From a virus: DNA of 41,499 bases. Of this stretch, positions 1-41,499 are shown piece after piece. The notes under the pieces are model-generated. The model was given only the letters and a program-made list of their open reading frames with translations. It had not been told where the DNA came from and made no database searches. The DNA lies in the IMG/VR virus record IMGVR_UViG_3300008113_006810, positions 1-41,499 of that record; one strand, written 5' to 3'. The position numbers were made by a program, and so were the translations under genes. The stretch's first letter is position 1. Each line of letters begins with the position of its first letter.

Positions 1-3
1 TAT

Positions 4-870
4 TTAAATTTTATTTTTTATTTGCTCAACTAAATCAAGAACTTCTGCTGACAAGTGTGTAGGAATTTGTATATTAACTCTTACATAAAGTTTTCCTACA
101 TTGCCTTTATTATCTTTCATACCTTCATTTTTTAATCCAAGAGTAGTTCCGGCTTGTATTCCAGGTGGAATGGTAACTTCAAGTCTTCTACCATCCAATG
201 TGACAAATGCTACACTTGTACCTGTAATTGCTGAAAAACAATCTACCATTACATCTCTTAATAAATTCATTCCTTCTCTAACAAATGCAGGATGTGGCAT
301 GACATTGATATTTACTAAAAGATCGCCAGGCGGAAGCCCAGCATTTGACCTATCACCCATGCCCTCATATCTGATAGTTACCCCATTGTCTACACCTTTA
401 GGGATTTCTATTTTAATAGACCTTACGTTATTACCAGGATAAGTTAATTCTAACTCTTTAGTAACCCCTGTATAAACTTCTTCTAAACTAACATTTAGAT
501 TAATATTAAGAGATTTATTTTTTCTAGGAGGTTGGTTACCCCATTGCGGGCCACCAAAGTTAAATCCAAATCCTCTTAAAATATCATCCATGTGCGGATG
601 ACCACCAAAATGGAATTCAAAAGGACTACCGCTACTATGGAAATGCTGTCCCTGTCGTTGGTTTGGATTGAGTGGATCAATTCCTTGATCTACCATCATA
701 CGTTTGTCATTGTCGCTCAATATGTCGTGAGCTTCGTTTATTTCTTTAAATTTACCTTGGTCGCCCCCGCGGTCAGGGTGATGTTTCATAGCCATTTTTC
801 TAAAGGCTTTTTTTATATCATCCTGCGTTGCTGTTTTTGGTACGCCCAATATTCCATAATAATCTTTCAT
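4..870 (-). CDS. dnaJ: DnaJ/CbpA-type J-domain co-chaperone
   Basis: A class B Hsp40 of 288 residues. Such proteins deliver unfolded clients to Hsp70 (DnaK) and stimulate its ATPase. The N-terminal J domain (about residues 3-65) begins MKDYYGILGVPKTAT and holds the HPD tripeptide at 31-33. A Gly/Phe-rich linker follows (about 70-115), then two C-terminal beta domains, with CTD I starting at NLNVSLEEVYTG. There is no CxxCxGxG zinc finger, so it resembles CbpA more than canonical DnaJ. I chose the ATG at 870 over one six codons upstream because DnaJ proteins start at this point and because a consensus promoter puts its expected start site on this A. It is the last gene at the left edge and ends in TAA at 4-6. 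With the GroES-like protein at 9.4 kb it suggests that the phage tunes host folding. Confidence 0.93.
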   Translation of the reverse strand: MKDYYGILGVPKTATQDDIKKAFRKMAMKHHPDRGGDQGKFKEINEAHDILSDNDKRMMVDQGIDPLNPNQRQGQHFHSSGSPFEFHFGGHPHMDDILRGFGFNFGGPQWGNQPPRKNKSLNINLNVSLEEVYTGVTKELELTYPGNNVRSIKIEIPKGVDNGVTIRYEGMGDRSNAGLPPGDLLVNINVMPHPAFVREGMNLLRDVMVDCFSAITGTSVAFVTLDGRRLEVTIPPGIQAGTTLGLKNEGMKDNKGNVGKLYVRVNIQIPTHLSAEVLDLVEQIKNKI

Positions 871-876
871 AGCACT

Positions 877-905
877 ATTATATAACAAAGAAAGGCAACT
901 GTCAA
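877..905 (-). promoter_or_regulatory. Consensus sigma70 promoter for dnaJ
   Basis: On the minus strand the -35 box TTGACA lies at 905-900, a 17-base spacer follows, and the -10 box TATAAT lies at 882-877. All 12 box positions match the consensus. Six bases separate the -10 box from the ATG at 870, so the predicted first transcribed base is the A of the start codon. No ribosome-binding site fits in between. The -35 box is also the loop of a terminator-like hairpin. Confidence 0.88.
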
Positions 906-914
906 GCTGCCTTT
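891..914 (-). terminator. Terminator-like hairpin with -35 box as loop
   Basis: The minus-strand RNA folds as AAAGGCAGC, loop UUGACA, GUUGCCUUU: a 9-bp stem with one G-U pair and a hexaloop, followed by the U-rich CUUUGUU. It lies just after the stop of the gene at 934-1164, so it can end the lysis transcript. The loop is exactly the -35 element of the dnaJ promoter. Confidence 0.7.
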
Positions 915-933
915 TGAAAGTTAAAGAACATTG

Positions 934-1164
934 TTATGCTAATTGAGCAACTACATAGATAGCAGAAACTAACATAGTTTTCATTTCAATAGAACTTGAT
1001 TGCTCGGTAACTTCATCTAACCGTGTCAAGTCTCTCATTAATTCTTGATACTCATCTGCGCTAATTTCTTGTCTATTAACTTGCTCAGTTAACTGTAAAG
1101 CAATTCTTGCCCTCTCACCAATTGGACCATTGTCTTGTGATAATGTAATCAAATCATTAATCAT
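934..1164 (-). CDS. Small conserved-type phage protein, unknown function
   Basis: A 76-residue acidic, mostly helical protein with no motif I recognise. It is rich in Glu, Gln and Leu, and its last 15 residues (MLVSAIYVVAQLA region) are hydrophobic, possibly a short membrane-contacting helix. It is the last gene of the lysis-region operon. Its ATG follows directly on the stop of the lipoprotein gene upstream, with no gap, so it is probably translated by coupling. A terminator-like hairpin follows its stop. The position suggests an accessory role in lysis or the envelope, but that is inference. Confidence 0.7.
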   Translation of the reverse strand: MINDLITLSQDNGPIGERARIALQLTEQVNRQEISADEYQELMRDLTRLDEVTEQSSSIEMKTMLVSAIYVVAQLA

Positions 1165-1557
1165 TTAAAATCTCCCTAATATTGCCGTTGCGGCTTTTTC
1201 AGCTTGAACTTTCATGACTTTCTTTTTGATTTCACAATATGCATCTGAACCTTGTTTTTCAGCAGTACTGCGTTTGTAAAATTCATCTACAGTTTCTTGC
1301 ATTGGTTTAATCAATTTGAGAACATCATTTTGACGCCATCCTTTACTTACAGAATATAATTCAAACCAATCTAAATTATCTTTGATTTTTTTAGCTTGTG
1401 GAGCATGAACTTGTTTGCAATCTAGTTGCTCCACACTCTGTCTTACATCAATAATCTTAGCAGATTGATTTGGATCTGAAAAGCTAGGAATCATTTCCTT
1501 AACACTAGCACAGCCTGTTAAACTAACAATACTGATTGCAATAAGGAATTTTTTCAT
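1165..1557 (-). CDS. Predicted phage lipoprotein
   Basis: A 130-residue protein with a classic lipoprotein signal: MKKFLIAISIVSLTGCASV, with the lipobox LTGC placing the lipidated Cys at residue 16. The mature part is charged and helical, with two further Cys (about 48 and 108) that could form a disulfide in the periplasm. It probably sits in the outer membrane facing the periplasm. It lies downstream of the endolysin and spanin genes and overlaps the previous gene by four bases, so it belongs to the lysis operon. It could be an accessory lysis or superinfection-exclusion lipoprotein. I do not recognise a named family. Confidence 0.75.
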   Translation of the reverse strand: MKKFLIAISIVSLTGCASVKEMIPSFSDPNQSAKIIDVRQSVEQLDCKQVHAPQAKKIKDNLDWFELYSVSKGWRQNDVLKLIKPMQETVDEFYKRSTAEKQGSDAYCEIKKKVMKVQAEKAATAILGRF

Positions 1558-1802
1558 TTCTTAGCGGCGTCCTTTTTAGCTGGTTCAGCTTTTTTAGCTG
1601 GTTCAGCTTTTTTAACATCTTCAGGTTTTGTGCCTTCATGCTTTTTATGGATTTTTACGTTTTTACAAACTTCTTTTTCTTTTCCAGTTTTAGCATCTTT
1701 TTGCATTACACAAACTTTTTTAGTCTTAGGTGCTTCATCTGCGGCCTGCAATGGCATGGAAACCGCCAATGCTAGACCTGCTACAAATAATAAATGTTTC
1801 AT
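1554..1802 (-). CDS. Secreted small Lys/Ala/Pro-rich protein
   Basis: An 82-residue protein with a Sec signal peptide (MKHLLFVAGLALAVSMPLQA, probable cleavage after residue 20). A very basic mature part follows, ending in a low-complexity tail with AEPAKK units repeated in tandem. Two Cys (VCVMQ and EVCKN) lie in the mature region. A good ribosome site (AAGGAG) precedes the ATG. The likely location is the periplasm, where a polybasic tail could bind peptidoglycan, lipid or nucleic acid. The function is unknown. Its stop overlaps the start of the lipoprotein gene (ATGA type), so the two are co-translated. Confidence 0.72.
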   Translation of the reverse strand: MKHLLFVAGLALAVSMPLQAADEAPKTKKVCVMQKDAKTGKEKEVCKNVKIHKKHEGTKPEDVKKAEPAKKAEPAKKDAAKK

Positions 1803-1814
1803 AATACTCTCCTT

Positions 1815-2354
1815 TTAGAGTTCTGGTTGATCAGGCTGTACTGGCATTGGTTTTCCAGTACTGCTAGTCATTACTGATGTTGGGGCACTATACGTTGGAG
1901 CACTTGCTGGTTTAGGTGCGCTTCCAAAGCTGCCTCCGCCAAAGCTACTTGGGGTGCTTGGTGCTCCGAAACTTGGCGTAGCTGGTGCGCTGAAACTGCT
2001 TGGTGCTGCCGGAGGTACGCTAAAGCCTGCTGTTGGTGCTGGTGTTTGTGCTCCGCCATTATTTGCTCCTGCTAATTTTTCTTGTGTACGACCTAATGCC
2101 GCAATACCTAGTACAGCACCCATTGCGATGTGGAATAGTCCAGCACCTTGTAATGTCAATGGTTGCCACTGTGTCATCTGACCTACATGCATCACTGCTT
2201 GTAATGCTGACCACATTACTGGGAATAGTACAAAATCAAATGCACATACGCCCATGTATAGCCAGCCCATCATTGGACGCCATTTACTATTCATCCAATC
2301 TTCTTTTTTCTTTTCGCTATCACTCATTTTTTCATACTCTTCTGCTGTTGGCAT
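1815..2354 (-). CDS. Two-TM membrane protein, holin candidate
   Basis: A 179-residue protein. After a charged N-terminus it has a WRP-MMGWLYMG segment and a hydrophobic helix (about 27-52), then a second helix (about 68-88). The cytosolic or periplasmic tail is rich in Pro, Ser, Ala and Gly (about 95-170). The SKWRP...GW start to the first helix resembles phage holins of the GTA/3-TM type. It lies in the cassette with the endolysin and both spanins, and no other obvious holin is present, so holin is the best guess. The ribosome site is AGGAG, and a CTAAATAATT sequence (2380-2371, minus) just upstream could be a late promoter. The low-complexity tail is unusual for a holin. Confidence 0.6.
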   Translation of the reverse strand: MPTAEEYEKMSDSEKKKEDWMNSKWRPMMGWLYMGVCAFDFVLFPVMWSALQAVMHVGQMTQWQPLTLQGAGLFHIAMGAVLGIAALGRTQEKLAGANNGGAQTPAPTAGFSVPPAAPSSFSAPATPSFGAPSTPSSFGGGSFGSAPKPASAPTYSAPTSVMTSSTGKPMPVQPDQPEL

Positions 2355-2376
2355 AATCCGCTCCTAACTTAATTAT

Positions 2377-2940
2377 TTAGAACCAAAGGAATAAGCCATT
2401 TAGGCTTAAAACTAGTCCAATACCTGCTACTCCAAAACTTGCCCAAAACATGCCCATGCTAACTGCAAGAATACTTGCGGATAAAACTACAATGGCCAAT
2501 TGATAGGCTGTACTTGCATATCCAATCCATGGACTAGATTTTTTTGCTACTTCGCGATCGTGTTCCATCTTACGTGCATTGATGGCGATTTCTTTCTTAT
2601 CGCTGTCCATACGTTCTGCCTCTGCTTTAAACTCTTTCTTTAGAGCAGGATCGCTAGTTGTCTTGCTGGCAATCTCGTAACTAACTAAACGATTGTTCTT
2701 TGCTTGATACTGTGCCCAAGCATTGTTGGCACCTAGTGTATTGTTAAGAACTGTTGAACTTAACTTGCCGCCATACCAACTGTTGACTGCTAAAAATAAT
2801 GCAAATACGGAAATGACCATACCTGCTTTGTCTTTAATTTTTGCTTCACGCTCTGAACGTGATCCTACTGGAGGCTTTGGTGCATCCGGATCTTTTGGTT
2901 CTTTATTAATCATCTTTAAAATGGTATCATGTAATGCCAT
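2377..2940 (-). CDS. DUF4337-like membrane protein
   Basis: A 187-residue protein with one N-terminal membrane helix (about 40-57), a charged soluble middle and a hydrophobic C-terminal pair of helices (about 140-187). The helix end followed by GGKLSS..NNTLGANNAWAQYQAK resembles the DUF4337 family of bacterial and phage membrane proteins, whose biochemical role is unknown. It has a strong ribosome site (AAAGGAG). It lies between the o-spanin gene and the holin candidate, so a role in membrane permeabilisation or its timing is plausible but unproven. Confidence 0.65.
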   Translation of the reverse strand: MALHDTILKMINKEPKDPDAPKPPVGSRSEREAKIKDKAGMVISVFALFLAVNSWYGGKLSSTVLNNTLGANNAWAQYQAKNNRLVSYEIASKTTSDPALKKEFKAEAERMDSDKKEIAINARKMEHDREVAKKSSPWIGYASTAYQLAIVVLSASILAVSMGMFWASFGVAGIGLVLSLNGLFLWF

Positions 2941-2961
2941 CTGTCGCTCCTTTATATGCTA

Positions 2962-3225
2962 CTATTTAATTGAATCGTAAATTTTCTTGTTTTCCTGATA
3001 CCACTCGTTCCAAGCATCAACTTTAGATTTGCATTGATGATACTTGCTATAATTTTTCACTACAACTTCTAAAGTTTTGCTTAGTTGGGTAGTTCCTTCT
3101 GGAGTTTTTTCTAGATCAGGACATGCTTCTGCAAGTTCTGGCGGAACGGTAGGAAATTTTAATGTTACTGGAACTGTAGTAGAACAGCCGGTCAAAAATA
3201 CAAGCGAAACAAGCAAATATTTCAT
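2962..3225 (-). CDS. Rz1-like outer-membrane spanin (o-spanin)
   Basis: An 87-residue lipoprotein: MKYLLVSLVFLTGCSTT has a lipobox with the lipidated Cys at residue 14. A short Pro-rich stretch (PVTLKFPTVPPELAEACP) follows, then a helix ending in DAWNEWYQENKKIYDSIK. This layout is typical of T4-like marine phage o-spanins, which sit in the inner leaflet of the outer membrane and join the i-spanin to fuse inner and outer membranes at the last step of lysis. Its ATG overlaps the stop of the i-spanin gene (ATGA), as expected for a spanin pair. Cys at about 35 and 65 could make disulfides in the complex. Confidence 0.85.
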   Translation of the reverse strand: MKYLLVSLVFLTGCSTTVPVTLKFPTVPPELAEACPDLEKTPEGTTQLSKTLEVVVKNYSKYHQCKSKVDAWNEWYQENKKIYDSIK

Positions 3226-3704
3226 TTTGTTTCTCCTGAGGTGGTTTCTGATTTAGTTGGATCACTGGCTGCTTTGTTAAGAATATCAATAGCAACAGGA
3301 TCAACCTCGCACTTCGCATCAATTACTTTTTCTACTTCTTTGATTCGATCAATGTACTCAATTTCTTTTTGTTTAATAACTTTGGTTTTATATACAATTT
3401 TTTCTTGTATAACGGTATTAACTTGAGCACTTTTTTCTTCTGCTATTCTAATTTTTTCTTCAAGTTGCTTTACCTTATCTCTCCAGCTCATCTCTACTCC
3501 GTAGCCACCAAATAGATATGTACCAGCTAATAATACTATAATGCCGATTAATTCCGCTGGGAGTTTATATTGTCCCATCAATGGAATCCATTTAACTAAT
3601 TTGCTGGCTACGTATAATCCAGCACCAATGATCATCAAAATGTAAGTAATCCAAACAAAAATACTATCTGGAATTAAACTCAACATCCATTGAAATTGCC
3701 ACAT
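3222..3704 (-). CDS. i-spanin-like protein with two TM helices and a coiled coil
   Basis: A 160-residue protein from the ATG at 3704, which has a GGAG ribosome site; a longer reading starting 18 codons upstream lies inside the endolysin gene. Residues about 14-34 and 50-70 are membrane helices. Residues about 75-140 form a charged coiled coil, and a single Cys follows in DAKCEVDP. This is the inner-membrane partner of the o-spanin encoded immediately downstream. Typical Rz proteins have one membrane helix; this has a helical hairpin, so it may combine holin-like and spanin features. The start overlaps the end of the endolysin gene by a few bases. Confidence 0.75.
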   Translation of the reverse strand: MWQFQWMLSLIPDSIFVWITYILMIIGAGLYVASKLVKWIPLMGQYKLPAELIGIIVLLAGTYLFGGYGVEMSWRDKVKQLEEKIRIAEEKSAQVNTVIQEKIVYKTKVIKQKEIEYIDRIKEVEKVIDAKCEVDPVAIDILNKAASDPTKSETTSGETK

Positions 3705-3705
3705 C

Positions 3706-4344
3706 TTAGTGTGCTCCAAAAACGTGTAGTGCGTGATTGTAATGCTTGATACGGTCATCTAATCCAATGTAACCGCCGTTGATCTTTTTGGTCATTAATT
3801 TAATGTCGCCTGCATCTGCTTGAACATTTAAATTATTGGTTTCCCAAAACCAGCAAGCACTTTGTACTGCCCCTTCAAATGTCTGCAAATATTCTGCGGC
3901 CTCTTCAACTGGTATTTCTAAACTGGCAGCAAACCAAGTATAGTTGTCTTTACCTGTTAACTGAATTAACCCACGTCCGCAGTAACGATATCCGTCACCG
4001 CTGGCCTCGTCGCCGTTACCCATACGATTGCAATAAACACGATTAGCAATGGCTTCTTGTTTATTTGGCAAACTAGCGTAACGATTAGCTATTGCATCAT
4101 CTGGAAAATACTTAGGAAAAATTTTACGCAATGTTGCGGCTTTGTAATTTAAATTTTCTTTCAAAGCTCGAAATCCGCCACTCTCATGAGCGCATTGTGC
4201 TAGAAATGCTGCCACACGTTGTGGAGTATTAATTTCATATTCTGGTAAAATTTCGTCTAAAGCATGAAACCAGTGATCCAAATAAGGATTACCAGGAATA
4301 ATTTGTGCTAGTTGTTCTTTTTTAAAATCAAATGTAAAACTCAT
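3706..4344 (-). CDS. GH19 chitinase-like endolysin
   Basis: A 212-residue glycoside hydrolase of family 19, used by many phages as a lysozyme that cleaves peptidoglycan glycan strands. The catalytic Glu is in AHESGG (about residue 54). The family signature YRYCGRGLIQLTGKDNY (119-135) and the late TKKINGG..GLDDR motif are intact. There is no signal peptide, so it needs a holin to reach the cell wall. It is the first lysis gene of the cassette, followed directly by the spanin pair. Length and motifs fit a complete single-domain enzyme without a separate wall-binding domain. Confidence 0.92.
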   Translation of the reverse strand: MSFTFDFKKEQLAQIIPGNPYLDHWFHALDEILPEYEINTPQRVAAFLAQCAHESGGFRALKENLNYKAATLRKIFPKYFPDDAIANRYASLPNKQEAIANRVYCNRMGNGDEASGDGYRYCGRGLIQLTGKDNYTWFAASLEIPVEEAAEYLQTFEGAVQSACWFWETNNLNVQADAGDIKLMTKKINGGYIGLDDRIKHYNHALHVFGAH

Positions 4345-4353
4345 TTTTCGCCC

Positions 4354-5091
4354 TCATAGTGGTTTGACTAGTATTGACTGATCGTTTCTTCTAATCATAA
4401 AATTTTCACCTAATTTAATTACTTCGTAATTTTTAAAAATTTTACTTAAGAAAACAGTCTGAGCATTAGATTGCTCGTCTAGTTTAATATCAGCATTGCT
4501 CTCATTCATAACTGTTTTGTAATCACCAATGTTACGAACTTCAAATTTTAGCCCGTCAACGAACGGTCTATATATTGTCATAATGTTATTTTCAAAAACA
4601 ACATCATCATACAATACGTCACTTAAAAAATTTTTCACTTCTTCGTTTTTAGACTCTTGAAGAAACATCAAGTATGCTTCAGGACTTGATGGAATAGTTT
4701 CAGCAATTAACGCCATACTATATGGTTTGCCTTGCCATTCTTTATGATATCTAAAACGCCAATTATCAATGCCTGTTAATTTAGTTACTCCAGTGATAAT
4801 TTCCTCAATTCTTTCTGCAAGTTTTCGGTCACGTTCAATTTCAACAAATACACTATATTTGCCGTCTGCTTCTTCTCCGCTACTTATATCTGCATCTAAT
4901 ACAAAACCGTAACCTCTTTCAATAAATTCCATTAAATCTAAAGCAGGTAATCGATCCTTAACTTTGAAGCTTATTACAGAAACATCTTTATCCTCACCCA
5001 TTTTACTTTTATAGGTGTCAATTAAAAATGTATCATTAACAAAATGTTCTAGATCTTTGGCCTTTAAGCCTTCATTAAGTTGTTCAGGCAT
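4354..5091 (-). CDS. Unknown T4-like phage protein
   Basis: A 245-residue soluble protein with no recognised domain. The sequence alternates charged and hydrophobic segments (for example SVISFKVKDRLPALDLMEF and YSVFVEIERDRK), suggesting an alpha/beta fold with repeated ferredoxin-like halves. I chose the ATG at 5091 over an in-frame ATG six codons upstream, because GGAG lies about 10 bases before it. It overlaps the gene upstream by 8 bases, so both are co-translated. It lies just before the endolysin gene in what looks like a late operon, so it could be a virion or assembly protein. Confidence 0.75.
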   Translation of the reverse strand: MPEQLNEGLKAKDLEHFVNDTFLIDTYKSKMGEDKDVSVISFKVKDRLPALDLMEFIERGYGFVLDADISSGEEADGKYSVFVEIERDRKLAERIEEIITGVTKLTGIDNWRFRYHKEWQGKPYSMALIAETIPSSPEAYLMFLQESKNEEVKNFLSDVLYDDVVFENNIMTIYRPFVDGLKFEVRNIGDYKTVMNESNADIKLDEQSNAQTVFLSKIFKNYEVIKLGENFMIRRNDQSILVKPL

Positions 5092-5611
5092 TTGGCTGTA
5101 TCTCCGCATTTTGTTCTACATTTGCATCAGGCATTGCTTCTCCAACGGAGGATGATTGCATTCTCATATCATCTGCCATTTTATCATTTTCTTTTTTAAC
5201 GTAGCCTTGATAAATGTCTTGCATTAACTTTTTAGGCATTAATATTGTCACTATCCAAACAGCATGTTCGTCAATTTTTCCTTTTTTACTACCTGGACGA
5301 TAGTCATCAGGGCTTAACACCTTGCGTGGTTTCAATAGCTTGTCTTTTCTATAAAGTACTTTACAGTCGTAATCTAACAGACGCTTACCGCCGTCTGGAT
5401 TAGGCATTTTATCATGTGGCCACATAAAAGAGCATTCAACTGTATATCTATTGACAATTGGGCCTTCAACAAGTTCGCCATCTTCCCAGTTCTCAAAAAC
5501 ATACAAATCAAGCTCGTCCAGCACTCTCTCGAAATCTTTCAAGATGCTGATACTGCTGTTTGCCCCATAAACCTCTTTAGTATTCTTAATTACGTCAATG
5601 ATATCTAGCAT
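5084..5611 (-). CDS. Unknown T4-like phage protein
   Basis: A 175-residue protein, first gene of the minus-strand lysis-side operon. Motif-like pieces include YTVECSFMWPHDKMPNPDGG and LLDYDCKVLYRKDKL. The C-terminal tail is Gln/Asn/Ala-rich and looks disordered. No family is recognised. GAGG precedes the ATG at useful spacing, and a CTAAATAT sequence about 17 bases upstream is a candidate late promoter. It is divergent from phoH and probably functions with the gene that overlaps its 3' end. Confidence 0.72.
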   Translation of the reverse strand: MLDIIDVIKNTKEVYGANSSISILKDFERVLDELDLYVFENWEDGELVEGPIVNRYTVECSFMWPHDKMPNPDGGKRLLDYDCKVLYRKDKLLKPRKVLSPDDYRPGSKKGKIDEHAVWIVTILMPKKLMQDIYQGYVKKENDKMADDMRMQSSSVGEAMPDANVEQNAEIQPNA

Positions 5612-5627
5612 TTTTTAGTCCTCGATA

Positions 5628-5635
5628 ATATTTAG
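5628..5635 (-). promoter_or_regulatory. Candidate T4-type late promoter (CTAAATAT)
   Basis: CTAAATAT on the minus strand, about 17 bases before the ATG at 5611, resembles the TATAAATA late promoter read by gp55-programmed polymerase in T4-like phages. There is no good -35 box, as expected for late promoters. The sequence is short and AT-rich, so a chance match is possible. Confidence 0.35.
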
Positions 5636-5681
5636 CAAAAAATTTGGGTATATGAGCTAGGTTTTTTTCAACCCCCTTAAA

Positions 5682-5687
5682 TATAAT
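5682..5687 (+). promoter_or_regulatory. Possible -10 box for phoH
   Basis: TATAAT lies 30 bases before the phoH start codon. No TTGACA-like -35 box is at the right distance, unlike the five strong promoters on the minus strand. It may be a middle promoter that needs a phage activator, or a weak site. Confidence 0.35.
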
Positions 5688-5717
5688 TGCAGGTCGCGAT
5701 TTACAAGGAGGTGTTCA

Positions 5718-6443
5718 TTGTCAAGAGCGAAACAGCGTGAACGTAATAGTTCACAAAACAGCAATCTCATTGAGATTAAAAAATTTCAGCACAAAAAACG
5801 TCAGGTTCATATAGTTCCTCGCAACTTATCGCAGGAAACTTACCTAGAACTGCTCAAAAATCCACGAAAATATATAGTATTTGCTATCGGTCCTGCGGGA
5901 ACGGGCAAAACTCTATTGGGTGTGCAAATGGCTATTAAATCATTGCAAGAAGGAACTGTCGAAAAGATAGTTATAACACGCCCAGCAGTTAGTGTTGACG
6001 AAGAGCATGGATTCTTACCTGGAACGTTAAATGAAAAAATGGCTCCATGGACTAGGCCCATTTTTGATGTCTTTGAAGAACATTATACTCCGCAAGAAAT
6101 TGCGGGAATGATGGAAGACGGAATCTTGGAGATCAGCCCATTAGCCTATATGAGAGGGAGGACTTTTAAAAACAGTTTTATTATTGCTGACGAAATGCAA
6201 AACGCAACGCCAAGTCAAATGAAGATGTTACTCACTAGACTTGGGGAAAATAGCAAAATGGCGGTCACTGGCGACCTGCAACAAGCCGACCGTCCTACAG
6301 CTAACGGCCTAGTTGACTTTATTGAAAAATACAAATCTACTAACACCCATAGAGCCGTAGATTTAGTTGAATTTAATGTTAAGGATATCGAAAGGCATGA
6401 TGCTGTAAAAGAAATACTAGCACTTTACGGAGACACGTTATAA
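5718..6443 (+). CDS. phoH: PhoH-like ATPase
   Basis: A 241-residue P-loop NTPase of the PhoH family, very common in marine phages. The Walker A motif GPAGTGKT is at 58-65 and Walker B (FIIADEMQN) at about 154-162, followed by NATPSQMKMLLTRLG and the GDLQQADRP sensor region. The basic N-terminus (about 1-30) is low in order. PhoH proteins are linked to phosphate starvation or RNA metabolism, but the phage role is not settled. The start is TTG at 5718, supported by a perfect AAGGAGG seven bases upstream. It is one of only three plus-strand genes and ends in a bidirectional terminator. Confidence 0.93.
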   Translation: MSRAKQRERNSSQNSNLIEIKKFQHKKRQVHIVPRNLSQETYLELLKNPRKYIVFAIGPAGTGKTLLGVQMAIKSLQEGTVEKIVITRPAVSVDEEHGFLPGTLNEKMAPWTRPIFDVFEEHYTPQEIAGMMEDGILEISPLAYMRGRTFKNSFIIADEMQNATPSQMKMLLTRLGENSKMAVTGDLQQADRPTANGLVDFIEKYKSTNTHRAVDLVEFNVKDIERHDAVKEILALYGDTL

Positions 6444-6467
6444 GAAAAGGGGCATTGCCCCTTTTCT
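6443..6467. terminator. Bidirectional terminator between phoH and DUF2452-like gene
   Basis: A hairpin AGAAAAGGGGC, loop ATT, GCCCCTTTTCT with an 11-bp stem sits between two convergent genes. The A/T ends of the stem give a U tract in both directions, so it can stop phoH transcripts and the minus-strand clamp-loader operon. Confidence 0.85.
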
Positions 6468-6945
6468 ATTCTTTAACGTTGCCTTCTTCGTCTACTTCTA
6501 ACCAAGTGTGGTCTCCCATATATTTTACACGAGTTTGATAGACATAATCTTCAGGAGCACCTGTACTCCAATCTTTTGGTCCGTTATGAGTCAATAACGT
6601 TTTCTTTTTTCTAGCATCCCATACCAGCCAATAGCATTGTCCCATTACCACTTGAAATTGATACTCAGCGGCATGTACTGCATCAGTAACATCTAATCTT
6701 CTTTTAATAGACTCTGCTTGTTTTTGTAAAACTGTAACTAGTTCCATAATTCTGTTATACTCTTGCTGAGCATACATCCTAGCATGATTTATCATTATAT
6801 CTTTTTGTTTAGATACAGGTATTAAATCAAAATTAGGAGCACCAACTTCTGTAGGATAAGGAGTTACATTGCGATTAAAAAAGGGGACAAGTGTATCCCC
6901 TATTTTTGAATCATAACTATCTTTTCCTTTGGCCGAATTACTCAT
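6466..6945 (-). CDS. DUF2452-like protein
   Basis: A 159-residue protein. PTEVGAPNFDLIPVSKQKD near the N-terminus, a helical middle (NRIMELVTVLQKQAESIKRR) and EYQFQVVMGQCYWL then GPKDW toward the end resemble DUF2452, found in bacteria and phages with no known activity. I start it at 6945, where ATG overlaps the ferredoxin stop (TAATG); an in-frame ATG 14 codons upstream would lie well inside the ferredoxin gene. It is the last gene of the operon and stops at the bidirectional terminator. The family assignment is from memory and moderately certain. Confidence 0.65.
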   Translation of the reverse strand: MSNSAKGKDSYDSKIGDTLVPFFNRNVTPYPTEVGAPNFDLIPVSKQKDIMINHARMYAQQEYNRIMELVTVLQKQAESIKRRLDVTDAVHAAEYQFQVVMGQCYWLVWDARKKKTLLTHNGPKDWSTGAPEDYVYQTRVKYMGDHTWLEVDEEGNVKE

Positions 6946-7268
6946 TATGGTTCTAATAAATCTATTTTGTTTGGAGTCCCATTCCATTGATCTGCATCAG
7001 GCAATGGGTCTTTTTTCCTAGTTATGACGGGCCATTGATTACTTAATTTTTTATTCAAATCACGCCAAAATGGAACGTCTACAGTTGCATCATTGTCTGC
7101 AACTATCGCATCAGCAGGGCATTCAGGTACACACACTCCGCAGTCAATACATTCGTCTGGATTAATAGCTAAGAAATTTGGTCCTTCATGGAAGCAATCA
7201 ACTGGACAAACTGCAACGCAGTCTGTAAACTTGCATTTAATACAATTTTCTGTAACTAAAAATGTCAT
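6945..7268 (-). CDS. fdxA: 7Fe ferredoxin, FdxA type ([3Fe-4S][4Fe-4S])
   Basis: A 107-residue Azotobacter-type ferredoxin, a small soluble electron carrier. The nine cysteines match the family: C9, C12, C17, C21, C25, C40, C43, C46, C50. By family numbering C9, C17 and C50 bind the 3Fe cluster and C21, C40, C43 and C46 the 4Fe cluster. The C-terminal extension after about residue 60 ([17 protein letters not shown]) is also typical. It overlaps the clamp-loader gene by ATGA, so it is co-expressed with replication genes. It could feed electrons to phage or host reductases and is a client for the SUF system encoded at 34-39.5 kb. Confidence 0.93.
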
Positions 7269-8185
7269 GATAGTCTAGCCAATTTAATTAAAGTTGCGCT
7301 TAGATTAATTTCTGGATCTGCAATTAATGTATGATCAACTAAGCCTTGTTTAATGATTAATACTGCTTGATCTTGTACTTCATCTTCTTTACTAAAAACA
7401 TCTAAATTGTCATACATCCAACGATAAACACTGCCTAATTCTTCTGGACGAGCATTTGAACAAATTAGTTTACGTGCGTCTTGTATCTTACCAGCTTTGA
7501 ACAATTCTACCATTTTAATTTTCCAATCCTGCATCCCTGCATCACTGGAATTTGGTGCTACTAGTGAATTGTCTCTACAATTTTGTTGTACTAGGTTAAT
7601 ACATTTACGTAAGTCTGGATATGTTACTTTAACGTATGTGTCCAAAGTGTCTAAATCAAATTCAATATTTTCTTCAACAAGTATTGTTGCTACACGAGCA
7701 GTAAATTCTGTTTGATCAATTTTTTCAAAGTGAAATTGTTGGCAACGACTGTGTATTGCAGGTATAATTTGATTAGGATGATTACAGGTCAAAATAAATC
7801 GACTGGTACTTGCATATTCTTCCATAACACCACGCATAGCGGCCTGGGCTTCTGGAGTCAGCATGTCTGCTTCATCTAGCAGAACTACTTTAAAAGGACC
7901 AAATGGCATCATGCTAATAAAATTAGTAATTCTATCTCTGACTTCTCCAATACCTCGCTCACGTGATGCATTGATCTCTAATACATCATAATCTGGAATT
8001 TCTAACTCATTAAGAAGAAGTTTTGCCAAAGTAGTTTTTCCAATGCCTGGACTACCACTTAAAAGTAAGTGTGGAATACTTCCTTGTTTGATCCAAGACT
8101 GTACCTGCATACGCTGGTTGTCGTCTCTAAAAACATAACCGTCAACTGTTTTTGGACGATATTTTTCTACCCATAATTGTTTCAT
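7265..8185 (-). CDS. 44: Sliding-clamp loader ATPase, T4 gp44-like
   Basis: A 306-residue AAA+ ATPase, the large clamp-loader subunit that loads the gp45 ring onto primed DNA with gp62. Walker A GSPGIGKT is at 44-51, Walker B LLDEAD at 102-107, sensor 1 TCN at about 133-135 and the clamp-loader SRC motif at 146-148. The start [18 protein letters not shown] is the usual RFC-type entry. The gene overlaps its neighbours on both sides by 4 bases. gp62, the clamp and the polymerase are outside this window. Confidence 0.92.
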
Positions 8186-8586
8186 TTATTAGCCTCTATA
8201 ACTCGTTGTCTTAATTCGCTTGTTGAAAAACTGTGTTTACGTTGATTAAAATAAAATTCCATAGGAATGTCATGACCTGTGAATTCTTTGCCTGCGTACT
8301 CTTCGCCTAATATTCTAACATTAATAGGAAATGAAAGTAAAATATCTCTAAGTTCTTTTTCAGTACTGTAAGGGACTATTTGATCTACAAATTTACAAGC
8401 TCTTAGCTGTGCCCAGCGTTCAAAAAGTCCTTGTACAGGTTTATTTTTAATTCCTGGACGATCAATTGTGGGGTCACTTTGTAATCCCACGATCAAAAAC
8501 TCGCATTGCTTTTTAGCTTCTTCAAGCATCATTACATGCCCTGCATGAAACAAGTCAAACGTACTACAAGTAAACCCTATTCTCAT
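8182..8586 (-). CDS. Cytidylyltransferase-fold nucleotidyltransferase
   Basis: A 134-residue enzyme of the TagD/glycerol-3-phosphate cytidylyltransferase group, which joins CTP to a phosphorylated alcohol. The motif FHAGH (13-17) binds the nucleotide. ERWAQLRACKFVDQIVPY is the usual central helix and strand, and FSTSELRQR near the C-terminus is the ISTT..R-like motif. The length is normal for the family. The substrate cannot be read from the sequence: glycerol phosphate, a sugar phosphate or another alcohol are possible. Context with clamp loader and ferredoxin gives no pathway, but such genes often serve envelope or nucleotide-sugar modification. Confidence 0.82.
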   Translation of the reverse strand: MRIGFTCSTFDLFHAGHVMMLEEAKKQCEFLIVGLQSDPTIDRPGIKNKPVQGLFERWAQLRACKFVDQIVPYSTEKELRDILLSFPINVRILGEEYAGKEFTGHDIPMEFYFNQRKHSFSTSELRQRVIEANK

Positions 8587-8966
8587 ACCATTTCTTCATA
8601 GACGCCAAGTAATTCAGCAACAATAAACAAAACACCTGCTATAGCGAATTCACCAAAAAATAAAGTAGCACCCGCTAAAATTCTAAATCCACTTTTAATA
8701 AAACTAATATGTTTATGTTTTACTGGATCTGGATAATTGCTTTCATTTTCTGATAATGATGATTTTTCTATTTCCTCAACTTTCTTTTTTGTACTGTCAA
8801 GTTTAGGTATGAAACTTTCATCAACAATTTTATCGTAAGGTGTTGTTACTTTTTGATCTGTTTTAGTTTTTCTTGTACGTTTTGATTTTTTACCTTCAAT
8901 CGCATCAAGTTTATCTTTTAAATCTTCTGCTAGTTCTATTTCTTTTTGTAGGCTGTTATTATTCAT
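8583..8966 (-). CDS. Small protein with C-terminal membrane helix
   Basis: A 127-residue protein. The first ~85 residues are charged and probably partly coiled or disordered (KKSKRTRKTKT basic patch at about 27-37). The last ~40 are hydrophobic (FRILAGATLFFGEFAIAGVL), consistent with one or two membrane helices. It is the first gene after the promoter at 8990-9018 and has two ribosome-site-like runs (AAGGAG and AGGAG) in its leader. A tail-anchored early membrane protein is the best description; its function is unknown. Confidence 0.72.
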   Translation of the reverse strand: MNNNSLQKEIELAEDLKDKLDAIEGKKSKRTRKTKTDQKVTTPYDKIVDESFIPKLDSTKKKVEEIEKSSLSENESNYPDPVKHKHISFIKSGFRILAGATLFFGEFAIAGVLFIVAELLGVYEEMV

Positions 8967-8989
8967 AAAGACTCTCCTATTTTCTCCTT

Positions 8990-9018
8990 ATTATATAGAA
9001 AATAAAAGGGCCTGTCAA
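8990..9018 (-). promoter_or_regulatory. Consensus sigma70 promoter for clamp-loader operon
   Basis: On the minus strand TTGACA is at 9018-9013, with a 17-base spacer and TATAAT at 8995-8990: a perfect consensus pair. The ATG at 8966 lies 23 bases after the -10 box, leaving a short leader with a ribosome site. This promoter drives the genes from 8.97 to 6.47 kb. Its -35 box is the loop of a hairpin that ends the upstream operon. Confidence 0.88.
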
Positions 9019-9024
9019 GACCCT
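9007..9024 (-). terminator. Terminator hairpin with -35 box as loop
   Basis: The minus-strand RNA reads AGGGUC, loop UUGACA, GGCCCU, then UUUAUUUU. This gives a 6-bp stem with one U-G pair and a U-rich tail, just after the stop of the MazG-like gene at 9031. The loop is exactly the TTGACA box of the next promoter. Confidence 0.75.
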
Positions 9025-9030
9025 ATGATT

Positions 9031-9402
9031 TTATTGCTTACTGATAAACGGTCGTAAATCTGGCGGAGCCCAACCTACTGGTTTAAGAACCTTACCATCT
9101 TCACGCTTACGCACCTTGCCAGTTTCTTTATCAATCTTGGCAAAGTTAGTTCGCATAACTTCTTTCCAGCCACCTTCTCCCTCAAAACCAGCTGAATGAA
9201 TAGCACCAATTGTTACAACGATAAAATCTAACAATGCGTCTAAGGTTTCAACGTTGTCATTATTATCAATGGCAAGCTTCAATTCTTTCCATTCTTCTTC
9301 CATTAAATCAAGATATAATTTAAATTGATCTTGATTAAAGCCTTCAACTGATTGGTCACAGGCCCGCATAAATTTTTCTTGATCTTTAAAAGGATTTGTC
9401 AT
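9031..9402 (-). CDS. MazG-like NTP pyrophosphohydrolase
   Basis: A 123-residue all-alpha protein of the MazG/PRA-PH superfamily, which hydrolyses nucleoside triphosphates to monophosphate and pyrophosphate. The metal-binding pattern is visible: EExxE at 36-40 (MEEEWKEL) and ETLDALLDF at 52-60 supplying E52, D55 and D59. In phages these enzymes may clean the nucleotide pool or alter alarmone levels. The C-terminal part (KPVGWAPPDLRPF) resembles the tail seen in cyanophage and pelagiphage versions. It is the last gene of the early cluster before a terminator. Confidence 0.82.
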   Translation of the reverse strand: MTNPFKDQEKFMRACDQSVEGFNQDQFKLYLDLMEEEWKELKLAIDNNDNVETLDALLDFIVVTIGAIHSAGFEGEGGWKEVMRTNFAKIDKETGKVRKREDGKVLKPVGWAPPDLRPFISKQ

Positions 9403-9404
9403 AA

Positions 9405-9776
9405 TTATCCTGGAATGTTAAAATTCATTGCACCAATGCTAACACGCATTGCGTCTTCTTCTGGTTTTTCATCACTTACTAATAGAAGTCCTTCATTATC
9501 CACCATATGGATTTTAATTTCTTCACCTGTTTCTATTTCGTAAGCTATTGCTCTAGTCCAGCGCCCATGCTGAAGCAACACCCACTGACCAGGTTTGACA
9601 TCTTTTTGATCATCACCTACAAAAATAACTCTCGCCCATCTTGGATGTAGTCCGCTACTTTTTCCGTCATCAGATGTTAGTACAATGCCAGACTTAGTCT
9701 TGCTTTCACCAAAGTTCATGTCCGTAACAAAAATTTTGTCACCTAAAGGACGTAAATTGCCTTTAACTGCTGCCAT
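9405..9776 (-). CDS. GroES-like co-chaperonin (gp31 type)
   Basis: A 123-residue co-chaperonin that likely caps host GroEL. The N-terminal GNLRPLGDKIFVTD is the GroES start. The following SKTKSGIVLTSDDGKSSGL is in the place of the mobile loop that contacts GroEL. VGDDQKDVKPGQWVLLQHG and the C-terminal strands complete the beta-barrel. T4 gp31 is needed to fold the major capsid protein, and a similar role is likely. The C-terminus is longer than in bacterial GroES by about 25 residues. It forms a tight unit with the preceding and following genes. Confidence 0.88.
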   Translation of the reverse strand: MAAVKGNLRPLGDKIFVTDMNFGESKTKSGIVLTSDDGKSSGLHPRWARVIFVGDDQKDVKPGQWVLLQHGRWTRAIAYEIETGEEIKIHMVDNEGLLLVSDEKPEEDAMRVSIGAMNFNIPG

Positions 9777-10079
9777 TTATTTCTCCTGTGGCTTTTTCTT
9801 TTTGGACAAAATTTCTTGTGCCTGTTCTGGAGTAATTTCAGGTTCAGGTCCAAAGTCCTCGTTAAATTCAGTTTCCTGTATTTGTTTTATTTCTGTTTGA
9901 TTTTTTTGCTCTGAAATTTCATCTCTTGATCTTACTATTTCCCCATTGGGACGTATTTCATCGCCTCGAGCGTTTACACGCATATTCCCTACAGCAGGAA
10001 CTAGTTCATTAGATAGTCTTAAACTATCAAAATCTATTTCTCTTCCCTGCATTGTTTTGTAAATCTTTCTTTCAGCCAT
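9777..10079 (-). CDS. Small acidic protein, unknown
   Basis: A 100-residue, probably disordered protein rich in Glu, Gln and Lys. A central motif MRVNARGDEIRPNGEIV resembles the first residues of the next gene upstream (MRVNQYGQIIRSEKEV). The ATG at 10079 has AAGGAG at good spacing. It lies directly upstream of the GroES-like gene, with the stop codon against its ATG. I do not recognise a family. It could be a partner or regulator of its neighbours. Confidence 0.68.
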   Translation of the reverse strand: MAERKIYKTMQGREIDFDSLRLSNELVPAVGNMRVNARGDEIRPNGEIVRSRDEISEQKNQTEIKQIQETEFNEDFGPEPEITPEQAQEILSKKKKPQEK

Positions 10080-10100
10080 GGTATTCTCCTTGTCTTATAC

Positions 10101-10619
10101 TTATTTTAGAAACTCTCTGACATCTAAATTATATTTTATACTATCAATTTTGTGTAAACCTATTAGGTATAGACAGTAACTGGCAACACTACTGCCTCTA
10201 CCAACACCCCAAACTAATTGATTTTTTCTAAATGTATCAACCAAATACTTTGCAATTATCAATATTTGTCGTAGATTGAATTGCTGATACAAATCTAATT
10301 CATCTTTTACTCTAAAAAACTCTTTTTCAGTTTGGCATTGTTCAAACAACCATGTTTCAATATCAAAGTTATTTGATTCATCTGGTATGAACCATTGCTG
10401 TTGATTATTTTTATCAAACTCTTCAATGCTAATGTCTATTTCTTTATTCTTTTTAATTTGAAGATTGATTCCGCAGACATTAGAAGAATTATTGAATTTT
10501 TCAACAACATTATTGCTGTCAAAATCAATTATAGATATATCTAAATTTGGATTTTGAAAAAGGGCTTCGATTACTTCTTTTTCAGATCTGATAATTTGAC
10601 CATACTGATTTACACGCAT
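10101..10619 (-). CDS. DNA polymerase III alpha (DnaE)-like fragment protein
   Basis: A 172-residue protein whose last third matches the start of the DnaE palm: WGVGRGSSVASYCLYLIG (137-154) followed by KIDSIKYNLDVREFL. Bacterial Pol III alpha has GRGSAAGSL...LGIT.IDP..Y.L.FERFLN here. The rest of the polymerase, including the catalytic Asp motif that follows in DnaE, is absent, so polymerase activity is not expected. The N-terminal 130 residues are not recognisable. The ATG at 10619 sits 6 bases after a -10 box, suggesting a leaderless early mRNA. The fragment could be a structural or DNA-binding remnant kept for another role. Confidence 0.72.
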   Translation of the reverse strand: MRVNQYGQIIRSEKEVIEALFQNPNLDISIIDFDSNNVVEKFNNSSNVCGINLQIKKNKEIDISIEEFDKNNQQQWFIPDESNNFDIETWLFEQCQTEKEFFRVKDELDLYQQFNLRQILIIAKYLVDTFRKNQLVWGVGRGSSVASYCLYLIGLHKIDSIKYNLDVREFLK

Positions 10620-10625
10620 ACATGT

Positions 10626-10654
10626 ATTGTATTACATTTTACGTTTGATGTCAA
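10626..10654 (-). promoter_or_regulatory. Strong sigma70 promoter, leaderless geometry
   Basis: On the minus strand TTGACA lies at 10654-10649, then a 17-base spacer and TACAAT at 10631-10626 (one mismatch). Six bases separate it from the ATG at 10619, so the first transcribed base should be the A of the start codon. The -35 box overlaps the stop codon of the structural-side gene at 10651-10887, marking a switch from the late to the early region. Confidence 0.82.
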
Positions 10655-10887
10655 CCAATATTGATTAGATCGTCTAGGTCTTTGCCTAGATCTTTGTTCA
10701 TTGCTTCTATTTTTCTTTGCTCTCTAGATTCTTTTTCAATTTTATAATCTTCTAGGAGCATTAATAGTTGAGTGCTTGCTGAAGGACTTACCTGTAAAAC
10801 GGTAGTGTATTTTTTAGTAAGATCTCTAATTTTTTCTTCTAAGTCGCTATCAGAGATCTTTGATAAATCTATCTGAAGTGGGTGCAT
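10651..10887 (-). CDS. Small helical protein, unknown
   Basis: A 78-residue protein starting at MHPLQIDLSKISDSDLEEKI, mostly helical, with a basic coiled segment (YKIEKESREQRKIEAMNK) and an acidic end (DLGKDLDDLINIG). It starts two bases after the stop of the structural gene upstream, so it is the distal gene of the tail-fibre operon. An alternative TTG two codons earlier is less likely. It may be a late assembly factor; no family is recognised. Confidence 0.65.
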   Translation of the reverse strand: MHPLQIDLSKISDSDLEEKIRDLTKKYTTVLQVSPSASTQLLMLLEDYKIEKESREQRKIEAMNKDLGKDLDDLINIG

Positions 10888-10889
10888 TA

Positions 10890-11507
10890 TCAAGCCTGTT
10901 GCTGATATACGCCTTCTAAATCTACAAAGGTGTTGATACCACCATCTGGGCTAGAAATTTTAAAGACATATCGTTGCAGTTTACTATTTGCTTCTCTGAT
11001 GCAATCTACATAATTGGTGTTACCAAATCCTTGTCCTAAATGTAGAAATTGTGTAGGGCTACCTAAACTATTATTAATAACGCCTTTTTGGAATTGTACT
11101 CTTTTAGTACCAGCCGCTGAAATAACTTCTAGTCTAAATTCTGCGTAGCAGTCCACAGGCCAATTATCAATTTGAAAAGTATTTGTTGTATTGTTGACTG
11201 AATATTTTTTATATTGAAAATCGCTAAAAGTAATTACATTAACTGTACCAGCAGAATTTACGTCTGGACTGCTTCTTACTCCGTAATTTTTTAATATTAA
11301 ATTACTTAGGGTATTATTACCCATATCGTTGTTGGTTGTTTTGTCAACAGAATTTGTGTTAAGATATGTGATCTCAGTTTGAGCTGTGCTCAAGGCTGTT
11401 TTAATCCTAGCAAAATTATCTCTAAAGCCTTGACTGTCATTATCCTGTCCAGCTGTAGGAAAATTTTCATTAATTGTGCTAAAAACGATTGCGCTTACGG
11501 CTGTCAT
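10890..11507 (-). CDS. Tail-fibre-like virion protein
   Basis: A 205-residue protein. The N-terminal INENFPTAGQDNDSQGF then RDNFARIKTALSTAQTEI is a module often seen in T4-like marine phage fibre or neck proteins. A helical linker is followed by a beta-rich C-terminal domain (VNVITFSDFQYKKYSV to the end). It overlaps the 1497-residue gene upstream by 4 bases. A structural role at the tail or baseplate is likely. Confidence 0.75.
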   Translation of the reverse strand: MTAVSAIVFSTINENFPTAGQDNDSQGFRDNFARIKTALSTAQTEITYLNTNSVDKTTNNDMGNNTLSNLILKNYGVRSSPDVNSAGTVNVITFSDFQYKKYSVNNTTNTFQIDNWPVDCYAEFRLEVISAAGTKRVQFQKGVINNSLGSPTQFLHLGQGFGNTNYVDCIREANSKLQRYVFKISSPDGGINTFVDLEGVYQQQA

Positions 11508-14500
11508 ATGATTTCCCTGTTAATAAACTTAATATATTTATCCCCAGTGCTACCCTGTGGATTTTGAATTATAATTCTATCTATTGTAAAATTCAACTTC
11601 TTAAAGTCAAAGTTGCTCTTCTTTATCAATTCTAATACTTTGGCGCCTTCTCCAGGCTTCAAATAGCAAATTGGCACGGCCTTTACGAACCCTATGATAT
11701 TACCAGTTCCGTCTTGACTGGTATTCATCCACAGAGGTCTATAATTATCGTCCTTTTTCAATGCTTCTGTAACAGACAAGAAGTCGTCAATTACAGCAAC
11801 TCGTTCGTTGATCAATCCCCAATCTTCAAAAAGAGTAGGGGGATCTATATTACCAACTAATCCCCAACCTAATGGCTCGTCGCCAACATACGGGCCGTCA
11901 TACGTTGGCTCTACTAATACACTTTCTATTTTTTGTGAACTTACATTTTCAATTCCCTTTTGCATCAGTGTAATACTGCTTGGATATACAGTATCTAATC
12001 CAGTGTCGTCAACTGTGTTTTCATTAGTATCCATTCTAAGTTTAGTATAATCAGCAGTTAATAGGTCATATTCAAAACCTAACTTAATTGATTCAGCAAC
12101 ACTAACATTATTAATTTCGTAAGGATCATTTATTTCAATATAAATTACTTCATATTCAATATTTGTTCCTTTTTTAGCAATAGCAGATTTTACTTCGCCA
12201 AAATAAAGTGGTCTGTCGTAATAATTTCTTTGCACAGCACTGGCATATCGTTCAGCACTGGTACTTTCAATTCCGCCTAATAATAACATTTTTGGAACAC
12301 GTTGCACACTAAAATTACTGTCTTCTAATCTATAAATGCTGTTCTGTGGAAAAATTACTGGGTCTGTTATAAAATTAAAGTATAAATCTCTTCCTTCTTT
12401 ACTTAAGAATGGTTGTAGATAGATATTAGTTAGTGTTATATTAGTAGTGGATTGATATTCAATGTTAAAATCTTTGTCAACAAATCCAACATTTTGTGTG
12501 TCATTAGCTCTAACTCTAAATCTAAACAATTTGTCTATAGTAGTATTATCAGTACCATCTGGTCCTGCGATTGCAAACCTAGATGTGTCAGATGATATAT
12601 TAGCATCTATGCTTGTAACAACTCTCTTAGGAAAGAAATAAGGTTGCCAATTAGTAATTTCATTTAACCAATTTCCTGAACTTCTATATTGATTTACACA
12701 GATATAAAGATTATTGTCAAAGGTGACAACATCATTTATTAGATATAGTCTATTTTCCGTGTAAAAGCTCTTATAAACTGATCCAGTATTTGGACTTATC
12801 TTTCCAATAATGTCTCCATCAAGACCAACAGTAAGTTCTGTTGGTAAACTATCCAAGCTCTTTAATGTACATGTTATCTCTGAATCATTGCCGTCAAAGA
12901 TTGAAGTGTATTTGAACCATACGTCGTATTGAAGATTAGTAACTGGTGTTTCTGCATCATATTTTGTATAAAATATGTTTGGATCAAATGCAGTCTTTAC
13001 TCCGTTAGGTAATCTTTCTAAGTATTTCCAAATTCCATTACTCTTCCTCATTACCTTAAAGGTTCCGTTTGATTTAACAACAATTAAATTATAATTTGAA
13101 CCAAATGAATTTAATGGAACACTATTCACTACATTTACCACTACCGGTGTCCATATACCAGCTAACCCTACATATCTAAAATCTAACAAACCAAAATTTG
13201 TTTCGCTAAGATCTACCCAGTAATCACCATTGTTTGGTGTTGAAGGTTTGACTGTTGGGTAATTTTGTAATTCCCATTGAAAGGTATTAGGATTGTATCT
13301 TTTAATCTCTACTTCTACTTTGGTCCATTTAATAAAAACTGCAAGAGCGGACGAACCATTAGGAACTAAATTATATACACCAGAACCTGGAGCTCTTTCA
13401 ACTTTATTAAACAGTTCTTTTTCATAATAAGAACTTGCTTGATAATCATCATATACTGTTGGAAGATATTGTCTTTCCCAAGTTAAACTAATACTATTAA
13501 ATCTTTTCACTGCAACTATCAAGCCATTCTTTTTAACATTTGTATAAACAATTCTAATTGATGCAACATCACTATATGGTGGGGTAAAGATATAATACCC
13601 TGACGACTTTTCTTGAGCTGCAATTTCAACAGCACCAGTACTATGTCTTAAACCAAAATTATAATAGGTGTTATCACTGTTTCTAAAACTTATTGTAAAG
13701 TTACTAATAGAAACATTTATTTTGTAAGTTTGCCCTTTTTCTAGAGTTAGAAATGGATTTAATCCATATCCTTCCACATAAATTTTTCCATTTTGTTCAT
13801 TGAAATCAAGTTCTATATAATTTGTTTTACTAGTTTTTCCATAACCAGGAACTAAAGAATAAAGTATAGAGCTGGAAGGAATAGTTGAAGTTGCTTCAAC
13901 TTCAAATAATGATTGTTCGTTTGGACTAATACTTCCCAATAATGAAGGACTATTAAATGTTATTTCGCCTTCAATATTTCCTTTAACAGTTAGTTCAAAT
14001 TGTTTAAAAACACTGGCAACTTCAACATCGTCTATCACTCGAACAGATTTAACTGTAAAATTATATGTTCTTGTAATACTAGGTTGATAAGGAATGAACC
14101 CACTTATTTCACCTCCATCAAAATCTAAATTTAGATAATTTGATTGGAAACGTGCAAAGCCTGTGCCTGTAAATGGTGTATATAGTAACGCATCTATTGG
14201 ATTTATTAAAAGTCTATCAGAAAATAATTGATATTTGAAAGGATCAACTACTTTGACATAAAAAATTCCGTTGTTTAACTGAGTAGTTCCAGAAATTCCA
14301 GACAACTTAATTCTATCACCATCATTAAAAACTCTAGATTGTGTAAGTGTTATTGATGCAGGTCTAGTTAAATCAATAGACACTATTTGATACTCAACTG
14401 CATTTTTTATTTCGTCAGCTGGCCCAAGTTGAGATTCTGTTCCATCAAAGTTTATATCCATCAAACTAAAATATATTTTTCCAATACTTGGAGTTGGATC

Positions 14501-15997
14501 AAATACTTCTAAATCGTATATAAAATTATTATCACCCTTTATAGTAGGAAGAACATTTGGACTTATCCAAATTGGGGATTGTACATACGTTTTACTAGTG
14601 TCAAAATCTTCAGTATCAGAACTGATAAATGTAGTGTCAACACGTAGAGAATCTTCACTCTTGACTAATATGGTATAATTTTTGGTATCAGTTTCTTCAC
14701 CGTTGCTTACAGTAACAGCAAATTTATAAACTCTAGAAATAATTTTTGCGCCTGCTGTAGGTAGACCAAAACTTATTAGAGGTGGGGAAGAATAACCACT
14801 ACCTGTATTAATAATTTCTAATGTTGCAACAGAACCATTACTAACTCTTGCGGCTAATTGAGCGCCAGATCCGCTTCGTAAATTGCAAGTTGCTTCAGCA
14901 CCATTACCAGTGTTTTGATTCCTAAAAGTTATAGTTGGAGCACTGGTATATCCAGTTCCAGGATTGGTGATAACAATTCCTGCTACACGTTTCCCCAATG
15001 TTTCATACACTATTGGACTTGCAACACCACCGTCTATTATCGATGTTGCAACGTCATCAGCGTCTCCACCATCTAGAATTACTGTTGTTGGTGATGAACC
15101 TTGCTCGCCATCAATAATAGAATTGAACAAGGGTACTGGAATTAAGTCGTCTTCCATTACAGCATAGCCAGTGGCAGTAACTCCGCCAGGAACTGGACTT
15201 AGACTGAATAAAACTTCAGGCGCAGTAGTATATCCAGTTCCTTTATTTACGATGGTAATTTGATTAATTGACCCGCCAATAATAACTTCAGGATCTAAAA
15301 TATATCCATTACCACCATAGGTTAGTAAAGTGTTATTAATTTTTCCTTGACTAACAGTAACAGAAGCTAATGCTGGTTCAATGGTAGATGAATAATCGTA
15401 AGGATTCATATCATAGTAATCTCTATCATATGTTCCTTGAACAATGTTGGAATCTAAATTTAAATCATCATCAATTGTTCCATAAAGCAAACCAGTTTTA
15501 CTTAATTTTAATCCAGGCGGTAGTTGACCTGATCCTTCCTCAATATAAAATTTTAAACTTTGCCCTTGAGGAATTGATGGTGAAGTTGCATTAAACTGGT
15601 AACTTATAGTACTTTTGTTTAATATATAATTTTCGTTGGCATTTACTAAATTTAAAGTTCCTTCTGGATCTAATAGAACGGGCGCAGTAGAACTTACAAT
15701 TATTAATTTAAAAGTCCTGTCTTGAATCAATTTTGAGTTATTAGGGCCAGTAAAATTAGAAGCTCTTAGAACAAAATCATATTCTTTATCTATACCTAAA
15801 TCTAAAGGAATACCAGAAATAAACCAAGTTAGTTCGTCATCAACTGTTCGATTAGTTAATTTTAAACCAGGTGGCAGAGCCTTAGAAATTAATTCAACTG
15901 AAACAGCGTTGTCTACACTTAGAGACAATTCTATTGATGCGCCTGCATTTAAGGATGAAATTAATCCTGATTGAGTATTCCAATTTGGTCTTAACAT
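11504..15997 (-). CDS. Giant virion structural protein with Ig-like repeats
   Basis: A 1497-residue protein. The sequence LPPGLKLTNRTVDDELTWFI near the start and QLPPGLKLSKTGLLYGTI further on are He_PIG-type immunoglobulin-like units, which build extended beta rods in phage and bacterial surface proteins. A middle region repeats a GxGYxxxP motif (INTGSGYSSPP, ITNPGTGYTSAP, IVNKGTGYTTAP), and more Ig-like domains follow with NLDFDGGEISGFIP-like ends. There is no signal peptide or membrane helix. The protein is probably a tail-fibre or baseplate-associated adhesin. The gene is 4-base overlapped by the next one. Confidence 0.82.
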   Translation of the reverse strand: MLRPNWNTQSGLISSLNAGASIELSLSVDNAVSVELISKALPPGLKLTNRTVDDELTWFISGIPLDLGIDKEYDFVLRASNFTGPNNSKLIQDRTFKLIIVSSTAPVLLDPEGTLNLVNANENYILNKSTISYQFNATSPSIPQGQSLKFYIEEGSGQLPPGLKLSKTGLLYGTIDDDLNLDSNIVQGTYDRDYYDMNPYDYSSTIEPALASVTVSQGKINNTLLTYGGNGYILDPEVIIGGSINQITIVNKGTGYTTAPEVLFSLSPVPGGVTATGYAVMEDDLIPVPLFNSIIDGEQGSSPTTVILDGGDADDVATSIIDGGVASPIVYETLGKRVAGIVITNPGTGYTSAPTITFRNQNTGNGAEATCNLRSGSGAQLAARVSNGSVATLEIINTGSGYSSPPLISFGLPTAGAKIISRVYKFAVTVSNGEETDTKNYTILVKSEDSLRVDTTFISSDTEDFDTSKTYVQSPIWISPNVLPTIKGDNNFIYDLEVFDPTPSIGKIYFSLMDINFDGTESQLGPADEIKNAVEYQIVSIDLTRPASITLTQSRVFNDGDRIKLSGISGTTQLNNGIFYVKVVDPFKYQLFSDRLLINPIDALLYTPFTGTGFARFQSNYLNLDFDGGEISGFIPYQPSITRTYNFTVKSVRVIDDVEVASVFKQFELTVKGNIEGEITFNSPSLLGSISPNEQSLFEVEATSTIPSSSILYSLVPGYGKTSKTNYIELDFNEQNGKIYVEGYGLNPFLTLEKGQTYKINVSISNFTISFRNSDNTYYNFGLRHSTGAVEIAAQEKSSGYYIFTPPYSDVASIRIVYTNVKKNGLIVAVKRFNSISLTWERQYLPTVYDDYQASSYYEKELFNKVERAPGSGVYNLVPNGSSALAVFIKWTKVEVEIKRYNPNTFQWELQNYPTVKPSTPNNGDYWVDLSETNFGLLDFRYVGLAGIWTPVVVNVVNSVPLNSFGSNYNLIVVKSNGTFKVMRKSNGIWKYLERLPNGVKTAFDPNIFYTKYDAETPVTNLQYDVWFKYTSIFDGNDSEITCTLKSLDSLPTELTVGLDGDIIGKISPNTGSVYKSFYTENRLYLINDVVTFDNNLYICVNQYRSSGNWLNEITNWQPYFFPKRVVTSIDANISSDTSRFAIAGPDGTDNTTIDKLFRFRVRANDTQNVGFVDKDFNIEYQSTTNITLTNIYLQPFLSKEGRDLYFNFITDPVIFPQNSIYRLEDSNFSVQRVPKMLLLGGIESTSAERYASAVQRNYYDRPLYFGEVKSAIAKKGTNIEYEVIYIEINDPYEINNVSVAESIKLGFEYDLLTADYTKLRMDTNENTVDDTGLDTVYPSSITLMQKGIENVSSQKIESVLVEPTYDGPYVGDEPLGWGLVGNIDPPTLFEDWGLINERVAVIDDFLSVTEALKKDDNYRPLWMNTSQDGTGNIIGFVKAVPICYLKPGEGAKVLELIKKSNFDFKKLNFTIDRIIIQNPQGSTGDKYIKFINREII

Positions 15998-16000
15998 ATA

Positions 16001-19000
16001 TTACGCCACGTTAGCGGTTCGCCACCAAAATCCGTCCAAGAAAATAAATGTACTTGAACCGTTAGGATCAGAAGCCGCAATATTCACTGTTCTTGATGCG
16101 CCGTTTATTTTACCTCTTAATACAAGATGTCTAGGTCTTGTATCTAAAGCATTACCATAATTACCCCTATCAAGCATTATGATTGTCTTATACTGTCCTT
16201 GGGTTCCGTCGAGCATAAACCCATAGGCTAAGGCAGCATTGTCATCTACCCAATTTAGTGTTCTAACAAATGTTACAGGTGTTGTTACTGGAATTTCAAC
16301 TTCTAATGAATTTGCGGCAACTTCTACAATATTTGATCCAGTGACAAATAATCTACTATTAGTGGTTAATTTAAAATCTCCACCAGTAATTACTACGGAA
16401 CCACCACTACTTCCAGGTACAAGATTAATATTATTGCCAGTTACAGTTTGTTGTATTTCATTATTAGTAATATTAATGTTACCAGCTTTAGCAACGTTGG
16501 CAGTTAATGTTCCAGAAACAGGCAAATTACCACTAACAGAAACACCAGATATGGTTGTTTTTAGACTAATTTGTACACCATTTACTGTAGTGGATGTGTT
16601 AATGTTTGTGCTTCCAGAAATGGTTACAGTTGATCCTTTAACAACAGTTAAACTACCACCTGAGTCTCCTGCAATTGGGAAACTCTGTAAACTTGCTGTG
16701 TAAACTGAACTTGTTTGATCATCAACATATTTCTTAGAAGTAGCATCACTATTATCAGTTGGTACTGTTAAAGGAAGATTGGTAATTCTTTTTGCACTAA
16801 CATCAATAGAAGTTGCTGGACTTAAAATTATTTTATCTGACGACGCTATAGTTTGATTTCCAGTTCCTGTTAAATTAATAAATCCAGCCGAAACAATTCC
16901 AGTAGTGGTTATATCGTTGGTTGAAGAAATAACAGATGCTGTTTCTAATCTATTACTGATAGTAATAGCAGTGTCGGCGGTATTTTTTTCTATAGTGGTT
17001 ACTTTTAAAGATGTTACTTCAATACCACCTGTAGAAGTTCTTTTAACTAATGAGTCAACAGTGCTGGTTGTCGATTCATTAATGTTTAAAACTCCAGCGG
17101 TATAACTTAAAGAAGTTCCAGGTGTTACTGAGATTGCACCTCTTGCTCTGTCATCAGTATAATATAAATTATTAACTTCACTAATGTCAGCCGTGGTCAG
17201 TGTTACGTTTTGTGTTCCGTTAAAGTTTTTACCGTTGATTGATCTTGTTGTTTGTAACGCAGTGGCAGTACTAGCATTGCCAGTTACATTGCCAGTAACA
17301 TTTCCGTTTAAGGTTGCTGTAATGGTGTTGGTAAATTCTAATCCAGACAAGTTACTCTTAACAACAACTATTTTTCCTGCATCACCAACTGCATAACTAA
17401 TAGGAGTATCAGTTAAATTTAAGAAAGTTGTGGCGCCACCACCTCCACCACCTCCACCACTTGGTGTTACCCATTCTAATAAATTATTTGGGTTAATGCC
17501 ATCAGGCGTTCTAACTGCTAAAACTTGACCTGGTGCGCCTATGGTTTTTGGAAAACTATAACCACCAAGAGCAGGACCTTTACCAGCTGGCTGTGCATAA
17601 GCTCCGTAAAAGTTAATATAAGTATCAGTTCGTTCCGTATATATAATTAAATCGTTTATGGATGGTTGTTCTCCAGTTCCAGTGTTGTTTAAAACTCTGT
17701 AAGGTCTAATGGTAGAGTCCAAAATATCAATACCTTCACCCAAAGTAACTCTTCCATCACCCCTTGCAATTATTACATCTAATAGATAAGGATCATTTAC
17801 TGAAAAACTTCTTTTTCTAACTCTAGCTACAAATGTACTAAATTCTGTTTCATTAGGTAATGTAAACGTTGGATCAGAAAATTGTTCGTAAGGTTTATAA
17901 TTTAAGATTCCTAAATAACCTTGTAGTTGATATTCTGGTTGTGTAGGCAAATTGAGAGGATCATAATTTGGAAGATCCTCGTCAACAGTATTAACTGATT
18001 CAAATGCAATGCTAGTGCCTAATGGATAAGACTGACTGGAATTAATACTGGTAGCTCTTAATCTTAAAGATTCTGACATACCAAAAGTTTGTTGTTCCAT
18101 AGACAATATTGTAGAATTGCCTAAATCACTAACACTAGGTGTAATAAAACCGCTTATTGCTCCTGGATGATAAAACGCATTAGCAATTAATGGAAATTTT
18201 GAACTACTGTCTGGTGCGGTAACTTCAATAGTACCAATACCAGAAATATCGTTACCGTTTAAATCCAAACCACCTGCACTCAATGTACCTGTTAAAGAAC
18301 CACTGAATGTTCCAACATGTGATCCAGTAATAGTAGCAGGGCTAGTAGCAGTATTAACAACCACAGTATCTGGTACACCTAATCCTCTAATATTAACATT
18401 GCCGTAGTGTATACCAGTGGTGTTTCCTGCTAGTGAGCCTATAAATCCGTTTCCTGTAGCATTGAAGAGTGGTGCAGTTACTGATGTTGATGCATTGACA
18501 ACAGTTGCGGAAACTGATGCTAAAATTGAGTTAGCACGTACAGTTAATGTTCCATTTAACAATGTCGCACTAGGAAAATTTCCAGGACCAGAACTTCTAC
18601 CTACAGTTAAATTATCTGTTAGAATAGAACCAACATGTGAAATGTTGCCAGTTCCTGTAATATCATTACTGTTTAAATCTAAATCAGCACCTAATTTTGG
18701 TAGTTGATCATTAATTAAGTTAAAGTCGCCAGATATAGTTAATTCATTACTTACAATTTGTGTGGATATAAGTCCATCACCTATGATTCTAAAACTTGAA
18801 CTAGGTGTTTGCGCTTCAAAATAAGTGTTTGGATCATCGCCGTAAATTTTAGTAAAAGCTGATGGAGAAGTGAATGTATTTGTTATTCTTACAACATTGC
18901 CCTCAACAGTTAATGCAATTCCAGGACCGCCTGCAATAGTCCTAAAATTTAGAACTTCATTAACTTTTCCAGCATATACTTCACCAGTACCGCCTCCTAA

Positions 19001-19138
19001 ATTAGCTCCGTAATTAGTTTCCCCACCTATTGTTGCCAATAGTTGGAAATTATCATTAACTTTTAAAAAGGCTGATCTTAGGTCGTCGCCTGTTCCGTCA
19101 TTAGGGTTGGTGCCAATATTTACGTACTGAATGCTCAT
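16001..19138 (-). CDS. Large tail-fibre protein
   Basis: A 1045-residue fibre. The N-terminal module YVNIGTNPNDGTGDDLRSAF then LKVNDNFQLL is shared with two other fibre genes here and probably attaches the protein to the virion. The body is beta-rich with repeated NGT.TG.. and TNI..NN units (for example LNGNVTGNVTGNASTATALQ), as in trimeric beta-helix fibres. A run of eight glycines (encoded near 17430-17460) looks like a hinge. The C-terminus (LDRGNYGNALDTRPRHLVLR) is a compact domain that could bind the host. AGGAAC precedes the ATG. Confidence 0.82.
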   Translation of the reverse strand: MSIQYVNIGTNPNDGTGDDLRSAFLKVNDNFQLLATIGGETNYGANLGGGTGEVYAGKVNEVLNFRTIAGGPGIALTVEGNVVRITNTFTSPSAFTKIYGDDPNTYFEAQTPSSSFRIIGDGLISTQIVSNELTISGDFNLINDQLPKLGADLDLNSNDITGTGNISHVGSILTDNLTVGRSSGPGNFPSATLLNGTLTVRANSILASVSATVVNASTSVTAPLFNATGNGFIGSLAGNTTGIHYGNVNIRGLGVPDTVVVNTATSPATITGSHVGTFSGSLTGTLSAGGLDLNGNDISGIGTIEVTAPDSSSKFPLIANAFYHPGAISGFITPSVSDLGNSTILSMEQQTFGMSESLRLRATSINSSQSYPLGTSIAFESVNTVDEDLPNYDPLNLPTQPEYQLQGYLGILNYKPYEQFSDPTFTLPNETEFSTFVARVRKRSFSVNDPYLLDVIIARGDGRVTLGEGIDILDSTIRPYRVLNNTGTGEQPSINDLIIYTERTDTYINFYGAYAQPAGKGPALGGYSFPKTIGAPGQVLAVRTPDGINPNNLLEWVTPSGGGGGGGGATTFLNLTDTPISYAVGDAGKIVVVKSNLSGLEFTNTITATLNGNVTGNVTGNASTATALQTTRSINGKNFNGTQNVTLTTADISEVNNLYYTDDRARGAISVTPGTSLSYTAGVLNINESTTSTVDSLVKRTSTGGIEVTSLKVTTIEKNTADTAITISNRLETASVISSTNDITTTGIVSAGFINLTGTGNQTIASSDKIILSPATSIDVSAKRITNLPLTVPTDNSDATSKKYVDDQTSSVYTASLQSFPIAGDSGGSLTVVKGSTVTISGSTNINTSTTVNGVQISLKTTISGVSVSGNLPVSGTLTANVAKAGNINITNNEIQQTVTGNNINLVPGSSGGSVVITGGDFKLTTNSRLFVTGSNIVEVAANSLEVEIPVTTPVTFVRTLNWVDDNAALAYGFMLDGTQGQYKTIIMLDRGNYGNALDTRPRHLVLRGKINGASRTVNIAASDPNGSSTFIFLDGFWWRTANVA

Positions 19139-19186
19139 TTGTTGTTCCTATTTCCTATATTTACCACTTTATTCTAACTATAGATT

Positions 19187-20449
19187 TTACCAAGTGTCAC
19201 CGCTCCAGGCTACACGCTTCCAAATATTTGTAGGACTATTTGGTGTTGGGGATGTCAGTGTTACTGTACTGGGTAATGGAGCATCAGGGGAGTTGTCAAA
19301 TAGAAAATTCCAATTTACACCGTCAATGTCAAGGGCACTGAATGCTGATAGCGTCATTAGTGTAGTACCAATGGTAACTGTCCATCCTGCTTGCGGAACA
19401 GTATAATTAGGATTATTAGCAACCAACACTTTGATAGTATTATTAAATTCACCAACATTAGTTACTGTAAATGTTTCTGATGGATATGTAGGTGCCACAT
19501 AACTTCCTGTACAATAGTATAGATAACCGTTGCTAAATGCTATCAGTCCAGCAACGTCGCCTACAGCACCGTAACTGTGTGTAGGAGGAGTAGTAGCATT
19601 TATCCTTAACTTGCCGGCTGCTATTTGTAAGGTGTTTCCTGAGTGTCCGACTAATATAGTTCCAGAGTTTGGAGTACCGTCTGCTTGATTAGCACCGATG
19701 TCAATCTGTCCACCGTCAGTGCTGTCAATGATCACATAGTTTTCAGCAGTGATCTCTAAGTTACCCGATGTTTTTGCGATATTGCCTGGAACAGTTAAAT
19801 TACCATTAGTGTCAAACTGCCAAAACTTTGGTGTTCCCAATGCATCTGTAGTTAATGTAATGCCGTTAGTTGCTGTTATACCAATACCTGAAGTTGTTGA
19901 TCCTATTTCAGCACCTTGGATAAACAAACTTTCATTGTTAATTGCTGGAACTGATAAAATGCCATTATTACCATCAAATAACCAATTGCGAGTAGCACCG
20001 TTATCGTTAGCATCTGCGGATATTGTTACGATGTCACTGGTGTCGCTGACTCGGACATGATTTAATTCGCCACCTAAGAATAAGTCAGCAGTACTGCTAT
20101 CTATCGTACCACCAGCACGGATATGTACGTGTCCTGGTTCGCCACCTGTGGGTTCAACTATAATGTATTGCTGACTTCCTCCTCTTCTAAGTGATTCGTC
20201 AGGCACCAACTTGATAGAATCGTATCCTGCTCCGTCAGCACTATCAGCATCACCACCGTAGAATGTACCTTTGTTTAGAACTTTACTTTTTACATGCGTT
20301 CTAACACCGTCAAACATCAGCAGTTCTAATTTATTGTTGTCTCCTTGGTAAAGACCAATCTCGCCATAAGGGCGGATTTCATTGGCATTGGTGTCATTAG
20401 CACCATTACCGTCAACTTGACTTACATTTAATCTTCTTATTATTGTCAT
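19187..20449 (-). CDS. Tail-fibre-like structural protein
   Basis: A 420-residue protein. The N-terminal half has ANEIRPYGEIGLYQGDNN and VEPTGGEPGHVHIRAGG, seen as recurring units in T4-like fibre proteins. The centre has paired WLFDGNNGILSVPA and WQFDTNGNLTVPG units, typical of beta-solenoid fibre shafts. The C-terminal 100 residues look like a separate domain (TVTNVGEFNNTIKVLV...NIWKRVAWSGDTW). It lies between two fibre genes with short gaps and is probably part of the same operon and organelle. Confidence 0.78.
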   Translation of the reverse strand: MTIIRRLNVSQVDGNGANDTNANEIRPYGEIGLYQGDNNKLELLMFDGVRTHVKSKVLNKGTFYGGDADSADGAGYDSIKLVPDESLRRGGSQQYIIVEPTGGEPGHVHIRAGGTIDSSTADLFLGGELNHVRVSDTSDIVTISADANDNGATRNWLFDGNNGILSVPAINNESLFIQGAEIGSTTSGIGITATNGITLTTDALGTPKFWQFDTNGNLTVPGNIAKTSGNLEITAENYVIIDSTDGGQIDIGANQADGTPNSGTILVGHSGNTLQIAAGKLRINATTPPTHSYGAVGDVAGLIAFSNGYLYYCTGSYVAPTYPSETFTVTNVGEFNNTIKVLVANNPNYTVPQAGWTVTIGTTLMTLSAFSALDIDGVNWNFLFDNSPDAPLPSTVTLTSPTPNSPTNIWKRVAWSGDTW

Positions 20450-20464
20450 TTAGTTTGCCCCTAA

Positions 20465-20929
20465 TTAATCCCAAAATTCTGAACCGTAAAACACCTTAGC
20501 ACTCCACTGTACTTTTAGTGTAGAACTGTTACCATCTATTCGGCGATATTTGAGTTCTCCTTCAGTGGTCTGATACCATAGATCAATATTTTCTCCATTG
20601 CTGCCGCCGCTGAATACTTCAGTGTGAGTGATATATTCATCTCCACTGTCCCTAGCAATATGTATAGTTCCTATCATTGTTCCAGCATTGGTATCATAGG
20701 CATGATAGTCTATGACAGCACCGCGGAAGTTTGTAGAACCTCCTGGAAGTTCATTTCTAGTCCACCATACTACAGGTTCGCCGCCAGTTTTGTATCTAAA
20801 GTAGATAGTGTCGCCTTGACTATAGTTTAAACTTGCGCCGGGTATAATAACCCCGTAGCCTATTTCGTTGCCAGCACCAGTAGAATTAAAATCGTATCTG
20901 TACCATGTGGAGTTATCTAAACTTTGATG
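20465..20929 (-). pseudogene. Frameshifted C-terminal part of the tail-fibre gene at 20913-23156
   Basis: This frame is open from just after a stop at 20930-20932 to 20465 but has no ATG, GTG or TTG in its first 80 codons; the first ATG is at 20677. The translation is clearly coding-like: SLDNSTWYRYDFNSTGAG, then QGDTIYFRYKTGGEPVVWW, IDYHAYDTNAGTMIGTIHI and a final YGSEFWD. It begins where the 747-residue fibre stops after SVTVTSKFR, in the +1 frame. The simplest reading is that the two were one gene of about 900 codons, now split by a one-base indel or joined by +1 frameshifting. It is not a separate 70-residue gene. Confidence 0.72.
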
Positions 20930-23156
20930 TCACTGTAACAGATTTAAAGCCATAGACTTCTTCGATCCTACGATTGCCAGGGCTTCGAAGTTTGACAGGT
21001 CCTAATCCTTCTGCGGATTTTAGTCGTGTACCGTCAGCAAAACGAATACCTTCTGCTAAACTTGTGAGATCTAATTCTCTACGGGTATAAGCAAACCCGC
21101 CGCCCGCATTATTCTGAGTCCACTGACTAAATTTAACAGCATAGTATTTGTCGTTGTCTGGAAGATACATCAAGCACTCTGTGCCAACGATTTTGTTACC
21201 TAATCCGCCAAATCCAAATGCTTCGTACAATGGCACATAAGTTCGTGTCTCTACATTGGTTAAATCTGCCCATCCGTCTATGTTCCATAGTGTGCCGCCT
21301 GGGCTGACATCGCTGTCCCAAGAACCTTCTCTGTAGGGGTTATAGATTCCGTTATTACCGTCTCTAGTAATACCAACCCCAAGACCGTTAACATCTGGTA
21401 TTAGAATATCAATTTCGTTGCCGTTGTCAGTTTTTAAAAACGATACTTCCTCACTAGCCCAAGGTTCGCCAATAAGATTGATATGTGTGACAGCATTGTC
21501 AAAAGTACGTGCAGGTACGCCACCACCAAAAACGTAGCCCTTTTGTGTAGTACTGCCGCCATCTGCGCCACTGTTACCGCTGGTGCTGATTGATGTTGCA
21601 CTGTTGCCTGTTACAAATAAGCCAAATATCGCTGTATCATAGACAAAACTATATGTACTGCCTGCGCCAAATGCTGCCGTGCCATCTACAACTGTGTTAC
21701 CGTTGTTGTAGTCAATTTGGTTGGCAAGATTGGTATTAATATAGTTGGCTGTATCATATTGATCCACGCCACCGTCGTTGATGTTATTTGTAGGCCAATA
21801 ATCTGGGCGTGTTCCAGAAATAGTAAAATTGTATAGTTCACCATTTCCGCCAACTTCAATGGCCGTTATAGTAATGTTGTTTTCTGGAGTTGTTCCATTA
21901 GTAATGTTTTCTCCTAACAGAGTTAAAACATCACCTAACACATAGTTAGATCCGTTGTTACTTACACTTAAACCATTACTGTATACTGCACTTACAGTAA
22001 ATCCTGAACCTACATTGTAGTTGGTACCAGATACACCTGTATACATTTGATTGGGTCCAGCACCAACGCCTTGAACATTAATACTTTGTATTATACCGCC
22101 TGGATTATTAGTTAGAGCTACAGTAACAATAGCATCGTTTTCAGGACTTGTTCCGCCTAATTGGTCTCCTGTTACTAATAGTTTATGTCCTGGGAGATAA
22201 TTAGTCCCACCTACTAGTGCCACACCAGCATACTCAGATGATCCATTTGTGCCAATAGCAAATGTAGCACCACTGCCTTCTCTCACTGTGGTTGGACCAC
22301 CGTTTAGTGTAGGTGTATTTCCTTCATAAAATACAAAGTTAGTATACAATCCGTTTGCGGCTGTGGCCAGTGCCGGGTATGTTTCATAGAAAGCAATTTT
22401 CATGCTGTTAACTGTGCGGAAGTCTCCTGCTACACCATCAATTAAAATAACATTGTCTATCACTGATCGTGTGAAGTTTTGTAGATCAGATAGAGGTTTA
22501 GCACCATTGACATCACCGTAGATCACAAACATAGCCAATACATCACTGCTGCCTAATCCGCTGACTTGGAAGGTGTCATTACTGCCGGTTGGATCTATGG
22601 TCACAGCGGTTGTCGCTGGCTTGTGTATGACTATCTTGTTAACGTTAAGTTCGCCTGAATTATTGTTAGAATGTACGACACCGTAACTGGCCTGTAGTCC
22701 TTTGTAGAGTACTATAGGGGTTTCTGGTATAGTAATAGCTGATATTCCTCCTGCACCACCTAATTCGCTAGTAGCATCTGAATCTTCTGGATCTTCTGCT
22801 TCATTTTCTTCGCCAGGATTAATAACTTTTGTAGCATTAAACTTACCGTTTACATTTGTAAGTTTGACATTGCCTAGGTAGATACTGCCGCCCGCAGTAT
22901 AAACATGTCGCCATTGTTTGTCAGGTGATCCTAAATCTCTTGTGTTATCAGTATCGGGGATAATATTTTGAGCTACCACACTTAGATCTGTAGTTTGATC
23001 ATCAAAATAAGGAAGCAAACGCCATGTTGTTGTTCCATCACCAATTTTTAATTTTTTGTTTGTTAAATCGTAAGCTGGTTCACCTTCAGCTAGTATGGGA
23101 TTATTGTCATACCAATTTTGATATGTGTCCCTACGAAGTTTAATTTGTGTCGCCAT
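20913..23156 (-). CDS. Tail-fibre protein (main part, possibly prematurely stopped)
   Basis: A 747-residue protein. The N-terminus MATQIKLRRDTYQNWYDNNP with PAYDLTNKKLKIGDG is the typical start of phage tail-fibre and tropism-determinant proteins. A middle region contains two copies of a GxNY..G..L.V.G...GGT.PEN unit (about residues 320-430). The end ...NRRIEEVYGFKSVTVTSKFR meets a TAA at 20915-20913, while coding sequence continues in the +1 frame to 20465. The lost part is about 150 residues and probably formed the receptor-proximal C-terminus, so a truncated fibre might not bind host normally. A sequencing indel is possible. Confidence 0.78.
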   Translation of the reverse strand: MATQIKLRRDTYQNWYDNNPILAEGEPAYDLTNKKLKIGDGTTTWRLLPYFDDQTTDLSVVAQNIIPDTDNTRDLGSPDKQWRHVYTAGGSIYLGNVKLTNVNGKFNATKVINPGEENEAEDPEDSDATSELGGAGGISAITIPETPIVLYKGLQASYGVVHSNNNSGELNVNKIVIHKPATTAVTIDPTGSNDTFQVSGLGSSDVLAMFVIYGDVNGAKPLSDLQNFTRSVIDNVILIDGVAGDFRTVNSMKIAFYETYPALATAANGLYTNFVFYEGNTPTLNGGPTTVREGSGATFAIGTNGSSEYAGVALVGGTNYLPGHKLLVTGDQLGGTSPENDAIVTVALTNNPGGIIQSINVQGVGAGPNQMYTGVSGTNYNVGSGFTVSAVYSNGLSVSNNGSNYVLGDVLTLLGENITNGTTPENNITITAIEVGGNGELYNFTISGTRPDYWPTNNINDGGVDQYDTANYINTNLANQIDYNNGNTVVDGTAAFGAGSTYSFVYDTAIFGLFVTGNSATSISTSGNSGADGGSTTQKGYVFGGGVPARTFDNAVTHINLIGEPWASEEVSFLKTDNGNEIDILIPDVNGLGVGITRDGNNGIYNPYREGSWDSDVSPGGTLWNIDGWADLTNVETRTYVPLYEAFGFGGLGNKIVGTECLMYLPDNDKYYAVKFSQWTQNNAGGGFAYTRRELDLTSLAEGIRFADGTRLKSAEGLGPVKLRSPGNRRIEEVYGFKSVTVTSKFR

Positions 23157-23174
23157 TTCAGCTGTTCCTTATTT

Positions 23175-23450
23175 TTAAAAACTTGTAGATGCGTTCCCGC
23201 CATCTATATTTACTGTAAAATTCAGTTTATTATTATCGTCGTCATAATTAACTGAAACTCCACTGTGATCACCATTTGTGACCATTGCGGCAGCATAATC
23301 TTGTGCTATTTCAGTTAATTGTCCCGTAGTACCACCTGTTAAAGTATACAATTCGTTAAAATTGTCATTTATTTTGTTAAATGCCACACGCAATGGATCT
23401 CCATTACCAGCGTTAGCACTACTTCCAATGTTGATAGTTTTTTTAGCCAT
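23175..23450 (-). CDS. Short tail-fibre N-terminal module protein
   Basis: A 91-residue protein made almost only of the module TINIGSSANAGNGDPLRVAF then NKINDNFNELYTLTG, which also begins the 3412- and 1045-residue fibres. A short acidic beta-like tail (GVSVNYDDDNNKLNFTVNID) follows. It starts at ATG overlapping the stop of the giant gene (TAATG), with AGGAAG ahead. It may be an adaptor that fills a fibre-attachment site, or a fibre that has lost its shaft by recombination. Confidence 0.75.
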   Translation of the reverse strand: MAKKTINIGSSANAGNGDPLRVAFNKINDNFNELYTLTGGTTGQLTEIAQDYAAAMVTNGDHSGVSVNYDDDNNKLNFTVNIDGGNASTSF

Positions 23451-26400
23451 TATAGTCTTCCTACGACAACTTCAATAACGCCTTCGACACCGTCAAAGTT
23501 TTCTAAGGCTTTACCAATAATTGTACCAATTTTAGGATCGTTAGTTGGTCGAGCATAACCACCACCCGCACTAACCATCATGTCACCTTTTCTAATCTTG
23601 CCGCGAACTTTACATGGAACACGACCTTGTAAAGCAACTGCTACAACAAACTCTCCAGGATGTCCATTACCCATCAAGTAAGCAGGATCAGTTGATACTA
23701 CTCCGGCTACTCTACGTGTTTCATCTTCTGCTAAGGTTACTTCAAATTCACCACCAAATTCTAAAACTGTTCCAGGTTCATATTGCTTATCTGCAACATA
23801 ATTTTCAGCTAAGTCTTTATAGTTTGCAAAATTAGCAGTTCCATTAAACAATGTTGCATTAATTGTACCATTACCACTGATAATTGCCAAACCGCCAACT
23901 CCACCTGGCGCTGAACTAGCTGTTGGTGTATATGTTGTTCCGTTTAAATAAAGACCCTGTGAGCTAGTGGCCATACCAATAAATCCAACACTGGTTGAAG
24001 CTATACTAGCAGTAAATGTTTGAGCATTAATACTTCCGTTACTTGTTCTTCTAACAATAGTGTTGTTTGTTGTAGTGCTATCCGCTAACACTGAAATAGT
24101 TCCAGCTACAGAACCAGTAAATGTAATGTCAGAACCACTATTTCTAATAGCAATGTCTCCGCTACCTATTCCTGTTCCAGTTAATCCATTAGGTAATTGA
24201 CCACTGGTTTTAGCAAATGTAGCAGTACCATTGAAGGCAGCACCAGTATTAATGGTAGTTGGGGCACTAGCAGATCCAAATGTTCCGTCACCAACAAAGT
24301 TGACTCCATAGAAACTGTTTGCCCAAACTCTTCTAAATCTTAAACTAGCACTTTCTCCAATATCAAGTCTGTCATTTTCTGATGGAACAATAATGCTATA
24401 TTGAGCGTTGGTTAGTAGTTGTGGTGTAAGAGTTATTTTACCTCTCATTGTACCACCATTCTTTAACAACGCACCATAAGAAACGCTGCCATCCTGTCTT
24501 GCGGCAAGACCAGAAGCTGATCCATTAGGTAATAAGCCTCCTAGTGTGTCATCATTAATTAATGACACAACAGATTCTTTTGATAAACCAACAATGTCTT
24601 TTAAATTTTGAGCACTAAGTTCTGTTACAGTTCCAGAACTTGTATCATTTTCTGTACCAACTCCTAAGAATCTTCCTAAAACTCTAAAGTTACTAATATG
24701 TTGTAATCTATCAAGTCTAACACCAGTAACTTTATTTGTGGCTTGCTTTAATGATATGAATCCGCTATTGGTATTGAACTCGTCAACTAGGAAAGCAGAA
24801 ACACCATAATCGCTTGCAGTGGTGTTAGAAGCAGACGTTTGTACGTTGGCTCTATTTAATGATAATTTGGACTGTAGAATACCAGCACCTGCTTTAACAT
24901 TGTCGTTGCCTACAGGGGCGTCTGCTCCAGTCTTAAGTGCAATAGTAACTGAATTTCCAGTTCTAGTTATAGTAACATTACTTGCAGTGCTTACGCTGGC
25001 ATTTACCATAGAACCGCCAGATCCTAGAGGAACATCACCAGTGAATACTAGTAAATCACCACTTCCTGGAACACCTGTTATAGTAACGTCAGATATCTTA
25101 TTGATAAAGTTTTTACTATCAAAATAATTTAATGTTACTAAATCAGTTGATTGAATTGGATCTGCACTACCAGTAACTCTATTTCCGTTAAGATTAATGT
25201 CCTTCTGTATAGCAACAATAACAGCACTTGCGGTTGCACCACTGCCACCTTGAAGCTGTACGCTAAAGGAAGCAGGAGTTACAGGAGTTCCGCCTGTTGC
25301 AGTGATTGAAGGAGCACCAGTGTATCCAACACCAGCATTAGTGATAACAATTTGACTTATTTTTTGTGTACTTCCAGATCCTTCCATTACAGCAAAGCCA
25401 GTTGCTCTAGTGCCACCAACTATTTGAGGAACACTGAATGTAATTGTTGGAGTAGATGAATACCCAGTTCCTTGAGATAATAGATTTACACTAGCTACAC
25501 TGCCACCAATTATCACTGTTGGCGAGCTAGTATAACCATATCCTGGAGTATCTACAACAACGGCAGCAACACCTCTTGGATTTGAGCCAGCCTCTAAAAC
25601 TGCTCTGCCAGTTGCACCTGTACCACTAGTAGAGTAAAACACTACAGCAGGGGGAACAGTATAGTTTGCACCGTTGGCAGTTATGGTTACAGAGCTTACA
25701 CTGTAACGAGTTGTAGTATCATTTAATGTAAATCCTGACCAACCTGTTCTAACACCACCAGTTGATATAGCTTGATCTACATATACTTTATTAGCGGCAT
25801 CCAATGATAATGTTGGTGTTTTTAAATTAGTAATTTTGTTTGAATTTAGATCAATTCCACCTCTGTTGGTCAACACTCCACCAACATCAGTATTATCATC
25901 AATCATTGTGAAAGCTCTAACACCAGTTCTTACACCAGTTGTAGTTATAGAATAACTACCATCAAAATCAATTGTGCCACCAGCAAATACATTATCAACA
26001 TATTTTCTATTGACTAAACCACTGCCATCAGGGTTGGTACTATTAATAGCATTTTCTATACTATTAAATCCGATATCCATGTCTCCTTTCATTACACTAG
26101 TACCATCTAAGGTCATTAAACCTTTATTTGGTGTTAATGTATTGTCAACAGTGAATCTACCAGCAATAATATTGTTGATATAAGTTTTAATGGCTTTCTG
26201 TGTTGGGACGATGTTGTCGCTGTTGTCGTCCATTTTCTGATCACCAGAGAATGCACGTACAGTTTCACCAGTTAAGAATGTTAATGAGCTAACAGCACTC
26301 AAACCAATCTTAGCGGCAATAGTAACACTACCATCACCTTGATTAACGTTGAAGTAACTACCAACTCTAAAGTTACCGTCCTGGTCTGTAGATACGTGGA

Positions 26401-29400
26401 ATACACGACCTGTGCCAATTTCTTGAACGATTGCGCTTGAACTTGGTGTATTATTTGGAGGACCATAAACGTTATTAGGATAATTAGAATCGTCATAACC
26501 GCCAGCACCAACTTGTAGGAAGTCGTGTCCTGTTGCACGTACAGTTGAGAATGTGGTTGTAATACCAATTACATCACCTGCAAGATGTCTCGAATCTAAG
26601 TCAGTGTTTAAATCAAATAGATAATTAGCACCAGGACCTGAAACAGTTATAGCAGTTCCAGCAGGAATACCTGCGGTCAATAATGCACTAATTTTTATTC
26701 TATAACCAATTGTATTCTGTGACTCATCAAATATCTGTGTAACAGTTCTAATAATAGTATCTTCAGTGACACCGTTTACACCTTTAGTTGGAATTCCAGG
26801 ACCAGTTATTATTCCTCCATACTGTAGGCTAGTTGCTGTTGGTGGGAATAGTAATGATTGCAACGTGTCTTTAATTTGTGGTTCTTGTATTATATGTGTG
26901 CCAGTAGTTCCAAGAGAAATAATTGAAGTTATTTGGGACATCAACTGACCAATACGTACTCCTGCACCTGTTTCAGAAATTAAAGCGTTATCAATATTCT
27001 GTGCAACATATGATGCTCCCTCAGGATCTTGATAACTTCTAGGTATTCCTAGTTCTCTAGCAGGTAAGGCAGTCAATCCATCTTCTAGTACTTCTGCAAT
27101 TATTTCAAACAACACTTCCATTCTGTTGTCATCAACACCAGCTACACCAGCAGTTCCACTTGTATTTTGTAGTAAAGGATTTCCTAATTGTCTTGTTACA
27201 GGATTTTCTAATACAATTAATTTGGCGATTGATTTAGCATGTCTAATTGCAGAAACAGTTTGTAATTTTTGTGTTTCTAAAACTACATCTGAACTAGCAC
27301 TGCCATCATAATATGCTTCAACTGCGATTCTAGTTTTAACGTTGCCACCATATTCTAAATCATATGCAACTGCATCTATAATATAACCTACGTCTCTTCG
27401 ACATTTGGCTTGATTATAGGTAAACCCACTACTGTACGTAGTATTCAAATAAGAAATAACACCGTTCTTAATAGTATTAAGATTGTTTAATATTGCTACT
27501 CTACTATTGTTAGCAGTAGTATAATTTGCACCATTAGTATATGATGGTGAGATAGAAGTTGGTGCAGAACCAACACCAAACTCTGCAATAGTATTAACAA
27601 CTGTTAACAAATTAGAAACGGTTGTTCTAGAAGCAGCCGATCCAGAAGCCAAGTTAGTATTTTGATCTGCTGTATTTCCAGAAGTTTTTACAACAGTTTG
27701 CGCTTGTAGAACTTGATTTACTACGTCTTTCAAATGATTGAAAGCAATTATGGTTACATCTACTTGACCTTGAATTAAGGTTACTGCACCATTCCAATAT
27801 GCACTACCTGCTCCTATACTTGCAGTGTTTCCGCCGTATAAGGTATCAAACGACACAGCATCAAGGATATATTCAACATCTCTAATACATAGTTGTGGAT
27901 CATATGAATATCCGCTGAACGCTGAAATAATATAATCAGACACACCAGATATAATAGTTGTCTTATTATTATTAATGGCAGTAAATGCAGTGATTAATGT
28001 TGATTCAACTAAGGAAATTGAAGGATTTACTACTGCTGGAAGTGTATTTAGATTACCAGCAGTGATCACGCCTTTAATTATTTCTATGTTTCCACTAGCA
28101 GTTGATGCTTCATTTGATGAACCAAAACTACCAGTTCTATTTTGTGTTGAATTGTTACCACTTGATCTTGCAACAATAGTTCCTTGAATTACTTGTCCAA
28201 CAACAACTTGCAGTCTAGAGTACGCATTCAATGTGGCCACTGCTTGACCTGCACCCAATTGACTTGTTGTTCCTACGAAGTATGCTTCAGCGGCTCTAAC
28301 ACTTGCGCTGTTTCCTCCGTAAAGTATGTCGTAACACAATGCATCAACGATATATCCAACATCACGACTACATTTAGTTTGATTGTAGTTTGCTGGAGGA
28401 TTATTGACATTAACGAAAGCTATAATTTCAGATTGAATGAACGCTCTATTTTGTTGTAATTGATCTTTAGCGTTAATTTTTTCTTGTGTAGCTCCAATTG
28501 GGGTAGGATAGGTTAAAGCTGGCGCAGTACCGCCATTTAATAAATTAACAACAGTATCAAAACTATCAGTTACCCTAGATAATGCGATAGGATCAGAGTT
28601 AACTAAAGTTTGAGTTAAAGTTTTAGCTTTTAAGATACCCTGTGTAGTTTGAATCTTTTGTTCAGTTTGTAGATAATTTGAATTAGCTCTTTGATAGGCT
28701 AAACCAGCAGTTACAGAATTAAAATTTGTTCCAAAAGCTGTATCATATCTGGCAGCATCTATAATATAACCAATATCTCTTTCACACTTAGTTTGAATCG
28801 CAGGGGTGTAAGTGTATCCAACAAAATTGTAATTTACAAATGCAATAAATTCTTCTTGTAAAAATTCTTGATTTGCTCTTAGTAAGTTTACAGAATTTAA
28901 GACACCAGTGTCTACTACTGCTGGATTAGCAAATACTAACTCAGCATTGTTTTGACCACTATTAATAATTCCAGTTACTAATCCAAACTTGTTAGTAATA
29001 TCAGTAATGACAGCTGAATTTGTTATCAATGCCAGTGCCAAATCTCTTGCTTTATTAATACCTGCAATTGTTGGTATCTTTTGATTAGCAATGACGTTAG
29101 AAGAATAACTTCTTAGATATGCTAATCCAGCTGTTATAGATCTATAATTTGTGCCAAATATTACGTCATCTAAAACATAGTTAATGATTATTTCTACGTC
29201 TCTCTTACATTTTTCTTCGTCGTAGTTAAATCCAGGAAATTGATTATTCAAATAAGCAATTACATCTTCTTGTATGAACTGCTTATTATTAATTAATTGT
29301 TGTACTCCGTTTAAATTTGAGCCATTATATGGTAGAGGTAGTTGTGTACCCACAGCACCAGTGTATTGATTTACAACATATTGTGCAACCTGTGTTGCAT

Positions 29401-32400
29401 AATTAATTGCATCAACAGTTATTCCTTTTTGTTGAGCCAATACTAGTGCGGCACTTGGATTACCTTGTTGATAATAGCTGGCGCCTGCTCCACGACTTCT
29501 AACATTACCTCCATAGGTTAAATCATAAACTACTGCATCAATAATATATCCAACGTCTCTGTAACAAATATCTTGATTGTATTGGAAATTTGGATATATT
29601 GTTGATAGATAATCAATAGTTTCTTGTTGAATGAATGTTTTATTGGCAGTTAACTTGGCCACCGCATTGGCATTAAAACCAACTAAAGGTGATGCAGATT
29701 CAGTTAATAAGTAAGTCTCAACAGTTGTGCCGCCATCTGAAGTTTTTCCTAAAATACGATAGATACTTGGATCATAGTTACTAGCAGAGAATCTCAAAGC
29801 AGAGCTATTAATAATAGGCGGATTATTTGTAATTTGACTTACAGATATGGACCTTAACTGATATAGATTAAATGGATAAGCCTGCGGTTTATTATATGCA
29901 TCATTGAAAGTTTTAAGAGCAATATTTAAAGCAGGATCAATACTAATGTTCCAATAACTGTTTCTAAATGTAAAAATAGTATTACCAGGAATAGAAGCGG
30001 TTAAATTCTTATCTAATGTTAGATCCCAGTATCCGTCAACTCTTGTAAATTGAGCTGAAGCTACTTGGTTTATCATTTGATATGTCAGTGCTCTATCCAA
30101 TGCTATTGCCCATCGTTGGGTCACAGAGTCATATGTTGGTGTTCCTACTACTGTGTATCTAGCATAGTCTTGCTCTTCCAAATTCGTATCTAAAAGTTGG
30201 AAAGTCCATCCAGCTTTTGGCGCCCAAGGACTTAATGAACTTGTAATAATTGAATTATCAATTGGAGAAGTAACATTGGCAATGTAAAGCGTTGTTGCGC
30301 CTGGAGCGTTATCTGATTCTCCTAATCTTGGACTAGCTTGGAATTTGATTTCTCTAGCAGTTATTCCTGTAACAGTGAAAACACTGTCGTTATCTTCATC
30401 AACCACAGGGTTGGTAGAGGACAATGTAAACTGCATGTTTAATACTGCTGGGCGTTCTAATTTATAAACTTTTAAAGTATTTTGTCCAATAGCATTATCA
30501 CTTATGGTGTCAAAACGAACAACACCTGTGATATTTCTTTCACTTGGATTTCCCTTAACAGTATAAACTGTACTTGGTGCATCTTCAACAAAATTAGATA
30601 TTGCTCTAGCAGGTAAATCACCAAAGTTGTATGTTCCTAAATCATTAGCGTACAACATACTATTTGTACCATTAAGAGTAAATGTTTTCTTATCTACTAC
30701 GGTAATAGTATAAGTTCTTCCATCAATGTCTGTTGAAATATTAGGAGTGCCTTCAACTGCTGGTTTTAGTTCAACACCTCTAATAGATGTCATTTGAACT
30801 GAATCACCAGTTCTAAAAGGGTGACTATAAACAGTAGTAACTACCAATGGTCCTGCTATTAGTGTACCACCAGGAAGTCTAGCACGGGCAACATTCTTTA
30901 AAACAATTTCGTGTTTGTCTAATTTAAATGTTGAGTTTCTTAATGGTACGGTATCAGTGCCACCAACAATAATATTAACAGCACCAACGTTACCGTCAGC
31001 TAATGGGCTATCAATATATGGAACTATATAATTAACAGGTGTTGTTCTTATCTTACCAATTTGAATAGCTTCATTTGGGTCGTTACCTTCTGATACAAGA
31101 CCTAATAAACCATAACAGCTTGATCCACCTACAGAACGAATCTGTCCGCCTGCTCTAGCCAAATAACCAGTTCTACAATAGTAGGTGAATTGAGAAACAG
31201 CTTCACAAACTCCGTTGTTTTCTGCAATGATACCATAACCTAAATCATTGACCATTGTAAAGTCATTGGACAACATAGAACGATTACCAGCTGTTTCAAT
31301 TACCACTTGTGTTCCACTAGGCAAGAAACCTGCAGGTAAGAATGTGTCGTCTTGCTCAATAGGTGTTGTTGAGCTTAAAGTTAATGTTGCAGTACCATTT
31401 GAATCTGGAGTAGTACTGTCTATAATAATATATTTCTTTTTGGCAATGAAAAAAGTATTTGGTATTTCTGGTCTTCTCTCTAATCCAGTTACAGTAATCT
31501 TTGTTCCTTGGGCACCCTGTGTTCCAGTAAATGGGTCAGTATATCTATTGTCTAATACATAACAAACTTGATTACCAGCCATACCGTCAATAAGTTGACC
31601 ACCACCACCTTCACCAGCAAAAGTTGCACAAACTTGACCATAAGGGGAACGTGTTAAAATTTGTCCGTTTGGATCAAAGGCCATTGTAAAGCCTTTAGAT
31701 CCTAAGAATGTCATATTACGCAATTGGAAAGCATCATTGACCAATAGTGAATCACAATGTTCGTTGTCTAATAAGAATTCTAATACAGTGCCGTCAGGAA
31801 TTGATTGAGCAAGAGGTTTTGGATCTCCATTCTCATCAACAATATCCATTGTATACGTTCCTGGAGCAACATTATTATCAGGATCAGGTTCTTTATAGAT
31901 GATATTCCTTACACTACCAATTCTATAAACATTTGGCTCACCACCAGTAGAACCATAAACTAAACGCATGCCTGATTTAGGCATATAAGCTGAATTTCTA
32001 ATTTCTAAAGTTGTACTGCCAGTTATGTTTGTTACACCTACAGATAGAGCAAGATGGTGATAGTAATGTGTGTTGTACCAAAAATCAGCACCTAAGGTTC
32101 TGTCACCGCGAACAAATTTCAAGTCTTGGTTTACTGCAAGAACTGGTCCTTCTTTAGGCTTAACTAAGGTTCTTCTAAATTCATCACCTTTAATTGCAAC
32201 GTTTGGTGGAACAATAATAGGGAAATATTCAAAATAAACACCTGACTCTACCATAATGGTAATTTCTGGTTTTGGTATGAAAAATCCTCTAAATCCAAAA
32301 TCTACTCTAGATAAAACGCTATAAGGACCATCTTTCTTATTTGCTAAAGCAACGCTAATTGTGCCGCCAGGTGGAACTTCTGGATTGTTCCAATTTACCA

Positions 32401-33688
32401 ATGACTTTAAATTTAATTCAAATAAATTGTTGTTAATTTTATTGACCCTAAAAATCCCATTTAAATTTCTAGTGTCTGAATTATTAGTACCTAAAATAGC
32501 TCCACTGACCTGTACATAATCTCCATCAACAAATCCATGATTTTGTAAACTCACACGAACTCTAGTTCTTGGACTTGATGAAGCGTTGGTAAATGGTGGA
32601 ACCCAACGCTGAATTGCGGCGGGTGATAATTGATATGGTGTGTTCTGTAATTGAACACGATCCATTATCTTTTTAGCATACCTACATGCTTGACGTAAAC
32701 TTGCGAACGCTTTACTCCAACTACGACCAATTTCTTCTTCTGGATAACCATAAGCAGGATTTGGACGATCATTGTCAAAATCCCACATGTCGTCATTACC
32801 CTTTGTGCTAACAAATAGGTTGCTTGGACTGCTATAGGATTTGGCATCAACATATCCTTTGGTAACTGCTCGATAATCTTCTTCTACAAAAGCATCACCT
32901 AAAGGTGAAAGTGTTATTTCCTCATAGTCTCCTGGGTGGTCATTTAGGATCAAAGGTCCAGTCATTACACCTGCACCTCGATTTACTAATCCTGTTCCTG
33001 GATCTATTGTTTCAGTTCCCTGCAACGAAATTTTAGTATCAACATAATCTTTACGTGTAGCATGTCCTGGCAATACAGCTTGAACATTGAGATCAACAGT
33101 TTTATTACCAGTGCCGTCTGCACCTTTAATAGTAATAACTTTATCCCCAATATTAGCATTTCCGTTGTCTGGAGTAGGCTGAATCCTAAAGTTTTGGCGC
33201 ATAGTGCTGCCATTTGGATTTTGTACCGTAGATAATAAGTCAATATTGTCTCTGTTTAGGAAATTTTGATAAACCCATTTTCTAGTTACTGCATCCTGAT
33301 CAGCCGCCGGATCTCCTAAATTATTCAATTTAAAATTGGCAGCATTTAGTGAATTTGAAAGAGTTGGGTTTGGATCTAAACTGATTTGTATACCAGCTAG
33401 ACTCAAAACAATTTTAGAGGGATCTGTAGTGGAATCAATAGATAAACCATTATCTACTACAAGATCTTTGCTGACTACGTTATTTCCTAGACTATCTAAG
33501 CCTAAAACAGTATTAGGTCTTAATGGTTTTACGACATCAACCAAGTTATTAAATGTTAGTCCAGACTCTAAACCTTGACTGGCATACAACTCTTGGAAGT
33601 TAGCATTTACTTTTGAAAACGCATCACGGATACTATCGCCTGTTCCGTCGTTACCTGTTAAACCAATATTGATATCTTTTCTTGCCAT
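23450..33688 (-). CDS. Giant 3412-residue tail-fibre/structural protein
   Basis: One of the longest kinds of phage proteins. The ATG at 33688 has GGAG at ideal spacing; a TTG four codons upstream is less likely. It starts with the module ARKDINIGLTGNDGTGDSIR then DAFSKVNANFQELY. Residues about 300-1000 are beta-rich, with pectin-lyase-like features (SVLSRVDFGFRGFF, IAENNGVCEAVSQFTYYC). Residues about 1370-2130 hold six helical repeats with a CxRDVGYIIDA..YD..YGGN core. Then come GxGYxxxP repeats (about 2620-2800), fibre shaft sequence, and a C-terminal domain (ANYKDLAENYVADKQYEPGT to the end) resembling Peptidase_G2 or fibre-cap domains. It is the first gene of the fibre operon. Confidence 0.85.
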   Translation of the reverse strand: MARKDINIGLTGNDGTGDSIRDAFSKVNANFQELYASQGLESGLTFNNLVDVVKPLRPNTVLGLDSLGNNVVSKDLVVDNGLSIDSTTDPSKIVLSLAGIQISLDPNPTLSNSLNAANFKLNNLGDPAADQDAVTRKWVYQNFLNRDNIDLLSTVQNPNGSTMRQNFRIQPTPDNGNANIGDKVITIKGADGTGNKTVDLNVQAVLPGHATRKDYVDTKISLQGTETIDPGTGLVNRGAGVMTGPLILNDHPGDYEEITLSPLGDAFVEEDYRAVTKGYVDAKSYSSPSNLFVSTKGNDDMWDFDNDRPNPAYGYPEEEIGRSWSKAFASLRQACRYAKKIMDRVQLQNTPYQLSPAAIQRWVPPFTNASSSPRTRVRVSLQNHGFVDGDYVQVSGAILGTNNSDTRNLNGIFRVNKINNNLFELNLKSLVNWNNPEVPPGGTISVALANKKDGPYSVLSRVDFGFRGFFIPKPEITIMVESGVYFEYFPIIVPPNVAIKGDEFRRTLVKPKEGPVLAVNQDLKFVRGDRTLGADFWYNTHYYHHLALSVGVTNITGSTTLEIRNSAYMPKSGMRLVYGSTGGEPNVYRIGSVRNIIYKEPDPDNNVAPGTYTMDIVDENGDPKPLAQSIPDGTVLEFLLDNEHCDSLLVNDAFQLRNMTFLGSKGFTMAFDPNGQILTRSPYGQVCATFAGEGGGGQLIDGMAGNQVCYVLDNRYTDPFTGTQGAQGTKITVTGLERRPEIPNTFFIAKKKYIIIDSTTPDSNGTATLTLSSTTPIEQDDTFLPAGFLPSGTQVVIETAGNRSMLSNDFTMVNDLGYGIIAENNGVCEAVSQFTYYCRTGYLARAGGQIRSVGGSSCYGLLGLVSEGNDPNEAIQIGKIRTTPVNYIVPYIDSPLADGNVGAVNIIVGGTDTVPLRNSTFKLDKHEIVLKNVARARLPGGTLIAGPLVVTTVYSHPFRTGDSVQMTSIRGVELKPAVEGTPNISTDIDGRTYTITVVDKKTFTLNGTNSMLYANDLGTYNFGDLPARAISNFVEDAPSTVYTVKGNPSERNITGVVRFDTISDNAIGQNTLKVYKLERPAVLNMQFTLSSTNPVVDEDNDSVFTVTGITAREIKFQASPRLGESDNAPGATTLYIANVTSPIDNSIITSSLSPWAPKAGWTFQLLDTNLEEQDYARYTVVGTPTYDSVTQRWAIALDRALTYQMINQVASAQFTRVDGYWDLTLDKNLTASIPGNTIFTFRNSYWNISIDPALNIALKTFNDAYNKPQAYPFNLYQLRSISVSQITNNPPIINSSALRFSASNYDPSIYRILGKTSDGGTTVETYLLTESASPLVGFNANAVAKLTANKTFIQQETIDYLSTIYPNFQYNQDICYRDVGYIIDAVVYDLTYGGNVRSRGAGASYYQQGNPSAALVLAQQKGITVDAINYATQVAQYVVNQYTGAVGTQLPLPYNGSNLNGVQQLINNKQFIQEDVIAYLNNQFPGFNYDEEKCKRDVEIIINYVLDDVIFGTNYRSITAGLAYLRSYSSNVIANQKIPTIAGINKARDLALALITNSAVITDITNKFGLVTGIINSGQNNAELVFANPAVVDTGVLNSVNLLRANQEFLQEEFIAFVNYNFVGYTYTPAIQTKCERDIGYIIDAARYDTAFGTNFNSVTAGLAYQRANSNYLQTEQKIQTTQGILKAKTLTQTLVNSDPIALSRVTDSFDTVVNLLNGGTAPALTYPTPIGATQEKINAKDQLQQNRAFIQSEIIAFVNVNNPPANYNQTKCSRDVGYIVDALCYDILYGGNSASVRAAEAYFVGTTSQLGAGQAVATLNAYSRLQVVVGQVIQGTIVARSSGNNSTQNRTGSFGSSNEASTASGNIEIIKGVITAGNLNTLPAVVNPSISLVESTLITAFTAINNNKTTIISGVSDYIISAFSGYSYDPQLCIRDVEYILDAVSFDTLYGGNTASIGAGSAYWNGAVTLIQGQVDVTIIAFNHLKDVVNQVLQAQTVVKTSGNTADQNTNLASGSAASRTTVSNLLTVVNTIAEFGVGSAPTSISPSYTNGANYTTANNSRVAILNNLNTIKNGVISYLNTTYSSGFTYNQAKCRRDVGYIIDAVAYDLEYGGNVKTRIAVEAYYDGSASSDVVLETQKLQTVSAIRHAKSIAKLIVLENPVTRQLGNPLLQNTSGTAGVAGVDDNRMEVLFEIIAEVLEDGLTALPARELGIPRSYQDPEGASYVAQNIDNALISETGAGVRIGQLMSQITSIISLGTTGTHIIQEPQIKDTLQSLLFPPTATSLQYGGIITGPGIPTKGVNGVTEDTIIRTVTQIFDESQNTIGYRIKISALLTAGIPAGTAITVSGPGANYLFDLNTDLDSRHLAGDVIGITTTFSTVRATGHDFLQVGAGGYDDSNYPNNVYGPPNNTPSSSAIVQEIGTGRVFHVSTDQDGNFRVGSYFNVNQGDGSVTIAAKIGLSAVSSLTFLTGETVRAFSGDQKMDDNSDNIVPTQKAIKTYINNIIAGRFTVDNTLTPNKGLMTLDGTSVMKGDMDIGFNSIENAINSTNPDGSGLVNRKYVDNVFAGGTIDFDGSYSITTTGVRTGVRAFTMIDDNTDVGGVLTNRGGIDLNSNKITNLKTPTLSLDAANKVYVDQAISTGGVRTGWSGFTLNDTTTRYSVSSVTITANGANYTVPPAVVFYSTSGTGATGRAVLEAGSNPRGVAAVVVDTPGYGYTSSPTVIIGGSVASVNLLSQGTGYSSTPTITFSVPQIVGGTRATGFAVMEGSGSTQKISQIVITNAGVGYTGAPSITATGGTPVTPASFSVQLQGGSGATASAVIVAIQKDINLNGNRVTGSADPIQSTDLVTLNYFDSKNFINKISDVTITGVPGSGDLLVFTGDVPLGSGGSMVNASVSTASNVTITRTGNSVTIALKTGADAPVGNDNVKAGAGILQSKLSLNRANVQTSASNTTASDYGVSAFLVDEFNTNSGFISLKQATNKVTGVRLDRLQHISNFRVLGRFLGVGTENDTSSGTVTELSAQNLKDIVGLSKESVVSLINDDTLGGLLPNGSASGLAARQDGSVSYGALLKNGGTMRGKITLTPQLLTNAQYSIIVPSENDRLDIGESASLRFRRVWANSFYGVNFVGDGTFGSASAPTTINTGAAFNGTATFAKTSGQLPNGLTGTGIGSGDIAIRNSGSDITFTGSVAGTISVLADSTTTNNTIVRRTSNGSINAQTFTASIASTSVGFIGMATSSQGLYLNGTTYTPTASSAPGGVGGLAIISGNGTINATLFNGTANFANYKDLAENYVADKQYEPGTVLEFGGEFEVTLAEDETRRVAGVVSTDPAYLMGNGHPGEFVVAVALQGRVPCKVRGKIRKGDMMVSAGGGYARPTNDPKIGTIIGKALENFDGVEGVIEVVVGRL
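27300..29570 (-). repeat. Six-fold protein repeat in giant fibre
   Basis: The core C-x-RD-V-x-YIIDA-x-x-YD-x-x-YGGN-x-x-S occurs six times, near 29455-29569, 29130-29225, 28700-28795, 28270-28381, 27790-27896 and 27300-27410. Intervals are about 115-160 residues. Examples are CYRDVGYIIDAVVYDLTYGG and CSRDVGYIVDALCYDILYGG. Each copy ends in an A..AY or LAY pattern. The second copy is the most diverged (EIIINYVLDDVIFG). Confidence 0.85.
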
Positions 33689-33697
33689 TATGAACTC

Positions 33698-33718
33698 CAA
33701 AAAGGGCTCAATTGCCCT
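33698..33718 (-). terminator. Hairpin with U-run ahead of giant fibre gene
   Basis: The minus-strand RNA AGGGC, loop AAUUGA, GCCCU is followed by UUUUUGG. It could end the suf operon transcript after it has run through the antisense of the zinc-ribbon gene. It lies between a candidate late promoter and the ribosome site of the giant gene, so it may instead be a 5' leader stem-loop of the fibre mRNA. Confidence 0.6.
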
Positions 33719-33727
33719 GTGTCTACG

Positions 33728-33735
33728 ATTATTTA
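33728..33735 (-). promoter_or_regulatory. Candidate late promoter (TAAATAAT)
   Basis: GGTAAATAATCG on the minus strand, about 40 bases before the giant fibre ATG, resembles the T4 late box. It shares TAAATA and a nearby ATCG with the candidate at 5628-5635. There is no TTGACA-like -35 box. It would start transcription just before the hairpin at 33698-33718. The evidence is weak in such AT-rich DNA. Confidence 0.35.
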
Positions 33736-33770
33736 CCTTAAAATTTTATAAACTTAATGTAAATACCGAT

Positions 33771-34058
33771 ATGTTCATAATGTCTACTAAAGAAAAACAG
33801 GAGTATACACGAAAGAGTAAATTGGGTAAGGAACACCATTACTCAAGATTTAACACCATATTAATTTTTAGATGCGACTGTTGTGATCAGGAATTTAAGA
33901 GATATAGGAAGAACGTTGATCCAAAAAGAGTCAGCAACAATTATTTTCATGTTTGCTCAAATTGTGACTCTAAAAGATTTGCCCAGAAAAAGGGCGTAGA
34001 AAAAAGACTGATTTGGGATATGCCAGCAAGCAGTACCTTGCCAGTGGGAAAATATTAA
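33771..34058 (+). CDS. Small zinc-ribbon protein
   Basis: A basic protein of 95 residues from the ATG at 33771, or 92 from 33780; the longer upstream reading is only an open frame through the promoter region. Two Cys pairs, CDCCDQEF and CSNCDSKRF, about 27 residues apart, make a likely zinc ribbon. The N-terminus (YTRKSKLGKEHHYSR) and linker (RYRKNVDPKRVSNN) are rich in Lys and Arg, so nucleic-acid binding is plausible. It is one of three plus-strand genes. It is convergent with sufA, and the stops of the two genes share the palindrome TTAA. Confidence 0.7.
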   Translation: MFIMSTKEKQEYTRKSKLGKEHHYSRFNTILIFRCDCCDQEFKRYRKNVDPKRVSNNYFHVCSNCDSKRFAQKKGVEKRLIWDMPASSTLPVGKY

Positions 34059-34360
34059 AAACTAACACTTTCCCCACAGCCGCAGGTATTTTTGACTTGT
34101 GGATTAATTATTTTTAATGTTGAGCTAAAAGTACTTGTTTCTAAATCTATTGTTGAATCTTGAACGTATAGATATGTCATTTTATCTATCAAAACTTTAG
34201 CTCCGTGCTGTTCCATTACAATATCATTGTCTTGATTAGAATCAGCAACTGCCCATTCATATTTGAACCCGTTACATCCGCTTTCTTTTACCTTCAGCCT
34301 AAACCCAATATCACTTTTGGATTTGATATATTTTGCGGCTGCTTCAGTGATTTCAATCAT
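34055..34360 (-). CDS. sufA: A-type Fe-S carrier (SufA/IscA/ErpA)
   Basis: A 101-residue A-type carrier that receives Fe-S clusters from the SufBCD scaffold and passes them to apo-proteins. The three conserved cysteines are present: C29 in KESGCNGFKY and C93, C95 in NTCGCGESVSF. Length and spacing are normal. It is the last gene of the suf operon and overlaps sufT by 8 bases. Single A-type carriers are common in marine T4-like phages; here it sits in a full pathway. SufA, IscA and ErpA cannot be told apart with confidence, but the context favours SufA. Confidence 0.93.
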   Translation of the reverse strand: MIEITEAAAKYIKSKSDIGFRLKVKESGCNGFKYEWAVADSNQDNDIVMEQHGAKVLIDKMTYLYVQDSTIDLETSTFSSTLKIINPQVKNTCGCGESVSF

Positions 34361-34661
34361 AAATTCCTAACTCCAATTTAGCTTCATCTGACATCATGTC
34401 CTTGGTCCATGGTGGATCCCAAACGATGTTTAGTTTAACTTCTTTGACTTCTGGTATTTCTTTTATTGCTTCTTCGACCTCATTTGGTAGTGTTTCTGCT
34501 GCCGGGCAGAAAGCACTAGTCAAAGTCATGTTAACTGTGACCGAGTCATTAACTACGCATATATCGTAAACTAATCCTAAGTCGTAAATATTTACATGAA
34601 TTTCAGGATCATAAACTGTGCGTATTGCTTCAATTATCTGCTCTTTTGTTGGCGATTTCAT
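34353..34661 (-). CDS. sufT: SufT/MIP18-family (DUF59) protein
   Basis: A 102-residue protein of the MIP18/PaaD family that helps mature Fe-S proteins. The DPE motif (18-20), NIYDLGLVYDI and the conserved Cys in SAFCPAAETLP (about 52) are typical, followed by VKLNIVWDPPWTKDMMS. In alphaproteobacteria sufT often lies in the suf operon, as here. It overlaps the end of sufE by about 30 bases, so the two are tightly coupled. Confidence 0.92.
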   Translation of the reverse strand: MKSPTKEQIIEAIRTVYDPEIHVNIYDLGLVYDICVVNDSVTVNMTLTSAFCPAAETLPNEVEEAIKEIPEVKEVKLNIVWDPPWTKDMMSDEAKLELGIYD

Positions 34662-35049
34662 AAATTCTCGTAATTAAATTTCCAACTCCGTTTTGTCGTC
34701 CTGGAGTTAGCAGTCCAGCTATTCCAAGACTGTTTAAAATTTTTGGATCAGTTTCAAGTATCTCTTCTTTAGTTTTGCCATTAAAAATTTCTAAAATAAT
34801 AGAAACTAGACCTCTGACTATCTTAGCTTCGCTGTAGGCTTTAAATTCTAATTTTTTGTCTCCAAAGTCCCTAATCCATAATTTACTCTGACATCCTAAT
34901 ACCAAATATTGTGGGATTTGATATATTTCCCCCAACTCTGGTAATTTATCCCCGTAGTCAATTATATACTCATACTTGAGCATGTCGTCATCAAACAACT
35001 CAAGTTCATCTCTAATTTCAGATATCTTATCTTTAATTGAGTTTTTCAT
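34630..35049 (-). CDS. sufE: SufE sulfur-transfer protein
   Basis: A 139-residue SufE that takes the persulfide sulfur from SufS and passes it to SufB. The acceptor Cys is C53 in YLVLGCQSKLWI, matching the GCQS motif of bacterial SufE. VRGLVSIILEIFNGKT and LTPGRQNGVGN are also family features. I start it at the ATG at 35049, not four codons upstream, because family members begin close to this point; it overlaps the sufS end by 17 bases. Complete by length. Confidence 0.92.
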   Translation of the reverse strand: MKNSIKDKISEIRDELELFDDDMLKYEYIIDYGDKLPELGEIYQIPQYLVLGCQSKLWIRDFGDKKLEFKAYSEAKIVRGLVSIILEIFNGKTKEEILETDPKILNSLGIAGLLTPGRQNGVGNLITRIYEIANKRADN

Positions 35050-36238
35050 AACAAGTAACAAGGCCTTTTTTTAGTTTATCAATGTCTTCTTTAGTATTGT
35101 AACATGCCCAACTGGCACGAACAACACCATTAATAAACTTTTCTTCTACAATAGGTTGAGCGCACAAAAACCCACTTCGAACTGCAATGTTTTGTGCTTC
35201 TAATAGTTGTGCAACATCACTAGGATGGCAATTTTTAATATTAAAACTAATAAGTCCTGCTTTGTAGAAGTTTGGATGAAATTGATCAATGAAGTCTAAC
35301 TCATTTAGCATCATTTGTATATTTGCATTCATGAGTTTATTGTGTACTTTAATTTCCTCAATATCGTAACTTAAAAACCAATCAATGGCGGCACCCATGG
35401 CAATGACTCCTCCAATATTAGGAGTTCCTGCCTCCAACCTCCAAGGAAGTTGATTAACTCTTATAGTATCCCAACTAACAGAACTAATCATATCTCCGCC
35501 CCAAAGTAGTGGCTCTATTTTTTCTAAGTATTTGTGCTTCCCATATAGAACACCAACACCTGTAGGTCCGTATAATTTATGAGCACTGAAAGCAATAAAA
35601 TCTGCGTCTAAATCTTGAACATCAACTTTTTCTTTGGCAATACTTTGTGCGGCATCTAGAACTGTTATACCCTCAAATTCTTTTACTAACTTAAAAAGAT
35701 CTTTAATAGGCTGTACATTGCCAATAGTATTATTAACGTGTGCGATACTGAAAAGCACTTTTCCATTGCATTCTTCTAATACTTCTTCTAACTGTGCTAA
35801 GTCTAAAGATCCGTCTTTAATGACATTTATTTTTTGGAAGTTAATGCCATATTTTTCAGCTACATTGATCCAAGGTAGAAGGTTGGCATGATGCTCACTT
35901 TCAGTAACAATGATTGTATCATTAGGACCCCATTTATTACAAATGCCAAGTGCTATCAGATTAATACTATGCGTGGTACCACTTGTAAAAACTATTTCGC
36001 TATCTTTTTTTGCATTGATTAAAGTCTTGACTTTACTACGAACACCTTCATATTCTTCAGTGGCTCGTTCTGCTAATCTATGTATACCTCGATGTATGTT
36101 TGCTTTATAATTTTTATGATAATCCACCAAAGCATCTACAACCACATCCGGGCAAAAGGTTGTGGCTGCATTATCAAAATATGTTACGTTAGGAAGACTA
36201 AACTCTTGTTTAATCTCGGAAAAAATCCTTGATTTCAT
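35033..36238 (-). CDS. sufS: SufS cysteine desulfurase
   Basis: A 401-residue PLP enzyme that converts cysteine to alanine and leaves persulfide sulfur for Fe-S assembly. The PLP Lys is K221 in FSAHKLYGPTGVGVLYGK, D195 and Q198 are in VLDAAQSI, and the SEHHAN motif is at 114-119. The active Cys is C359 in RSGFLCAQP, placing it in the group II (SufS) class. Length is normal for the family. It overlaps sufD by 29 bases and sufE by 17. All catalytic residues seen are intact, so an active enzyme is expected. Confidence 0.95.
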   Translation of the reverse strand: MKSRIFSEIKQEFSLPNVTYFDNAATTFCPDVVVDALVDYHKNYKANIHRGIHRLAERATEEYEGVRSKVKTLINAKKDSEIVFTSGTTHSINLIALGICNKWGPNDTIIVTESEHHANLLPWINVAEKYGINFQKINVIKDGSLDLAQLEEVLEECNGKVLFSIAHVNNTIGNVQPIKDLFKLVKEFEGITVLDAAQSIAKEKVDVQDLDADFIAFSAHKLYGPTGVGVLYGKHKYLEKIEPLLWGGDMISSVSWDTIRVNQLPWRLEAGTPNIGGVIAMGAAIDWFLSYDIEEIKVHNKLMNANIQMMLNELDFIDQFHPNFYKAGLISFNIKNCHPSDVAQLLEAQNIAVRSGFLCAQPIVEEKFINGVVRASWACYNTKEDIDKLKKGLVTCYEKLN

Positions 36239-37034
36239 CTTGAATATCCGTATGTGGAATTAAATTAATAATTCTGTCTTGGTGTATCTCAGCCAGTAGT
36301 TTTTTAGCATTTTCTAGACTAATTCCTCTACTCTGTAAGTACCATAAACTTTCTGCGTCTATCTGTCCAACAGTACAGTTGTGTCTAGCTTCAACGTCGC
36401 CGCATTCTATCATTAATTGTGGAATACTAAATGCTTGTCCAGTTTCATCTTTAATGATACTAGCATTTGATACTTGGGTCAAACTACCATTGGTATCTTT
36501 GTCTATTTTAACATAGCCTTGGAAAACAGTTCTTCCTTTGTTACTTGAAGAACAATTTACTAATTGTTGACTTATAACATTTGGCCCGGCATGATAAACT
36601 TTAGCAATAATTTCACTGCTTCCATTCATATCGTTTTCGGCTAAACCATAAATGTTTATTTCAGAATTTTCATATGCTTCGCATTCAAATATATGTTTGT
36701 TAAGTTTACCATCTTTTACAAATATTCCAATATTTAGAATACTATTTGGCTCACAAGACACATTATATAAAAATACCTGTTGAGTTTGATCACCGCCTTC
36801 ACAAATAATATAAAGATCTAGCTTACTAGAATCCCTTCCTACTATTTGTAAATTTTTACACAGAAGTTCGTTTTCTGTTGGGCTCAGTCTCAAAATCATC
36901 ACATCGTCAGTACCCTCTTTAATTTGCAGGCAATTAGCATCGATCATTTTAAATTGCTTGCCAAAGTATTGCGAAGGACTGTAGGCCCAATCAGGGTCTG
37001 CTTTGTCTACTTTAAGAAAACTTTCGATAGCCAT
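36210..37034 (-). CDS. sufD: SufD scaffold subunit, short form
   Basis: A 274-residue SufD, partner of SufB in the SufBC2D scaffold. The C-terminal core is clear: IECGDVEARHNCTVGQID carries the conserved His (HNC, matching E. coli H360), then ESLWYLQSRGISLENAKKLL. The usual N-terminal ~130 residues of bacterial SufD (about 420 residues) are missing, leaving the beta-helix and C-terminal helices. I start it at the ATG at 37034, with GGGA about 12 bases before it, 23 bases inside the sufC end. The short form may reflect loss of a dispensable domain or a phage-specific scaffold. Confidence 0.88.
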   Translation of the reverse strand: MAIESFLKVDKADPDWAYSPSQYFGKQFKMIDANCLQIKEGTDDVMILRLSPTENELLCKNLQIVGRDSSKLDLYIICEGGDQTQQVFLYNVSCEPNSILNIGIFVKDGKLNKHIFECEAYENSEINIYGLAENDMNGSSEIIAKVYHAGPNVISQQLVNCSSSNKGRTVFQGYVKIDKDTNGSLTQVSNASIIKDETGQAFSIPQLMIECGDVEARHNCTVGQIDAESLWYLQSRGISLENAKKLLAEIHQDRIINLIPHTDIQDEIKDFFRD

Positions 37035-37737
37035 TTTCAATGATCCCTTTAATAATTCTTTTATCACCGGATTTTACGATTTTGCCGTCTACAATAACAT
37101 GAACATGTGTTGGCTTTATTGTTTCAAGGATCGTTGGTTGATGAGTAATAATTAATGCTGCCTTACCCTTTTTTGACAAAAATGATTTGATATCAGAAGA
37201 AATTGTTTTAACTGCGTCTACATCTAGCCCGCTATCAATTTCATCTAGAATTAATAGTGTGGGATCTAAAAGATTCATTTGTAAAACTTCATTCTTTTTC
37301 TTCTCACCACCACTAGCCCCGTAGTTAAAATCTCGTTTCATCCACTCAGAGCCAAGATCAAATTTTTGAATAAGTTTCTTATAATCAGAAATGATATCTG
37401 AACTGCTACGATTATCTTCTCTAGCTTTTAAAATATCTCTAGACAGTTGCAAGTTGCTTATGCCATCAATTTCTGGAGGATCTTGGAACGTCATAAAAAT
37501 TCCCATCCTACTTCTAACGTCTGGAGTTAAAGGATTTAATATTCTTCTTTTGAAGTTCATTTTTCCATTTGTAATTTTGTAGTCTGGATTGCCCGCAATC
37601 ACATTAGCTAAAGAACTTTTACCAGCTCCGTTAGGACCCATTACAGCATGTATTTCGCCTTCTTTTATCTCTAAATCAATACCAGATAGTATTTCACTAT
37701 CTTCAACATTGACATGCAAATTTGTTATTTTTAACAT
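37012..37737 (-). CDS. sufC: SufC ATPase
   Basis: A 241-residue ABC-type ATPase that drives the SufBCD scaffold. Walker A GPNGAGKS is at 34-41, the Q-loop at TFQDPPE (about 83-89), the signature SGGEKKKNE at 142-150, Walker B LLILDEIDSG at 161-170 and the switch His in IITHQP (199). There is no membrane partner in the operon, as expected, since SufC acts with soluble SufB and SufD. Complete and apparently active. Confidence 0.95.
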   Translation of the reverse strand: MLKITNLHVNVEDSEILSGIDLEIKEGEIHAVMGPNGAGKSSLANVIAGNPDYKITNGKMNFKRRILNPLTPDVRSRMGIFMTFQDPPEIDGISNLQLSRDILKAREDNRSSSDIISDYKKLIQKFDLGSEWMKRDFNYGASGGEKKKNEVLQMNLLDPTLLILDEIDSGLDVDAVKTISSDIKSFLSKKGKAALIITHQPTILETIKPTHVHVIVDGKIVKSGDKRIIKGIIENGYRKFS

Positions 37738-37758
37738 TATCCTATTGAATCCTTAATT

Positions 37759-38070
37759 TTAATTTGTAGCATTTAGCAGTTCTTTCATTTCACCGCTTTG
37801 ATACATTTCCATCATAATGTCACTGCCGCCAATAAATTCACCGTTAATATATAACTGAGGTATTGTAGGCCAGTTGCTAAATTGTTTAATGTTTGATCTC
37901 AAATCGTTATCTTCTAATACGTTTCGACTTTCAAATTGAGATATTCCAGATGCTCGTAATATTTGCACAGCTTGATGACTAAATCCACAAGCTGGTGTTT
38001 GAGGGTTTCCTTTCATAAAAAGCACTATTTTATTTTGTTCTACTAGTTGTTTAATTTCATCTAAGCTCAT
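37759..38070 (-). CDS. grxD: Monothiol glutaredoxin (Grx4/GrxD type, CGFS)
   Basis: A 103-residue glutaredoxin with the CGFS active site (28-31) in [14 protein letters not shown] and the glutathione-binding [23 protein letters not shown] glutaredoxins hold a [2Fe-2S] cluster with glutathione and act as carriers, often with A-type proteins. Its gene sits inside the suf operon between sufB and sufC, overlapping sufB by ATGA. That placement makes cluster transfer, not redox defence, the likely role. Confidence 0.95.
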
Positions 38071-39491
38071 CCTAATGATCCCTCAATTTTAATACTCATT
38101 AATTTTTGGGCTTCCGCCGCAAACTCTAATGGAAGTGTTTTAAAAACTTCCTTACAAAATCCGTTAACAATTGTAGTAGCCGCCTGTTCAGTATCCATGC
38201 CTCGTTGACCAAGATAGAACAACTGTTTTTCACTTAATCTACCAGTTGATGCTTCGTGCTCAATTATTGAATCTTTATTTTTAACTTCAACGTAAGGAAT
38301 AGTGTTAGCTATACCTTCATCGCCAATTATCATACTGTCGCACTGTGTAAAATTTCTAGCTCCTGTAGCACCTGGCATTATGTTTACAAGTCCTCGATAT
38401 GTATTAACACTTTGATCCATGCTAATTCCTTTACTGATAATTGTACTGCTAGTATTCTTACCAATATGAATCATTTTAGTGCCTGTATCAGCTTGCTGTT
38501 TTCCTTTTGTTAATGCTACGCTATAAAATTCGCCAATAGAATTATCGCCTTTAAGTATACAACTTGGATACTTCCAGGTAATGGCTGACCCGGTTTCAAC
38601 CTGTGTCCAACTTATTTTACTATTGTCTCCTTTGCAAATACCACGTTTAGTGACAAAATTATAAATGCCGCCTTTACCATCTTTGTCGCCAGGATACCAA
38701 TTTTGTACAGTTGAATATTTTATTTCTGCACCTTTTAACGCCACCAATTCAACTACTGCGGCATGCAATTGGTTTTCATCACGCTTGGGCGCAGTACACC
38801 CTTCTAGATAACTTACATAACTTCCTTCGTCTGCAATTATCAAAGTTCTTTCAAATTGTCCAGTATTGGCTTCATTTATTCTAAAATAGGTACTTAGTTC
38901 TAACGGACAGCGCACGCCTTTAGGTATGTAAACAAAACTGCCGTCAGTAAAAACTGCACTATTAAGACAAGAATAAAAATTATCTCTTTGTGGAACAACA
39001 GATCCTAAATATTCTTTGACAAGATCAGGATATTTTTTTACTGCTTCGCTGATACTACAAAAAATAATTCCTTGATCTTCTAATTCTTTTTTGTGAGTAG
39101 TACCTAAACTCTCGCTATCTAGTACAGCATCAACAGCAACACCTGCCAACCATTTTTGTTCTTCAAGAGGGATTCCTAATTTTTCAAAATCTTTCAAAAT
39201 ATCAGGATCAACTTCACTTAAATCTTTTGGTCGCTTTTTTGGTCTGCTGAAGTAACTTATGTCTTCAAAGTCAACTCTTTCGTAGTTAAGAGTAGACCAA
39301 GATGGTTCAGACATTTCGAGCCAAGATTGATAAGCCTTAAGTCGCCAATCCAAAAGCCAATCAGGTTCCTCTTTCAATGAGGAAATCTTTTTTATTACTT
39401 CTTGGTTTAACCCTTTGGATATTGTTTCAGACTCGAAATCAAATGCCCAACCATACTTGTATTCTTGTTTTTCTAATTTATTATGGTCCAT
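38067..39491 (-). CDS. sufB: SufB scaffold subunit
   Basis: A 474-residue SufB, the main Fe-S scaffold. [17 protein letters not shown] opens the protein. [14 protein letters not shown] holds the conserved Cys (E. coli C254), [14 protein letters not shown] the second Cys (C405) and [15 protein letters not shown] the Glu (E434). [24 protein letters not shown] is the usual N-terminal helical part, so it is full length. I use the ATG at 39491; a TTG at 39527 is the -35 box of the promoter and cannot be the start. The -10 box lies 7 bases before the ATG, so the mRNA should be almost leaderless. First gene of the operon. Confidence 0.95.
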
Positions 39492-39498
39492 ACTGATT

Positions 39499-39527
39499 AT
39501 TATAAGATATTTGTTAATGTTTGTCAA
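39499..39527 (-). promoter_or_regulatory. Perfect consensus sigma70 promoter of the suf operon
   Basis: On the minus strand TTGACA at 39527-39522, a 17-base spacer and TATAAT at 39504-39499. Seven bases lie between the -10 box and the ATG at 39491, leaving a leader of about zero or one base. No Fur or IscR site is obvious. This should give strong, host-polymerase-driven, early transcription of all eight genes. Confidence 0.9.
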
Positions 39528-39590
39528 GCATTCATTTTTTATTTAGTGGTTAAGATGCCGGCATAATTAAAAGACAAGGAGATTAAAATT

Positions 39591-39908
39591 ATGATTAAAT
39601 TTTTAAAATCATTAATGGGCTATCCAACTGAAGCTGAAAAAGCCGCTGCCAAGCAGTCTGCCGCAGAAGCGCCTTATAAAGTTGAAGCTCCAGCTGTTAA
39701 GGTTGAAGATACTAGCTCTGTAGCAGTTCCTGCAGCCAAAACAACTAGAGCAAAGGCACCAGCTAAGCCAAAGGCACCAGCAAAGGCAAAAGCCCCTGCA
39801 AAGCCAAAGGCACCAGCTAAAATTAAAGCCCCTGCAAAGGCAACGGCTAAGCCAAAGGCACCTGCAAAGGCACCTGCTAAGCCAAGAGCGCCAAAGAAGA
39901 CCAAATAA
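39591..39908 (+). CDS. Histone-H1-like Ala/Lys/Pro-rich protein
   Basis: A 105-residue protein. A short N-terminal helix (MIKFLKSLMGYPTEAEKAA) and a linker lead into a highly basic tail from about residue 50, made of AKPKAPAKAKAPAK-type repeats, resembling the tail of linker histone H1 and of bacterial histone-like proteins. It probably binds DNA or RNA non-specifically and could help condense DNA. AAGGAG lies 9 bases before the ATG, supporting this start. It is divergent from the suf operon and convergent with uvsE. Antisense readings across the repeat are artefacts. Confidence 0.75.
   Translation: MIKFLKSLMGYPTEAEKAAAKQSAAEAPYKVEAPAVKVEDTSSVAVPAAKTTRAKAPAKPKAPAKAKAPAKPKAPAKIKAPAKATAKPKAPAKAPAKPRAPKKTK
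39740..39900 (+). repeat. Short tandem Ala-Lys-Pro codon repeat
   Basis: AAGGCACCAGC and close variants (AAAGCCCCTGC, AAGGCACCTGC) recur about ten times in frame. The repeat encodes the KAPAK units of the H1-like tail. Such arrays vary in copy number by slippage. Confidence 0.8.
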
Positions 39909-39937
39909 TTATAAAGAATTAGAGATCTTCTTGATAT

Positions 39938-39964
39938 AAGAAAAGCCCCTTTGGGGCTTTCTTA
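39938..39964. terminator. Bidirectional terminator between H1-like gene and uvsE
   Basis: AAAGCCCC, loop TTT, GGGGCTTT with A-rich and T-rich flanks lies between the stop codons of two convergent genes. It gives a U tract on either strand. Confidence 0.85.
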
Positions 39965-40848
39965 TTGAGCATATTCGTATAAAGCTCGACTGGCTAAATT
40001 CTTAGCCTTGCTTTCGCACATAATGTCAAAATTATCTCGAAAAGTAAGTGCCCAATCATTAACAGCATTGTTCCAGTAAAAATTGCTGTGTGCTCTTAGT
40101 TTTGCTTTCTTGTAGCCGTTTTCTAGCAAAAGCTCCAAGTTTGGGCTATTGGCAGTGTCATGATCTCTGAGTACATCTTCACGACTAACACTGTAATGTA
40201 TAACAGGGCGGACACCACGCCAACTATCAATAACTTTTTTAACACGGTCATCATTGGCATTTATATACTCTCCAGTTTTAACCCAGTGATGGTGTATGTC
40301 TAACACCAAAGCGAGATCGTTTGCCAATTCGAGACTGGCTTCGATTCCCCAACTGATTTCGTCGTTTTCGATAGTAATACAGTTTCTCGCCTCTGGTGAG
40401 AGACGCCCAAGTGCGGCTTTGATGCCTGCGGGACCGGCTCTACCTGATATGTGGACATTGATTTTAAAGTCTTGGAACGTTGAGCCATAGCCCATCCATC
40501 TAACCATATCTGCATGATATTCAAACTCCTCTATAGAACGGTTAACAATATCTGGATTGTCACTTGCCAGCACAGTAAATTGACCAGGATGAAAACTAAG
40601 GCGAACATTACGGGCTCTAGCAATATCCCCCACTTGTTTAAAATGCTTACTGGCGGTCTAGTGGATTCAATATTTTGTTTAACTAAAGACCAAAGTTTAT
40701 CAACAGCAACATCTTTAGTTTGACGATTAAGCCAAGCTACAGTTGTTGCCCCAGTATTGTATTTCTTACAATCGTCAGTTGGTTTAATTCCATCAACTTG
40801 ATTGGGGTGATCAATCCATTTACACGCAAAACCAATACGTTTAATCAT
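39962..40848 (-). pseudogene. uvsE: UV endonuclease UvsE/UVDE, broken by internal deletion and frameshift
   Basis: UVDE nicks DNA 5' of UV photoproducts. The N-terminal part (ATG at 40848) starts MIKRIGFACKWID and has GATTVAWLNRQTK and KLWSLVKQNIEST. The C-terminal part, in another frame, runs from about 40657: SKHFKQVGDIARARNVRLSF, then HPGQFTVLASDNPD, IHHHWV and HYSVSREDV with metal-binding His and Glu. Between them the family has about 50 residues with a R.SSDLLP..TH segment. That segment is missing, and the frames do not join, so the N-terminal frame drifts into an unrelated tail that stops at 40531. A deletion of 3n+1 or 3n+2 bases near 40650-40670 explains both. An assembly error is possible. 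Confidence 0.8.
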
Positions 40849-40865
40849 ATTTACATTCAATAAAA

Positions 40866-40897
40866 AAGGACATAATACATTATAGCATTATGTCCTT
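40866..40897 (-). terminator. Terminator hairpin with -10 box in the loop
   Basis: The minus-strand RNA AAGGACAUAAU, 10-base loop, AUUAUGUCCUU is an 11-bp perfect stem followed by UUUUA. It can end transcription from the queD side. The loop GCTATAATGT carries the -10 box TATAAT of the uvsE promoter. Confidence 0.8.
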
Positions 40898-40907
40898 GGA
40901 TTGTCAA
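40879..40907 (-). promoter_or_regulatory. Consensus sigma70 promoter for uvsE
   Basis: On the minus strand TTGACA at 40907-40902, 17 bases, TATAAT at 40884-40879. The likely start ATG at 40848 is 30 bases downstream. Promoter and terminator stem overlap, so a terminator hairpin surrounds the -10 box. Confidence 0.88.
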
Positions 40908-40916
40908 TGACAGATT

Positions 40917-41108
40917 TTACCAATGTCTAATTACATTAGCAATGATAAACAAACAGGTGACAACGTGAATAACCACCCAAAACGTTTTTAAAAATAATGC
41001 TATACGTGCTTCACGCACAGTCAAAATAGGAACGTCTGGACGGTCATCATCCGTTTTTCCCATCAAGTGCCCAGTTGCTCGAGCCCATATTTTTTCAAAA
41101 CTGTTCAT
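40917..41108 (-). CDS. Small single-TM protein
   Basis: A 63-residue protein. The soluble part MNSFEKIWARATGHLMGKTD with DRPDVPILTVREARIALFLK is followed by a C-terminal helix (KTFWVVIHVVTCLFIIANVI) ending in RHW. This looks like a conserved small membrane protein of T4-like marine phages; its function is unknown. The ATG overlaps the stop of the queD-like gene by ATGA. It could take part in takeover of the host membrane or be a QueD-linked accessory. Confidence 0.7.
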   Translation of the reverse strand: MNSFEKIWARATGHLMGKTDDDRPDVPILTVREARIALFLKTFWVVIHVVTCLFIIANVIRHW

Positions 41109-41499
41109 ACTTCGTAAGTAGCAGAATTGCCAGCATGTTCAAAAACTTCTACTGAACGTAGACGAACACCTGCGCCTACCGGATAACGTGCTTCGAACAC
41201 ACGACCATCTGGGTGTGTCCAGCCTCGTCCTTCTTTGTATGCTTCTAATATTTCATTCATAACACGATAGGCCAGTTCTGCAAACTTCTCACAGCCCACA
41301 GCTTCAACGACCCGAAGGTCAATGATACCCATGTTTTTGAAGCCGCCTTGAATTTTGTTTAGTTCAATGAATGTTTTATATTCTGGATCGTCTTTGGCAA
41401 TAACTGTAGTATGATCGAATTGCCATTCACTCCATTCTTTAAAGGCTTTGAGTCCTCCAAAGTCCATGACCCAGTTACGGTCATCAAGTGTTTCGCTTT
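41105..41499 (-). CDS. queD: QueD-like 6-pyruvoyl-tetrahydropterin synthase family protein, partial
   Basis: The reading frame is open through the right end, so the N-terminus is missing. The 131 visible codons begin SETLDDRNWVMDFGGLKAF, then FDHTTVIAKDDPEYKTF, typical of the family core (DxxGxVxDFxxLK and LDH). GVRLRSVEVFEHAGNSATYE near the end matches the family C-terminus. QueD makes 6-carboxy-tetrahydropterin, an early step to preQ0/7-deazaguanine, which phages use to protect DNA from host nucleases. Zinc-binding His residues near the N-terminus are outside the window. Confidence 0.8.
   Translation of the reverse strand, partial: SETLDDRNWVMDFGGLKAFKEWSEWQFDHTTVIAKDDPEYKTFIELNKIQGGFKNMGIIDLRVVEAVGCEKFAELAYRVMNEILEAYKEGRGWTHPDGRVFEARYPVGAGVRLRSVEVFEHAGNSATYEV

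Follow-up and report, generated by a model that had tools for sequence, protein, structure and literature searches.

A predicted border element of large T4-like phages in which a promoter box forms the loop of a terminator hairpin

Hairpin promoters exist: those of the N4 virion RNA polymerase are recognised as hairpins with a 3-nt loop and a conserved sequence. Signals for stopping and starting transcription can also lie side by side, as in kayvirus 515A1, where terminator t97 is followed by early promoter p98 at a unit border, the two being described as adjacent (PMC7698491). Bacterial RNA polymerase mostly remains bound to its template after intrinsic termination and can reinitiate at a promoter nearby (37% of terminations, and 55% with added sigma70; PMC6978380), and this recycling prefers the closest promoter (PMC11347151). 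The inspection of a 41.5-kb fragment of an uncultivated phage (IMG/VR record IMGVR_UViG_3300008113_006810; the whole stretch of 41,499 nt is referred to as the window) revealed an arrangement in which the two signals share the same bases.

The window contains four perfect TTGACA-N17-TATAAT promoters, all on the (-) strand (905-877, 9018-8990, 39527-39499 and 40907-40879), while 0.027 were expected from dinucleotide shuffles of the window. At three of these sites (about 0.9, 9.02 and 40.9 kb), all on the (-) strand and just as an initial annotation had described them, a promoter box forms a hairpin loop. The fourth promoter, missing from that annotation, has no hairpin. The features are as follows:

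4..870, (-): dnaJ (Pfam matches DnaJ and DnaJ_C; ATG at 870-868)
877..882, (-): element 1, -10 box TATAAT
883..890, (-): element 1, T-rich tail CTTTGTTA, also the second half of the 17-nt spacer (weak, 5 T in 8)
891..899, (-): element 1, 3′ arm GTTGCCTTT, also the first half of the promoter spacer
900..905, (-): element 1, six-base loop, which is the -35 box TTGACA
906..914, (-): element 1, 5′ arm AAAGGCAGC of the putative terminator hairpin
8990..8995, (-): element 2, -10 box TATAAT
8997..9006, (-): element 2, T-rich tail TTTATTTTCT
9007..9012, (-): element 2, 3′ arm GGCCCT
9013..9018, (-): element 2, loop, which is the -35 box TTGACA
9019..9024, (-): element 2, 5′ arm AGGGTC
39499..39527, (-): fourth perfect promoter TTGACA-N17-TATAAT, of the SUF operon, without hairpin (contrast case)
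40866..40878, (-): element 3, 3′ arm; predicted transcription start at about 40872, within the arm
40879..40884, (-): element 3, six-base loop, which is exactly the -10 box TATAAT
40885..40897, (-): element 3, 5′ arm of a 13-bp stem, within the promoter spacer
40902..40907, (-): element 3 (type B), -35 box TTGACA, ahead of the hairpin stem

Element 1 (914-891, (-) strand) reads AAAGGCAGC-TTGACA-GTTGCCTTT and has a 9-bp stem including one G.U pair, while element 2 (9024-9007, (-) strand; AGGGTC-TTGACA-GGCCCT) has a 6-bp stem, again with one G.U pair. Element 3 carries a T6 run at 40867-40862 on the (-) strand. All three RNA hairpins were more stable than shuffled sequences, as expected for terminators, with predicted folds of -12.0 kcal/mol (z -3.4), -8.9 kcal/mol (z -2.3) and, for element 3 (40897-40866), -17.2 kcal/mol (z -10). 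The U-rich tail of the dnaJ copy is weak (5/8) and the stem of element 2 has only 6 bp, so termination at these two sites could be partial. A TTGACA was counted as enclosed if it was exactly the loop of a stem with six or more base pairs, three or more of them G-C. Of the 37 TTGACA in the window, only those of elements 1 and 2 are enclosed in this way. Shuffled flanks produced such a stem with p = 1.7e-4 per promoter, as against two of the four real promoters. The proposed element thus survived the comparison with shuffled sequence both for the promoters (0.027 vs 4) and for their stems. No Rfam family matched the window.

The ATG of dnaJ lies 6 nt past the -10 box of element 1, a spacing from which the mRNA is predicted to be leaderless; 6 nt is also a peak of this distance among other perfect promoters of these phages. 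Upstream of the element lies a lysis cassette with endolysin (4344-3706) and holin (2354-1815) genes. This gene content fits the initial suggestion that the element may end the lysis transcript and start that of dnaJ. Elsewhere in the window, a strong symmetric hairpin, AGAAAAGGGGCATTGCCCCTTTTCT, lies at 6443-6467 between the convergent phoH (+) and 6466-6987 (-) genes; by its layout it would be a bidirectional terminator. A complete operon for SUF iron-sulfur assembly (34055-39527, (-) strand) follows the fourth promoter, with each of its genes (SufB, glutaredoxin, SufC, SufD, SufS, SufE, SufT-like and SufA) supported by Pfam. SufBD-type genes were also found in relatives G008 and G014, and sufB of Microcystis phage MaAM05 is 67% identical. 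A UvsE-like UV endonuclease gene (39962-40860, (-) strand) is apparently split across two frames, by either an assembly frameshift or a broken gene.

The relatives of the window are contigs of up to 364 kb, in which genes were called by a simple script. Most of the long ones contain Gp23, the T4-type major capsid family, and the nearest isolate matches are PA5oct-type Pseudomonas phages (Arenbergviridae), Agrobacterium phage Atu_ph07 and Sinorhizobium phage Phosso. The region just before dnaJ was read in 58 unique relatives without selecting for hairpins. Two layouts were found there. In layout A (20/58), as in elements 1 and 2, the hairpin loop is formed by the -35 box (TTGACA or TTGACG), and the 17-nt spacer is made up of the 3′ arm and the T tract. 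In layout B (27/58), as in element 3, the 5′ arm fills the spacer, the loop is formed by the -10 box and the T tract follows the 3′ arm; in a long form, the stem extends back into the -35 box. Together they account for about 47 of the 58. The boxes at this border are fixed across the relatives, while the stem sequences vary. In most layout-A relatives the dnaJ ATG lies 5-6 nt past the -10 box, so that their mRNAs should likewise be leaderless. A few relatives have a degenerate hairpin or none; three of them (L010, L032 and L075) keep the dnaJ promoter without any hairpin, indicating that the terminator is not indispensable.

In the main layout-A stem family, 94% of the alignment cells are paired and six of the ten pairs show compensatory changes, the 15 compensatory cells being well above the 4.4 of shuffled alignments and far above slid controls too. 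For this alignment (A3), a single base outside the stem was removed from L051, the one sequence with an 18-nt spacer, so that no gap column arose. RNAalifold predicted no structure for the mixed layout-B alignment, because the 3′ arms vary in length and were misaligned by MAFFT. The stability of layout B was therefore taken from single-sequence folds: complete hairpins before dnaJ gave -14 to -27 kcal/mol, and the incomplete sequence L079 folded poorly.

Layout A is not confined to dnaJ. Counterparts of element 2 lie before the same cytidylyltransferase gene in further relatives, with different stems (GGGTC/GACCC, GGGGCC/GGCCCC and GGGCTA/TAGCCC), and in relative G002 the gene directly after the element looks, by eye, like the 8583-8966 protein of the window. 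Among 15 records that are complete or long, one of them the window, 13 have one to three copies of layout A; layout B occurs about once each in some of the phages that group with the window. Isolates with layout A are PA5oct (at about 186478) and the Synechococcus phages S-CREM1 (65752 and 79007) and Sf-CH11 (52466, 172213 and 193246); of the two sites detected in PA5oct, one (65808) looks spurious. The layout-A scan found no element in the Syn9 and G005 genomes. The whole layout-A set comprises 106 sites with 52 different arms. Counts drawn across relatives come from sequences that are not independent, although the 52 distinct arms argue for repeated origin or remodelling.

Scans of larger sequence sets, as the initial annotation had envisaged for the full genome and related phages, gave strong enrichment over controls for inverted repeats with a promoter box in the loop. 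In a non-redundant 2.9-Mb set of DNA from related phages, TTGACA was the commonest six-base loop of T-tract hairpins after UUCG types, with 11 terminator sites compared with a mean of 0.3 for its permutations; a -10 box followed in 10 of the 11. Around perfect promoters, the loop centres of same-strand terminators clustered at -35 and -10, and separate tandem pairs, a terminator and then a promoter within 60-200 bp, were almost absent. A pattern blind to the 5′ arm (TTGACA, CCTTTT in the spacer, TATAAT) was also searched in viral contigs. Among the matches listed, a hairpin was present at 42 of 116 unique sites, compared with a mean of 5.7 when the upstream flank was dinucleotide-shuffled. This null replaced an earlier one in which flanks were swapped (36/116 vs 11.2 among the matches listed), because swapped flanks carry the same arms. 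With a scrambled -35 hexamer the same pattern gave a hairpin at 3 of 75 sites, and in the bacterial genomes sampled at 2 of 117. The element recurs in many phages and was almost absent from the bacterial genomes sampled.

The stem was also held fixed, as a terminator GGGTC-loop-GACCCTTTT, in 2.9 million viral contigs. With the loop TTGACA it was found in 49 stretches (26 unique sites), and a -10 box matching at least 5/6 positions lay exactly 17 nt on in 26/26, in agreement with the 16-18 nt that separate the -35 and -10 consensus boxes of sigma-70 promoters. With one scrambled loop, TACTGA, the stem had zero occurrences in these contigs. The UUCG control (loop TTCG) was common, with a -10 box at the same place in only 3 of 83. 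That the arrangement reflects chance or base composition is ruled out by the loop-hexamer, shuffled-flank, window-shuffle and scrambled-loop controls, and its probability is negligible. The initial view of a selected terminator-promoter chimera is, as against chance, strongly supported by both homologous and unrelated sites.

Several observations bear on whether the hairpin acts as RNA or as DNA. In the layout-A set, at least five T in the eight positions after the stem were found at 72 of the 106 sites, compared with 10 for the mirror-image A-rich lead, so that the U-rich tract right after the stem belongs to one strand, although it is weak at the dnaJ copy of the window. Within the stems, G.T oppositions outnumbered A.C ones (21 vs 7), as expected if the folded molecule is the RNA of this strand. 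Alternatively, the inverted repeat could be a DNA-level dyad, an operator or a cruciform exposing the box, that regulates the promoter rather than ending RNA. The existence of hairpin promoters such as those of N4, and of spacer dyads without T tails in these same genomes, lends this reading some support, but a T tail on one side only and the surplus of G.T oppositions indicate that a single strand's RNA is involved, the boxes are the sigma-70 consensus with 17-nt spacing, and both the sequence and the register of the stem vary where an operator would need conservation. We consider it quite improbable. As an operator, which requires a conserved arm sequence, the dyad was rejected on its 52 different arms. 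An N4-type hairpin promoter was likewise rejected, given these 52 arms and layout-A loops of mostly 5-7 nt rather than a conserved hairpin with a 3-nt loop; a 3416-aa ORF that bears on the presence of such a polymerase (23450-33700) had no Pfam match in the window, which is a genome fragment only. A separate class of perfect promoters has a strong spacer dyad that starts in the -35 box, is centred at about +10 and lacks a T tail, as in TTGACAGGGCCTTCGGGCCCTGTTATAAT; examples are G001:351439, G005:216879 and Syn9:18628.

The two signals are adjusted to each other. The -35 box has G as its last base at 17 layout-A sites, and all 17 carry C directly ahead of TTGAC, so that the sixth promoter base closes the loop. 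Its covariation with the closing base shows a mutual adjustment of the promoter and the putative terminator.

The neighbouring units differ in their motifs. ATAAATA, a T4-type late box, was the core of the most enriched 8-mer before predicted genes in the long relatives (L165-L241). In the window, TAAATA boxes, which fall within this enriched class, stand ahead of genes for structural proteins and lysis on the upstream side of each of the two layout-A elements; no late box was found between either element and its next gene. From this motif enrichment the upstream units are likely late-type, and the presence of late boxes upstream with none after the element makes a late-to-early border its likely role. 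Most relatives also have a TAAATA immediately ahead of the layout-A hairpin at the dnaJ border, which may be a third nested signal. A late-type box precedes both the 3416-aa ORF, on the (-) strand, and a G008 gene of comparable size (3382 codons).

We therefore regard the element, with good confidence, as a nested border that would combine a stop and a sigma-70 start between two transcription units of the same strand. Its sequence, position, conservation, covariation and strand asymmetry are direct observations. The upstream unit would hold genes for virion structure or lysis behind T4-type late boxes, and RNA reading through from it would carry both arms and the U-rich tail and be terminated. 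The same double-stranded DNA would be the consensus sigma-70 (early) promoter of the next unit. At the predicted start sites, new RNA would begin downstream of the 5′ arm in either layout; without that arm the hairpin cannot form, so the new RNA would escape the terminator. As only through-going RNA would form the hairpin, the element would be a one-way border, with its predicted stop activity, promoter activity and strength, and late-to-early direction packed into about 40 bp between tightly spaced genes.

Terminator and promoter might instead have been selected separately and pushed together by a need for short intergenic regions, without interacting in function. In line with this, the gaps between the genes flanking each element in the window are short, about 50-65 nt, and intergenic DNA makes up 3-8% of these genomes. 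Against it, the boxes are exactly the loops, repeatedly and in two layouts, the sixth -35 base covaries with the closing base, and escape of the new RNA is automatic in the nested layout. We consider this alternative less probable than the nested border.

The nested border could also be extended, without conflict, by a coupling of termination to initiation, as the initial annotation had suggested. In this version the polymerase, once terminated, would not leave the DNA and would be taken up by the promoter on which it already sits. In such a relay, which we put forward only speculatively, polymerase released at the T tract would cover the promoter core and be recaptured by sigma70, and upstream transcription would set the rate of downstream firing. 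The reinitiation reported at nearby promoters (37%/55%; PMC6978380), with the closest favoured (PMC11347151), is in line with it; so are the layout-A release point, which would fall between the -35 and -10 boxes at a distance of about zero, and the near-absence of tandem pairs within 60-200 bp. By analogy, recycling could plausibly speed initiation at the overlap. However, compactness alone predicts the same layout, compact overlap and escape of the new RNA suffice to explain it, and late upstream transcription with a phage sigma would release a polymerase without sigma70. We hold coupling to be unlikely.

On the nested-border reading, a terminator and a strong promoter can occupy one and the same 40 bp of phage DNA, and the two layouts would solve one problem: the old RNA is stopped and the new RNA escapes. 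With these elements, nature provides constructs for testing whether the recycling of polymerase is relevant in vivo, and synthetic biology could use them as a short promoter part with built-in insulation. Software that predicts promoters and terminators independently of each other may overlook these borders or place them wrongly.

A search limited to the open-licence literature found no published description of a nested chimera; the parts are known, and a family of recurring border elements with nested signals is, within that literature, apparently new. With intrinsic (Rho-independent) terminators the element shares a GC-containing stem, a short loop, a 3′ T-rich tail and a stable predicted fold, but its loop is a promoter box rather than a stable tetraloop, and in layout A the tail is part of the promoter spacer. 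Like T4-type early sigma-70 promoters it has TTGACA-N17-TATAAT ahead of genes, often with an ATG 5-7 nt past the -10 box, but here the promoter is embedded in a terminator hairpin. Hairpin and promoter coincide as in N4, whereas the present elements have stems of unconstrained sequence and sigma-70-type boxes. Recycling termination also involves a terminator near a downstream promoter, but it was shown in vitro with separated, not nested, signals (PMC6978380, PMC11347151). Kayvirus t97/p98 likewise places a stop and an early start at one border that the late phase can read through (PMC7698491); there the signals are adjacent, whereas here they share the same bases.
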